Below, in pieces: positions 1 through 64,000 of a stretch of DNA of 64,000 bases; position 1 is the first letter of the stretch; the number at the start of each line of letters is the position of its first letter. Both the position numbers and the translations under genes were made by a program. This DNA is from Paracoccaceae bacterium (GTDB taxonomy: Bacteria; Pseudomonadota; Alphaproteobacteria; Rhodobacterales; Rhodobacteraceae), in assembly GCA_024636555.1 (NCBI GenBank), contig JAGXGW010000040.1, positions 1 to 64,000 of the forward strand, given 5' to 3'. Below the pieces are notes generated by a model. The model was not told the origin of the DNA and did not search any database. It saw only the letters and a program-made list of their open reading frames with translations.

Positions 1-1710
1 ATCTCGCAGAAAGTCCTGAAATGCCGCATCGCGCGGTGACGGGTCCGCCAGATCGAGCCAGTTCATCCCGTCATCCTGGCAATAGCTGTTGTTGTTGCCG
101 CCCTGCGAGCGGCCGATCTCGTCACCCATCAGGATCATCGGTGTACCCTGCGAGAACAACAGCGTCGCCATGATCGCGCGGCGCATCTTGTCACGCAGGT
201 CCAGAATGGCGGGATCGTCGGTCTCGCCCTCGACACCGCAATTCCAGCTCAGGTTATGAGAGTGGCCGTCGCGGTTGCCTTCCTGATTTGCCTCATTGTG
301 TTTGTCGTTGTAGCTGACCGTGTCCATCAGCGTGAAACCGTCATGCGCGGTTACGAAGTTCACGCTGGCCCAAGGCCTGCGCCCGCGCCTGTCAAACTGC
401 TCGGCAGAGCCTGTCAGGCTGGCGGCAAAGGCAGGCAACATGGACTGGTCACCCTTCCAGAACGCGCGCACAGTGTCGCGATACTGGTCGTTCCATTCCG
501 CCCAGCCGGGCGGGAAGTTGCCAAGCTGGTAGCCGTTCTCGCCGGTGTCCCAAGGCTCCGCGATCAGCTTGACCTGCGACAGCACAGGGTCCTGCCGCAC
601 AGCATCCAGAAACGTGGCTGCAGGGTCAAAATTCTCCCTGTTGCGCCCGAGTGTCGAGGCGAGATCAAAACGGAAACCGTCAACATGGCAGGCCTCGACC
701 CAGTAGCGCAGGCTGTCCATGACCATCTGCAACACGCGCGGATGCGTCAGGTTCAGCGAGTTGCCACAGCCGGTTGTATCGAAGTAATAGCGCGGATCGT
801 CGGCCAGAATATAGTAGCTGGCGTTGTCGATCCCGCGAAAGGACATGGTCGGGCCAAGCTGGTTGCCCTCGGCGGTGTGGTTATAGACCACATCAAGGAT
901 CACCTCGATGCCTGCCTCGTGCAGGCGGCGCACCATCAGCTTGAACTCATGCAGGTTCGAACCGGAGGAGATATACCGCATCGCGGGGGCGAAAAAGCCG
1001 ATCGTGTTATAGCCCCAATAGTTGGTCAGCCCTTTCTCGATGAGGTAGCGATCATCAAAAAACGCCTGTGTCGGCAGGAGTTCGACGGCAGTCACCCCGA
1101 GCTTTACCAGATGGTCGATCACATCAGGGTCTGCCAGCCCGCCAAAGCTGCCGCGCAAATTGTCCGGCAATCCCGGATGCAGCGCGGTCATCCCTTTGAC
1201 ATGCGCCTCGTAGATGATGGTTTCGGCCCAAGGCGTATTTGGCCGAAGATCGGAACCCCATGTGACCGCAGGATCAACCACGATGCATTTCGGCATTACA
1301 TTGGCGCTGTCCCGCCGGTCAAAGGACATATCCGCGCGCGAATGGCCGATCTTGTAGCCGAAGACCGAGTCGTGCCAACGGATATTGCCGTGCAGCTCCA
1401 GCGCATAAGGATCAAGCAACAGCTTGTTGGGATTGAAGCGATGCCCGTTGGCCGGATCATATGGTCCGTGAACCCGGTAGGCGTAAAGCTGGCCGGGGCG
1501 CACTTGTGGCAGATAGCCATGCCAGATTTCGTCAGTATATTCCGGCAAGGGGATACGGGCGATTTCCCGTTTGCCACGCCGGTCGAACAGGCAAAGTTCC
1601 ACCTTTGTCGCATTGGCCGAGAAGATCGCAAAATTCGTCCCCGATCCGTCCCAGGTGGCCCCCAGAATCGTCGGTGTGCCTTCACTGACAATGTACTCCT
1701 GCGTGCTCAT
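1..1710 (-). CDS. glgX: Glycogen debranching enzyme (isoamylase type), partial: C-terminus runs off the left edge
   Basis: Minus-strand reading from ATG at 1710 gives [43 protein letters not shown]..., then ...[12 protein letters not shown]..., ...[49 protein letters not shown]..., characteristic of GlgX. Not in the ORF list because it is open at the edge; overlaps glgB start/stop (ATGA type). Confidence 0.93.
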
Positions 1711-3896
1711 GCGGGTATCATCACGATCGTGGCCAAGGGTGGGAGCGTCAGCCGCAGGGAATGATCCCGGCCGTGCATGGGGGTTGCTTCGGCTTCGAGG
1801 GATGCAGGATTTCCGGCATCCGAGCCGCCATAACGGGCAGCATCGGTGTTCAGGGCCTCACGCCAACTGCCGGGCAGGGGCACGCCGATACGGTAGTCTT
1901 CATGCACGACAGGGGCGAGGTTGCAGATCACCACAACGGGCGGCGCGCCATCGTCGGATTTCCGCATGTAGACCAGAACGCTTTGCGCGGCATTGCTCGC
2001 GTCGATCCACTCGAACCCCGCAGGCTCGCAATCCAGCCGGTGCAGCGCGGAATGTTCGCGGTAAAGACGGTTGAGATCGCCGACAAGCGTCTGCACACCC
2101 TGATGCATGGAATCGTCAAGCAGGTGCCAGTCCAGCGACTGGTCGTGGTTCCATTCCTTTTCCTGCGCGAATTCACAGCCCATGAACAACAGTTTCTTGC
2201 CCGGATGGGTCCACATGAAACCGAAATAGGCGCGCAGGTTTGCGAACTTCTGCCAGCGATCCCCGGCCATCTGGCGGATCAGTGATCCCTTGCCATGCAC
2301 CACCTCGTCATGGCTGAGGGGGAGCACGAAATCCTCGGAAAAGGCATAGTCCAGCCCGAATGTCAGATCGTGCTGATGATGACGCCGATGGATGGGATCA
2401 CGCCGGAAATAGGTCAGCGTGTCATGCATCCAGCCCATGTTCCATTTGAACGCAAAGCCCAAGCCCCCGTCATCGACCGGACGGCTGACCTTTGGAAAGG
2501 CGGTGGATTCCTCGGCAATCGTGATCGCGCCGGGATAATCCGCCGACACGCGCTCGTTCACGTCCTGCAAAAAGGAGATCGCTTCGAGGTTCTGGTTGCC
2601 GCCATGGCGGTTCGGCACCCATTCGCCGGGCTGGCGCGAATAATCCAGATAGAGCATGGAGGCCACGGCATCGACACGCAGCGCATCGACATGGAAACGC
2701 TCCAACCAGTACAGCGCGCTGGCTTGCAAGAAGTTCGCAACCTCGCGGCGGCCGAAGTTGTAGATCAGTGTGTTCCAGTCCTGATGAAATCCCTGCCGCG
2801 GGTCTTCATGTTCGTAAAGCGCGGTGCCGTCAAAGCGGGCAAGGCCATGCGCGTCTGACGGGAAATGCGCAGGCACCCAATCCAGAATGACCCCGATTCC
2901 CGCCTGATGCAGGCGGTCCACCAGCCGCGCGAAGGCTTCGGGTGATCCGAAGCGGCTTGTCGGCGCAAAAAGTCCGATGGGCTGATAACCCCAAGAGCCG
3001 GTAAAGGGATGTTCCGTCACCGGCAAAAACTCGACATGCGTAAAGGCCATCTGCTCCAGATAGGGCAACAGAAGATCACCGATCGTGTCGTAATCAAGCA
3101 TGTCACCTTCGCCGCTGCGCCGCCACGATCCAAGATGCACCTCGTAGACGGAGATCGGGGCGTGCCGGTCCTGCAATGTCGCACGCGAGGACATCCACGG
3201 CTGATCGTTCCAGTCATGCTCAGGCAAGCCATGGATCACCGAGGCGGTCTCGGGTGTCTGCTCATGGGCAAAACCGACCGGATCGGCCTTGAGCGGCAAA
3301 CGCTCGCCGTAAGCGCTGACGATCTCGTATTTATAGATCTCGCCAGCGGCCAGCCCGGGAATGAACAGCTCCCACATGCCCGGCCCGTGACGTTTTCGCA
3401 TCGGGTGCCGTCGACCGTCCCACGCGTTGAAATGGCCCACGACACTGACGCGGCGCGCATTCGGTGCCCACAGAGCAAAGGCCACGCCGCTCACGCCCTC
3501 ATGCGTCACCGGATGCGCCCCGAGTTTGTCATAGAGCCGTCGGTGGCTGCCCTCGGCGAGCAAATGTTCGTCCATTTCTCCCAGCACGGGAGAGAAACGA
3601 TAGGGGTCTTCGATCTCCCACTTGTGATCGCCTGCCTGCATCTCCAGCCGGTAGGCGTCTTTCGGGGCCGGCCCGCAAAAGAAGCCTTCCCCGTGCAAAC
3701 GGGTCAGCGGCTTGCGGCTTCGTTTTGTGACAACCGACACTTCAGCGGCATTCGGCGCAAAAACGCGCAACTGGCCGTCATGGGGGCCAAGCACCGCGAA
3801 CGGGTCGTGATGATGGCCGCGCAGGATTGCCTCGATATCGGCGGCCTGAAGGCCTTCGGGCAACTGATCGGTAAAGAATCCTGTATTGCTCATCAC
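1707..3896 (-). CDS. glgB: 1,4-alpha-glucan branching enzyme
   Basis: 729 aa; GH13 motifs ([70 protein letters not shown]). Confidence 0.96.
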
Positions 3897-6800
3897 GATT
3901 CACCTTCCAACAGGTCAAGAATCCCCCTCAGAGGTATCCCGATCCAAGCCGGGCGATTGCCAAGCTCGTAATCGGCCTCGTAAACGGCCTTTTGCAGCAG
4001 AAAGAGGTCCAGAAGCTGGCTGGAAACCTCTGCGTCATCCGGCAGGTTCGGCGCGCCCTTGGCGTGCTGCCAGTAATGCGTCTGGAAATCCTTCCTGACC
4101 GTGCTGCGCCATTCCTCAAGCCGGTCCAGCGCGCGCGTATTGATGACGCCCGGCGCGGTGTGATTCCGCGTCGCCAATGACAAGGCCGCATAATCGAAGG
4201 AGCGCAACATCCCGGCCACATCCCGCAGGGGCGATAATTTCGCGCGCCGCTCGTCAAGGCTGCGGGTCGGCTCGCCCTCGAAGTCGATGATCGCCACATC
4301 GTTCTGCGCCAGCAGAACCTGACCCAGATGATAGTCGCCATGAATGCGCGACAGATGTCCGGAGGGTGCAAGTTCACCCGCAGCCTGAAGGCGCGAGACA
4401 AGCGCGCCGCGCTTTTCCAGTACGGACCGTGCGAGGGATGCCGCCTCTTCCGGCAGTTCCGCCTTTTCCAGCCGGGTCATCAAAGCTTCCGCTTCAGCGG
4501 CGGCATCCTGCGCCCATTGCCGCAGATGGTCCTGCGTGAGCGGCTCTGTCGCGAACGCGGGGACGTCAGTTTCGGCGGCCAATGCATGGTGCAGTTCCGC
4601 CGTGCGCTGGCCCAGCAGCGCACCAATCGCAAGCGGGAAGCCGAATGCCTGCGGCTCCGTCGTCGCCTCGCCCGTTGACGTCCAGGTTTCATGTTCGTTC
4701 AGATCCAGTGCCAGAGCGTCGATGATACCGGACCATGCGTCGCCGCGATTGGGCACAAAGGCAAACGCGGCCGCCAGTATCGTTTGCCCCTCGCCCTGAT
4801 GCGAAAGATGGCCAAGATACTGTGGCGTATGCTCGAAACCAGCGACCTGCGTCAGAAATTGCGGTACCTCGACATCAGGCTGCTCGCCAGCCCGCAGACG
4901 GCGGTAAAGCTTGAGGATGACCTTGTCCGAGAATGCGATCGAAAGGTTGGACTGGTCCACGCCAAGCTGACGGGGCGCGCCGAGATCCTCGATCCCGCGC
5001 AGGGCAGCAGTGCCGCTAAAGACCAGATCGCCTTTTGTCGTGTCACTCCGCATCCCGTCCAGCAGAAGCTGTGGCAAGTGTTCGTCGAAGGCTCCGTCGA
5101 TCAGCGCGCCGACGCGCGCCGTATGCCGGATTTTGGCCATCGTCCACGACAGTTTCGGCGCGCCGGGCCGCAGGTTCTCGTCACCCCACTGCGCCGAGAT
5201 CGGCAGGAAGTATGATTGGCGATCACCCTCGCCCGGTGTGACCTCGACCGAAACCAGCGCATGCTGGCCGTTGCCAAGATCCCCCAGCGCGGCCAATGTC
5301 ACATGGTGGAGTTCCGCATCCTTGGCCGCGAACCATCGTTGGCGCGGCAGCCATTGCGGCAAGACTTCGTTCTTGAAATCCGTACCCTCGCGCCCCGCCA
5401 ACGCGGTATCCACGCGCCCGTCACGGCTTGTGAGTGTGATGAATTCCGGCAGGATGTCCGGCATCTGATCATGCCATGAAGGCATTTCCTCCTCCCCAGA
5501 CAGAATGAACCAGAAAAAGCCGTAGGCTGGCAACGTGAGCATGTACGGCAGATCGCCAACAGGCGGAAAAGCCGACCGGCCCGTCAGCTCGACAGGCACG
5601 AGCCCGCGATGCGAAGACAGGTCCAACTCGACGGCTTGCGCACTGTCCGAAAGGTTTGCAACGCACAGATAGGCCTGCCCCTCGTGGGCCCGCAGATAGG
5701 CAAGGATCTTGCGGTTGCGCGGATAAAGCAGTGTCATCTCCCCGCGCCCGAACGCAGGGTGCTGCTTTCGCACCGTGATCATGCGCCGCATCCAGTTGAG
5801 CAAGGACGACGGGTCTTCGGCCTGCGCCTCGACATTGATGACCTGATGGCCGTAAACGGCATCCGTGATCGTGGGCAGATAAAGTTGCTGCGGCTTGGCG
5901 CTGGAAAAACCGGCATTACGGTCACCCGTCCATTGCATCGGGGTGCGGACGCCGTCGCGGTCGCCGAGATAGTAATTGTCACCCATACCGATTTCATCAC
6001 CGTAATAGATGATCGGCGTGCCCGGCATCGACAGCAGCAGCGAGTTGAGCAACTGGATTTTGCGCCGGTCGTTCTGCATCAAGGGCGCAAGCCTGCGCCG
6101 GATGCCCAGATTGATCCGCGCCCGCGTATCGGCCGCATAGGTCTGCCACAGATAATCACGTTCTTCCGAGGTCACCATTTCCAGCGTCAGCTCGTCATGG
6201 TTCCTCAGAAATATGCCCCACTGGCAATTCTCCGGAATCTCCGGGGTCTGTCGGATAATGTCGGTGATCGGATGCCGGTCAGCCTGCGCCAGCGCCATGT
6301 ACATGCGCGGCATCAGCGGGAAATGGAAACCCATATGGCATTCGTCACCATCACCGAAATACGGTCGCGTATCTTCGGGCCACTGGTTCGCCTCGGCCAG
6401 CAGCATCCGGTCCGGAAAATGCTCGTCCAGATCGGCGCGGATCGCCTTGAGCACCTCATGCGTTTCGGGCAGGTTCTCGTTATTGGTCCCGTCCCGCTCG
6501 ATCAGATAGGGAATGGCGTCCAGACGCAGACCGTCCACGCCCATGCCCAGCCACATCCGCATGACCTTGAGCACTTCTTCCAGCACGCGCGGATTGTCAA
6601 AGTTCAGATCGGGCTGGTGCGAATAGAAACGGTGCCAATAGTAAGCTCCTGCGACAGGGTCCCATGCCCAGTTGGATTTCTCGGTATCCAGAAAGATGAT
6701 CCGCGTTTCCGGCCATTTGTCGTCATTATCAGACCAGACATACCAGTCCCGCGCCGCCGATCCGGGCTTGGCCTGGCGCGCTTTCTGGAACCACGGATGC

Positions 6801-7180
6801 TGGTCGGAGGTATGGTTGATCACCAGTTCGGTGATCACCCTGATACCGCGCTTGTGGGCCTCGGCCACGAAAGCCTTGAAGTCTTTCATCGAGCCATAGG
6901 ACGGATTGATCGAACGGTAATCGGCGATATCGTAGCCATCATCGCGCAGGGGCGACGGGTAGAAGGGCAGCAACCAGATCGCGTTGACGCCCAGTTCCTG
7001 CACGTAATCGAGCCGCTGCATCAATCCGGCGAAATCACCGATGCCATCGCCGTTCGAATCCATGAACGCTTTGATATGCAACTGGTAGATAATCGCATCC
7101 TTGTACCAGTCGGCCTGTTCACGGTTGATCCCACGCATGGCAAATTGGGCGTTGTCGCCCTTGAGGTTGGAAATATTCAT
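3893..7180 (-). CDS. treS: Maltose alpha-D-glucosyltransferase (trehalose synthase) fused to a maltokinase domain
   Basis: 1095 aa; N-terminal TreS ([30 protein letters not shown]) plus C-terminal kinase-like Mak domain ([31 protein letters not shown]). Confidence 0.94.
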
Positions 7181-9282
7181 GGACGCTGCACTCCCGGTGC
7201 CAAGAGTTGCCAGATCGCATAAGGGCGGGTCTGGGGATCAAGCTCCAGCCATTGCACCTTGCCGTGCCAGGTGAACCGGTTTTCGTTGATCAGATCGCGC
7301 ACCTCGACCGAGGCATCATCGGGAAGGCCGAACTCCCATAGCGGCACCTCGAAGGTAAAATTTTGCGGATTACGCGGATCAAGGTTCACGTGGATCAGAA
7401 CGAAATCGTCGCCCGCCCGCTTTCCATAGGAGAGCACCTGAGCGTTATCCGCGTGGTAAAAGCGCAGGTCCGTGAATTGCTGCAACGCGGGATGGGCGCG
7501 CCGGAGCCGGTTCATCAGGCGGATGTCATCCTTGATATGTCCCGGCTGGTCCATATCCCAGACGCGCATCTGGTATTTCTCGGAATCAAGGTATTCCTCC
7601 TTGCCCGGAACCGGTGCGGCCTCGCAAATCTCGTAACCGTTATAAATGCCGTAGTTGCCGCCAAGCGTGGCTGCCAGCACGAGACGGGTGCGGAAACCCG
7701 GCCTGCCACTGGTTTGCAGAAACCGCGGATTGATATCCGGCGTGTTGACGAAGAAATTGGGCCGCATCACATGGCGGCTGTCCGTCGTGGTCAACTCCGT
7801 CAGATAGTCGGTGATTTCCTGCTTTTCGTTGCGCCACGTGAAATAGGAATAGGATTGCGAAAACCCGACCTTTGCCAGCCGCTTCATCACCTTGGGCCGC
7901 GTGAACGCCTCTGCCAGAAAGATCACGCCCGGATCGCGCTGGCGCACCTCGGCGATCATCCATTCCCAGAACGGGAACGGCTTGGTGTGAGGGTTATCCA
8001 CGCGGAAAATCCGCACACCGTGATCAATCCAGAACAGCACGATATCCCGCAGGGCATACCAGAGATCCGGCAGCGCATCGCGGTAGAAATGGACATTCAC
8101 GATGTCCTCGTATTTCTTCGGCGGGTTCTCGGCGAACTTGATGCTACCATCGGGGCGCCAGTCGAACCATTCGGGGTGCTGCGTGATCCACGGATGATCC
8201 GGCGCGCACTGGATTGCAAAGTCGAGGGCGATCTCCAAGCCCTGCTCACGGGCAGCCTCTACCAGACGGTGAAAATCCTCGAATGTGCCCAGTTCGGGAT
8301 GTATCGCATCATGCCCGCCCTCGTCCGATCCGATGGCATAGGGGCTGCCGGGGTCGTCCGGTCCGGCGGTCAGACTGTTGTTCTTTCCCTTGCGGTTGAC
8401 CCGGCCAATCGGATGGATCGGCGGAAAATACAGCACGTCGAACCCCAGTTCTTTTACATAAGGCAAGCGCGCGATCACATCATCGAATGTGCCATGCCGG
8501 TCAGGGTCCCCCGATTGCGAGCGCGGCATCAGCTCGTACCATGCACTGCAAGCGGCGGCTTTGCGGTCCACCTGAAGCGGCAAAACGGGCGAGACGGTCA
8601 GGTTCGTCTGCGGCGCAGCGCGCTGCATCAGGGTTGCCACCTCGCTGGAGGCAAGATGCGCCATCCATGCGGCTTGGTCAGCGGTTTTCGACAGGGCGCG
8701 CTCTTGCTTCAATATGGATCTGAATGCGGCCCTGTCCTCGCGCGTCGCGCGGGAATCCTTTCCGTTGGCCGCTTCGACGAGCCGCCGCCCCTCTTCCAGC
8801 TCCAGCGCGATATCCTGACCGGCAGCATGCTTGGCTGCAATCTCCTTGCGCCATGTCGCATAAAGATCGCGCCACGCGAGAAACGCGAATTCATGATCAC
8901 CCGGCTCTGTGAATTCCGCCGTCACCTGCCAGCGGTCGTTGCCCAGAAACGCCATCGGCTGTTCGGAAAAATCCTCTTGCCCGCGTTTGCGGTGAACGAA
9001 AGAAGCGGCAATGACGTCATGCCCGTCCGAAAAGATATCGGCCTCGAATATCTCCGGCTGGCCAGAAACAACCTTTGCGGCAAACCGCCCGCCGTCGATC
9101 TCGTGGGATATACCCTCGATCACCAGTCGCGCGGCTGCCATGGTCAACAACCGCTCTTGCGATTCAAGCGCCTCGCTCTGCGGCGTGCCGGCCTGATCTG
9201 ACGCCGATGACGCCCGCAATTTTGTTTTTGGACGGCTGGTCTTTTTCTGACCCGCCACCTGTTCCGCTTTCGCCTTGGCCAC
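7177..9282 (-). CDS. glgE: Alpha-1,4-glucan:maltose-1-phosphate maltosyltransferase
   Basis: ORF 7177..9366; GlgE motifs (VDRKAAACSAWYELMPRSQSGDPDRHGTFDDVIARLPYVKELGFDVLYFPPIHPIGRVNRKGKNN). Start placed at a GTG near 9282/9288 because a promoter-like element sits at 9314..9338 inside the 5' end of the ORF as called. Confidence 0.92.
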   Translation of the reverse strand: MAKAKAEQVAGQKKTSRPKTKLRASSASDQAGTPQSEALESQERLLTMAAARLVIEGISHEIDGGRFAAKVVSGQPEIFEADIFSDGHDVIAASFVHRKRGQEDFSEQPMAFLGNDRWQVTAEFTEPGDHEFAFLAWRDLYATWRKEIAAKHAAGQDIALELEEGRRLVEAANGKDSRATREDRAAFRSILKQERALSKTADQAAWMAHLASSEVATLMQRAAPQTNLTVSPVLPLQVDRKAAACSAWYELMPRSQSGDPDRHGTFDDVIARLPYVKELGFDVLYFPPIHPIGRVNRKGKNNSLTAGPDDPGSPYAIGSDEGGHDAIHPELGTFEDFHRLVEAAREQGLEIALDFAIQCAPDHPWITQHPEWFDWRPDGSIKFAENPPKKYEDIVNVHFYRDALPDLWYALRDIVLFWIDHGVRIFRVDNPHTKPFPFWEWMIAEVRQRDPGVIFLAEAFTRPKVMKRLAKVGFSQSYSYFTWRNEKQEITDYLTELTTTDSRHVMRPNFFVNTPDINPRFLQTSGRPGFRTRLVLAATLGGNYGIYNGYEICEAAPVPGKEEYLDSEKYQMRVWDMDQPGHIKDDIRLMNRLRRAHPALQQFTDLRFYHADNAQVLSYGKRAGDDFVLIHVNLDPRNPQNFTFEVPLWEFGLPDDASVEVRDLINENRFTWHGKVQWLELDPQTRPYAIWQLLAPGVQRP

Positions 9283-9313
9283 GTGCACCCCCGTCTCTTC
9301 TGTCACAAGTGCA

Positions 9314-9338
9314 AACCGGAAGACGGCGTTTTTGTTCC
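9314..9338 (-). promoter_or_regulatory. EcfG/general-stress-response-like promoter, GGAAC-N16-GGTT, upstream of glgE
   Basis: Plus strand reads AACC-ggaagacggcgttttt-GTTCC; ~32 nt upstream of the proposed glgE start. Confidence 0.55.
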
Positions 9339-9369
9339 AATCTTTATGAAAAGACCGGAAGGGCAAGGA

Positions 9370-10461
9370 TCAGCGGCGGTAGGTGAACTCCGGCAGCGCT
9401 TCAGCCTCGGGTATCTCGGCCAGCAGCGCATCGACAGCGGGCCGTTGCGGCGAATAGCGGCACACCGGATCGGTCGCACTGGCATCGCCGGTCAGGGCCA
9501 TCGCCTGACAGCGGCAGCCACCGTGATCGATATCGCGCCGCGCGCAACTCCGGCACGGCTCCTGCATCCAGTCATGCCCCCGAAAAGCCTGAAACGCGGG
9601 GCCATGCTGCCAGATCTCGGCCAGAGGCGCCTCTGTGACGCGTTGGAACTCCAGATGCGGGATGGTTGCGGCGGCATGGCAGGGCAAGACGGTTCCATCG
9701 GGCGTCACGTTCAGCCCGGTAGAGCCCCACCCCCCCATGCAGGCTTTCGGGAAATCGGCATAATAATCCGGCGGTACGAAATCTATGGCCAGACGTCCGC
9801 GATAGGTTTGCACGGCTTGGGCGACGGTTCGCTTCGCCATTTCAACCTGCTCGCGCGTCGGCAAGAGCGCGGCCCTGTTGGTCAGCGCCCAGCCATAGAA
9901 TTGCACACAGGCAATCTCGATCCTGCGCGCGCCGAGTTCGACGGCAAAGGATATCGTCTCGGCCAGATCATCCAGATTCTGGCGGTGCATGACTGCGTTG
10001 AGCGTCAACGGCAGACCCCGCGCCGTGATCGACTTCGCAACCTCCAGCTTGCGGTCAAACCCGCTCTTGTAGCCGCCGATCCTGTCAGCGATCCCCGACC
10101 GCACGCCCTGCAAGGACAGTTGGACATGGTCCAGCCCTGCGGCTTCCAGCGCATCGAGCCGGGCCTCCGTCAGACCTATGCCGGACGTGATGAGGTTGAC
10201 ATAAAGCCCGGCCTGCCGCGCTGCTTCCACCAGTTCCGGCAGATCGCGGCGCGCAACAGGCTCGCCACCCGATAGATGTAATTGCAGCACGCCGAGATCA
10301 GCGGCCTCGGCAAACACCCGCGCCCAGGTCGCGGTGTCCAACTCACCCTCGCGCGCCACCATTTCCAGCGGGTTGGAACAATAGGGGCACGACAGCGGGC
10401 AGCGATGCGTCAGCTCCGCCAGAAGCGCGATCGGCGCAGGTGGGAGCGGCAGATCACGCAT
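9370..10461 (-). CDS. pqqE: PQQ biosynthesis radical SAM protein PqqE
   Basis: 363 aa; radical SAM motif CPLSCPYCSNP, C-terminal Cys cluster CRSCARRDIDHGGCRCQA; adjacent pqqD/C/B/A. Confidence 0.96.
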   Translation of the reverse strand: MRDLPLPPAPIALLAELTHRCPLSCPYCSNPLEMVAREGELDTATWARVFAEAADLGVLQLHLSGGEPVARRDLPELVEAARQAGLYVNLITSGIGLTEARLDALEAAGLDHVQLSLQGVRSGIADRIGGYKSGFDRKLEVAKSITARGLPLTLNAVMHRQNLDDLAETISFAVELGARRIEIACVQFYGWALTNRAALLPTREQVEMAKRTVAQAVQTYRGRLAIDFVPPDYYADFPKACMGGWGSTGLNVTPDGTVLPCHAAATIPHLEFQRVTEAPLAEIWQHGPAFQAFRGHDWMQEPCRSCARRDIDHGGCRCQAMALTGDASATDPVCRYSPQRPAVDALLAEIPEAEALPEFTYRR

Positions 10462-10753
10462 CGGCGTAATCCACCAGTCGCTGCACCTGCAAATCCTCTA
10501 TAAACCCGATCACATCGCCTGAAATCTCGGCCCGTGGCGCATCGTAGCGTTCCGCCAGCCTTTCGATCAGAACCGACATCTTCAGCCCCTGCCCTATCTC
10601 GGTCAGGATTGCCAAGCCGATCTCGTCCAGCATCAGGGCACGTTCAGGCCCCAACAATACCGGCATGTCGCGCACGCGATCATGATGCAGCCGCACCCCG
10701 CGCGGCAGCCTTACAAAAGGGTCGGATTTCGCTGTGAGCAGGGTGTCCGTCAT
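10454..10753 (-). CDS. pqqD: PQQ biosynthesis peptide chaperone PqqD
   Basis: MTDTLLTAKSDPFVRLPRGVRLHHDRVRDMPVLLGPERALMLDEIGLAILTEIGQG...; start chosen to overlap pqqC stop. Confidence 0.93.
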   Translation of the reverse strand: MTDTLLTAKSDPFVRLPRGVRLHHDRVRDMPVLLGPERALMLDEIGLAILTEIGQGLKMSVLIERLAERYDAPRAEISGDVIGFIEDLQVQRLVDYADA

Positions 10754-11493
10754 CCAAGTTGCCCCTCTCCCGGTTGCCATGCGCCGGGCGGGGCTTGTCC
10801 CGTGACATAGCCATGCCACAACGCATCGAGCTGCGCCCAGAGCACATCGGTCTTGAAGGTGAGTGCGGCAATCGCCGCTTCCTGATCGGCACGGGTCAAG
10901 GCGTGGTCCAGCACCCAGTGCAGGGTGAAGTTCACATCCTTCGGTGCCTCGTTCAGCCGTTGGCTGAAATAGGCCAACGTCTCTGTCGTGGCGAAATCGT
11001 AATGTTCGAGCAGCCCTTCGATCCGCCGCGTGTGGATCGCCGGCGCGAACATCTCGGTCAGCGAGGAGGCCATTGCCGCAATCAGCGGCGCATCGCGCAC
11101 GAAGCGCACATAAGCATCGACGGCAAACCGCGTGGCGGGCATCACCCCTTGCCCCGAGGCAACGTAGTCGGGATCAAGGCCCACGGCTTCGGCCAGCTTC
11201 AGCCAACGTCTTATGCCGCCACCCTCGGCCGTTCCGCCATCGTGGTCCTCAATCCGGCTGCGCCAGATCCGCCTGAGTTGCGGATCGGTGCAGCGCGACA
11301 TGAAGGCCGCATCTTTCATCGGGATCGACGCCTGATAATACCAGCGATTGATGACCCAAGCCTGCACCTGATCCATCGTGCATTCACCTGTATGGAGCCG
11401 GTGATGGAACGGATGCTTGTCGTGATAGCGCTCCTCCCCGATCTGGCGCAAACGCGCCTCGAGGGTGTCCCGCGAAAAGGATTGGTCCGTCAC
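10750..11493 (-). CDS. pqqC: Pyrroloquinoline-quinone synthase PqqC
   Basis: 247 aa; YHDKHPFHHRLHTGECTMDQVQAWVINRWYYQASIPMKDAAFMSRC. Confidence 0.96.
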   Translation of the reverse strand: MTDQSFSRDTLEARLRQIGEERYHDKHPFHHRLHTGECTMDQVQAWVINRWYYQASIPMKDAAFMSRCTDPQLRRIWRSRIEDHDGGTAEGGGIRRWLKLAEAVGLDPDYVASGQGVMPATRFAVDAYVRFVRDAPLIAAMASSLTEMFAPAIHTRRIEGLLEHYDFATTETLAYFSQRLNEAPKDVNFTLHWVLDHALTRADQEAAIAALTFKTDVLWAQLDALWHGYVTGQAPPGAWQPGEGQLG

Positions 11494-12386
11494 AATGCGA
11501 CCTCCATGCCGTCATGGGCAAGCTCCCATCCCGCTGCAATCACCTGCGCGCGCTCCGGCGCTTCCGGCAGCAGAACGGGATTTGTATTGTTGATGTGGAT
11601 ATAAATCCGGCGACTGCTCAGACCGGCCAGCAGCGCAAGGCTGCCTTGTGGGCCCGCCATGGCGACATGCCCCATACGCGCCCCGGTTTTTTGTCCGGTT
11701 TTCGATTGCAACATATCGTCATCCGCCCAGACTGTGCCGTCGAAAAGCACCAGATCGGCGTCGGAGAGCCGCTCACACAGCCAGTCGGGAATGTCGGCGC
11801 ATCCGGGCAGGTAATGAAACACGCCGCGCGCGCTCTCAATCCGCAGGGCGATTGTTTGCTCGCCAAGTTCTTTGGTTTGCGCCAGATCAAAAGCTGAACC
11901 CTCCAGATAAAGCGGCACCTTGCCCGGCACGGCATAAGCTGTGATTTCAAGATCCAGGACAGGCGAGAACGGCTTTTCCAGAGTGACGGTCTTTTTCTTC
12001 ACACAATCAGGGTCAAGCACCCCGAAGACGGGATTATCGCTCAACACCTTCAACGTTGCGGGAGTCGCAAAGAGATCGAACGCGGTCTTCTCGCGCAGGG
12101 TCAGCAGACCTGCGATGTGGTCTACATCGCCGTTGGTCACAACGACCGCACGCAAAGGCGAGGTTCGTACCCCGGTGGGATGCAATTCGCCTGTTGCCTC
12201 CATTTGCACGCGCAAATCAGGCGAGGCGTTCAGAAGTACCCACCCTGTGCCATCAGCCGACACGGCAACCGACGACTGGGTCATCGGACTGATAAGACCG
12301 GCGCGGGCCGCATGGCAGATGTTGCAACCACAGTTCCACTGTGGCAGCCCGCCGCCTGCGCCCGCGCCTAGTATACGAATGAACAT
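11490..12386 (-). CDS. pqqB: PQQ biosynthesis protein PqqB (metallo-beta-lactamase fold)
   Basis: 298 aa; ILGAGAGGGLPQWNCGCNICHAARAG, TNGDVDHIAGLLTLRE. Confidence 0.96.
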   Translation of the reverse strand: MFIRILGAGAGGGLPQWNCGCNICHAARAGLISPMTQSSVAVSADGTGWVLLNASPDLRVQMEATGELHPTGVRTSPLRAVVVTNGDVDHIAGLLTLREKTAFDLFATPATLKVLSDNPVFGVLDPDCVKKKTVTLEKPFSPVLDLEITAYAVPGKVPLYLEGSAFDLAQTKELGEQTIALRIESARGVFHYLPGCADIPDWLCERLSDADLVLFDGTVWADDDMLQSKTGQKTGARMGHVAMAGPQGSLALLAGLSSRRIYIHINNTNPVLLPEAPERAQVIAAGWELAHDGMEVAL

Positions 12387-12401
12387 TCGCCGTCGGGCGG
12401 T

Positions 12402-12503
12402 TCAGAACAGATCTTCTGGGTTCCGGTCATCCTCGGCGGGACCGTACATGTTGATTTCCATGCCGCAGGCAATCAGTTTCGCGATTGGTTTCTTCCAAGC
12501 CAT
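12402..12503 (-). CDS. pqqA: PQQ precursor peptide PqqA (33 aa)
   Basis: Below ORF-track length limit; minus-strand translation MAWKKPIAKLIACGMEINMYGPAEDDRNPEDLF* with the conserved E-x3-Y (EINMY) at the head of pqqBCDE. Confidence 0.93.
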   Translation of the reverse strand: MAWKKPIAKLIACGMEINMYGPAEDDRNPEDLF

Positions 12504-12792
12504 CTTTTAGTCCTTTCCATCGACATAAAGCGCCGGAGGTTTTCGTGACCCCGCGCCAGTCATTATGCTAATGCCATTTCAACGGGTTTTCAGCCCTGTT
12601 GAACGGACATTCCCGTTCACATCTCCGCCATCGGCCTGCTTCCGCTGTTTGAAGGTGAAGCGACCCGAGAGGGCGATCCTGCAAAACCGTAACACGCGAG
12701 ATGAAGGATCGTTCCAATTCCACAAACACATCGCACGTTTCCAGCGATGACGCGCACCACGATCGGACCCGTTGGAAACCGTCGCCGGAACC

Positions 12793-12818
12793 GGAACATA
12801 TCGGGCGGCATTCGTGTT
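12793..12818 (+). promoter_or_regulatory. EcfG-like promoter GGAAC-N17-TGTT
   Basis: GGAAC 12793-12797, TGTT 12815-12818; 38 nt before ATG 12856. Confidence 0.55.
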
Positions 12819-12855
12819 TGTCTCAACGTGCAACACACTACAGAAAGGGTCTGCC

Positions 12856-13032
12856 ATGTTTGGATCGACAATCCTCGCGATCATCATATTCGGCTGTCTT
12901 CTCGCAATCTCGATCTTCGGGCTGGTGAAATCAAACGCGTCCGCCTCGAAGCTGGAAGCCACGAGAAACCGCCGCCTCACCGAACCGAGCCATGAAGGCG
13001 CTTCCCGAGCGCACGGTGCTGCGCGCTCCTGA
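12856..13032 (+). CDS. Small single-TM protein
   Basis: MFGSTILAIIIFGCLLAISIFGLVKSNASASKLEATRNRRLTEPSHEGASRAHGAARS; promoter-like element upstream. Confidence 0.6.
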   Translation: MFGSTILAIIIFGCLLAISIFGLVKSNASASKLEATRNRRLTEPSHEGASRAHGAARS

Positions 13033-13107
13033 CCATGGGCGAGGCGTTTCGTCGGCAAAGCCTTAAGGCAGACGCCGAGTCGTGCGACCAGTTGAAGGAC
13101 AGTCCAG

Positions 13108-13260
13108 ATGCCCAACCAGCCGAAGAAAGCCAAAGAAAAGCGCAACGAGCCCGAGGAGCGGCACAACGCACAGGGCGATCACGAAGGCGCGGCTCACACA
13201 CCGGAAGAATTCGAGGAGATGATACCGCAAAAGCAAAAGCCTCCGAAAGACAAGCGGTAG
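13108..13260 (+). CDS. Small highly charged hydrophilic protein (50 aa)
   Basis: Translation MPNQPKKAKEKRNEPEERHNAQGDHEGAAHTPEEFEEMIPQKQKPPKDKR*; plausible, below ORF-track limit. Confidence 0.5.
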   Translation: MPNQPKKAKEKRNEPEERHNAQGDHEGAAHTPEEFEEMIPQKQKPPKDKR

Positions 13261-13390
13261 CTGGGCAAGCGACGACCCAAACACGGCAGGCCGCCTTGAT
13301 AAGATGCGGTGCAATGCGGATGCATAAAGGCAACACGGCGGCTGATTTGCGCGTTTCAGACTTTTATCTTGGCTATTTTCCCAACCCGAG

Positions 13391-13416
13391 GGAACGAAAC
13401 ACCGTTTCGTAATGTT
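13391..13416 (+). promoter_or_regulatory. EcfG-like promoter GGAAC-N17-TGTT
   Basis: GGAAC 13391-13395, TGTT 13413-13416; 38 nt before ATG 13454. Confidence 0.5.
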
Positions 13417-13453
13417 ATCGAGGCAAAGACACAAAAAGTTTACAGGGACAGCT

Positions 13454-13930
13454 ATGCATCACCTTGGACAGCATTTGCGTAGGCGTGCGCCGGAATATGT
13501 GGTGATCGCTCTGGCCGTCACCGTATTGGTTATCGGCATTCCCTTTTTCGTCGGGGGGGTCTGGCTCATGATCCTCACAGGCGCTTGGTTCTCCATGCTC
13601 GCAGGTGCTGGACTGTGCCTGACAGGCTATTTTTTGTTCCTGAAATCTGTGATCGCCATCTGGGTCTATCTGATGACCTTTGCGGGCACGGTCTACTGGA
13701 GCTTGTCGGAAGCCGGTGCGGACGGGTTCAAGCAAATGCCTTGGCTGATCGCACCGAGTATCATTCTGTTGCTGCTTCTGCTGACCCTCCCTGTGCTGAC
13801 CGGTGAAGGTCAACGAAAAGCCAGAGCCGCTCCGAAGTTTGTTCTGTTCATCTGCGGAACGCTCAGCCTATGGAGCATCATTTTTCAGGACGAGATCGGT
13901 CACGCCGCTGCAAGCTGGGCCTTTGCCTAA
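13454..13930 (+). CDS. Free-standing membrane domain resembling the N-terminal anchor of PQQ-dependent glucose/quinate/shikimate dehydrogenases
   Basis: GGVWLMILTGAWFSMLAGAGLCLTGYFLFLKSVIAIWVYLMTFAGTVYWSLSEAGADGFKQMPWLIAP; parallels the GGGWLVAIGGSWYYPIAGL...ALWLYAALLLGTMIWGVWEVGFDFWALTPR pattern of mGDH; no propeller domain follows. Confidence 0.75.
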   Translation: MHHLGQHLRRRAPEYVVIALAVTVLVIGIPFFVGGVWLMILTGAWFSMLAGAGLCLTGYFLFLKSVIAIWVYLMTFAGTVYWSLSEAGADGFKQMPWLIAPSIILLLLLLTLPVLTGEGQRKARAAPKFVLFICGTLSLWSIIFQDEIGHAAASWAFA

Positions 13931-14453
13931 CCTGAATTCGGCCTGTTTCGGACTTGCCCGCATTTGTCCGTTCCCCAGTTACATCGCCAGGAGACATCCA
14001 AACGGAGCCGTATGGTATCCGTTATCATTTCATGTGCATGAAGCGCGGTTTCAGAAAATGCATTCTGGTGAGAACTACATATCTGAAACGCCTGCGTTTT
14101 TTCCTTATTTACAACACTATTTCCACTGAAGCTGAACATAGCTGAGCGCGAAACACTTTGCATATGTCGCACGCGCTCTATATAGCGATTTGTGTTAACC
14201 GGTTATAACGCATAGCGAAGCGTGTCTCTCTACCAGTCAAGTTTGTTCGGGAGACGCAGGCAAGACAACTGCGCGTTTTATGAAGCACCTATCGGACGGA
14301 ACGGCATAATGCAGGATCATCTCACAGCCCCCTCCGTCTCGACGACGCCCGCAGCCCACATAAACGGTGCCGCTGTGTTGCTTCATTGGGCCGGGTTCTC
14401 CCGCGCACACGCGCACGGACCAGACTTTCGGGCAGGTGAGGGAACGAGTTCGA

Positions 14454-14618
14454 ATGCAAAACGATGACGATCGCGAAACTGACAGGCTGGACAAGCAAAT
14501 GAAGCAACTTCTCGTCAAGATAGAAGAAGAGCCGGTTTCGCCGGAACTTCGCGCTCTCGCGAGCGAGTTGCAAAAAGCACTGAACGCGCAGCGCGCTTCA
14601 CTGAAGAAAAACTGCTGA
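14454..14618 (+). CDS. Small hydrophilic hypothetical protein
   Basis: MQNDDDRETDRLDKQMKQLLVKIEEEPVSPELRALASELQKALNAQRASLKKNC. Confidence 0.6.
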   Translation: MQNDDDRETDRLDKQMKQLLVKIEEEPVSPELRALASELQKALNAQRASLKKNC

Positions 14619-14621
14619 GCC

Positions 14622-14972
14622 TTACCGGACCTTGAGCAGATTCCTGACGTTCAGAACGCCGGGTATCTCGTTGACCGACGCGGTCACCAGCGTTCGCTGG
14701 AACTCCAGACCGACAGAGCCTTCAACCGTCACGATCCCGTCTCGCACCGTCACCTTCATGATCGCGCTGTCCAGTCGGCCATCCTGCGCCAGACAGGCCC
14801 GCACATCGGTGGCCAGCGCATCATCCGGAACAGGTATGGGTGGAGGTTTGGCGGGACTCGCCGGAGAGATGGGCTGTTGCACGTCAGATGGCGCATCCGG
14901 CTTGTGATGGTTCACAAGATCCGATCTGACGCGCTGCATCGGCGGGCTTTCCTTGGGATCGTCATCAGACAT
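14622..14972 (-). CDS. BON-domain protein
   Basis: C-terminal LATDVRACLAQDGRLDSAIMKVTVRDGIVTVEGSVGLEFQRTLVTASVNEIPGVLNVRNLL is BON-like. Confidence 0.75.
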   Translation of the reverse strand: MSDDDPKESPPMQRVRSDLVNHHKPDAPSDVQQPISPASPAKPPPIPVPDDALATDVRACLAQDGRLDSAIMKVTVRDGIVTVEGSVGLEFQRTLVTASVNEIPGVLNVRNLLKVR

Positions 14973-15050
14973 CGGTTACTCCATCAACGTTCTTGACCCA
15001 GCGGGCCAAGTTGTGCGCCCGTTTCCGCAAGTGACAGGACACGATAACCA

Positions 15051-15076
15051 AACGCCTCCCAAGCTGCTTTTGTTCC
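15051..15076 (-). promoter_or_regulatory. EcfG-like promoter GGAAC-N17-CGTT (exact consensus) upstream of BON gene
   Basis: Plus strand AACG 15051-15054 ... GTTCC 15072-15076; 79 nt before ATG at 14972. Confidence 0.6.
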
Positions 15077-15199
15077 GTGATGCGCCAGACCGCAACGCCA
15101 ACTCTGTCACACTGGCGCGCTGTGCGAACATCATAACGCCACCACGCAATCCCATCAGACATCTCCCGCCGATGGGTCGCGCCCGAAGGAATTCAGGAC

Positions 15200-15224
15200 G
15201 GAACAAACCCGGCCTGTTTTGGTT
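15200..15224 (+). promoter_or_regulatory. EcfG-like promoter GGAAC-N16-GGTT
   Basis: GGAAC 15200-15204, GGTT 15221-15224; 54 nt before ATG 15278. Confidence 0.5.
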
Positions 15225-15277
15225 CCCCTCTCACTGGGTCATGCCTCCTGGCTGAGTCAACGCATGGAGAATTACCG

Positions 15278-15499
15278 ATGAGACCACCGGAAAACAGACC
15301 ACCCGAATACGACGTGAACCGCTCCGGGAAACAGTCCAGAAGCGCTATGATCGGCTTTGTCGCTTTGGCCTTACTGGTCATCATCGTTCTGGTCTGGTGG
15401 GTAGACGGGGGCAATCAGGGCGTTCAGACTCTGGACGGCGCACAGCCAACCGCGCCGGAACAGCAGTCTCCTGGAGAGAGAGCCGTGCCACTTGAGTGA
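15278..15499 (+). CDS. Small single-TM protein
   Basis: 73 aa MRPPENRPPEYDVNRSGKQSRSAMIGFVALALLVIIVLVWWVDGGNQGV... Confidence 0.65.
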   Translation: MRPPENRPPEYDVNRSGKQSRSAMIGFVALALLVIIVLVWWVDGGNQGVQTLDGAQPTAPEQQSPGERAVPLE

Positions 15500-15667
15500 T
15501 GGCGCGCGGATACGGCCTATCGTGTTTCCATTCCGCCATTGCGCACACTTGCGCAGCCTGATTGAACCTCGCTTCCAGCCGCACCAGCGACCGTCCTGAT
15601 TTCCATTTTCATGTCATGCAGGTCCTGCCTTTGAAGACCTGCGAAACCCGCTTGCCCCAGAGGCCGC

Positions 15668-16285
15668 ATGATCTCGTTTCTGTCCGAATACGCCCACATC
15701 CTCAACGTGATGCTCAACGCGGCAATGGTGCTGATCTGGGTGGCCTATCTGCATTTCTTCACGGTGAACCATATAAGACAGTCACGCAACGTCGTGCATA
15801 TCGACCTCGGGGCTGCCGAAGGTGCACATTCGCGGTGTCTGGTAACCAACCTTAGCGCGAAAGCCATCTATGTTCAGGCAATTGTCGCAGAGCTTTCCAG
15901 TGATGACCGGAGCTCGATGACACAGATCACGGACAAGGACGAGATCCGCCCCGAAGACGTGGAAAATCCCCTTTCGCGCACCAATCGCGGAACCCTGCAG
16001 CCCGGTCAGACAATGGATATCGGGTCGGTGGAAAATCTTGTCAGCCGCGCACGGATTCACCTGTCCGAAGACTGGCACAGCGACGAGGTCGACGAAGTCA
16101 CGCTTACCGTCGTGGGAATATCCGGTCAGGCCGAGAGGATCTTTGCCGCAAGCAAAACATTCGAGGCCAAAAAAAGCGCGGATGGCCGCGTCTTTGTCGC
16201 GCAAAGGGTTCTGACGAAGCAGCTTCGCAAACGCGAAACCCGGGAGGCATTCAATAAAATGCTAAACGATAACACCGAAAAATAA
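15668..16285 (+). CDS. Hypothetical membrane-anchored protein
   Basis: 205 aa with N-terminal TM (AHILNVMLNAAMVLIWVAYLHFF). Confidence 0.7.
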   Translation: MISFLSEYAHILNVMLNAAMVLIWVAYLHFFTVNHIRQSRNVVHIDLGAAEGAHSRCLVTNLSAKAIYVQAIVAELSSDDRSSMTQITDKDEIRPEDVENPLSRTNRGTLQPGQTMDIGSVENLVSRARIHLSEDWHSDEVDEVTLTVVGISGQAERIFAASKTFEAKKSADGRVFVAQRVLTKQLRKRETREAFNKMLNDNTEK

Positions 16286-16376
16286 TCGGCTTTGAGGGAA
16301 GAAACTGCTCCTGGAACGTCGTGGCGAGAAGGGTTCAGCCAGTTGAGCGGAACCCGGCCTGCGGTACCGATGTTCA

Positions 16377-16401
16377 GGAACTTTCGCAACATCATGATGT
16401 T
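16377..16401 (+). promoter_or_regulatory. EcfG-like promoter GGAAC-N16-TGTT
   Basis: GGAAC 16377-16381, TGTT 16398-16401; 44 nt before ATG 16445. Confidence 0.55.
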
Positions 16402-16444
16402 TGTGCGAAAGAGGGTCACAAGGCCCTCGGAAACATCTGAGGAT

Positions 16445-16954
16445 ATGAACATGACGAAGACAAATGGACTCGTACTCGCAGCCTTTCTGATGGCGTCCAC
16501 GTCTCCCATGGCTTTTGGCCAGACGACACCCCCGACATCGGGCGCCGATACCTCGGCAGGAACCGACACGACAACTGCCACAGACCTGCCCGTCGGTGCC
16601 ACAACAACCGATGTCGACATGGAACGCACCTTGCTGATCACCAGCCTGACCATGGACGCCGGTGACAAGGACTGGGAAGAGGAATTCTCCAACCTGTCTG
16701 ACGATGCCGAAGTCAAAATCGTCCAGCTTTCCGAGCTGAAAGACTCCGACCACGTCAGCGCGGACGGTCTGGATCAGGCGATCAGCGACATGGAAGAAGG
16801 CCGCAGCGACCTGCGCGCCGCCATTGAAGATCGCGACAGGCTGATGTCGGCGCTCGAGGATGAAGATTATGCCGCTGACGATGTCGTCGCGGCCGTAATT
16901 CAGCCGGGTGATGCTAAAGAGGTCACACTGATCGTCGATACGGAAAACGACTGA
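16445..16954 (+). CDS. Secreted acidic hypothetical protein
   Basis: MNMTKTNGLVLAAFLMASTSPMAFGQ signal peptide; acidic mature region; start downstream of promoter-like element. Confidence 0.7.
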   Translation: MNMTKTNGLVLAAFLMASTSPMAFGQTTPPTSGADTSAGTDTTTATDLPVGATTTDVDMERTLLITSLTMDAGDKDWEEEFSNLSDDAEVKIVQLSELKDSDHVSADGLDQAISDMEEGRSDLRAAIEDRDRLMSALEDEDYAADDVVAAVIQPGDAKEVTLIVDTEND

Positions 16955-16995
16955 TACAAAGCTCCGGCTTGGATCACCGCAACCGCAGAAAAACT

Positions 16996-17028
16996 GGGCA
17001 CTCCCGTCAAGGCGGGGGTGCCCTTTTC
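16996..17028 (+). terminator. Rho-independent terminator
   Basis: GGGCACTCCCG-tcaagg-CGGGGGTGCCC followed by TTTTCTTTT. Confidence 0.8.
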
Positions 17029-17292
17029 TTTTGCCGACAGAATGCTTCGTATTGAAGGGAGAGCGGCAGACATGGATGGGACAGAAGCGTCCCGAACGGG
17101 ATCAGGGGACAGACACCGCGTCCGGGTCAGGCGTGAAACCGGAAAAACCGACCCTGTGCTCCATACCATCGCGTCCGGTTGACACATGCCTACCGCTCGT
17201 GAACCAAACGCCGGCATCCCCGGGTCGTTCCCGAATTTTTCTACGCGGCTTTATTTTTCAGCTGATCGAAAAAGTGCGCCCCGAAGCACTTG

Positions 17293-17317
17293 GGAACATC
17301 CAGTTTCGGCGCTGGTT
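17293..17317 (+). promoter_or_regulatory. EcfG-like promoter GGAAC-N16-GGTT
   Basis: GGAAC 17293-17297, GGTT 17314-17317; 42 nt before ATG 17359. Confidence 0.5.
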
Positions 17318-17358
17318 GATCATGACAAGGCACCCAACCAACGAAAGGAGCCTGTGCG

Positions 17359-17610
17359 ATGTTTGCACAAAAATGGCAGGCGATGCCGCGACTCATACGC
17401 TTCATGATCGAACACTTCGCCGACGGCGCGGTCATGGGATGCCTGTTTGGTCTCCTGGTGATCCGGCTGGATACCGCGGGGCTTGGCACGTTGCTGGAAG
17501 CAACACAGACAGCCGGACCCACGGCGCTGTTTCTGGCTCAGGCTGCGCTGTCTTTCGGCACTCTTTCGATTGCCGTAGGCGTTGTGTCGCTGAGCGAGGA
17601 AAGCGACTGA
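17359..17610 (+). CDS. Small membrane protein
   Basis: 83 aa, hydrophobic segments (FADGAVMGCLFGLLVIRL, ALFLAQAALSFGTLSIAVGVVSL). Confidence 0.65.
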   Translation: MFAQKWQAMPRLIRFMIEHFADGAVMGCLFGLLVIRLDTAGLGTLLEATQTAGPTALFLAQAALSFGTLSIAVGVVSLSEESD

Positions 17611-17666
17611 TCGCGACGGTTTCAATGCGTCTGGAACCTGGATGAGACTTGAAAGCGAGTGACCGC

Positions 17667-17903
17667 TCAATAGGTTCCCGGCGGATCACTGGCAGGAAAA
17701 GATTCGTCGCTCCGCTCATCCACCATATCCCAAGAGGCAGGCTTATCGTCTCTCATCTCCCCCAAGCGGTCAGGGTGGTCATCCGGCCGGTCTACGCGGC
17801 GGACGGGTACGATCTTCGGTGCCATCGAGGTGATCAACGCATAGAGGCCAATCCCTGCGCCTGCTGCCATCACAAGATTTCTGATTAACATAACATTCTC
17901 CAT
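17667..17903 (-). CDS. Small TM protein with C-terminal DESFPASDPPGTY tail
   Basis: 78 aa; conserved-looking 'DESFPASDPP' tail found in many alphaproteobacterial small proteins. Confidence 0.7.
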   Translation of the reverse strand: MENVMLIRNLVMAAGAGIGLYALITSMAPKIVPVRRVDRPDDHPDRLGEMRDDKPASWDMVDERSDESFPASDPPGTY

Positions 17904-18001
17904 TGTCGTGTTTGCAGGACAGTCGGTCTTGAGAGAACCGGATCGGCCTGCGCGGGTGGGGTGCGACCGTCCAGAGCAAAACAGCCGCGTTCATCTTCGG
18001 A

Positions 18002-18937
18002 TCAAATCATCGGCTGGCCGCCTGTCACCGCAATCGTGGCACCGGAAACATAGCTCGACATCGGCTCTGCCAACATCACATAGGCCGAAGCCAGTTCGAC
18101 CGGTTGTGCCGGACGCTTCATCGGATAGTTGGCCCCGAACTCGGAGACCGTTTCACCTGAAAAGCTTCCCGGGATCAGGGGTGTCCAGACAGGCCCCGGA
18201 GCGACGCAGTTCACCCTGATGGATTTATCCGCGAGAAACTGTGCAAGACCTGCGGTGAAATTCTGGATCGCGCCCTTGGTCGTGGCATAGGCCAACAGAG
18301 ACGGGTTCGGGTGATCAGAATTGATTGATGCCGTGTTGATGATACAGCCACCTCCGTCCAGATGCGGCAGAGCGGCTTTGCTCAGGTAGAACATCGCATG
18401 GATGTTGACAGCGAATGTCCGCTCCCACTCCGCATCCGTGATCTCGTCAACCGCATCGAAGCTTTGCTGATGGGCCGCGTTGTTGACCAGAATATCCAGA
18501 TGACCCAGTTCCTCGACGACGCGCGCCACGATGGTTCGACAATGTTCGGCGTCCGACACGTCTCCGGGCAGCAGCAGGCACCGGCGGCCTGTCTCCATGA
18601 TGACCCGTGCTGTATCCTTCGCATCCTCGTTTTCGTTCAGATAGCTGATCGCGACATCGGCGCCCTCGCGCGCATAGGCAATCGCCACCGCGCGGCCTAT
18701 TCCACTATCACCACCCGTGATCAGGGCCACCTGCCCTTCCAGTCGGGCCGTACCCTGCCACGATGTTTCACCGTGATCGGGTTGCGGTTCCATCTCGGCG
18801 AAACTTCCGGGGAGTTCCTGTGTCTGCTCGGGGAATGGCGGATGCGGATAGGAAGGCACGCGACGGCGTTTGGCGGCGCGTGCCTTGGCAGAGGTGGCTG
18901 TTGAACCGGTGGCGGCTTGATCGGAATGCGATGTCAT
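18002..18937 (-). CDS. SDR family oxidoreductase (YdaD/GSP39-like stress SDR)
   Basis: ORF 18002..19072; GQVALITGGDSGIGRAVAIAYAREGADVAISYLNENEDA, YATTKGAIQNFTAGLAQFLADKSIRVNCVAPGPVWTPL; start chosen downstream of promoter-like element. Confidence 0.88.
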   Translation of the reverse strand: MTSHSDQAATGSTATSAKARAAKRRRVPSYPHPPFPEQTQELPGSFAEMEPQPDHGETSWQGTARLEGQVALITGGDSGIGRAVAIAYAREGADVAISYLNENEDAKDTARVIMETGRRCLLLPGDVSDAEHCRTIVARVVEELGHLDILVNNAAHQQSFDAVDEITDAEWERTFAVNIHAMFYLSKAALPHLDGGGCIINTASINSDHPNPSLLAYATTKGAIQNFTAGLAQFLADKSIRVNCVAPGPVWTPLIPGSFSGETVSEFGANYPMKRPAQPVELASAYVMLAEPMSSYVSGATIAVTGGQPMI

Positions 18938-18973
18938 CAGTCCTGCTTCCATTTTTGTTGCGCATGCGTTCAC

Positions 18974-18998
18974 AACAAAGGGTCCGCCAGGATGTTCC
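18974..18998 (-). promoter_or_regulatory. EcfG-like promoter GGAAC-N16-TGTT
   Basis: Plus strand AACA 18974-18977 ... GTTCC 18994-18998; ~37 nt upstream of SDR start. Confidence 0.55.
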
Positions 18999-19031
18999 AG
19001 ATCGCTGATGCAATGCGGGCAGTGCCGAGAC

Positions 19032-20546
19032 CTAAGTTGCCTCTGCCGGTTCCCGCGCATCTGCTGGTACACGGGTATTATTATCCGAGACCGGCGCTTT
19101 CAGGGCTGACAGAAATGTCTCTGCCCAGTTTTTTGCATCAAAGCGTGTGATATGCGCCAGCAACGCCCCGTGGCGCGCGCGGCGCTCTTTCAAAGGCATT
19201 GAGAGCGCGCGATGCAATTGTTGCGCCATATCTTCGGGATCATACGGGTTGACGATAAGAGCCTCTCGCATTTCCTCCGCAGCCCCTGCGAATTGCGACA
19301 GGATCAGCACACCCGGATTTTCGGGATCCTGCGCCGCAACATATTCCTTCGCAACGAGGTTCATCCCGTCCCGCAACGGCGTCACGAATCCGACATCGCT
19401 CTGGCGCATCAACGGGGCAAGCGTATCGCGCGGCAGCGCCCGGCAGATAAACTGCACGGGAGTCCAGTCAAGATCCCCGAACCGACCGTTGATAGAGCCT
19501 GTGAGTTGCTCCAGTTCGACACGAATGTCTGCATAGGCATCCACCTCACTCCGCGAGGGCGGAGCGACCTGCACAAAGCCGACCTTCTTCGTGAATTGCG
19601 GATAGCGCTGCAAGAACGCGTCAAACGCTCTGAAGCGCTCCGGCAGCCCTTTGGAATAATCCAGCCGGTCAACGCCGATGATCCGCTTGCGCCGGTTGTA
19701 CACCCGCGAATTCTGCAAACATGCCGCGTCGGTCCCGGGCTCCCGGGCCAGCGCGTTGAAGTCCTCCACGTCGATCCCGATGGGAAACCGGTTGACGCGG
19801 ATGGTCTTGTCACTTGTGAGGATATGATCTTTTGTCACCTTCACATCAGGTCTCTGCGCGGCAAGATAAGACTTCAGATTGCCCGCATCGGTATGGGTCT
19901 GGAAGCCCAGCAAATCGTAGTCCAGCAGCGCATCGACAAGCTCACGGTGATGCGGGGCGGCGGCAAGAAGCTCAGGTGCCGGAAAAGGGATGTGCAGGAA
20001 ATGTCCGATCTTTTGCCGACAGCCCAGCTTTCGCAGCATGGAGGCAAGCGGGATCAAATGATAATCATGGATCCAGATCAGATCATCGCGGCGTAAGAGC
20101 GGCATCAACTGGCGGGCAAAAATCTCGTTCACGCGCATATAACCGTCAAACGCTTTTGCCGTGATGTTCACAAGATCCAGCCGGTAATGGAACAGCGGCC
20201 ACAGAACGCTGTTTGAGAAGCCCAGATAATAATCTGCAAAATCATCCGGCGAGATGGGCACCCCGACACTGGTCACCGCGCCGTGCTGGCTGATCTTGAG
20301 TGGCCCCCCGGTTTTGCCCTCGCGGTTGCCATCCCATCCGAACCAAAGCCCTCCCTCGTCGTTGATCGCATCCGCCAGCCCGACAGCCAGCCCCCCCGTC
20401 TGGGTCGAGGAACTGAGATCCGCAACGCGATTGGACACGACAACCAGACGCTTTGCCCCTCCTCTCGGTAACGCAGGCGTACTTCTTCCATACGACCGTT
20501 CTGTTGCAAGAATGTGGCTACCAGGGGGAGAGGATTGTACTGTCAT
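19032..20546 (-). CDS. otsA: Trehalose-6-phosphate synthase (alpha,alpha-trehalose-phosphate synthase)
   Basis: RLVVVSNRVADLSS, GGLAVGLADAI, IWIHDYHLIPLASMLRK, VDRLDYSKGLPERFRAFDAFL; start at MTVQSS. Confidence 0.95.
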   Translation of the reverse strand: MTVQSSPPGSHILATERSYGRSTPALPRGGAKRLVVVSNRVADLSSSTQTGGLAVGLADAINDEGGLWFGWDGNREGKTGGPLKISQHGAVTSVGVPISPDDFADYYLGFSNSVLWPLFHYRLDLVNITAKAFDGYMRVNEIFARQLMPLLRRDDLIWIHDYHLIPLASMLRKLGCRQKIGHFLHIPFPAPELLAAAPHHRELVDALLDYDLLGFQTHTDAGNLKSYLAAQRPDVKVTKDHILTSDKTIRVNRFPIGIDVEDFNALAREPGTDAACLQNSRVYNRRKRIIGVDRLDYSKGLPERFRAFDAFLQRYPQFTKKVGFVQVAPPSRSEVDAYADIRVELEQLTGSINGRFGDLDWTPVQFICRALPRDTLAPLMRQSDVGFVTPLRDGMNLVAKEYVAAQDPENPGVLILSQFAGAAEEMREALIVNPYDPEDMAQQLHRALSMPLKERRARHGALLAHITRFDAKNWAETFLSALKAPVSDNNTRVPADAREPAEAT

Positions 20547-20580
20547 GGGACACACCTGAGGTTCGTTCATCAATTTGGTG

Positions 20581-20605
20581 AACAAGCCAAAGCCGCAAAT
20601 GTTCC
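20581..20605 (-). promoter_or_regulatory. EcfG-like promoter GGAAC-N16-TGTT upstream of otsA
   Basis: Plus strand AACA 20581-20584 ... GTTCC 20601-20605; 35 nt upstream of start 20546. Confidence 0.55.
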
Positions 20606-20709
20606 CGCCGATCATCCTCCTGCTCCGCAATTCCCGTCACACAAGCGGTCAGCACATCGGGATCAGTTCTGGTTTCACCTCAAAGGCATTTGTCCGGTGC
20701 AACCCATGC

Positions 20710-20735
20710 GGAACAACACAGACCGGTGATGCGTT
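20710..20735 (+). promoter_or_regulatory. EcfG-like promoter GGAAC-N17-CGTT (exact consensus)
   Basis: GGAAC 20710-20714, CGTT 20732-20735; 30 nt before GTG 20765. Confidence 0.6.
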
Positions 20736-20764
20736 GTTTGTCAGAAGCAATGAAGGAGACGAGC

Positions 20765-20938
20765 GTGAGCCAAGACCCAAAACCAAGCCGCGGCATGCCC
20801 CGAAGCCTGATTTACGCAATGATTCCGATCGGCTTCGTTCTGCTGGTTCTTATCCTCGTTCTGTCCGGATTCTGGACACAGGAGACTGTCGACGAACCGA
20901 ATACCGTGGTCGAGGAACCGTTGCATCCGATCGATTGA
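20765..20938 (+). CDS. Small single-TM protein
   Basis: GTG start after AAGGAG; (M)SQDPKPSRGMPRSLIYAMIPIGFVLLVLILVLSGFWTQETVDEPNTVVEEPLHPID. Confidence 0.6.
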   Translation: MSQDPKPSRGMPRSLIYAMIPIGFVLLVLILVLSGFWTQETVDEPNTVVEEPLHPID

Positions 20939-21026
20939 CGGCATCGAAATCGGCAGCCCTGCGGGTGAAATCACCGGGCAGGTCAAGACGGACGGTCGTC
21001 GTGCAGCCAATGCTTTCCAAAGTTCA

Positions 21027-21051
21027 GGAACATATCAGGCGACCGTCTGTT
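21027..21051 (+). promoter_or_regulatory. EcfG-like promoter GGAAC-N16-TGTT
   Basis: GGAAC 21027-21031, TGTT 21048-21051; 31 nt before ATG 21082. Confidence 0.55.
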
Positions 21052-21081
21052 GACGTTCGTACCGCAAAGGAGAACACGACA

Positions 21082-21795
21082 ATGATATATCAAACAGCTA
21101 CCAGTAAGCTGGCCCTCATCAGCGCTCTGATCGTTCCGTTGCTCGCAGCTCCCGCCTATGCGCAGGATGAACAGCCGGCGCAGGAGACCGAAGCCAGTCA
21201 GGACCAAAACGCGCAAGGTGCAGGTGGGGAAGAAAATGCCATCGTGGCACGTGTCGGTTCGGTCGATATCCGGTCGAGCGATGTCATGACCCATGTCGGG
21301 ATGCTGCCAGAGGGGGTCCGCGCGCAACCGCCAGAACTGCTGATCCCGATGGCTGTCGAACAGCTTGTGCTACGGCAGCTCATTCTTCAGCAGGACGCAA
21401 CCCAAGAGCTTGCCGAAGACCCTGCGGTCCAGATTCTTGCCGACGAAGCCGCCCAGTCCGCGCGGGAGAATGTGCTTGTCCAGTTCTGGCTGGAGCGCGA
21501 GCTTGAGAGCAGAGTGACACAGGAAGATATCCAATCTGCATATGATACGCTTCAATCAGCGTCCGAAACCGAGCTTCCCCCTCTCGATCAAGTTCGTGGG
21601 CAGGTGGAACAGCGTCTGCGCCAGCAGGAGATCGAAACCCTGACGGATGAACTTCTCGAAAGTGATCTTGTCACTTATTACGGACCAGACGGCGAACCGG
21701 TCGACGGTGCTCAGACGAACGGTGCAGGAGCCGGCGCTGATGACGCCGAAGAAGGTGATGACACCGAGACGGAAACCGGCACGAGCTCTGACTGA
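21082..21795 (+). CDS. Secreted SurA/PpiD-type N-terminal-domain protein without an evident parvulin domain
   Basis: Signal peptide (MIYQTATSKLALISALIVPLLAAPAYAQ); IVARVGSVDIRSSDVMTHV..., AVEQLVLRQLILQQDA..., EDIQSAYDTLQSASETELPPLDQVRGQVEQRLRQQEIETLTDELLES. Confidence 0.7.
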   Translation: MIYQTATSKLALISALIVPLLAAPAYAQDEQPAQETEASQDQNAQGAGGEENAIVARVGSVDIRSSDVMTHVGMLPEGVRAQPPELLIPMAVEQLVLRQLILQQDATQELAEDPAVQILADEAAQSARENVLVQFWLERELESRVTQEDIQSAYDTLQSASETELPPLDQVRGQVEQRLRQQEIETLTDELLESDLVTYYGPDGEPVDGAQTNGAGAGADDAEEGDDTETETGTSSD

Positions 21796-21872
21796 CCCGC
21801 AGTCACGCGCTCTGCAACAGGTCGGCACTGGCAGAAAGTCCAGAGCCGACCCCGTCCAGACCGAGGACTGCC

Positions 21873-22679
21873 ATGCAGCACTTGCAGCTAAAGAATACCC
21901 GCGCGCTCGTGACCGGCGCGAGTTCCGGCATCGGCGAGGCCATCGCGCGGGTCTTCGCCGCGCAAGGCTCTTCGGTCATCGTCAACTATCTGTCGGATCA
22001 GGAAGCGGCTGAGCGCCTCATCCGTGAGATCCGCGACAACGGCGGGCGGGGCGAGGCTGTGCAGGCCGATATCTCGACGGCTGAGGGCTGCGCCTCCTTG
22101 TTCGCTGCCGCCGAACACCATTTCGGCGGCGTCGACATTCTGGTCGCGAATGCCGGGATCCAGCGCGACGCCGCCTTTACCGAACTGAGCCTGGAAGACT
22201 GGAACAAGGTCATCGGGGTCAATCTGACCGGCCATTTTTTATGTGCACAGGAAGCTGTACGTCGGTTTCGTCGCCAAGGTCTGGATCCGGCCAAATCTCC
22301 GGCACTGGGAAAGATTATCTTCACAAGCTCGGTCCACCAAGCCATTCCCTGGGCTGGTCGCGCGAATTATGCGACGGCCAAGGGCGGCATCAAGATGTTG
22401 ATGGAGTCGATGGCGCAGGAGCTTTCATCCGAGAAAATCCGTGTCAATGCCATTGCCCCTGGGGCAATAAAGACAGCCATCAACCGCGATGACTGGGAGG
22501 ACAGGGAGGCCAAAAACGAACTTCTTGCACTGATCCCGTATGGCCGCGTTGGCGAGCCGTCGGACATCGCCAAGGCTGCCGTCTGGCTTGCTTCGGACGA
22601 GTCCGATTATGTCGTCGGCACAACATTGTTCGTGGATGGCGGCATGACGCTTTATCCATCCTTCCGCGAGGGCGGATGA
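21873..22679 (+). CDS. SDR family oxidoreductase (glucose 1-dehydrogenase-like)
   Basis: 268 aa; NTRALVTGASSGIGEAIARVFAAQGSSVIVNYLSDQEAAERL; YATAKGGIKMLMESMAQELSSEKIRVNAIAPGAIKTAIN. Confidence 0.9.
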   Translation: MQHLQLKNTRALVTGASSGIGEAIARVFAAQGSSVIVNYLSDQEAAERLIREIRDNGGRGEAVQADISTAEGCASLFAAAEHHFGGVDILVANAGIQRDAAFTELSLEDWNKVIGVNLTGHFLCAQEAVRRFRRQGLDPAKSPALGKIIFTSSVHQAIPWAGRANYATAKGGIKMLMESMAQELSSEKIRVNAIAPGAIKTAINRDDWEDREAKNELLALIPYGRVGEPSDIAKAAVWLASDESDYVVGTTLFVDGGMTLYPSFREGG

Positions 22680-22689
22680 TGATTTTACG

Positions 22690-22714
22690 GGAACAATCCG
22701 CACGCCCTTCTGTT
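22690..22714 (+). promoter_or_regulatory. EcfG-like promoter GGAAC-N16-TGTT upstream of dodecin
   Basis: GGAAC 22690-22694, TGTT 22711-22714; 33 nt before ATG 22747. Confidence 0.55.
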
Positions 22715-22746
22715 CTTGACTCGAACCCAATTGAAAGGAGAACGTT

Positions 22747-22950
22747 ATGTCTGTAGCGCGTGTCACCGAAATTTCCTCGACATCGACTGAAAGCTTCGAC
22801 GACGCCACCCGGCAAGGTATCAAGCGGGCGTCGAAGACTCTGCGTGGTATCACCAGCGCTTGGGTGAAAGATCAGAACGTGATGATCGACAACGGCCGAA
22901 TTACCGCTTTCAAGGTAAATCTGGCTGTGACTTTTGTGCTGGACGACTGA
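22747..22950 (+). CDS. Dodecin family flavin-binding protein
   Basis: 67 aa; VARVTEISSTSTESFDDATRQGIKRASKTLRGITSAWVKDQNVMIDNGRITAFKVNLAVTFVLDD. Confidence 0.93.
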   Translation: MSVARVTEISSTSTESFDDATRQGIKRASKTLRGITSAWVKDQNVMIDNGRITAFKVNLAVTFVLDD

Positions 22951-22968
22951 GCCCCGGTTAAATCTTGC

Positions 22969-23000
22969 AACTGCGCTGCCTGTCTTCGGGCGGCGCAGTT
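22969..23000. terminator. Bidirectional hairpin terminator candidate
   Basis: AACTGCGCTGCC-tgtcttcg-GGCGGCGCAGTT between dodecin and the convergent ThDP enzyme. Confidence 0.6.
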
Positions 23001-23126
23001 TCACGTATCGTGAAAGCGCCCTGCCCTTTCAGCACGCTTGACAGCGGATCCGACAGTGGCTGCTCGGTGGCGACGCGGAATGTCCCGGCATCGTCCGCCT
23101 TGATCAGGGCGGCGACCGCCACGGGA

Positions 23127-24896
23127 TCAGGCCCAAGACCGCTTGATGGACTGCTTCACGATCTCGTAGCCGTCCGGATCGCCTTTCAACACGGATCTGG
23201 CAAAGCTCTTTGCCTGAGAATAGGTGACGTGTGGCGGCAGCGAAGCCACGTTAGGATCGACGATTGCATCTATCACCACCGGCCGGTCGGCCTGTAGCGC
23301 CGCGTCCCATGCGGGGCCAACCTGTTCCGGTCGTTCAACCCGTATGCCTTTTAACCCCAGAAGCTCGGCATAGGCGGCGTAGTCGAGTTGCGGGATATTC
23401 TGTGTTTGCTCTACCTTGGGAAATCCACCCATGGCGCGCAGTTCCCAAGTCACCTGATTCAGATCACCATTGTTCAGCACGCAGATGATCATTCGCGGGT
23501 CTGTCCAATCCTTCCAGTACTTGGCCACGGTGATAAGGCTGCTCATACCCAACATTTGCATTGCACCATCGCCGACGAAGCCGATGGCGACCCGGGCGGG
23601 GTGGCAGAACTTGGCCGCCGTGGTGTATGGCACGCCGGGGCACATCGTTGCCAGAGTCCCTGACAGTGAGGCCATATGCCCACGCCGGAACTTCATGCCC
23701 CGCGCGAACCAGTTGGCTGACGAGCCTGAATCGGCAGAAACGATGGCATTGTCCGGCAATCGTTCGGAACATGACCAAAACAGCAGTTCCGGGTTTACCG
23801 GATCGGCAGACAGGTGGGCCCGCGCGTGTTCGCCTTCCCACCAATTCGTTATCTTGCTCTCGAGACTCTCGCGCCAGCTGCGATCTGTTTTTTGCTTGAG
23901 ATGGGGCAACAGTGCCCGCAGCGTCAATGCAGTGTCACCGACAAGATTGACCTCCATGGGATAGCGGATGGAAAGCATCTTGGGATCGATGTCGATCTGC
24001 ACGCCTCGGGCCTGACCTTCCTTCGGCAGGAACTCGGAATAGGGGAAACTCGAGCCGACCATGAGAAGGGTGTCGCACCCCATCATCATGTCCCATGAAG
24101 GCCGCGTGCCCAACAGTCCGATCTGCCCGGTGACAAATGGCAGGTCATCAGGAACCGCCGCGCGCCCAAGCAGCGCCTTGGCGACGCCCGCGCCCAAAGT
24201 TTCAGCTGTTTCGATCACCTCATCGGTCGCGTTCAGCGCGCCGGCACCGACCAGCATCGCAACCTTGCTGCCGGAGTTCAGCACTTCCGCCGCCTCGCGC
24301 AGCTTGTCCTCTCCCGGAACGATGCGCGGTTGCGCATAGCCCATGCCCGAATGGACCGTGCCATGTTCGCGCGCAGGTTCCTTGTGTGGTGCTTCTTGGA
24401 CGTCATTGGGAATGATGATGCAGGTGACGGTGCGTTCTGCCTTGGCAATCCGCAATGCCCGGTCGAGCAGGTGGCGCATCTGCTCGGGGGTCATGCATGT
24501 ATGGACATAGTCCCCTGCGACATCCTTGAACAACGAGGCGATGTCGATTTCCTGCTGATAATGCCCGCCAAGAGCGGCACGGGCCTGCTGTCCGACAATC
24601 GCCACGACCGGTTGATGATCCAGTTTGGCGTCATAAAGACCGTTCAGCAGGTGGATCGCGCCCGGCCCTGAAGTCGCGAGGCACACGCCGACTTCGCCGG
24701 TCCATTTGGCATGCGCACAGGCCATGAACGCCGCTTCCTCCTCGTGCCGAACCTGAATGAATTCCAGATCATCACCGAGTGCCGTGTTCATGGCGCCGAC
24801 GATACCGTTGATGCCGTCGCCGGGGTACCCGTAGATCCGTCGGACACCCCATTCCTTCAGGCGTTTCAGCATATAATCGGCAACGGTATCAGCCAT
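23127..24896 (-). CDS. Thiamine-pyrophosphate-requiring enzyme (pyruvate oxidase/PoxB-like)
   Basis: 589 aa; VRRIYGYPGDGINGIVGAM, VRHEEEAAFMACAHAKWTGEVGVCLATSGPGAIHLLNGLYDAK, IGFVGDGAMQMLGMSSLITVAKY..ICVLNNGDLNQVTWE. Confidence 0.9.
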   Translation of the reverse strand: MADTVADYMLKRLKEWGVRRIYGYPGDGINGIVGAMNTALGDDLEFIQVRHEEEAAFMACAHAKWTGEVGVCLATSGPGAIHLLNGLYDAKLDHQPVVAIVGQQARAALGGHYQQEIDIASLFKDVAGDYVHTCMTPEQMRHLLDRALRIAKAERTVTCIIIPNDVQEAPHKEPAREHGTVHSGMGYAQPRIVPGEDKLREAAEVLNSGSKVAMLVGAGALNATDEVIETAETLGAGVAKALLGRAAVPDDLPFVTGQIGLLGTRPSWDMMMGCDTLLMVGSSFPYSEFLPKEGQARGVQIDIDPKMLSIRYPMEVNLVGDTALTLRALLPHLKQKTDRSWRESLESKITNWWEGEHARAHLSADPVNPELLFWSCSERLPDNAIVSADSGSSANWFARGMKFRRGHMASLSGTLATMCPGVPYTTAAKFCHPARVAIGFVGDGAMQMLGMSSLITVAKYWKDWTDPRMIICVLNNGDLNQVTWELRAMGGFPKVEQTQNIPQLDYAAYAELLGLKGIRVERPEQVGPAWDAALQADRPVVIDAIVDPNVASLPPHVTYSQAKSFARSVLKGDPDGYEIVKQSIKRSWA

Positions 24897-24980
24897 GAGG
24901 TTTCTCCTCGTTCTGTTGGGATGGCGTCCGACTTGCGCCGAGGGCTCTGCGAAATCGCCAGATCCAAGGCAGCAAGCCGT

Positions 24981-26393
24981 TTATCGCTCGACCGCCACAA
25001 AACGCGTGTTGCCGTTCCGGTTCACCTGTAGCAGCAACGGTCGTTCTGTTTGACCAGCGGCGTTCCAGGCATCCGACAGTGACTCGGCGGAATCAACAGC
25101 CTCGTCTCCTGCACGCAGGATCACGTCACCCTGCATGAGACCCGCCTCAGAGGCCGGGCTGTCAGGTTCGACACGCTGTACCATGATCCCTACGCCTTGG
25201 CTCAATCCAAGGTTGCGGCGGACGAGTTCCGGCAGCGGGGAGACGGCCAGACCCATTTGACCGCTTTCCATCCTCTCGGTATCGGCGGCCGAAGCGGTGC
25301 GTACCGTGTCGCGTTCGGCCGGTGTCAGCATGATCTCGATGCGTCCGCCGTCGCGGAACACGGTAACGGGCAGTTCTGTACCCGGTTCTGTCCCGGCAAC
25401 GGCGAGCGAGATTCCGCGGGGACTTTCTGCGGCCTCCCCGTCGATGGACAGGATCACATCGCCCTCCTCTATGCCGGCGTTATCCGCGGGCATTCCCGGC
25501 TCGACCGAGGTGACGATGACCCCCTCGGGGCCGTCAAGCCCCAGCGCGCGCGCCAGAGTTTCATCGACAGCTTGCAGGCTCACCCCGATGAACCCGCGTG
25601 CGACGACGCCGGTCTCGATCAACTGCTGCACGACATCTTCGGCAATACTTGACGGGACAGCAAAGCCGATCCCGATATTGCCGCCTCCGGGCGAGAAGAT
25701 CGCGGTGTTCACGCCGATGACCTCGCCTGAAGTATTGAAGAGCGGCCCGCCGGAATTTCCTGAATTGATCGAGGCATCTGTCTGGAGAAAGGCGTCATAG
25801 GGCCCGGCACCGATGACACGCGATGTGGCCGAAAGCACGCCGACGGTGACTGTACCGCCAAGGCCGAAGGGGCTGCCGATGGCGATCGTCCACGCCCCTG
25901 GCTGCATCTCGTCGCTGTCGCCCCAAGGTGCGATACCGATGCCCTCTGTATTGGAAACCTGCAAGACCGCGATATCGGTGGCGGGGTCCGTGCCAACAAG
26001 TTCGCCGCCGCGTGTGGTTCCGTCCGCCAGCAATATCTGGATGTCTGACGCGCCTTCCACGACATGGTTGTTCGTCACGATATGACCGTCCTCACTGATC
26101 ATGAAGCCTGACCCACCAGCGGCAATCTCGCGTTGCGGGGCCTCTCTGCCCGGCATTCCGCCGAAGGGGCTGGGCCTGTTGAACCGATCTCCTTCGGGCA
26201 TGCCCGGCTGCATGTCAGCGGGGCGGCGGGCAAGGATGCCGATCACGGACGAGCTGAGCTCGGCGACAATAGGCGTGAAATCTGCCGGCGGCGTGAAGTC
26301 TGTCTGTTGCGCAAACGATGGCACAGTTCCAAGGCACAGTATCGCAGCTGAAGCTACAGCGCGGACCGTGCGGTGCGTTCTTCCGTCTTTCAT
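24981..26393 (-). CDS. DegP/HtrA-family periplasmic serine protease with PDZ domains
   Basis: 470 aa; GSGFMISEDGHIVTNNHVVEGASDI, TDIAVLQV, QTDASINSGNSGGPLFNTSGEVIGVN, PDZ EEGDVILSIDGE. Confidence 0.94.
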   Translation of the reverse strand: MKDGRTHRTVRAVASAAILCLGTVPSFAQQTDFTPPADFTPIVAELSSSVIGILARRPADMQPGMPEGDRFNRPSPFGGMPGREAPQREIAAGGSGFMISEDGHIVTNNHVVEGASDIQILLADGTTRGGELVGTDPATDIAVLQVSNTEGIGIAPWGDSDEMQPGAWTIAIGSPFGLGGTVTVGVLSATSRVIGAGPYDAFLQTDASINSGNSGGPLFNTSGEVIGVNTAIFSPGGGNIGIGFAVPSSIAEDVVQQLIETGVVARGFIGVSLQAVDETLARALGLDGPEGVIVTSVEPGMPADNAGIEEGDVILSIDGEAAESPRGISLAVAGTEPGTELPVTVFRDGGRIEIMLTPAERDTVRTASAADTERMESGQMGLAVSPLPELVRRNLGLSQGVGIMVQRVEPDSPASEAGLMQGDVILRAGDEAVDSAESLSDAWNAAGQTERPLLLQVNRNGNTRFVAVER

Positions 26394-26455
26394 GGATGTC
26401 TCCTCTGGTCTGCCTTGGAGGCCGGAATGACAACCGGCCAGTTCATGACCCCGAC

Positions 26456-26480
26456 AACTGAAGCGCTGTCATATTGTTCC
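26456..26480 (-). promoter_or_regulatory. EcfG-like promoter GGAAC-N16-AGTT upstream of htrA
   Basis: Plus strand AACT 26456-26459 ... GTTCC 26476-26480; 63 nt upstream of start 26393. Confidence 0.45.
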
Positions 26481-26809
26481 GACAGCGCTCGTTTTCGGTC
26501 CGGAGATGGGCTTACAAGGTGTCCGTATACGAATTTCAGGCTTTGTACGGGTGATGCGGCGACGGTGGCGCTACAAGGCTTGGGGGACGTCGCGGCGCAT
26601 CAATACAACATGATGATCGTTCAGCGCCGCACCTGACAAAAACGCCACATCTTCAAGAGTTTCGGCCCCTTCGGAGTGACCCGGACGGTGATCCGGGATA
26701 TTATAATTATTGGTCATTTGAGAACGAATGGTTTGCCGAGGCAAAGGAACGCGGCGGCGCTTCTGGTCTGTATTACGCGCTAAATCCGCCCTACCCTGGT
26801 GCTGGAAGG

Positions 26810-26850
26810 TATGTCCAATAAGTTTGCATTATCGGACATATTTTTTTGCA
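26810..26850. other. AT-rich inverted repeat followed by T7 tract
   Basis: TATGTCCAATAA-gtttgca-TTATCGGACATA then TTTTTTT; 12-bp arms with one mismatch, in a gene-free interval. Confidence 0.6.
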
Positions 26851-26971
26851 AATTAAAGAAACGAGACAGCCTTATCAGCAACGGCTCTATCTTCTTCGTC
26901 TCGGACACCCACACGAGACAAAGGCTTGAAAATTATGCGGATCACGATGGCAGTTTGTAATGGACAAGAAA

Positions 26972-26987
26972 GTTTCGCGCGCGAAAC
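26972..26987. promoter_or_regulatory. parS-like 16-bp perfect palindrome
   Basis: GTTTCGCGCGCGAAAC, immediately downstream of parB. Confidence 0.75.
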
Positions 26988-27037
26988 CTTCTTGCCGAAA
27001 TCGGCTGTCGAGAAACAGTCAATTCACTGCCAGACAG

Positions 27038-28159
27038 CTACTTCACACTGAGAAATCGCTCAATTTCCTGCATTAGGGCCTCGACCAATTCAGCGTTGAC
27101 GCTCTCACCCTCAAACCGGATCGAATGCCCCCTCTGATCGGTGGCGTGCATCATCGAAATGCCGCTCGCGAGCCTCACGACAGCCCCGCCACTTTCCGCA
27201 GATGGCATCGGCTTGTTCCGGGGTCGACCGGGTGCTTTCGACGGCTTCTCCAGCGCCTCGACACCAAGGACGACCGGCTCCAGCAACGCCCACTCCCCTC
27301 CAGCGTCGCTGGCGTCACCGGATATCTGGCCTGCTTCAAGGGCCCGCCGCAACTCGGTGGTGAGACCGGCACGGATCGCTGCAACGATCCGCAATCCCTG
27401 CCGTTCCGACAGCTCATGTGCATGGGACAGTAAATCGCCCAACTCTTCATGCAGCTCCGCAAAGGCCCGAATCTTTGAGCGCTTTGCCTTGCTCCCTGCG
27501 TGGAACAGTGCGCTCACAGCTTCTTCAACAGAGCCGAACGCCCCCTGCCCCGCAGCCATCACCGCAATGCGACCACGCTCGTACTGGCTCAGATCGCTGC
27601 GGATCTCGTTTTCTTCCACCATCGCGACATAGGCCTCCGCCGACGCACTCTGCACGCGAACGATCGCCTTGATCCTTGTGTACGCCTCCCCCCGCGCCTC
27701 GACCATCAAAGCGCGCACCGCCATCAACCGGCGCCAGCCCGAGATCAGACCATAACGAGGGCTATCCGGATCTCCCTGCGGATTGGGATAGACCTCGATC
27801 GGCAGGCGCAATCCATGGGCGCGAATCGACGCCTTCAATTCCTCCATCTCTTCGGCATCCACATTGACGCGGTCGCGTGCGAGGGCTTCGGAGTGGATAT
27901 CGGCGATCCTGATCTCCTCGACGATCAGCCCCTCCGCCAAGGCTTTGCGGTAGCGTTCCGCATCGGTTGAATCGCGCGCGGCCTTCAACCGCTCCTCCGG
28001 ACCAAATGCGGAAGACCCCGCCGCGGCCTCGCCTGCTATCTGGGCAATCGGAGGCATCGGCCCCAACCCGCCATTGCCGGAGGTTTCGCGCGCGAAACCA
28101 TCCTCGATGTCTTTGAGCGCATCCGCGCTCGGTGCCTCCAGACGTTTGCGCTTAGCCAT
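27038..28159 (-). CDS. parB: Plasmid partitioning protein ParB (ParB/RepB/Spo0J family)
   Basis: 373 aa; LPIEVYPNPQGDPDSPRYGLISGWRRLMAVRALMVEARGEAYTRIKAIVR; overlaps parA stop. Confidence 0.9.
   Translation of the reverse strand: MAKRKRLEAPSADALKDIEDGFARETSGNGGLGPMPPIAQIAGEAAAGSSAFGPEERLKAARDSTDAERYRKALAEGLIVEEIRIADIHSEALARDRVNVDAEEMEELKASIRAHGLRLPIEVYPNPQGDPDSPRYGLISGWRRLMAVRALMVEARGEAYTRIKAIVRVQSASAEAYVAMVEENEIRSDLSQYERGRIAVMAAGQGAFGSVEEAVSALFHAGSKAKRSKIRAFAELHEELGDLLSHAHELSERQGLRIVAAIRAGLTTELRRALEAGQISGDASDAGGEWALLEPVVLGVEALEKPSKAPGRPRNKPMPSAESGGAVVRLASGISMMHATDQRGHSIRFEGESVNAELVEALMQEIERFLSVK
28083..28098. promoter_or_regulatory. Second parS-like palindrome, inside parB coding sequence
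   Basis: GTTTCGCGCGCGAAAC again (18-bp GGTTTCGCGCGCGAAACC at 28082-28099). Confidence 0.7.
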
Positions 28160-29591
28160 CTGCCTGTTCCTCCTGCTCTGTGGCCTGTGGTGCTAAACCT
28201 GCCTGTTCAGCAGCCTCTGCCTCCGCCATTGCCTGATCGCGCCACCACGCACCTATCAAAATCTCCTTGAACTCCGCATATGTCCTGTCGAACGCATCCC
28301 GGCCCCGTGCATAGGTGTCGCGATTGAAATCGCGGTAATCGGCCTCGTAGATACCATTCACCTGTTCGCCGGCCTGACCTACCAGAGCGGTAAACTCCTG
28401 ACGGTAGGCATTCATGAAATCCCCGAAGTAGGCCTGAATGACATTGGCAAGATCGGTTTGCTGATTGGCATCGAAACGCGTGATCAGCGCGCGTACCACA
28501 TCCCATTCGAATTTCATCTCCGGCAAACCGGCGCGCCGGCGGGCGGAATTTTCACCCTCTTCGATGCTGGCAAACGTGGAGTAGAGCATATCGAAGAACC
28601 GCCCCGTACTGTCGAACTCAAGAAACGACGCGCCCAAAGGCACGAGCAGGATATCGGCAGCTGCCAGAGCATTGATGGTCAGGTACCCAAGTGCGGGAGG
28701 GGTATCGAGCAGCACGATATCATATTGCTCAAGGATACCCTCATTCTCCAGAAAGTGTGTCAGCGCATCCCACAGCGGCCAGTTTCGCAACGCCATGCGC
28801 CAGACAGGCACCTGGAACTCCGCCCAGTACAGGTTCAGCTGTGCGCCGATCAGGTCGATATTGGGCCAATGCGTATTCTGGATCACATCAGCCGCCGTAA
28901 CCGTGAGAGCCTCGGTCAGGGTTTCATCGAGGGGCAGGGGGGCTTCGCCGCGCGCCTCGCGCAGACGGTTTTCCTCCTGAACAGCCAGAGCGTAATCCTT
29001 GGCCAGCAACGGGAACACCGTGGTCCATTCGTCCGCAACCTTCCCGCCCATGATCGACGTCATGGAGCCCTGACTGTCGAGATCGATCACAAGAACCTTG
29101 TAACCATCCAGCGCCGCCGACATCGCAAGATGCGCGGCTGTGGAGGTTTTACCGACACCGCCTTTGAAATTTGCCACGGCAGCGACCTTGGCAGGCAACC
29201 CCTTGGGCCGGTAGGGCAGGTACTTCTTGGAGGCCATGCCTTCCGCAGCAAAATGGTTTCGCAGCGAAACCACTTCTTCCAGCGTGAACCATTTGGAGCC
29301 GCTGGCACCTTCCCCCTGCGGCAGCTCTGGATTATTTTTGAGCACGCGGCGGAAATGGGCAGGCGCGATCGGCAGCAAGTAGCGGCAGATTTCCCAAGTA
29401 GAGAACTTCCGCAGGCGTTTGGTCCCGTCAGGCGAGTAGCCGCGTTTTGCCAGATCACTCCGCCCACGCTCGCAAAAAGCGGCCGCCTTGGCGAATCGCG
29501 CAGTATCGACGGGATCACCCAGTTTCGCAGCGGAACGTTGCGGATCAAGATTCTGATAGGGTGGGATATAAGAGTCGGGCTTTTTCGTCAT
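28152..29591 (-). CDS. parA: Plasmid partitioning ATPase ParA
   Basis: Walker-type ParA: VAAVANFKGGVGKTSTAAHLAMSAALDGYKVLVIDLDSQGSMTSIMGG, YDIVLLDTPPALGYLTINALAAADILLVPLG; start at MTKKPDSY (ORF extends to 29756). Confidence 0.94.
   Translation of the reverse strand: MTKKPDSYIPPYQNLDPQRSAAKLGDPVDTARFAKAAAFCERGRSDLAKRGYSPDGTKRLRKFSTWEICRYLLPIAPAHFRRVLKNNPELPQGEGASGSKWFTLEEVVSLRNHFAAEGMASKKYLPYRPKGLPAKVAAVANFKGGVGKTSTAAHLAMSAALDGYKVLVIDLDSQGSMTSIMGGKVADEWTTVFPLLAKDYALAVQEENRLREARGEAPLPLDETLTEALTVTAADVIQNTHWPNIDLIGAQLNLYWAEFQVPVWRMALRNWPLWDALTHFLENEGILEQYDIVLLDTPPALGYLTINALAAADILLVPLGASFLEFDSTGRFFDMLYSTFASIEEGENSARRRAGLPEMKFEWDVVRALITRFDANQQTDLANVIQAYFGDFMNAYRQEFTALVGQAGEQVNGIYEADYRDFNRDTYARGRDAFDRTYAEFKEILIGAWWRDQAMAEAEAAEQAGLAPQATEQEEQADG
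29255..29271. promoter_or_regulatory. Degenerate parS-like palindrome inside parA
   Basis: GGTTTCGC-A-GCGAAACC (odd centre). Confidence 0.4.
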
Positions 29592-29760
29592 TGTCGCTGT
29601 CTGCCTCGATGTCACATGATTTCTGTGCTGTGAGGCGAACAATCGCACATTCGCTAAAGAAAGTGAATCATCTCGTGCCAAGGGAATGACAAAGCCGCGC
29701 AAATCGACATCTTTGCAGCGAAACCATGAAAGGAAATTAACATACAGACCGATCAAGTTG

Positions 29761-29791
29761 TAGAATCTTTAGAGAACTATAGAATCTTTAG
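29761..29791. repeat. 12-bp AT-rich direct repeat (TAGAATCTTTAG x2)
   Basis: 29761-29772 and 29780-29791, in AT-rich tract between parA and the iterons. Confidence 0.7.
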
Positions 29792-29832
29792 CCAGAAATA
29801 AACATTTAAAATCAAGTAACTACATGAGTTCA

Positions 29833-29936
29833 GGCACCTGCTTACGGGATGAAGGGAACCCGGTCGCAGGACGAAAGGTACCCGTTGTCGGGAGGGCAGG
29901 AACCCGGATGCGGGTTTTTGGGTGCCGATTCGCAGG
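29833..29936 (+). repeat. Five iterons, 16-bp cores with exact 22-bp period
   Basis: ggcacctgcttacggg (29833), ggaacccggtcgcagg (29855), ggtacccgttgtcggg (29877), ggaacccggatgcggg (29899), ggtgccgattcgcagg (29921). Confidence 0.85.
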
Positions 29937-30052
29937 AGAGTCTAATTCCGCCCAAATCGTCTCTATATCTCGATTAATGCGGTCGCGAAAAAGCTCATGT
30001 AAGTCCGCGGAATGGAGCTTTGGTGGTCACTCATGGTCTGCGGGGTCCTTTG

Positions 30053-30102
30053 GGCACCCGTTTACGGGACTGCAGTCTGCCTGGCACCATCCCGTATACG
30101 GG
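30053..30102. promoter_or_regulatory. Further iteron-like copies/operator palindrome before the initiator gene
   Basis: ggCACCCGTTTACGGG 30053-30068 and CCCGTATACGGG palindrome 30091-30102 immediately upstream of rep. Confidence 0.65.
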
Positions 30103-30186
30103 CACCCATAGCAGGCTTGAGCGCGGGTGCTTTTTCTGCAACAATCGGACACGCACCGAAAGAGTGTAAACAAGAGCGGGCAAACA

Positions 30187-31467
30187 ATGGCGTTAGCGGG
30201 CAAGATACAGAGCGCGAAGATTCCCCTAAGCGGGGCGTTGAAGCGGGAATCGGTCAAAAAGAACGTGGCTGCGATTCACGTCTCGGGCAAGCTGTCGCTC
30301 TTGCAGCGCAAGCTGTCGAACGTTCTGCTCCTCAATGCCTATGACACGCTGGTTACCCAACCCAAGCATCGCATCGATGCACGTACGCTGTGTCTGATGA
30401 TCGGGTACAATTCCAATGACATGGATACCCTGAAACAGGCTCTAAGAAGCCTTGCAGAGACTGTTGCTGAATGGGATATGCTGGATGACAAGGGCAGACA
30501 GGAATGGGGTGTTTCAGCGCTCTTGTCCTATGCCAAGCTGAAAGGCGGCGTGTGTGAATATGCCTATTCGCCTGCGCTGGCTGAAAAGCTGCATGACCCA
30601 AAGGTCTTCGCTCTGATCAACCTGAATATCCAGCGGCGCTTCACCAGCGGACATGCACTGGCCTTGTACGAAAACTGTTATCGCTTCGTCCGGACAGGCA
30701 GCACAGGCTGGTGGCGGCTGGATCTGTTCCGTCGTCTGATGGGAGTTGATGACAGTGTCTATTACGAGACCTTCAAGCATCTGAACGCCAAGATCATCAA
30801 GCCGGCAGTCGCCGAGGTGAACAAGACCTCGAATATCATCCTGACACCGCAATTGCGTAAAGAAGGCCGCGCGGTGACCGAGATCAGGTTTCTCATCAAG
30901 GAGAACCCGCAACTTGCGATGTTCGAGATCGACGATAGCGAGGGTGTGCGGACCAGCGCGGTTTACTCTGCGGTGACAGGGCAGGGGGTATCTGACCGTC
31001 TGGCCCGGCAATGGATCGCGGAGCATGGCGAGGATTATGTTCGCGAGAAGCTGCGGCTGGTGACGGAATCAGAAGGTGTCGAGAATCCGGCGCGTTATCT
31101 CAGCGCCGCGATCAGAGACGATTACCGCGCAAAGCCGGTCATTCCTCCCTCCGCAGAGGTGGTACAGGCCTTCGCGCAGCGTCAGGATGCTGCGGCAAAG
31201 GCGGCACAAGAGGCCGCAGTCCGCGAGACAGAGATCACGCAAGCGCGGCAGGAACGGGCGCGTAAACTGGCCCGCGTGAGAGAGATCGCAGAGGCGCGCA
31301 ATCCAACGCAACGCGACAGTGACAAGCGGCTGTTCCTGTCGCACCTTGAGGACGAGACCGGGCGAGAAGCCTTTGTACGGCTGGGCTGGGCCTCGGCCAT
31401 CAATGCACAGGAGATCTTCGCGTTCTGGGAAGACATGGTGCCCGGTATTTTCGATCAGGCAGAATGA
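30187..31467 (+). CDS. Plasmid replication initiator (RepB / Rep_3-like superfamily)
   Basis: SGKLSLLQRKLSNVLLLNAYDTL...; winged-helix initiator-like KVFALINLNIQRRFTSGHALALYENCYRF..TGWWRLDLFRRLMGV...YYETFKHLNAKIIKPAVAEVNKTSNI; adjacent iterons and parAB. Start MALAGKIQ at 30187. Confidence 0.85.
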   Translation: MALAGKIQSAKIPLSGALKRESVKKNVAAIHVSGKLSLLQRKLSNVLLLNAYDTLVTQPKHRIDARTLCLMIGYNSNDMDTLKQALRSLAETVAEWDMLDDKGRQEWGVSALLSYAKLKGGVCEYAYSPALAEKLHDPKVFALINLNIQRRFTSGHALALYENCYRFVRTGSTGWWRLDLFRRLMGVDDSVYYETFKHLNAKIIKPAVAEVNKTSNIILTPQLRKEGRAVTEIRFLIKENPQLAMFEIDDSEGVRTSAVYSAVTGQGVSDRLARQWIAEHGEDYVREKLRLVTESEGVENPARYLSAAIRDDYRAKPVIPPSAEVVQAFAQRQDAAAKAAQEAAVRETEITQARQERARKLARVREIAEARNPTQRDSDKRLFLSHLEDETGREAFVRLGWASAINAQEIFAFWEDMVPGIFDQAE

Positions 31468-31479
31468 GATCCGGTCTTC

Positions 31480-32280
31480 CTACCGGCCCTTCCAGACAGG
31501 ATCGCGTTTCTCGGAAAAGGCGCGCGCACCTTCCAACTGATCCTCGCTGGAATAGAGCCTGTCCACGCTGGCGAACTGACGCTTTGTGATACGGTTGAGC
31601 GCGTCCTGAAACCGCATTGCCTCGGCCTCGCGCACAACTTCCTTGATGGCGGCATAGACAAGTGGCGGGCCGCTTTCCAACAGTCTCGCAAGATCCCATG
31701 CCTTGGGTAGCAGATCCTCAGCGCTCGTAATCTCTTTCACCAAGCCCCAATGCAGAGCTTCCTGCGCATCAAACCAGCGGCCTGTCAGCAGCAGATCCAT
31801 CGCGACATGATAGGGGATGCGCTTGGGAAGTTTGATCGAGGCGGCATCTGCCACGGTACCGGAGCGGATTTCCGGCAATGCGAAGGAGGCATTCTCCGAG
31901 GCCAGGATCAGATCGCAACCCAGCGCCAGTTCCAGCCCGCCGCCACAACAAATGCCATTGACCGCCGCGATCACCGGTTTGTTCAGATGTGGAAGCTCCT
32001 GTAGACCGCCAAAGCCGCCCACACCGTAATCGCCATCGACGGCATCACCATCAGCAGCGGCTTTCAGATCCCAGCCGGGGCAAAAGAACTTCTCGCCCTG
32101 CGCGCGCAGTATTGCCACACGCAGGCTGTCATCATCACGGAAATCGCGAAACACCTCGCCCATGATGCGGCTGGTCGCCAGATCGATCGCATTAGCTTTG
32201 GGCCGGTCCAACGTCACCTCAAGAACTGCGTTCTCGCGCCGTGTCAGGATCGGGCCTTCGGTTCGCATTTGCATCATCAT
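31480..32280 (-). CDS. Enoyl-CoA hydratase/isomerase family (carnitinyl-/crotonobetainyl-CoA hydratase-like)
   Basis: MQMRTEGPILTRRENAVLEVTLDRPKANAIDLATSRIMGEVF.., AAVNGICCGGGLELALGCDLILASENASFALPEIRSGTVADAASI; CaiD-like, in carnitine cluster. Confidence 0.85.
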   Translation of the reverse strand: MMMQMRTEGPILTRRENAVLEVTLDRPKANAIDLATSRIMGEVFRDFRDDDSLRVAILRAQGEKFFCPGWDLKAAADGDAVDGDYGVGGFGGLQELPHLNKPVIAAVNGICCGGGLELALGCDLILASENASFALPEIRSGTVADAASIKLPKRIPYHVAMDLLLTGRWFDAQEALHWGLVKEITSAEDLLPKAWDLARLLESGPPLVYAAIKEVVREAEAMRFQDALNRITKRQFASVDRLYSSEDQLEGARAFSEKRDPVWKGR

Positions 32281-34268
32281 GTTTCCTTCCAGATCACTGC
32301 ATCCACCGCAACGGCGCCCTGTTCGCGCACCATAAGCGGGTTGATTTCGATTTCTTCCAAGTCGGCGCCTGTTTCCAGCATGCTCTGCACCGCGAGCACC
32401 ACATCGACCACCGCCCGCACATCCGCTTTGGGCCGACCGCGAAACCTGTCCAGCAAAGGCCAAAGGCGCAGGCCTTGCAGCGCTTGCACCACTTCCACGG
32501 CTGTGACGGGGAGCACCAGCGTGACGGTATCGGCCAGCAGTTCGGTTGTAACACCTCCGAAGCCCAGCGTCAGCGTGGCACCATAGACGGGGTCGCGACG
32601 TGCGCCAACCAGAAGTTCGGCGAGGGCGCCTGTCACCATTTCCTCGGCAAGGTAGGCCGTTGCACCGTGTATGTCCGGTTGGTCTATCAGAGTAGTTAGG
32701 TTCAGCCGCACGGCACCGGCTTCGGTCTTGTGGGCGAAACCCAGACCTTTAAGCGCCAAGGGCGGGGTCAGCGGTTCGGCCAATCGGCAAAGTTCTGGCA
32801 GGGCAGGGGCGCTAAACCCGCGCGGCACGGTAATCCCAGCCTGAGCGAGCAATGCCTTGGCCTCGTCCTCCGGCACCAGATGCAAGGCTCTCTGTTGCGG
32901 AGGGGGCCACGGATGCCACCCATCATTGGCAGGGCTGGTCTGGGCGGCCTTCAGGGCGGCAAGCGCGGTTTCGAGGCCCATCAGCGGTGCGATGCCCTGA
33001 TCCATCAGCGCGATGGCGCGGCTTTCGTCAAAATTTTCCGGCAGCGTGGCGACGGGGAAGGCAGGTTTGCCTGTCGCTTTGCCCGCCGCGATGATCGCCT
33101 CCAGCGCAGGCTCGAAACTCGCGGGGTCGCAGCGGTCCGGGCGTGGCGGGTCGATGATGAAGACGCCTGCGTCATAGCCCGCGAGCATGGTGGTAAAGAC
33201 ATCGGTTGTCCGTGGACCGTCTCCCCAGATGAAGGTGTGATAATCCAAAGGGTTCGCGATGGTGACAAGCGGGCCGAGGATTTCTGCCAACCGCGCGGAT
33301 TGCGCTGCGGACGGGGGCGGGAAGTCCAGGCCGAATGGTGCGGCCATATCTGCCACAAGCCCGGCCTCGCCGCCGGAACAGGAAAGTGAACAGAGCCGCT
33401 TGCCAAGGCCAGAGCCATGCAGATGCAGGATCTTCAACGTCTCGATCAGTTCGGCAGGTGTGTTGACCTCGGCCACACCCGCTTGGCGCAGATAGGCGGA
33501 GGAGGCCGCACCACCACCTGCCAGAGATGCGGTATGTGACGTGGCGGCTGTACGGGCGGCCTCCGTCTTGCCGGATTTTATGGCAACGATTCCCTTACCC
33601 GCAGTGCGCGCCGCTTGCGCCAGCGTCGCAAAGGCCGCAGCATCGCCCAGCCCTTCGATATAGAGACCCAGCGCGGTGACCCGTTCATCCGCCAGCAGAG
33701 CCTCGGCCAAAGCGGTCAGCCCGACCTGTGCCGCATTGCCCAGACAGGCGACATAAGCGATGGGCAGGCCGCGGGCCTGCATGGTCAGATTGATGACGAT
33801 GTTGGAGGACTGGCTGAGCAGCGCCACACCGCGGTCCACCCGCCGCCCGCCATGCTGGTCCGGCCAGAGCAGCGCGCCGTCGAGATAGTTGATCAGACCG
33901 TAGCAGTTCGGCCCCAGGATTGGCATGGCACCGGCATTGGCGACGAGTTGATCCTGAAGGCCGCTCTCCCCCGCCTCGCGCCAGCCGGAAGCAAAACAGA
34001 TCGCGCCGCCCGCACCCATCGCGGACAGTTCCTGCACGACATCCAGGCTGGCGTGACGGTTCACGCCGATGAAAGTGGCATCCGGCGGAGAGGGAAGGTC
34101 AGCCAGACTGGGAAAGCAGGGTAGGCCGCCGATCTGGTCCCGCGTGGGATGGACCGGCCAGACCGATCCGTCAAAACCCATGCGCTGGCACTGCCCAATG
34201 ACATTGCCGGCCCATCCGGACCCCAGAACCGCGATGGAGCGCGGGCGCATCAGCCGCGACAGATCCAT
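32277..34268 (-). CDS. Acetate-CoA ligase family / NDP-forming acyl-CoA synthetase
   Basis: MDLSRLMRPRSIAVLGSGWAGNVIGQCQRMGFDG (CoA-binding), C-terminal ATP-grasp (VPEDEAKALLAQAGITVPRG...ALKGLGFAHKTEAGAVRLNL). Confidence 0.88.
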   Translation of the reverse strand: MDLSRLMRPRSIAVLGSGWAGNVIGQCQRMGFDGSVWPVHPTRDQIGGLPCFPSLADLPSPPDATFIGVNRHASLDVVQELSAMGAGGAICFASGWREAGESGLQDQLVANAGAMPILGPNCYGLINYLDGALLWPDQHGGRRVDRGVALLSQSSNIVINLTMQARGLPIAYVACLGNAAQVGLTALAEALLADERVTALGLYIEGLGDAAAFATLAQAARTAGKGIVAIKSGKTEAARTAATSHTASLAGGGAASSAYLRQAGVAEVNTPAELIETLKILHLHGSGLGKRLCSLSCSGGEAGLVADMAAPFGLDFPPPSAAQSARLAEILGPLVTIANPLDYHTFIWGDGPRTTDVFTTMLAGYDAGVFIIDPPRPDRCDPASFEPALEAIIAAGKATGKPAFPVATLPENFDESRAIALMDQGIAPLMGLETALAALKAAQTSPANDGWHPWPPPQQRALHLVPEDEAKALLAQAGITVPRGFSAPALPELCRLAEPLTPPLALKGLGFAHKTEAGAVRLNLTTLIDQPDIHGATAYLAEEMVTGALAELLVGARRDPVYGATLTLGFGGVTTELLADTVTLVLPVTAVEVVQALQGLRLWPLLDRFRGRPKADVRAVVDVVLAVQSMLETGADLEEIEINPLMVREQGAVAVDAVIWKET

Positions 34269-34300
34269 CACGCAGTCCCTGGCGGAAGCGGCGCAAAGGC

Positions 34301-34332
34301 GGGGGCCTTGCCCCCGGACCCCCAGGATATTT
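34301..34332. repeat. Intergenic palindromic repeat copy A
   Basis: GGGGGCCTTGCCCCC + ggacCCCCAGGATATTT. Confidence 0.5.
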
Positions 34333-34474
34333 GCGAACAGGTGAGAAGCGCGTGTCGCCCTGCCCCGAACCAACGAGGCAGGGAAACTTCACCTGTTGCG
34401 GTCATCGGGGTCCCCCCCTGTACCGCTCTTTCATCATGCAGGCGCAAGATTAATATCCGGTTTCATCTGTTTAA

Positions 34475-34522
34475 AAATATCCTCGGGGGTGAGGCCGCAG
34501 GCCGAGGGGGCGGAAGGCCCCC
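34475..34522. repeat. Intergenic palindromic repeat copy B
   Basis: AAATATCCTCGGGGGTGAGGCCGCAGGCCGAGGGGGCGGAAGGCCCCC. Confidence 0.5.
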
Positions 34523-35683
34523 TTATTCATGCGGGCGCAGCAATTCGCGGCTGATGATATGGCGCTGGATTTCGGAGGTGCCTTCCCAGATGCGTTCGAC
34601 CCGGGCGTCGCGCCAGATGCGCTCCAAAGGCAGTTCGTCCATCAGCCCCATGCCGCCATGGATCTGGATCGCCTCGTCCGCGACCATCGCCAGCACTTCG
34701 GAGGCTTTGAGTTTCGCCATGGCCATGTCGGCATCGGTCACGCTGCCCTGATCCAGTTTCCAGCCTGCTTCCCACGTCAGGAGCCCGGCGGCTTTCAACT
34801 CCATTGCCATATCGGCCAGTTTGAAGCTGACACCCTGAAACTTGCCGATCTGCTGGCCGAACTGGCGGCGCTCCGCGGCGTAGCGGACGGCGTGATCCAG
34901 CGCGCGTTCGGCGCGGCCAAGACAGGTGGCGGCGACTTGCAGGCGCGTGGCACCCAGCCATTGATTGGCGACCTCGAAGCCTTTGTGGACCTCACCCAGA
35001 ATATTCTCGGACGGAATGCGACAATCGTCGAAATCCAGCACCGCGTTGGAATAGCCACGGTGGCTGACATTGCGGTAGCCGTCGCGCACGGTGAAGCCTT
35101 TGGTGCCCTTGTCGACGAAGAAGGCGGTGATTTTCTTCTTCCTGCCGCGCGGTGTGTCCTCTTCGCCGGTCGCCATGAAAACGATGGTGAAGCCCGCAAT
35201 ATCGGCATGGCTGATGAAATGCTTGGTGCCGTTGAGCACCCAGTCGTCACCGTCCGGTCGCGCCGTGGCCTGCATCCCGCGCAAGTCGGAGCCTGCGCCC
35301 GGTTCGGTCATGGCGAGGCAATCCCAGGTCTCGCCCTTCAGGCAGGGGGTCAGGTATTTCTCGCGCTGCGCGGCGGTGCCTGCCAACAGGATATTCGAGG
35401 GGCGCGCCACGCAGGTCCAGTGCAGCGCGTAATTCGCGCGGCCAAGTTCGCGTTCGTACAGCAGCCAACTGAGCGTATCGAGACCTGCGCCCCCTACCTC
35501 TTCGGGCATATTGGCGGCATAGAGACCTGCCGCCATCGCCTTCGACTGGATCTCTCGGATAAGTTCCATGGGCAGATGGCCGGTGCGTTCCACAAGGGCT
35601 TCATGGGGATAAAGCTCGGTTTCGACGAAGGCGCGGGTGGTGTCCACGATCATGCGCTGTTCATCGGTCAGGGCGAAATGCAT
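34523..35683 (-). CDS. Acyl-CoA dehydrogenase (CaiA/gamma-butyrobetainyl-CoA dehydrogenase candidate)
   Basis: 386 aa; MHFALTDEQRMIVDTTRAFVETELYPHE, CLAMTEPGAGSDLRGMQATA, IQIHGGMGLMDELPLERIWRDARVERIWEGTSEIQRHIISREL. Confidence 0.9.
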   Translation of the reverse strand: MHFALTDEQRMIVDTTRAFVETELYPHEALVERTGHLPMELIREIQSKAMAAGLYAANMPEEVGGAGLDTLSWLLYERELGRANYALHWTCVARPSNILLAGTAAQREKYLTPCLKGETWDCLAMTEPGAGSDLRGMQATARPDGDDWVLNGTKHFISHADIAGFTIVFMATGEEDTPRGRKKKITAFFVDKGTKGFTVRDGYRNVSHRGYSNAVLDFDDCRIPSENILGEVHKGFEVANQWLGATRLQVAATCLGRAERALDHAVRYAAERRQFGQQIGKFQGVSFKLADMAMELKAAGLLTWEAGWKLDQGSVTDADMAMAKLKASEVLAMVADEAIQIHGGMGLMDELPLERIWRDARVERIWEGTSEIQRHIISRELLRPHE

Positions 35684-37134
35684 CAGCTTTTCCTTTGTCC
35701 GACATGACGACCTGTCGTTTCGGGCCGGGGCAGGGCGGCATGGGCGTCGCGGATCGGCATGAGGCGGGCCAGCACGTCAGGCGATGCCGGGCAGGCACGG
35801 CCTGCTTTCATATCCACATGCAGCAGCATCTGCTCGATTGTTGCCACCGGCGCGCCGTCTCTCTCGATCCTGATGAACAGGTGCAGGCGTTTCTCATCGG
35901 CGGATAGCACCTGAATCGAACCTGTCAGACGGTCGCCCAGCTTGGCCTCGCCCAGATGCATGATATGGCTTTCGGCGCTATAATAGCTGTGCCCGCCTTC
36001 GACATAATCCAGTCCGGCACCGATGTGGCGCAAGAAGGCGTCGGTGGTCTCGGAGGAGGCAAAGAGGTAGCGGCTTTCGGTCATGTGGCCGTTGTAGTCG
36101 ATCCAGCCGGGCAGCACCTGCATATGCGCCATGACCATCGGGGCGCCTGCTGCGTCGGGTTGTACAAGCGTTTCGCGGCGGCGCGCATCATGCGCGTTCA
36201 GCACACGCCCCGCGCCCCAGTCGCGTTCTTTCAGCGTGCGCAGGAAGCCCACGAGGTTGCCGTCGCGGATGCGTTCCAGCTCGCGGATCGTATGATGACC
36301 GGATTGTGCATCGGATTGTCCCGCGATCAGATCGACAAGCTCGTCATTGAATTCCGGCACATCCATCAGCTTGGTCCATGGCCATGTCAGGCAGGGGCCG
36401 AACTGCGCCAGAAAGTGCTTCATGCCGGCCTCGCCGCCCGCGATACGATAGGTCTCGAACAGGCCCATCTGGCCCCAGCGCAGGCCAAAGCCCATGCGGA
36501 TCGCCTCGTCGATCTCCTCGGTGGTGGCGATGCCGTCCTTGACGAGCCAGAGCGCCTCGCGCCAGACGGCCTCAAGGAAACGGTCGGCGATATGGGCGTC
36601 GATCTCCTTGCGGACATGTAGGGGATACATGCCGATCCCGCGCAACGTTTCCTTGACGGATTCGATCAGTGCCGCATCGCTGGCGGGGCTGGGAACAACC
36701 TCGACAAGTGGCAGCAGATAGACGGGGTTGAACGGATGCGCGACAAAGATCGTGGCCGGATTGGTAGCGCCTTCCTGCAATTGCGAGGGTTTGTAGCCGG
36801 ATGTTGACGAGCCGATCGGCGTATCCGGCGCTGTCCGCTGTATTTCGGCGTAAACGCGGTGTTTCAGGTCAAGTTGCTCCGAGACGGATTCCTGAATGAA
36901 ATCGGCGTCCCGCACGGCATCGGCCAGACTGGTGGCATAGCTGAGCATGCCCATCTCCGGCATGGGCGTATCCGACAGGGCGGGCAGGGAGGCTTGGGCG
37001 TTGGAAAGGACAGCATCAACCTTGCGCGGGGCATCTGGATCGGGGTCAAAGACCGCGACGTCCCAGCCGTTGAGCAGAAAGCGCGCGGCCCAACCGCCGC
37101 CGATGACGCCGCCGCCGATGATTGCTGCCTTCAT
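35683..37134 (-). CDS. L-carnitine dehydrogenase with C-terminal hot-dog thioesterase domain (betainyl-CoA thioesterase-type)
   Basis: MKAAIIGGGVIGGGWAARFLLNGWDVAVFDPDPDA (HAD family) ... C-term VLPGWIDYNGHMTESRYLFASSETTDAFLRHIG...YYSAESHIMHLGEAKLGDRLTG. Confidence 0.9.
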   Translation of the reverse strand: MKAAIIGGGVIGGGWAARFLLNGWDVAVFDPDPDAPRKVDAVLSNAQASLPALSDTPMPEMGMLSYATSLADAVRDADFIQESVSEQLDLKHRVYAEIQRTAPDTPIGSSTSGYKPSQLQEGATNPATIFVAHPFNPVYLLPLVEVVPSPASDAALIESVKETLRGIGMYPLHVRKEIDAHIADRFLEAVWREALWLVKDGIATTEEIDEAIRMGFGLRWGQMGLFETYRIAGGEAGMKHFLAQFGPCLTWPWTKLMDVPEFNDELVDLIAGQSDAQSGHHTIRELERIRDGNLVGFLRTLKERDWGAGRVLNAHDARRRETLVQPDAAGAPMVMAHMQVLPGWIDYNGHMTESRYLFASSETTDAFLRHIGAGLDYVEGGHSYYSAESHIMHLGEAKLGDRLTGSIQVLSADEKRLHLFIRIERDGAPVATIEQMLLHVDMKAGRACPASPDVLARLMPIRDAHAALPRPETTGRHVGQRKS

Positions 37135-38039
37135 AGCGGTGCCCTCTTGTCCAGTTGCAGACGCTTGCGCACAGCTTCGGGGCCGATCACCTTTGCGCCC
37201 ATGCTCTCGATGATGGTCACGGCGCGCTCGACCAGTTGCGCGTTCGTGGCAAGCACGCCTTTCTCGAGGTAAAGGTTATCCTCCAGCCCCACGCGGACAT
37301 TGCCACCCGCCAGAACAGAGGCCGCGACATAGGGCATCTCGTGCCGCCCCAGTGCGAATGCGGACCAGTGCCAGTCAGCAGGCACATTGTTGACCATCGC
37401 CATCAGCGTGTCGAGATCATCCGGCGCGCCCCATGGCACGCCCATGCATAGTTGCACGAGAACCGGCGCGGGGATGATGCCCTCCTCGACCAGCTTTTTG
37501 GCAAACCACAGATGACCGGTATCTAAGGCCTCGATCTCGATCCGCACGCCTGCATCGGTCATGCGCTGTGCCATGTCGCGCAGCATGCCGGGGGTGTTGA
37601 CCATGACATAATCGGCCTCGGCGAAATTCATCGTGCCGCAATCCAGCGTGCAGATTTCCGGACGGCAATCGACAACATGCTGCACACGTTCCGCAGCCCC
37701 CGCCATGTCGGAGCGTTGCGACATCCGGTTCATCGCTTCGGTGCCGTCGAACATCATGTCGCCGCCCATGCCAGCGGTCAGGTTCAGCACCACATCGATA
37801 TCGGCATCGCGAATGCGTTCCGTCACCTCGCGGTAGAGCGCCGGATCGCGGGAGGGCGCGCCGGTTTCGGGATCGCGGACATGGCAATGCACCACGGCCG
37901 CTCCGGCCTTTGCCGCGTCGATGGCGGATTCGGCGATGGCTTGCGGCGAGCGTGGCACATGGGGCGAGGCGTCCTGCGTCCCGCCGGAGCCGGTGACGGC
38001 ACAGGTGATGAAAACCTCGCGGTTCATGGTGAGTGGCAT
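37131..38039 (-). CDS. BKACE-family beta-keto acid cleavage enzyme (dehydrocarnitine cleavage / betaine:acetyl-CoA type)
   Basis: 302 aa; MPLTMNREVFITCAVTGSGGTQDASPHVPRSPQAIAESAIDAAKAGAAVVHCHVRDPETGAPSRDPALYREVTERIR. Confidence 0.92.
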   Translation of the reverse strand: MPLTMNREVFITCAVTGSGGTQDASPHVPRSPQAIAESAIDAAKAGAAVVHCHVRDPETGAPSRDPALYREVTERIRDADIDVVLNLTAGMGGDMMFDGTEAMNRMSQRSDMAGAAERVQHVVDCRPEICTLDCGTMNFAEADYVMVNTPGMLRDMAQRMTDAGVRIEIEALDTGHLWFAKKLVEEGIIPAPVLVQLCMGVPWGAPDDLDTLMAMVNNVPADWHWSAFALGRHEMPYVAASVLAGGNVRVGLEDNLYLEKGVLATNAQLVERAVTIIESMGAKVIGPEAVRKRLQLDKRAPL

Positions 38040-38103
38040 GATTGTCTCCCTTGGTTGGCTGCAGGCTAACAGGCTTGCACCGCCAGCATTGGCGATTTAC
38101 GAA

Positions 38104-39096
38104 ATGAAGATGGCAAAATACGAAACCGTCTTTGCGCAATCCGATGCGCCGCTGGAGATCGCGGTGCTTGTGCTGCCGCGCGCCTCGATCCTCGAGGTGG
38201 CCTCGGTACTTGACCCGCTACGCAACGCCAACCGGCATCTGGGACGGGAGGGGTTTCGCTGGCGGATCGTCTCACCTGACGGCGCGGCGGTGCCGCTTAC
38301 CTGCGGGATCGAACTTTCCGCATGCGGGGCGTTGGCGGCGGCGGAGGGGGCCGATGTGCTGATCGTGATCGCGGGCTACAACCAGTCCGAGATTGCGACG
38401 CGGCCCCTGATTGCAGGCATCCGGCGCTGTGCCGGACGGTTTCGTATGGTTGGGGCTGTGGATGCGGGGCCTTGGGTGTTGGCCCGCGCCGGTCTGCTGG
38501 ACGGGCACCGCGCCACAGTGCATTGGGAAGACCTTGAGGATTTCGCACAGGCCCATCCGGCTGTTGACGTTGTGCCGGACCGTTTCGTCATCTCGCGCAA
38601 CCGTTTCACCGCCGGAGGGGCCTCTCCCGCGGCGGATCTGATGCTGCATCTGATCGGCGCGCGCTGTGGCGCGGCGGTGGCGGGGCAGGTGGCGGCCTCG
38701 TTCCAATACGAAGCGCAGGTTGATGGCGCGCGCCCGCAACGGCCCGGTATTTTGCCGCCTGCCAACGATCCGCGTCTGGCCGCTGCCTTGCAGATCATGG
38801 GCGCGCATCTGGAAGACCCTTTGCCGCTGGAGTCGATTGCCCGCGCGCAAGGGCTTGGCTTGCGCCGGATGGAGCAGTTGTTTCAGGGCGAGTTGGGGCA
38901 GGGGCCTGCGGCGGCTTATCTGGAATTGCGGCTGCAAGCGGCGCGGCGGATGATGGTGGATACGCGCCATACCGTGCAGGAGGTTGCCTTGCGCTGTGGT
39001 TTCATCGACCCGACCAGTTTTTCACGCGCGTTCCGGCGGCGTTTCGGCGCGCCACCCGGCCGGATCAGGGGCGGCTTGGCACAGTCCAAGGTCTGA
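38104..39096 (+). CDS. GlxA/CdhR-like AraC-family transcriptional regulator
   Basis: DJ-1/PfpI-like N-term (LEIAVLVLPRASILEVASVLDPLRNANRHLG) and AraC HTH C-term (RLQAARRMMVDTRHTVQEVALRCGFIDPTSFSRAFRRRFGAPPGRIR); divergent to carnitine genes. Confidence 0.92.
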   Translation: MKMAKYETVFAQSDAPLEIAVLVLPRASILEVASVLDPLRNANRHLGREGFRWRIVSPDGAAVPLTCGIELSACGALAAAEGADVLIVIAGYNQSEIATRPLIAGIRRCAGRFRMVGAVDAGPWVLARAGLLDGHRATVHWEDLEDFAQAHPAVDVVPDRFVISRNRFTAGGASPAADLMLHLIGARCGAAVAGQVAASFQYEAQVDGARPQRPGILPPANDPRLAAALQIMGAHLEDPLPLESIARAQGLGLRRMEQLFQGELGQGPAAAYLELRLQAARRMMVDTRHTVQEVALRCGFIDPTSFSRAFRRRFGAPPGRIRGGLAQSKV

Positions 39097-39099
39097 GAG

Positions 39100-40650
39100 T
39101 TACCGGACGCGGGGCAGATCCACCTCGATTAGTCTGGGGCCGGGGCCTGTGGGGTCCACCGTGTCATGCGTGGCACGGGTATAAGGCAGGCCGCAGGCGC
39201 GGGCGAAAGCCTCGAAATCCGGCGGGCGCGGGGTGCAGCCCAGCACCTCGGAGCCAGCGGCGCGCATCGCCTCGGCAATCTCGCCAAAGCCGTGGTTGTT
39301 GAAGACGATAAAGGTAATATCGAGATTTTCCTCGGCAGCGGTGAGCAGTTCGCCCGGCGCGAACATCAGCCCGCCATCCCCGATCAGGCACAAGATCCGC
39401 GCCCGTGGTGCAGCAAGTGCAGCCCCGACGGCGGCACCTGTCGCATATCCCAGCGCGCCGTATCCGGTGGCAGCGTTGAACCATCCGCCCGCGCGGTCAT
39501 GATCGTAATAGAGGTTGCCCGCATAGACGATCTGCGTGGAATCGCCCACCATGATGGCATCGGGGCAGGCATCCCGCAGACGCTCCAGCAGCGCGACTTC
39601 GGCCGCGTATCCCGCTGGCAGGGCGGCGCGCGCGGCGTGCCGTGTCGCATGGGCGCGGTCTGGGCCATCGGTGGCAGGGCCGTCGCGGGACAGCAACGGC
39701 ATAATCGTCGCGACATCGCCTTGCAGGGTCAGCGCGGCGGGGTGCCGGTTGAGTTGTGCCCCGTCGATATCCACGCGGATCATACCGCGCGTCGGAGGAA
39801 AGTCACCGTCTGCGTACATGTCGCAATCGGTTGGCCCCAGTTCGGAGCCGAGCACGATCAGCGGGTCGGCGCTGCGGATGAGATCGCGCACAGGCGCAAG
39901 GCTGGGGGAGGCGGGGACGACCATCGGATGGTCATGCATCAGCCCCCGCGCATTTGTGGTCAGGATCACGGGCGCGCCAAGGCGTTCCGCAAGGGCTTGC
40001 AAGGCCGGGCCGGAACGACGGCATCCACCTCCCGCAAGAATGACGGGGGCGGTTGCCGTGTTCAGCAGGTAGTTGGCTTGTTCTATTCCGGCTGGTCCCG
40101 CATCCTTTCCTTCGGACAAGGCCACGAAAGGTGGGGCCTCTGCTGCCATCAGGTCAAGCGGGATCTGGATGTGCACGGGTGTGCCGCGTCCTGTGGTCAA
40201 TGCGCGCTCTGCCTGTTGGATTAGCGTGGGCAGTTCTTCTGGCTGATCCAGATGGAAGGCCGGACCCAGCGCGGCGGTCAGGCTCAGCTGGTCGGGCAAT
40301 TCGTGCAGGTAGCCAAGCCCCTTGCCCAGAGTGTCGCGCCGGTTGACGCCGGAGATGACGAGCATCGGCACGGAATCGGCACGAGCTTGCGCCATCGGGG
40401 TCAGGATATTGGTCAGCCCCGGTCCGGTGATCACAAGCGCCACACCGAAGCGGCCCGAGACACGCGCATAACCATCGGCCATGAATCCTGCTCCTGTCTC
40501 GTTCCGGGGGGTGATATGGCGGATGCCGGACTCTGGCAGTGCGCGGTAAAGCTGGATTGTATGCACGCCGGGGATGCCGAAGATGACATCCACGCCCATA
40601 GATTTCAGCCAGCCGACAAGTTGTTGCGCGACAGTGGTCATCCCTGCCAC
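39100..40650 (-). CDS. ThDP-dependent decarboxylase (5-guanidino-2-oxopentanoate decarboxylase/AruI-like)
   Basis: 516 aa; LVGWLKSMGVDVIFGIPGVHTIQLYRALPESGIRHITPRNETGAGFMADGYARVSGRFGVALVITGPGLTNILTPMAQA; next to AruH-like aminotransferase. Confidence 0.8.
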   Translation of the reverse strand: MAGMTTVAQQLVGWLKSMGVDVIFGIPGVHTIQLYRALPESGIRHITPRNETGAGFMADGYARVSGRFGVALVITGPGLTNILTPMAQARADSVPMLVISGVNRRDTLGKGLGYLHELPDQLSLTAALGPAFHLDQPEELPTLIQQAERALTTGRGTPVHIQIPLDLMAAEAPPFVALSEGKDAGPAGIEQANYLLNTATAPVILAGGGCRRSGPALQALAERLGAPVILTTNARGLMHDHPMVVPASPSLAPVRDLIRSADPLIVLGSELGPTDCDMYADGDFPPTRGMIRVDIDGAQLNRHPAALTLQGDVATIMPLLSRDGPATDGPDRAHATRHAARAALPAGYAAEVALLERLRDACPDAIMVGDSTQIVYAGNLYYDHDRAGGWFNAATGYGALGYATGAAVGAALAAPRARILCLIGDGGLMFAPGELLTAAEENLDITFIVFNNHGFGEIAEAMRAAGSEVLGCTPRPPDFEAFARACGLPYTRATHDTVDPTGPGPRLIEVDLPRVR

Positions 40651-41816
40651 GCTTTCGCGAAATCCGTGATCCGGTCACAGGCTTTGACGGTATCTGCATC
40701 GCTGGCATTAAGCGCGAGGCGCAACCAGCCTTCCAGCCCTGCGCCGAAAGAGGCACCGGGCATCACGGCAACGCCGGTCGCCTCCAGCAGCGCGAGGGCG
40801 AAACGCTGGGAGTCGGTGCAAAGCGCGCGGATATCGAGCAAGGCGAACATCCCCGCCTCGGGGCGATGGACATGCAGACCCGCCACGCCATCAAGCGCAT
40901 CATGGATAAGGGCAGCGCGCTGCGTCATGCGTGCAGCCATCGCATGCGCCACGTCCGGCGGGCTGGAGAGGGCTGCGGCAGTCATATCGGCAATAAAGGG
41001 TTGCGAGCCGAACAACATGGTTTCCGACAAAGGCAGAGCATGGGTACAGAATGCGGCTGACGCGCAGAGCCAGCCGGAACGGAAGCCGGGGGCGGCGTGG
41101 GATTTGGAGATCGAGGCGGCGGTGATCACCCGCGCCTCATGGGCCGGGTTTGCCAGGGCCGAGGTGAAAACGGCGCTGCCATGCGTCAGATCGCCATAAA
41201 CCTCGTCCGAGATGACCCACAGATCATGCGCCTCGGCCACAGCGCAGATCGCATCCAGATCGGCGGGGCGCAGGATCGCTCCGGTTGGGTTATGCGGTGT
41301 ATTGAGCAGGATGGCGCGGGTTGCAGGAGTGATCTTTGCCTCGATATCGGCGGCTTGCAGGCGGAATCCATGCTGGGGCAGCAAGGTGACGGGAACAGGT
41401 GCGGCCCCCGAGGCGCGGATCAGCCCCTCATAGGTGGCATACATCGGGTCGCCCACGATCACCTCGAAGCCCGGTTCGCACAGCGCCATGAAGGTCAGAT
41501 AAAGCGAGGTTTGTGTGCCCGGCAGGCAAAGAAAACGGTCGGTTCCGATCGTCCGCCCGGTCAGGGTGCTGTATTTGGCGGCCAGTGCCTGCAACAATTG
41601 TGGCTCGCCGCGTCCATTGGAATAGCCTGTTCGTCCTGCGGCCATGGCCTGCGTCGCGGTCCGGATCAGGCTGTCGGAGGTGGCGACATCCGGCTCCCCG
41701 ATGGTGAGATTGATCACCTCTTGCCCCGTCTGTCTGCGGCGGTTGGCAGCGGCGCTGAGTATCCATTTGTCCGAACCCAGCCCTGCAAGGCGACTAGTGA
41801 CAGGGGCGTATTGCAT
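40638..41816 (-). CDS. PLP-dependent aminotransferase class I/II (AruH-like)
   Basis: 392 aa; INLTIGEPDVATSDSLI, VIVGDPMYATYEGLIRASGAAPVPV, LLNTPHNPTGAILRPADLDAI, ASISKSHAAPGFRSGW. Confidence 0.88.
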   Translation of the reverse strand: MQYAPVTSRLAGLGSDKWILSAAANRRRQTGQEVINLTIGEPDVATSDSLIRTATQAMAAGRTGYSNGRGEPQLLQALAAKYSTLTGRTIGTDRFLCLPGTQTSLYLTFMALCEPGFEVIVGDPMYATYEGLIRASGAAPVPVTLLPQHGFRLQAADIEAKITPATRAILLNTPHNPTGAILRPADLDAICAVAEAHDLWVISDEVYGDLTHGSAVFTSALANPAHEARVITAASISKSHAAPGFRSGWLCASAAFCTHALPLSETMLFGSQPFIADMTAAALSSPPDVAHAMAARMTQRAALIHDALDGVAGLHVHRPEAGMFALLDIRALCTDSQRFALALLEATGVAVMPGASFGAGLEGWLRLALNASDADTVKACDRITDFAKAWQG

Positions 41817-41819
41817 GGC

Positions 41820-42449
41820 TTACTCCGGAAATTTGAGATCGAGCAGGCTTTCAAAAGCCTTCGTCGCGATGGATGTCATATCGTCTTTGGCAAAGTGGTC
41901 GGGCAGCAACGAGGCCTCGATCCATAACCCGTCCAGCAAGGCATTGCCCGCAATGGCAAGGCGGCGCGTTGTGGCGGGGTCGGCAGGTTTTCCCGCAGCT
42001 TGCAGGGCTGCCGCGATCATCTGTTCGAGCCGGTCGCGGAATGCAAGGTATGTCGTCTCGTGCACCGCGCGCATCGCACTGTCACGCGGCACCAGTTGCA
42101 TGGACGCGGCCCAAAGGGACATTGCGCGCGGATCGACGACGGGCGGGGTGACGGCATTGGCCACGAAACCGGCAAGGCGCGCCAAGGCATCGGCTGGCAA
42201 TTCGTCCAGCCGGGCGGCGCTCGCCGCAGTCAGGCTGGACATCAGGGTTTCATGCGCTGCGGCGATCAGGTCTTCTTTGGTGGCAAAATAATGCCGGATC
42301 AGGCCTTGCGTCACGCCCGCCCTGAGCGCGATGGCACGCACGGTCGCAGCTTGTGGCCCGCCTTCGGCGATGCAGTCCAGCGTTGCCGCGATCAGCGCGG
42401 CGCGGCGGGCCTCCTCCCCCTCGCGTTTATAGGCGCGCCGGGACGTCAT
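41820..42449 (-). CDS. TetR-family transcriptional regulator (BetI-like)
   Basis: MTSRRAYKREGEEARRAALIAATLDCIAEGGPQAATVRAIALRAGVTQGLIRHYFATKEDLIAAAHET. Confidence 0.9.
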   Translation of the reverse strand: MTSRRAYKREGEEARRAALIAATLDCIAEGGPQAATVRAIALRAGVTQGLIRHYFATKEDLIAAAHETLMSSLTAASAARLDELPADALARLAGFVANAVTPPVVDPRAMSLWAASMQLVPRDSAMRAVHETTYLAFRDRLEQMIAAALQAAGKPADPATTRRLAIAGNALLDGLWIEASLLPDHFAKDDMTSIATKAFESLLDLKFPE

Positions 42450-43324
42450 GCGCGCAGCACGGGCCGGGTGAGGCAGGTCGGCCCGCCTTCGCAAGCGATG
42501 CACAACGCGTCACCTTCAAAGACCTGCACGGTGCAACCGGCCTTCTCCATCAATGCGCGGGTTTGCGGGAAACCGTCCACCATCACCACATCGCGGGGGC
42601 CGAGCGCGAGCACGTTGAGGCTGAGGCCACCGGAGGCCAGAAATTCGTCTTCTGGCGCGTGCAGCAAGGTCCAGCCGCGCGCTGTCATCTCGGCCCAAAG
42701 CGCATAGGGCAGCAGGGGCGCATGGATCAGCGCGATATCGGGGCCAAGCGGCGAGACGAGCGACATCAGATGCAGGCAGGCCTCCGGGCCGGTCCACCAC
42801 GGCAGGTCATAGGCCTGCACGGTAATGCCATGCGGACGCAGAATTTCTGTCAGTTGGACAATGCCTGCCTGATTGGTGCGCGCGCCCCGACCCACGGCCA
42901 GAACCTGCGGGTCCATCCAGAAGCAATCGCCGGATTCGACAGTGGCCTCTCCTGTCAGCTGGTCGATCACCGGCACATCCAGCGCTTTGTAGAAAGCGGC
43001 ATGCAGATCAGGCTCTGGCCGACGCAGCTTTTTGCCCATCCTCAGGATGACCGCGCCATGGCGGGTCACGAAAGACGGGTCTTGCACGAACATCGCATCC
43101 GACAAGCCGTCATCACTGGAGGGCAACCAGTGGATTTCCGCGCCGCTGTCCTGAACGATCTTCGCCAGTGCGGCATGTTGTGTCTCGGCGCGGGCGGGAT
43201 CAAAGCCCGCTCCGTAATGCCAGTCTTTCGGGTCGGCCTGCGCCATGGCGGCACCGGGGGCGCGCATGATGACGTGGGCAAGGGGTTTAGAGCGGTCTTC
43301 GGCACCAAAGCGCATGATGTTCAC
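42446..43324 (-). CDS. Amidinotransferase / dimethylarginine dimethylaminohydrolase-like protein
   Basis: 292 aa; HVIMRAPGAA..., MFVQDPSFVTRHGAVILRMGKKLRRPE, ESGDCFWMDPQVLAVGRGARTNQAGI, C-terminal ALCIACEGGPTCLTRPV. Confidence 0.85.
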   Translation of the reverse strand: MNIMRFGAEDRSKPLAHVIMRAPGAAMAQADPKDWHYGAGFDPARAETQHAALAKIVQDSGAEIHWLPSSDDGLSDAMFVQDPSFVTRHGAVILRMGKKLRRPEPDLHAAFYKALDVPVIDQLTGEATVESGDCFWMDPQVLAVGRGARTNQAGIVQLTEILRPHGITVQAYDLPWWTGPEACLHLMSLVSPLGPDIALIHAPLLPYALWAEMTARGWTLLHAPEDEFLASGGLSLNVLALGPRDVVMVDGFPQTRALMEKAGCTVQVFEGDALCIACEGGPTCLTRPVLRA

Positions 43325-43464
43325 GATCTGCTTAAATTATACACTTGCATAATTGCGAGGTTTTTGGCCAGATACAACTCCTAATATGTCGCAGCGCCAA
43401 TCGGGTGCCGCGCAACGATCAAGAGGTGCCGCCAGCGCCCGGATGCTCAACAGAGGAGAAGATC

Positions 43465-44238
43465 ATGACAATGAAGACACTGGCCCTTGCGGCAACAACA
43501 GCCCTCATCGCAGCGGGGGGTATGGCGCAGGCCGATACGGTGCGCATCGGGATCGCCGCCGAACCCTATCCGCCTTTCACCTCGCCCGATGCCGCAGGCA
43601 ACTGGGTTGGCTGGGAGGTCGAGATCATCGAGGCTGTCTGCGTGGCAGCTGAGCTTGATTGCGAACTGACTCCGACCGCGTGGGACGGGATTATCCCCGC
43701 GCTCTTGTCGGGCCGCATTGACGCGATTATGACGTCGATGTCGATCACGGCGGACCGGATGGAGACGATCGACTTTTCCGATCCCTATTACAACACGCCG
43801 ACAGTGATCGTCGGGCAGCGCGACATTGAAATGGATGCCAGCCCGGAGAGCCTGGCCGGTAAGGTTCTGGGTGTGCAGGTCTCGACTATCCACCAGACCT
43901 ATGCCCAGACCTATTTCGAGGCCGAAACCGAGTTGCGGACCTATCAGACACAGGATGAAGCCAATCAGGATCTCGCCGCAGGCCGGATTGACGCGACACA
44001 GGCCGACAGCCTTGCGATGGATGATTTCCTTGCATCCGAGGCCGGTCAGTGCTGCGAGGTCAAGGGCGCGGTAGCCCATGACGAGGCCATCCTTGGATCG
44101 GGTGTCGGGGCCGGTGTCCGCAAGGGCGAGGATGATCTGCGCGAGGCGCTCAATCGCGGTATCGCCACGATCCTTGAGGATGGCACCTATGAAGAGATCA
44201 CGGAGCGTTATTTTGCCACCTCGATCTACGGCAACTGA
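43465..44238 (+). CDS. Polar amino acid ABC transporter substrate-binding protein
   Basis: MTMKTLALAATTALIAAGGMAQADTVRIGIAAEPYPPFTSPDAAGNWVGWEVEIIEAVCVAAELDCELTPTAWDGIIPALLSGRIDAIMTSMSITADRMETIDFSDPYY. Confidence 0.93.
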   Translation: MTMKTLALAATTALIAAGGMAQADTVRIGIAAEPYPPFTSPDAAGNWVGWEVEIIEAVCVAAELDCELTPTAWDGIIPALLSGRIDAIMTSMSITADRMETIDFSDPYYNTPTVIVGQRDIEMDASPESLAGKVLGVQVSTIHQTYAQTYFEAETELRTYQTQDEANQDLAAGRIDATQADSLAMDDFLASEAGQCCEVKGAVAHDEAILGSGVGAGVRKGEDDLREALNRGIATILEDGTYEEITERYFATSIYGN

Positions 44239-44254
44239 GCCCGGTCTTTAACGG

Positions 44255-44998
44255 GTGCTCGACTGGCTTTTCGCCATGTGGCCGGGGTTGGAAACCTCGG
44301 TCAAACTTCTGTCCCTCCAGCCGCCGGGCTGGGGGGGCAATCTGTTGCGCGGGGCTTTGGCCAGTCTGCAGATCGCGGGCGGTGCCTTTGCGCTGGGGTT
44401 GCTGATTGGGACATTCGGGGCCATCGGCAAGCTCAACGGCGGGCCGGTGACGCGTGATCTGCTGGCGGTCTACACTGTTGTGGTGCGGGCGGTGCCGGAG
44501 TTGATCCTGATCCTGATCCTGTATTACGCGGGCACCGATCTGCTGAACCAGTTGCTAAGGGCGATGGGGCAGCGCCCTGTCGAGATTTCCGGCGTGATTG
44601 CGGGGATTGCGGTGCTTGGGGTGGTGCAGGGTGCCTATGCGACGGAAGTATTGCGCGGCGCAATCCAGTCGGTTCCGCGCGGCCAGCTAGAGGCGGCGCG
44701 CGCCTACGGAATGGGGCCTGTCACGACCTTTCGCCGCGTGACCTTTCCGGCGATGCTGCCGCTGGCGCTGCCGGGGTTGTCGAACCTGTAGCTCATCGCA
44801 ACCAAGGATACGGCCTTGCTGGCGATTGTGGGCTTTGCCGAGCTGACGCTTGAGACGCGGCAGGCAGCAGGCTCGACACGGGCCTATTTCACCTTCTTTC
44901 TGGCGGCTGGCGCGCTTTATTTGATAATGACTTTGGCCTCGGGGCGGATATTCGGCTGGATCGAGGCGCGCTACCGGCGCGGGGAAGCGGCGCGATGA
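44255..44998 (+). pseudogene. Amino acid ABC transporter permease (HisQ-type) interrupted by an in-frame TAG
   Basis: ORFs 44255..44791 and 44816..44998 are in the same frame; TAG at 44789-44791 in ...LPLALPGLSNL*LIATKDTALLAIVGFAELTLETRQAAG..., where a Trp is expected (TGG to TAG). Confidence 0.85.
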
Positions 44999-45792
44999 AC
45001 CGCTGGCTATCCCGTGCCGCGCAAGAGGTTTTCGTGCCGCATCGCCTGATCATGATCGCCGTGGCGGTCGCCATCATCGTCTGGGCGGCCATGTCGATGC
45101 GCTGGCATTGGATTCCGCGCTACGCGGATCTCGCGGCGCAGGGGCTTTGGCGCACCTTGTGGCTTCTGGCGCTGAGTTGCCTGATCGGGTTTGCGCTGGC
45201 TGTGCCGCTGGGATTGGCGCAGGCAGCGGGGCCGCGGAGTCTGGCGGCGCCTGCGCGGGCGTTTTGTACTGTGATCCGTGGCACGCCGCTGCTGTTGCAA
45301 CTCTGGCTGATCTATTTCGGGTTGGGCAGCCTGTTTCCGCAATTTCCCCTGATCCGCGAAAGCGAGTTGTGGCCCTATCTGCGGCAGGCTTGGCCCTATG
45401 CCCTGCTGACACTGAGCCTGAGTTTTGCAGGCTACGAGGGCGAGGTGATGCGCGGCGCGTTCAAATCCGTGCCTTCCGGACAGCTGGAAGCCGCGCGCGC
45501 TATGGGGATGAGTCGCTTCGCCATTTTCCGGCGCATCTGGTTTCCGCAGGCCTTGCAGCGTGCGATCCCGACCTTGGGGGGAGAGACGGTGTTGCAGATG
45601 AAGGCCACGCCTCTGGTCGCAACAATCACGGTCATTGATATTTACGCCGTTGCCAGCAGGGTGCGGCAGGACACGTTCATCATCTACGAGCCGCTTTTGC
45701 TGCTGGCGCTGATCTATATGATGATCGCGGGGCTGATCGCGCTGGCGTTCAAGCTGCTGGAAAACCGCTATAACCGCGGCATGGTGGTCTGA
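44995..45792 (+). CDS. Amino acid ABC transporter permease (HisM-type)
   Basis: 265 aa; LWRTLWLLALSCLIGFALAVPLGLAQ, VIRGTPLLLQLWLIYFGLGSL, EVMRGAFKSVPSGQLEAARAMGMS. Confidence 0.93.
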   Translation: MNRWLSRAAQEVFVPHRLIMIAVAVAIIVWAAMSMRWHWIPRYADLAAQGLWRTLWLLALSCLIGFALAVPLGLAQAAGPRSLAAPARAFCTVIRGTPLLLQLWLIYFGLGSLFPQFPLIRESELWPYLRQAWPYALLTLSLSFAGYEGEVMRGAFKSVPSGQLEAARAMGMSRFAIFRRIWFPQALQRAIPTLGGETVLQMKATPLVATITVIDIYAVASRVRQDTFIIYEPLLLLALIYMMIAGLIALAFKLLENRYNRGMVV

Positions 45793-45892
45793 GCTTTTTA
45801 CGCTGAGCAGGGGCCGAGTCTGCGGGCTTAGCGGGCGAAAATTTATTCAGGCGCCCTTCCGTAGCATGGCGGCGTAGACATGCGACCGTTCG

Positions 45893-45907
45893 CGCTATAT
45901 AGTAGCG
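45893..45907. promoter_or_regulatory. Operator-like palindrome CGCTA-TATAG-TAGCG upstream of TA operon
   Basis: Overlaps a -10-like TATAGT; ~30 bp upstream of antitoxin start. Confidence 0.5.
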
Positions 45908-45937
45908 AAAGGTATTACCTACCACGTGGAGTATCAA

Positions 45938-46216
45938 ATGGCCTCTCCGACATCCATCAAGCTTGATGACGACATGAAAGAACGCGTCCAGCAACTTGCG
46001 GACTCTCGCAAGCGCACGTCTCACTGGATCATGCGGGAAGCTATCGCACAATATGTCGAGCGCGAAGAAAAGCGCGAGACATTGCGCCGAGATACGCTCG
46101 AGGCGTGGGAAGAGTTCCAGGTAGAAGGAATGCACGCGACCGCGAAAGAGGTCGATCTGTGGCTGACAAGCTGGGGAACTGAAGACGAAGGTCCTGCCCC
46201 TGAATGCCACAAGTGA
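45938..46216 (+). CDS. Ribbon-helix-helix antitoxin (CopG/ParD/RelB-like)
   Basis: MASPTSIKLDDDMKERVQQLADSRKRTSHWIMREAIAQYVEREEKRE...; overlaps toxin start. Confidence 0.85.
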   Translation: MASPTSIKLDDDMKERVQQLADSRKRTSHWIMREAIAQYVEREEKRETLRRDTLEAWEEFQVEGMHATAKEVDLWLTSWGTEDEGPAPECHK

Positions 46217-46497
46217 TATTCGCCGCTCGGGCGGTCCGGGACCTGCAAAGGTTGAGGGATTTCCTGCGGCCCAAAAGTGACGACGCTGCGCGCCGGGCAG
46301 GTGAAGCTATCCGGCTGGGCGTGAGAACACTCGGCGCGCACCCCCGTCTCGGCCGAATGGTCGATGATCTTCCTGAGGAATTCCGGGAATGGCTCATCGA
46401 TTTCGGCGACAGCGGTTACGTCGTTCGTTATCGCATAGACCAGTCTGCGGTGACGATCCTCGCCATCCGCCATCAGAAAGAAGCGGGATATTCCTGA
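46204..46497 (+). CDS. RelE/ParE-family toxin
   Basis: 97 aa; IFAARAVRDLQRLRDFLRPKSDDAARRAGEAIRLGVRTLGAHPRLGRMVDD..GYVVRYRIDQSAVTILAIRHQKEAGY. Confidence 0.88.
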   Translation: MPQVIFAARAVRDLQRLRDFLRPKSDDAARRAGEAIRLGVRTLGAHPRLGRMVDDLPEEFREWLIDFGDSGYVVRYRIDQSAVTILAIRHQKEAGYS

Positions 46498-46652
46498 TCG
46501 TGGTCTCCAAGAAAGTTGCCGCGCCACCAAAAAATGCCCTCGCAGAAATCCGCAAGGGCTTTGCTCACTCCCGCTGCACCGTTGAGCTCTTGGCGGAGCA
46601 CATCCGGTAAGGAGCTTACGTCCGCGACTGCCTTTTGTGGTGTGCGCGAGAC

Positions 46653-47867
46653 TCAGGCGACCGCGTGGGCGATAGCGCAGCGTTTCCACAGGGTGCTGAG
46701 GGCGGCGACCAGATGGTCGATATCGGCATCCGTGTGATAGGGCGATGGCGTGAAGCGCAGCCGCTCGGTGCCCTTGGGTACAGTCGGATAGTTGATCGGC
46801 TGCACATAGATCCCGAAATCCTGCATCAGGATGTCCGCAAGCTGGCGGCATTTGACCGGATCTTTGATCATCACCGGGATGATATGGCTGTCATTCTCCA
46901 GATGTGGAATACCGGCGCGGTCGAGCATCGCGCGCAGGCGGGCCACCTGACGCTGCTGCGCCTCGCGCTCGCTGACAGAGATTTTCAGATGCGCGATGCT
47001 GGCCTGCGCGGCCGCTGCGACAGCCGGGGGCAAAGCCGTGGTGAAGATGAAGCCGCTGGCGAACGAGCGGATGAAATCGCACAGGGCGACAGAGCCGGTG
47101 ATATAGCCGCCGACGACGCCGAAGGCTTTGCCAAGCGTGCCCTCGATCAGTGTGATCCGGTCCATCAGGCCCTCACGCTCGGCCACGCCGCCACCGCGCG
47201 GGCCATACATGCCGACGGCATGGACCTCGTCCAGATAGGTCATCGCGCCGTGCTTTTCGGCCACTTCGATGATCTCGCGGATCGGAGCAATATCGCCATC
47301 CATGGAATAGACGGATTCAAACGCCACGATCTTGGGTGCATTTGCGGGCAAAGCGGAGAGTTTGCGATCCAGATCGGCGGGATCGTTATGCCGCCAGATT
47401 ACTTTTTTGGCGCGGCTGTGGCGGATGCCCTCGATCATGCTGGCATGGTTCAACTCGTCCGACAGGATGATGCAATCGGGCAGACGCGATCCCAGCGTGC
47501 TCAAAGCGGCCCAGTTCGAGACATAGCCGGAGGTGAACAGCAGCGCCGATTCCTTGCCGTGCAGGTCGGCCAGTTCACGTTCCAGCAGCAGATGCGCGTG
47601 ATTGGTGCCCGAGATGTTGCGCGTGCCACCGGCACCGGCGCCGAAACTGTCCACCGCTGATTTCATCGCGTCGATCACCACAGGGTGCTGGCCCATGCCG
47701 AGATAATCGTTGGAACACCAGACAGTGACCTGTTCGGGTGTATTCTCGCTGTGGCTGATGGCGCGGGGGAACTGCCCACGTTTACGCTCAAGCTCGGCAA
47801 AGATGCGATAATTGCCTTCGGCTTTCAATGCGTCAAGCTGGCTCTGGAACAGTGTGTCAAAGTCCAT
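46653..47867 (-). CDS. hemA: 5-aminolevulinate synthase
   Basis: 404 aa; [99 protein letters not shown]. Confidence 0.97.
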
Positions 47868-48693
47868 GGGCGTCCTCGTTTCTTGTGGTTTTTCGTAACG
47901 GTACGGGTTTCAGATGGGCAGTTTTGGCCGCCGGCAGCATCCAGCGCCAGAGCTTTTCGTCGGGAAGGGGCAAAACCATCAGCCAATGCTCCAGCAGGGC
48001 AAGACTGGTGATGGCGGTCAGCAGGGCGAAACCGGCAACTTCGCCGGGCGTATTCATGGCCCAAAGCCGCTCCATCCAGCAGGCGGTCGCGAAGGTCAGG
48101 GCGGTGACGGAAAAGGGAAACACCCAGTTCAGCCGCGACAGGCGGAAATGGCTGGGCAGATGCGCCAGCGGGGTGGGCAGGAATTCGACATTGATCTTCG
48201 GCACACCGAAAAAGAGGTTCAGCTTGGCCGAGACGCGGGCGAAGAACAGCACCACGAAGGTCCACAGGCCAAAGGTATTCTCGGCACCCCAACCGGAGAT
48301 CAGGATCAGGGTCATCACCGCGACCAGCAGCATCTCGTGATAGGCGATCGTGCCCCATGCGCGGATGAAACGCTCCCATTCCGGCAGTTTGTCAGGGCAA
48401 TGGTGCAGGTTCGGGCCGGTGATGATGCCGGTGAGAAATGCCAGTTCAATCCAGCCCCAGACCGCAATGGCCGACAGGAAGGCCAGATAGGCACCGGATA
48501 CGGATGTGTCGGAGAATGTTGCGTAAAGGCCCCAAAGGCCCAGGCCGAAGACGGGCAGTGCCACCCACGTCGCCATGTTGCAGGCGCGTGCGCCGTGCCT
48601 GTCGGCATAGCGCACGGCCATCAGGATCACCCCGGTGGAAAACCACCAGACAAAAAGGGCCAAGATGCCTGCGATCCAGGGGTTATCGAGCAT
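47857..48693 (-). CDS. puhE: Photosynthetic complex assembly protein PuhE
   Basis: 278-aa polytopic membrane protein, located between hemA and acsF as in PGCs. Confidence 0.9.
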
Positions 48694-49811
48694 CAGTAGG
48701 CAGGCTCCATCCGGGTGACTTCAGGCACCGTATGCTTCTTGGACGGGATCGTGAACAGCGCCACGAAGGCCGCAGCGGCACGCGCTTGCGAGGTCAGACG
48801 GTTGATCGCGGCGCCCAGTCCGGTCTGCGTTTTGGCCTGTGCCAGATCGGCATTTGCCTTTTGCAGCCGCACCAGGCCGCGTTGCCAGCGGGGGTGCTCG
48901 ATATCCAGCGTGATCGGAAAGATCTGCTGCGACAGCACGGAGGTCTTGGTAAACACCTCATGGGCATACCAGTCGGGATCGACACCAAGCGCCTTGTGGA
49001 AGGCGGGGCGCTGGTGGTCGCGGACATACATCGTCGAATAGACCGCCGTGAGGAAGAACTTGATCCACAGCACGTTCATGCCGCTGGTCAGTTTCGGATC
49101 GGTCTTCATCAGCAGGGCAAAGGCCTCGCCGTGGCTGAACTCGTCGTTGCACCATTCCTCGAACCATTTGAAGATCGGGTGGAACCGGAATTCGGGGTGC
49201 GCCTCCAGATGGCGGAAGATCGTGATGTAACGGGCATAGCCGATCTTTTCCGAGAGGTAGGTGGCGTAATAGATGAACTTTGGCCGGAAATAGGTGTATT
49301 TTTTCTTCTGCGTCAGAAAGCCGAGGTTCACCGCAACACCCGCTTCGCGCAAAGCGTCGTTGATGAAACCCGCATGCCGCGCCTCGTCCCGCGCCATCAG
49401 CTGGAACAGTTCCGTGATGTCGGCATTGCTGCCGCGCCGCTTCATTTCCTTGTAGAGCACGCACCCCGAAAACTCGGCGGTGCAGGAGCTGATCAGGAAA
49501 TCGAGAAATTCCTTTTTCAGCTGTGGCTCCATCCCGTCCCAATCGACATGGTCCCAGTTCTCGTTCTTCTTGAAATGGCCGCGGTTGGGATCGCTTTTCA
49601 TCTGGTCGATCAGCTTGTCCCATTCCTTGCGGACGGGGGTCACGTCGATCGCATCCATCTCGTCGAAATCTGTGGTGTAGAAACGCGGTGTCAGCAGCGT
49701 GTCCTGCATCGCGACCTGCGTGGCGGATTCGCTGTCGAACTTTTCCTGAGCGGCCTCTTGCGTGGCCAGAGCCTCTTCGGCGGTCAGGGCATCTGCGGAA
49801 TGGACATTCAT
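48693..49811 (-). CDS. acsF: Mg-protoporphyrin IX monomethyl ester oxidative cyclase
   Basis: LLTPRFYTTDFDEMDAIDVTPVRKEWDKLIDQMKSDPNRGHFKKNENWD; EFSGCVLYKEMKRRG; MARDEARHAGFIND. Confidence 0.97.
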   Translation of the reverse strand: MNVHSADALTAEEALATQEAAQEKFDSESATQVAMQDTLLTPRFYTTDFDEMDAIDVTPVRKEWDKLIDQMKSDPNRGHFKKNENWDHVDWDGMEPQLKKEFLDFLISSCTAEFSGCVLYKEMKRRGSNADITELFQLMARDEARHAGFINDALREAGVAVNLGFLTQKKKYTYFRPKFIYYATYLSEKIGYARYITIFRHLEAHPEFRFHPIFKWFEEWCNDEFSHGEAFALLMKTDPKLTSGMNVLWIKFFLTAVYSTMYVRDHQRPAFHKALGVDPDWYAHEVFTKTSVLSQQIFPITLDIEHPRWQRGLVRLQKANADLAQAKTQTGLGAAINRLTSQARAAAAFVALFTIPSKKHTVPEVTRMEPAY

Positions 49812-50104
49812 AGCTTGGCCTCCTCGGAAAATGAGAATTCGCACAATTCCATGAATTCGAAATCGCCCGTCAGACGTGTCCAGAGACGTTCTAGTTTGCT
49901 GGCGCGGATGATCGTGGCTTCGCGATCCTCGATCACAACCTCGCCGTAGGGGGCCATGATCTGCGGCCCGTGCACCTTGACCTCATCCCCCGGATGGATC
50001 ACGGCGCCGTTGTTGAATTTGACGTGGGCATGCAGGCTTTCGAACCTGTGGCTCACTTCGACTGTGCAGGGGGCGTGTTCAACCTCTTTTGTCAGTAGTC
50101 CCAT
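49808..50104 (-). CDS. Conserved small PGC protein between puhC and acsF
   Basis: MGLLTKEVEHAPCTVEVSHRFESLHAHVKFNNGAVIHPGDEVKVHGPQIMAPYGEVVIEDREATIIRASKLERLWTRLTGDFEFMELCEFSFSEEAKL; 4-nt overlap with acsF. Confidence 0.85.
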   Translation of the reverse strand: MGLLTKEVEHAPCTVEVSHRFESLHAHVKFNNGAVIHPGDEVKVHGPQIMAPYGEVVIEDREATIIRASKLERLWTRLTGDFEFMELCEFSFSEEAKL

Positions 50105-50123
50105 ATCGGTTCCCTTTGCGATA

Positions 50124-50585
50124 TCAATCCAGCAGCCTGGCGAAGGCTCTGGTGTTTGTGAGACCGAACCCCATGAGGTCCGCTCTCCATCCGGTCGTGT
50201 CGTCATAGATTGCAATGCGGTTATTTTCCGTGCGGACAAGCCGCAAGGGGCCGTCAACGGGCACACCGTGCTTGGTGCGTTCGCGCACCAGTACCCGGTA
50301 GACGCCCGAGATAAAGCCGCCCTGTTCGGGCGACAGTTGCGCGATGACCTGCCCATCGGCATCCATCACGTTGGCAGCACCGCTCATGTCCCCTGACAGC
50401 GTGATGATGCGCTCTGCGACAACCGCCTCCACCGGGGGTGTGGCCTCCAGCGGGCGGTCCGTCAGGCTGGCCATCGTCACGAGCGCCAGTGTGATCAGAA
50501 CAACCGCTGTCAGACTGCGCCCCAGAAAGCGCGGGATCAGATCGACCTCTGGCCTTGTTTTGTAGGCGTGAACTGGCATCGTCAT
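50124..50585 (-). CDS. puhC: Photosynthetic complex assembly protein PuhC
   Basis: Single TM + PuhC-like domain; position between puhB and orf-acsF. Confidence 0.9.
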   Translation of the reverse strand: MTMPVHAYKTRPEVDLIPRFLGRSLTAVVLITLALVTMASLTDRPLEATPPVEAVVAERIITLSGDMSGAANVMDADGQVIAQLSPEQGGFISGVYRVLVRERTKHGVPVDGPLRLVRTENNRIAIYDDTTGWRADLMGFGLTNTRAFARLLD

Positions 50586-50595
50586 GGCCGTCTCC

Positions 50596-51243
50596 TCATT
50601 CTGCCGCGACAGCCGTGCCCGCATGGGGCGTCTGTGTCAGGTTGCGGGCGATGACCGGGCTGGACACGCGCTTTTCGGCCGCGTCGCTCAGCATGTCGGC
50701 GATATGCGCGGCATCGGGGATGCAGCGTAGTGCAGGTTGGGTCTGGCGCATGACCCAAGGGCGGACGTGAGGCCAGCATACCAGATAGGATAGCTTGTTA
50801 TCTCCGATCAAATCCAGTGCGATCGTGCCGGTGCCGCCTTTACGCAAATCGAGAGTGGCGTTGGCGATCTGCGTATAGGGCAGGTTGAGCGTCACCGTCA
50901 GCGCGGCCCCGATCCGCATTGCCACGCGGCGATTGGTGATCGTGTAGACCGTCGCGCGGGCCTGCACATAGGCGGTGATGATCAGCAAGGCGCAGGTGAT
51001 GCCGCCGAGGATCACGAATGGAAACGATCCGCTGAGGGCCTGCGCCAGCGTGTACTGATCGCTCATCACGGTGAAGCGCCATGCGAAGAGGAACACGAAA
51101 TAGCCGATCACCCAGTACAGGTTGAGCGATTCCTTGGTCAGGGCCCACCAGTCGGGACGACCCTGCCACAGGATCACTTCACCTTCGGGCGGAAGTTCCG
51201 GCAGACCGTTGATCGGTTCTTGGTCAAAATCGTCGTGGGACAT
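50596..51243 (-). CDS. puhB: Photosynthetic complex assembly protein PuhB
   Basis: 215 aa; GLPELPPEGEVILWQGRPDWWALTKESLNL, ARATVYTITNRRVAMRIGAALTVTLNLPY (PH-like). Confidence 0.94.
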   Translation of the reverse strand: MSHDDFDQEPINGLPELPPEGEVILWQGRPDWWALTKESLNLYWVIGYFVFLFAWRFTVMSDQYTLAQALSGSFPFVILGGITCALLIITAYVQARATVYTITNRRVAMRIGAALTVTLNLPYTQIANATLDLRKGGTGTIALDLIGDNKLSYLVCWPHVRPWVMRQTQPALRCIPDAAHIADMLSDAAEKRVSSPVIARNLTQTPHAGTAVAAE

Positions 51244-51264
51244 GGTGAAGACCTTTCCTAACTA

Positions 51265-52035
51265 TCAGATTTGCGGCTCAAGCCGGTCCTGGCTGGCATA
51301 GAGTTTGCCGCCTGCGTAGTAGCCCGAGATCTTGTCTTCCTCGAGCAGGGTGACCTGCCGGGGGGATGCGGTTGTCGGCACGTTCTTGAAATGCTTGCCG
51401 AAGATCGAGTGGATCTTGACGCGGTCGGATTTGATCTTGACCAGGGTCATCGGCACCAGACGGGTGCCTTCGCCCCAAGCCGGGTCCAGCTTGATCTCGA
51501 GATAGCGCACAAGCTGCTCTGGCTCGTCGATCCACATGTCCACGATCGTTCCGACAATCTCCAGATCACCACCCTGCACCGGCAGACCGCGCGGATCGCG
51601 TCCGGCTGAAACGTGGAATTGGTTTGTCGCGGCCATCGGAATGATCTTGGGGTGCCCCTTGCCATCCAGTTCCGGCACATCGCGGCGCGGTGCCCACGAG
51701 GCAGGGCCGACGCCGTCGATCATCGGATCTCCCGTCGGCTCGAAGGGAAAGCCGTTTCCGGCGGCGGTCTTGCGCAGGGCAAGGTCTTTACGTTCAGGCG
51801 TCTGGCCGCTTGGCACGGTCACATCGCCACGGCCATGTGGCAATTTGAAGGTCTTGTCATCGGGCACCGGGAACAGACCCTGATTGACCGAGACATTGCC
51901 GTCGTCATCCTCAAGCGGATAGCCTTCGCGCATGTTCTCGCGCTGAATGTAAAAGATCAGCAGGGCGAAAAAGCCCCAGAATAGCCAGAGGGTCAGGCTG
52001 GCAAGGTCGAATTCGCCGAAGAATGTTGCTGTCAT
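51265..52035 (-). CDS. puhA: Photosynthetic reaction center H subunit
   Basis: 256 aa; FDLASLTLWLFWGFFALLIFYIQRENMREGYPLEDD. Confidence 0.97.
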   Translation of the reverse strand: MTATFFGEFDLASLTLWLFWGFFALLIFYIQRENMREGYPLEDDDGNVSVNQGLFPVPDDKTFKLPHGRGDVTVPSGQTPERKDLALRKTAAGNGFPFEPTGDPMIDGVGPASWAPRRDVPELDGKGHPKIIPMAATNQFHVSAGRDPRGLPVQGGDLEIVGTIVDMWIDEPEQLVRYLEIKLDPAWGEGTRLVPMTLVKIKSDRVKIHSIFGKHFKNVPTTASPRQVTLLEEDKISGYYAGGKLYASQDRLEPQI

Positions 52036-52063
52036 GGTCTTGTCCTCCTAGGGGAGCCTTGGA

Positions 52064-53505
52064 TCAGGTTGGAAAATCGGCCAGACCAATAGGTTTCGGC
52101 CCATGGTCGGGTTGGTTGGAACTGGCCGAGACGGTCCGCACCAGCGGACCCAGAGCAACCAGGGTAACGAAGAGAATTGCGATTTCAGTATGATAGACAA
52201 CGGAGTAGCCGGTGGCGGGGCTGTTTAGCGCCTCGCCCAGCTTGCCGCTCAGAGCGAGGTGATTGACCCAGTCGCGCAGCGCGCCGCCAAAAGCGATCGA
52301 AGATCCTGCCGCCGTGGCCTGTGCCGCGCCCCAGGCGCCAAGCGCCAGTCCGCGCCCTGCCAGCCCCTGCGCGGGCATCGCCATGGCGGCCATCAGCGTC
52401 GAGACGGCGAACAGCCCTGCACCGAAGCCGATCATCAGCGCGCCGGCGAAAAAGATCGTGGGCGAGTTCATCGGAGCGGCGAAGATCACGATGGAAAAGG
52501 CCATAATGCCGGTAAGGATACCGCCACCCGCCATCCGGTAGGGATTGGCCTTGCGGCCGAGCATCCGCGCGGCGACGCCAAAGCCCGCAAGCGCACCGGC
52601 GGCCCACATGGCTGTCAGCGTTGTGGTGGCCGCGACCGACAGGCCGAGGATCTCACCGCCATAGGGCTCCAGCAGAACGTCCTGCATGTTGAAAGCAATC
52701 GTGCCCAGAAACACCACCGCCAGCAAGCGGCCTGCCGTGCCACCTTTCATCAGGTCGGCCCACGCGTCGGCAAATTTGGGGCGCGGGGCCTCGCGCTCTT
52801 CCTTGCTCATCGGGCGGACATGTTCCTGCTTCCACAAGGCGAGGATGTTCAGCGCCAGACCCACGACAGCGGCACCCTGCACTACACGGATCAGCGTCAG
52901 ACTGGTGAAATCACGCAACAGGAACCCGATGATCAGCGCAGAGGCACCCATGCCCAGCAGGAACATCACATAAAGCAGCGCCACCACGCGAGCACGCGTC
53001 TCGTCCGTGGCGCGGTCACTGGCCAAAGCGAGACCGGCAGTCTGGGTCATATGCAGGCCCAAACCTGTCATCAGGAAGGCCAAAGCGGCCAGCACCTCGC
53101 CAGCGAAGGGCACCTGATGCACAACGTCGCCGCCCAGCACCAGCAGAGCAAACGGCATCACCGCTAGCCCGCCGAACTGCCACAGCGAGCCGAACCAGAG
53201 GTAAGGGATACGCTTCCAGCCAATCGCGCTGCGATAGGTATCCGAGCGGAACCCCAGCAGCGCTCGGAACGGCGCGATCAGGACAGGCAATGCGATCATG
53301 AAGGCCACGATCATCGCGGCAAGGTTCAACTCCACGATCATCACACGGTTCAGCGTGCCCAAAAGCATGACCGAGGCCATCCCGACCGAGACCTGAAACA
53401 GCGACAGCCGCAACAGTTGCGACATCGGCAGCCCCTCGCTCGCCGCATCCGCAAAGGGCAGCATATTGGCTGTCATCCGGGTCAGGAAACGGGGGGCATT
53501 GCGTG

Positions 53506-53509
<4 letters not shown>
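52064..53509 (-). CDS. lhaA: LhaA / BCH-PucC family transporter-like assembly factor
   Basis: 481 aa MFS-like; LRLSLFQVSVGMASVMLLGTLNRVMIVEL..RAWLGFRSDTYRSA-type BCH motif (FRALLGFRSDTYRSAIGWKRIPYLWFGSLWQFGG). Confidence 0.94.
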
Positions 53510-55085
<1,576 letters not shown>

Positions 55086-55120
55086 TCAAACTGGGCGCGA
55101 AGCCCTGTTTCTTCTTGCCG

Positions 55121-55153
55121 GAAATATTCCGGGGGTGTGGGGGCTGGCCCCCA
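55121..55153. repeat. Intergenic palindromic repeat copy C
   Basis: AAATATTCCGGGGGTGTGGGGGCTGGCCCCCAC between bchH and bchL. Confidence 0.5.
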
Positions 55154-55185
55154 CGGCGATGTCGTCAGATGGGTCAGGTGCCGTG

Positions 55186-58100
55186 TCATTCCGCAGCAAT
55201 CCCTTCCATCCGGTCTTCCAAATGATCCGCAGCGGCCTGAAGCGCTGCCAATGTTGCGGCATCGGGTGTCCAATAGGCGCGGTCGCTGGCTTCCAGCAGG
55301 CGGTTGGCCATGCGGCTGGACGAGGCGGGGTTCAGATCGGCGAGCCGCTTGCGCATCACCTCGTCCAGAACGAAAGTCTCGCTCAGACGCTGGTAGACCC
55401 AAGGCTCCACCTGTCCGGTGGTGGCCGACCAGCCCATTGTATTGGTCACATGCGCCTCGATCTGGCGCACACCTTCGGCACCATGCGTCAGCAGTGGCTC
55501 GAAAAAGCGGGGGTTCAGCGCGCGGGAGCGTGTTTCGAGCGCGACCTGTTCCTGCAGCGTGCGGACCTTGCCCGCCCCCCGTGTCTGGTCGCCGATATAG
55601 ACAGCTGCTTCCGTACCGCCACGGGCGCGTTTTACCGCACGTGCGATCCCGCCGAGCGTGTCGAAATAATGGTCCACCGTGGTGACACCCAATTCGACGG
55701 ATTCGAGGTTCTGATAGGCCAGATCCACGTCCTTGAGCGCCTTTTGCAGCAGCGCCGCGTTCTGCGTGGCCTTGCCGTTGACACCGTAGGCAAAGCTTTT
55801 GCGCGCCTCGTAGGCATCGGCCAGCTCGTCCTCGTCGCCAAAGGCGGAGCTGTCGACCAACTGGTTGACGTTGGAGCCGTATGCTCCTTCCGCGTTGGAA
55901 AAGACGCGCAGGGCGGCGCTTTCGATGTCGGTTCCCATGTCTGCGGCATAGGTCAGTGCATGGGCGCGGATGAAGTTCATCTCCAGCGGCTCGTCGGCTT
56001 GGGCGGCGCGCAGGGCGGCCTCGGCCAGCATCTTGGTCTGCAAGGGCAGCAGGTCGCGGAAAATGCCGGACAGCGTCATGACCACATCAATGCGCGGGCG
56101 GCCCAGTTCGGCGAGCGGGATCAGATCGGCGCCTGCCAGACGGCCAAAGCTGTCAAAGCGCGGCTTGGCACCCATGAGGGCCAGTGCCTGTGCAATCGGT
56201 CCGCCGTCGGATTTGATATTGTCGCTGCCCCAGAGTACCATCGCCACGGTCCGCGGCAGGGATTTATGCGTATCCAGCAACAATTGTGCCTGTTTCGTGC
56301 CTTCGCGGCAGGCAAATTCTGTAGGCATGCGGAACGGATCGAAGGCGTGGATATTGCGCCCCGTGGGCAGCACTTCGGGCGAGCGGATCAGATCGCCGCC
56401 AGCAACGGGAGAGGTGTAGCGCCCCTCAAGTGCACGCAGCAGGGCAGGGATTTCGTGATCCTGCTTCAGCAAGGCCTCGACCTTCGCGCGGGTCGCATCA
56501 TCGCAATCGGCCATGACGCGGACGTATTCGGCGCGCGCCAGATCACTGAGCGGACGGCCCAGCACATGCAAGCCGTCAGGGATAAGGGCGTTTTCGGTTT
56601 CCAGCAGCTTGAGCCACAGAGCGGCGGGGGCAACCTCGCTCATATCCACGGCGCGGGCTTGTTCGCCGATCAGCAACTCCAACTCGTCGCGCGCATCGGC
56701 ATCGGGGGCCATGGCGCGCCAGCGCGTCAGGCTGTCCTTGAGTTCGGCCAGACCCTTGTAAAGACCGGAGGCGGCCAGCGGCGGCGTCAGATGCGTGATC
56801 GTCACGGCACCTGTGCGGCGCTTGGCGAGTGTGGCTTCGGATGGGTTGTTGGACGCGTAGAGATAGACATTCGGCATGTCGCCGATCAGACGGTCCGGCC
56901 AGCAAGCGCCGCTGACGCCCGCCTGTTTGCCGGGCATGAATTCAAGCGCGCCATGCATGCCGAAATGCAGCAGCACATCAGCCTTGAAGGTGTTTTGCAG
57001 CCACAGATAGAAGGTGGTGAAAGCGTGAGTCGGGGCAAAGCCACGCTCGAACAGCAGGCGCATCGGGTCGCCCTCATAGCCGAAGGTGGGTTGCAGGCCG
57101 ACGAAGACATTGCCGAATTGCGCGCCCAGCACGAACACGCCGCGCCCGTCGCTTTGCACACGGCCGGGGGCAGGCCCCCATGCGGCCTCGATCTCGGACA
57201 GCCACGGGGTTTGCGCGACGATCTGGTCGGCACTGATATGGGCGGCGACATTCGCCTCCTGTCCGTATTGGCGGGCGGAGCCTTGCAGCACGACCTCGCG
57301 CAGCTCTTCCACGGTGGCGGGCGGTGTCAGGTCATAGCCCTGCGCCGCCAGCGCATGCAGCGTGTTGTGCAGCGACTCGAACACGCTGAGATAAGCGGCG
57401 GTGCCAGCGGCCCCTGCATTGGGCGGAAAGCCGAACAGAACGATGGCCAGCTTGCGCTCGGCTGCCTTGCTGCGCCGGAGCAGGGCCTGTTTGGTGACCC
57501 GCAGCGCCAGTTTTTCGATCCGTTCGATGCAGGGCGACATCTGCTTGGCGGTCGCGGTGTTGCGGCACATATGGGCGCAACCGTCGCAACCGTCCTGCCC
57601 GTGCCGGCCCGCGAAAACAGAGGGATTTGTCGCGCCGTCCAGTTCCGGCAGAGCGATCAGCATGGTTGTCTCGATCGGTCCCAGACCGCTCGTTGAACCG
57701 GCCCACTGGCCCAATGTCTGGAATTCCAGCGGATGCGCCGCAATGTAAGGAACATCCAGCGCCTTGAGCACCTTCACCGCATTGTCGTTGTCGTTATAGG
57801 CGGGGCCACCGACCAGCGAGAAACCGGTGAGGGAAACCAGCGCGTCAATCTGTGCGACACCGTCTTTGGTGAAATAGGCATCAATCGCGGGGCGGCCGTC
57901 CAAACCACCGGCAAAGGCAGGGATCACGCGCAGGCCACGCGCCTCGAAGGCACGGATGACGGCATCGTAATGGGCTGTATCGGAGGACAGCACATAGCTG
58001 CGCATCATCAGCAGACCGACTGTGGCCACAGGCGCTTTGGGCGCAGGCAGATCGGCGGCGTTGGTCGTGATCCGGGCGGCGAGGTCGGGGTGGTACAGCC

Positions 58101-58747
58101 CGCAATCGGGATATTCCAGCGGGGCAGGCGCCTCGGACCCGCGCCACTGATCGACACGGCCGTAGCGCGAGATCAGAAAGCGCACCATGCCTTCGATATT
58201 GTCGTCGGAACTGCCCAGCCAGTATTGCATGATCAGGAACCATGCGCGCAGATCCTGCGCCTTGCCGGGAATGAACCGCAGAATACGGGGCAGGCGGCGC
58301 AGCATCTTCATCTTGCTCTCGCCGCTCTCGGCGGAAGGCTTGGATGTGCCGCGCAGTTTCTTGATCAGTTGCATCGCGCCGGAGGCGGGCTTGGACATGT
58401 CCAGCGTGCCCATGCGGGTCAGCTTGACGATCTGCGCATCGGCAATCACACCGATCATCGCATCGCAATGGTCGCGGCGGGCTTCGAGTGTGGGCAGGAT
58501 CGCGTTGATATGCTCCTCGAGGAACAGCAGGTTCGAGATGACGATATCGCCGGTTTCAATCGCCTGTTTCGCGGCCAGCAGCGCATCGGGGCTTTCGCCC
58601 CATTCTGCTGCGGCATGGACGCTCAGCGAAAGGCCGGGAAAATCGCGGGAAAGACGTTCGGAGGCGCGGGCGCAGGGGCCAGCCGCATGGCTGTCCAGCG
58701 TCAGGATCACGACCCTGTAGCCCGGCAGCGGGCCTTTTATCACTCGG

Positions 58748-58758
<11 letters not shown>
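55186..58758 (-). CDS. bchH: Magnesium chelatase subunit H
   Basis: Start at [31 protein letters not shown] 55186..58821; full-length BchH family motifs ([38 protein letters not shown]). Confidence 0.97.
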
Positions 58759-62060
<3,302 letters not shown>

Positions 62061-62113
62061 TTCCGACTCCCGTTCGGTTGCGTAAACCCAAAGTAACGGT
62101 GTCAGAACAAAAG

Positions 62114-62131
62114 TGTCAACTAAAACTTACA
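62114..62131. promoter_or_regulatory. PpsR/CrtJ-type operator TGT-N12-ACA
   Basis: TGTcaactaaaacttACA, 54 bp upstream of bchF start. Confidence 0.75.
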
Positions 62132-62154
62132 CAACACGCATAGGAGTGAGGCAG

Positions 62155-62172
62155 TGTAAGCCAGGCTTGACT
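62155..62172. promoter_or_regulatory. Second PpsR-like half-conserved operator TGT-N12-ACT
   Basis: TGTaagccaggcttgACT, 41 bp centre-to-centre from the first (tandem arrangement). Confidence 0.5.
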
Positions 62173-62359
62173 TTTGGAAAATTATACTTTCTTTTCAATG
62201 GTGTAAGAAATTCATGTTTAATTTGGGCCTCCTTTGTGCGCTGTTACTGTCTAATATCTTTGACATTAGGCCCTTAAAACTCGACAATGCGGTTACAAAG
62301 AGTCCAGATGAGCGGCCATAGGGCCTAGACATGGACTTGGTGCCGCTCGCGGAGGGCAG

Positions 62360-63166
62360 ATGTCCAGACGTCCCGATCATAGGCTTGCCAAAGCCGCACA
62401 AGGCCCTGCGCCCAAAGGGATCTTTGAGGTCGGCGCATTGGCGAGCAAAGTCATCTCGGTGCTGCACGAACGCAGCATAGCCGAGAATGCCTTGCTGTGT
62501 GATGCGATCATTGACCGGTTGCTGGCGGCCATAATCGACCCCAAAGGATTCGATGCGGAGGCCGTATTGGCCATGCTGCATTCTTCCCGGCTGTCCTATG
62601 AGGACATCGTGAGCTGCTACATCCCCGAGGCGGCACGCCATCTGGGCTGTCGCTGGAACCAGAGCGATATGAGCTTCGCGCAGGTCAGCACCGCCAGCGT
62701 GCGCTTGCAGGATCTCGTTCGGCTGATCTCGTCGGGCTGGTCCATCGAGGCAGGACGGCGGCCGACCGCGCAGCAGTTGGGTATCTTGCTGGTGATTTGC
62801 GAGGATGATCTGCACACGCTGGGATGCGCGACAATTGCCGCGCGTCTGCGCTATGCGGGCCATTCGGTCAGGCTGATCTTCGGCGCAACACAGCTGGATG
62901 TGCGTAAAGCCATGCGGCAGGACTGGTATGACCTCGTCATGTTTTCATGCGCGAGGCTACAAGCTCTTGATACCGTTGGCCAATTCGTTAAACACATTCA
63001 GGCAACGATGCGCGATGTGCCGCCGCTGGTCCTTGGCGGACTGATTTTGCCACAGGTTCCGGACGCGCAGACATTAACGGGTGTGGATTTGGCAACCAAT
63101 GATCTGCAACTTGCTCTCAAGCTTTGCGACGCGCGCGCGGTCGAAAAGAAACTTGTGGCCGAGTAG
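62360..63166 (+). CDS. ppaA: PpaA/AerR-type cobalamin-binding photosynthesis regulator
   Basis: 268 aa; ICEDDLHTLGCATIAARLRYAGHSVRLIFGATQLDVRKAM; directly precedes ppsR. Confidence 0.88.
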   Translation: MSRRPDHRLAKAAQGPAPKGIFEVGALASKVISVLHERSIAENALLCDAIIDRLLAAIIDPKGFDAEAVLAMLHSSRLSYEDIVSCYIPEAARHLGCRWNQSDMSFAQVSTASVRLQDLVRLISSGWSIEAGRRPTAQQLGILLVICEDDLHTLGCATIAARLRYAGHSVRLIFGATQLDVRKAMRQDWYDLVMFSCARLQALDTVGQFVKHIQATMRDVPPLVLGGLILPQVPDAQTLTGVDLATNDLQLALKLCDARAVEKKLVAE

Positions 63167-64000
63167 ATGACAAAAGGTGGATCCCATTTTTGGTCCAGCG
63201 GATCGGTTCCGCTGATAGAGCCTGAATTCCTGCGCAGCATCGTGGCCGCAGCGTCCGATATCGCGCTGGTCATCTCGCGAGATTGTCTGGTGCAATCGGT
63301 TCTGATCAACTCCAACGACACATCCTATGGCAATCTCGACCACTGGGAAGGGCGGCGTATCCAGCAGTTTCTGACCCCTGAGAGCGTGCCCAAGTTCGAG
63401 AATGCGGTTTCGCGGTTCGTCGAGGGCGAAGAGAACATGCGCCCGGTCGAGTTGAACCATTCCGACAATGCGGTCTGGGAATTTCCGATCCGCTATACGT
63501 TCCACATGATCGGCACAGACGGGCAAATCCTGATGCTGGGGCGTGATCTGCGCCTGATCGCAGAGACACAACAGCATCTTGTGCAGGCGCAAATGGCGCT
63601 GGAGCGTGGCTATGAGGCACGGCGTGAATTTGATTCGCGCTACCGCCTGTTGCTCGCGACGACGCGTGATGCGATTGTTTTCGTCTCGGTCGGGACGGGC
63701 AGGATCAAGGATATCAACGATCCCGCAGCCAGCCTTCTGGGCGCGTCGCGTGACGATCTCACCGGTGCGACATTCGCGCAGGAATTCAAGGACAAGCGCA
63801 GCGGCGAGTTCGTTGAATCGCTCGTGAATCTGGCGATTTCGGAATCCGTCTCCGACCTCGAAGTGCAGACCCGGCGCAGCCGGAAACGGGTGACCCTCAC
63901 GCCAACCGTGTTTCGTGCGGGCGGCGAGCGGGTTCTGATCTGTCGTCTTGATCCGGACGAGGATGCCCGCGTGGTCGATGATCAACTGATCCAGAACCTC
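63167..64000 (+). CDS. ppsR: Transcriptional regulator PpsR/CrtJ, partial (runs off right edge)
   Basis: ATG 63167: MTKGGSHFWSSGSVPLIEPEFLRSIVAAASDIALVISRDCLVQSVLINSNDTSYGNLDHWEGRRIQQFLTPESVPKFEN...; PAS domains (TTRDAIVFVSVGTGRIKDINDPAASLLGASRDDL). Confidence 0.94.
   Translation, partial: MTKGGSHFWSSGSVPLIEPEFLRSIVAAASDIALVISRDCLVQSVLINSNDTSYGNLDHWEGRRIQQFLTPESVPKFENAVSRFVEGEENMRPVELNHSDNAVWEFPIRYTFHMIGTDGQILMLGRDLRLIAETQQHLVQAQMALERGYEARREFDSRYRLLLATTRDAIVFVSVGTGRIKDINDPAASLLGASRDDLTGATFAQEFKDKRSGEFVESLVNLAISESVSDLEVQTRRSRKRVTLTPTVFRAGGERVLICRLDPDEDARVVDDQLIQNL

Follow-up and report, generated by a model that had tools for sequence, protein, structure and literature searches.

The region 29738-31467 of the analysed DNA (the first 64,000 nt of a contig, below called the window), together with the adjoining parAB genes, is very probably the module by which a Rhodobacterales plasmid or chromid of the RepB-I type is replicated and partitioned. 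It resides on a photosynthesis replicon that is best explained by the merger of a DnaA-like plasmid with a RepB-I plasmid, of which RepB-I remained. The origin itself is ordinary and well conserved, and its type is known from Rhodobacterales; what deserves notice is the replicon that presumably arose by the merger. The origin and the initiator gene comprise the following features.

29738..29832, AT-rich tract, candidate DNA unwinding element (by composition)
29833..29942, plus strand, five iterons with a 22-bp period (starts 29833, 29855, 29877, 29899, 29921), putative Rep binding sites
30053..30074, plus strand, putative iteron-like operator site A (profile score 23.7; counterpart in most relatives)
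30085..30106, minus strand, putative iteron-like operator site B, inverted, includes CCCGTATACGGG (profile score 23.2)
30117..30145, plus strand, predicted rep promoter (TTGAGC at 30117-30122, 17-nt spacer, AACAAT at 30140-30145)
30187..31467, plus strand, rep, initiator of the Rep_3 family, RepB-I type (by Pfam and identity), 426 aa from a conserved ATG

Iterons and the AT-rich tract

The five cores placed by the initial annotation at intervals of exactly 22 bp are all present, and the core units, as read from the window sequence, span 29833-29936 with this exact period. In a scan of lags 10-40 across the 64-kb window, the strongest self-match is that of lag 22 at 29796-29833 (49 of 88 bases; the runner-up lag gave 45). 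Only two of the five units, 29877 and 29899, match GGNACCCGNNNNCGGG perfectly, and unit 29921, which reads GGTGCCGATTCGCAGG, deviates from it. With two mismatches allowed, the core is not enriched in the window (40 sites found, 42 expected). Thus the core is degenerate, and the signal is in the phasing and its conservation, not in the core alone.

The comparative set consisted of 80 Rhodobacterales loci obtained by a ParA search, 78 of them with a complete parA-rep interval. When periods 14-39 were scanned, 22 bp was the best one in 77 of these 78 intergenic regions, many of the loci being mutually related and thus not 78 independent events. In control blocks of coding DNA from the same loci, 22 bp was the best period in 7 of 228, which is the chance rate. 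Hence the repeats are not lacking in relatives with the same initiator, an absence that had been named by the initial annotation as evidence against an iteron origin. The non-enrichment of the single core motif would fit a chance arrangement of the repeats, but this explanation is refuted by the comparison, as both period and position are kept in the relatives, and its probability is negligible.

The iteron motif derived from a profile of 532 sites, GGTACCCGTTTACGGGA, is common to the window and its relatives. Of 79 regions, 59 have a ladder spanning five units and 18 a ladder of four. The same iteron array is seen in a published RepB-I chromid and plasmid. Scored with the profile trained on the relatives, the seven sites of the window origin have 15.6-23.7 bits. 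The only other site in the window above 15 bits (28682-28703, 17.5 bits) lies inside parA and outside the ladder, and possibly occurs by chance.

The AT-rich tract immediately upstream of the cores contains the direct repeat TAGAATCTTTAG at 29761 and 29780, as had been described. Over the 80 bp that precede the ladder, the A+T content averages 69%, compared to 47% downstream, and the content is higher upstream in all 79 of 79 relatives. The tract contains GAATCTTT in 38 of 79 relatives.

In OX638333.1, a record labeled as a chromosome, the RepB-I module occurs twice, as loci L099 and L101 (at 1.83 and 1.78 Mb); the two copies are 9.4 kb long, identical, and 43 kb apart. They represent either a plasmid dimer produced in the assembly or a tandem that has integrated.

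Candidate operators and promoter of rep

Downstream of the array, CACCCGTTTACGGG at 30055 and the palindromic CCCGTATACGGG at 30091-30102 were found as originally reported. Beyond that report, 30053 and 30085 are the starts of full iteron-like sites in opposite orientations ahead of rep. At least one extra iteron-like site is found directly ahead of rep in nearly all relatives.

The 17-nt spacer of the predicted rep promoter holds an iteron head, GGGTGC, and a T-run. A TTG[A] element followed by the iteron head and the T-run matches the search pattern in 66 of 79 relatives; the pattern was picked from eight close relatives, and thus this count is descriptive and not a test. In the pattern TTG[A]-17 nt-NANNAT, the NANNT-type -10 sequences are commonest at the 17-nt spacer. 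The recurrence of iteron-like copies at a conserved predicted promoter in the relatives is consistent with the autoregulatory operator suggested earlier.

Two other interpretations of this region were rejected. Firstly, the site at 30053 is helically phased with the ladder (132 = 6 x 22 bp from 29921). However, this phasing holds in the same genus only and fails in more distant relatives, and thus it was dismissed. Secondly, the sequence GCACCC..GGGTGC-TTTTT ahead of rep resembles an intrinsic terminator, but the conserved TTGA and the 17-nt spacing fit a promoter better. It may still terminate upstream transcripts.

The Rep protein and the proposed mechanism of replication

The open reading frame of rep reaches upstream to 30127. 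Its product, initially described as a Rep_3-like initiator, indeed has both Rep_3 winged-helix domains, WH1 and WH2 (Pfam Rep3_N, 73.6 bits, E=3e-20; Rep3_C, 53.9 bits, E=2e-14; both above the cut-off). It is 70% identical to the initiator of pDSM109990_a and 66% identical to that of pDSM107133_b, both published as RepB-I (PMC9025767), and 27% identical to one RepB-III initiator. Judged by pairwise identity to these two RepB-I proteins and one RepB-III protein, Rep groups with RepB-I. The two RepB-I replicons also share with the window the divergent parAB genes, a 22-bp ladder of the same motif, and iteron copies before rep. They differ in that no photosynthesis genes were seen in the short stretches of them that were read, whereas the module of the window shares its contig with such genes.

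No relative of Rep was found in PDB by sequence. Foldseek matches of the Rep model are RepE structures, among them complexes with iteron and operator DNA. The AlphaFold model is weak (pLDDT 66.7, falling below 50 over much of the N-terminal region), and thus we treat the fold match as supportive only.

The oriS/RepE system of mini-F combines an AT-rich region and direct iterons with inverted operator sites that precede the rep gene (PMC13028717). The window has counterparts of these elements, the operator sites being putative, and, like mini-F, a two-winged-helix initiator. However, Rep of the window is only about 15-19% identical to RepE in structural alignments and has a C-terminal extension of roughly 170 residues, and, unlike mini-F, the window has no consensus DnaA box (no exact TTWTNCACA in the window; exact matches only were searched) and no recognised incC-like array. 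Origins of iteron-regulated plasmids commonly, although not universally, contain DnaA boxes.

By analogy with mini-F, Rep monomers would fill the five direct repeats on one face of the helix, two turns apart, and Rep bound to the iterons would open the AT-rich tract directly upstream. Rep dimers bound to the iteron-like sites overlapping the rep promoter would repress rep, and copy control is presumed as well. The initial annotation had proposed an iteron origin composed of an unwinding element, iterons and an operator; at the sequence level, this architecture is supported by the Rep_3 domains, the conserved period, the AT-rich tract and the operator-like copies.

A 22-bp period is also formed by the five 19-bp repeats with 3-bp spacers of Paracoccus pHAE2 (PMC3832669). 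This plasmid and related RepB-type REP modules have, like the window, a Rep_3 initiator with an iteron oriV; they are small plasmids, and the likeness is taken from the description in that paper.

Partition genes and candidate parS sites

The partition genes and candidate centromere sites are as follows.

27038..28159, minus strand, parB, centromere-binding protein (Pfam domain ParB_N)
28152..29633, minus strand, parA, partition ATPase (AAA_31), divergent from rep
26972..26987, candidate parS GTTTCGCGCGCGAAAC, downstream of parB; same position in relatives
28083..28098, candidate parS GTTTCGCGCGCGAAAC, close to the start of parB
29256..29270, weaker candidate parS, 15-bp palindrome variant GTTTCGCAGCGAAAC, inside parA

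Divergent parAB genes adjoining rep are a RepB-I trait. A repABC operon with a RepC initiator was not found in the window, where parAB is divergent from a Rep_3 gene.

The palindrome GTTTCGCGCGCGAAAC (GTTTCGC-NN-GCGAAAC) was obtained by considering perfect palindromes that recur among the loci. It occurs twice in the window, with zero copies expected by chance, and at the same two places in a subset of the relatives. It fits the relaxed parS consensus of repABC replicons, GTTNNNNGCNNNNAAC (PMC9040568). The strict repABC consensus has a single match with one mismatch, which is not above chance. Many relatives, mostly with ParB 42-48% identical to that of the window, lack palindromes of this type, and thus their parS must differ. 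ParB would partition the replicon by acting at these separate 16-bp palindromes.

One could suppose that the 22-bp array and the palindromes near it are a ParB-binding centromere or a ParA/ParB operator rather than a replication origin, since the array is situated between parA and rep and dyad symmetry (CCCG-N4-CGGG) is seen in several cores. However, GTTTCGCGCGCGAAAC is a better candidate for parS, with positions conserved in relatives, and with this separate candidate most of the reason for taking the iterons as a centromere falls away. Besides, the iterons are constant across relatives whose ParB proteins are just 42-73% identical and many of which lack the palindrome. In the distant RepB-III, the 22-bp array is a different one. 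Finally, two loci with Rep_3 genes, L028 and L029, retain the 22-bp period despite having no detectable ParA homologue nearby. Thus a partition role of the array is highly improbable, and we retain its assignment as a replication origin.

The quantitative RepB-I consensus (five 22-bp iterons, operator copies, promoter, and candidate parS) can be used for predicting compatibility groups and for building vectors.

Photosynthesis genes on the RepB-I contig

Seven genomes of the same genus were compared. Below, G000 is the genome of the window (80 contigs, 79.6% completeness), and C68 is the contig of the window (72,683 bp). This contig carries one more relevant feature.

46653..64000, minus strand, partial photosynthesis gene cluster (hemA-like, acsF-like, PucC, bchB, bchN), continuing towards the contig end at 72683

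The closest plasmid relatives of these genes are from known photosynthesis plasmids. The other half of the cluster, with pufLM, is on a second contig of G000, C62, where the cargo of the RepB-I plasmid of G003 is inserted into this part of the cluster. In G001, one 186-kb contig, C8, unites the photosynthesis cluster with RepB-I and a large part of this cargo. The order of the module and the cluster differs between G000 and G001.

The GC skew of C68, the analysis of which had been proposed by the initial annotation, has its minimum at 29.3 kb, near the origin. In G001:C8 the minimum is at 124 kb, near the RepB-I module, and the maximum is at 28.5 kb, approximately half a circle apart; the skew amplitude was reached in none of 500 block shuffles.

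The module might also be integrated in a chromosome or be a chromosomal relic. Neither C68 nor G001:C8 has an end overlap, so that neither is closed in this way, and genes of metabolism and photosynthesis, both present on C68, are usually chromosomal. On the other hand, rep, parA and parB are intact and have conserved sites, no tRNA genes were found on C68 or on the 186-kb contig of G001, the neighboring genes are collinear with a circular plasmid, and in relatives RepB-I resides on circular or complete plasmids. A chromosomal location is therefore unlikely. Of the two options left by the initial annotation, an extrachromosomal replicon or an integrated one, the former is supported by the presence of the same module on such plasmids.

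Probable merger of two plasmids

The two types of plasmids exist separately in sister genomes. Contig C12 of G006 is circular (approximately 69.5 kb; its ends overlap by 44 bp, and parA continues unbroken through the junction). It carries the photosynthesis cluster and a DnaA-like replicase that shares 64-70% identity with the replicases of R. ponti p1, R. litoralis pRLO149_94 and two further photosynthesis plasmids. Contig C101 of G003 is likewise circular (approximately 58.3 kb; its ends overlap by 55 bp, and an ORF bridges the junction); it has RepB-I and does not match C12, the photosynthesis plasmid. Starting from 31484, 17 bp past the RepB-I stop codon, C68 is collinear with C12, where the matching stretch begins 44 bp past the stop codon of the DnaA-like gene. 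Thus RepB-I sits where C12 has the DnaA-like replicase.

No DnaA-like replicase was found in G000, G001, G003 and G005; its absence is weak evidence in G000, given the completeness of that assembly, and stronger in G001, which is 100% complete. Neither bchB nor RepB-I was found in G002. The window regions 1707-12386 and 19032-20630 carry genes for a glycogen branching enzyme and for amylase/maltokinase-like, radical SAM and trehalose-phosphate synthase-like proteins, with no match in G001:C8 or G006:C12.

The simplest account of the combination seen in G000 and G001 is a plasmid merger with retention of RepB-I: a DnaA-like photosynthesis plasmid would have merged with a RepB-I plasmid, and the RepB-I system would have stayed. 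It is likely that in this genus the photosynthesis cluster has passed in this way from a DnaA-like plasmid to RepB-I control, with the presumed parental types persisting as separate circles in sister genomes. Alternatively, the link between RepB-I and photosynthesis genes could be an assembly chimera of two plasmids, as in G003 RepB-I is found on a 58-kb circle of its own, which lacks photosynthesis genes, and the arrangement in G000 is unlike that in G001. However, both are present on one contig in two genomes independently, contig C62 of G000 also interleaves cargo of the RepB-I plasmid with photosynthesis genes, and the DnaA-like replicase was found in neither G000 nor G001. Thus a chimera seems unlikely.

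If the merger took place, it adds RepB-I to the replication types of extrachromosomal photosynthesis clusters and provides a case of replicase replacement at the very position of the lost replicase. It is also relevant to the movement of photosynthesis between replicons in Rhodobacteraceae, with the proposed parents and the merged product occurring here within one genus. In published surveys, extrachromosomal photosynthesis clusters are on DnaA-like I replicons and one RepB-III replicon (PMC6739100, PMC6052148), and no RepB-I case was found in the open-access PMC literature. The DnaA-like I plasmids pRLO149_94 and p1 have photosynthesis genes related to those of the window and match G006:C12; the window differs from them in having RepB-I in place of the DnaA-like replicase. 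For one strain, it has been inferred that a module of another type took over from a DnaA-like one (PMC6052148). Seven plasmids with photosynthesis genes were searched for RepB-I without a hit. One of them, the 612,909-bp plasmid of Roseinatronobacter sp. S2, contains bchB, bchN and bchH, and a protein search found neither RepB-I nor a DnaA-like replicase on it; thus other replication types exist for photosynthesis plasmids.
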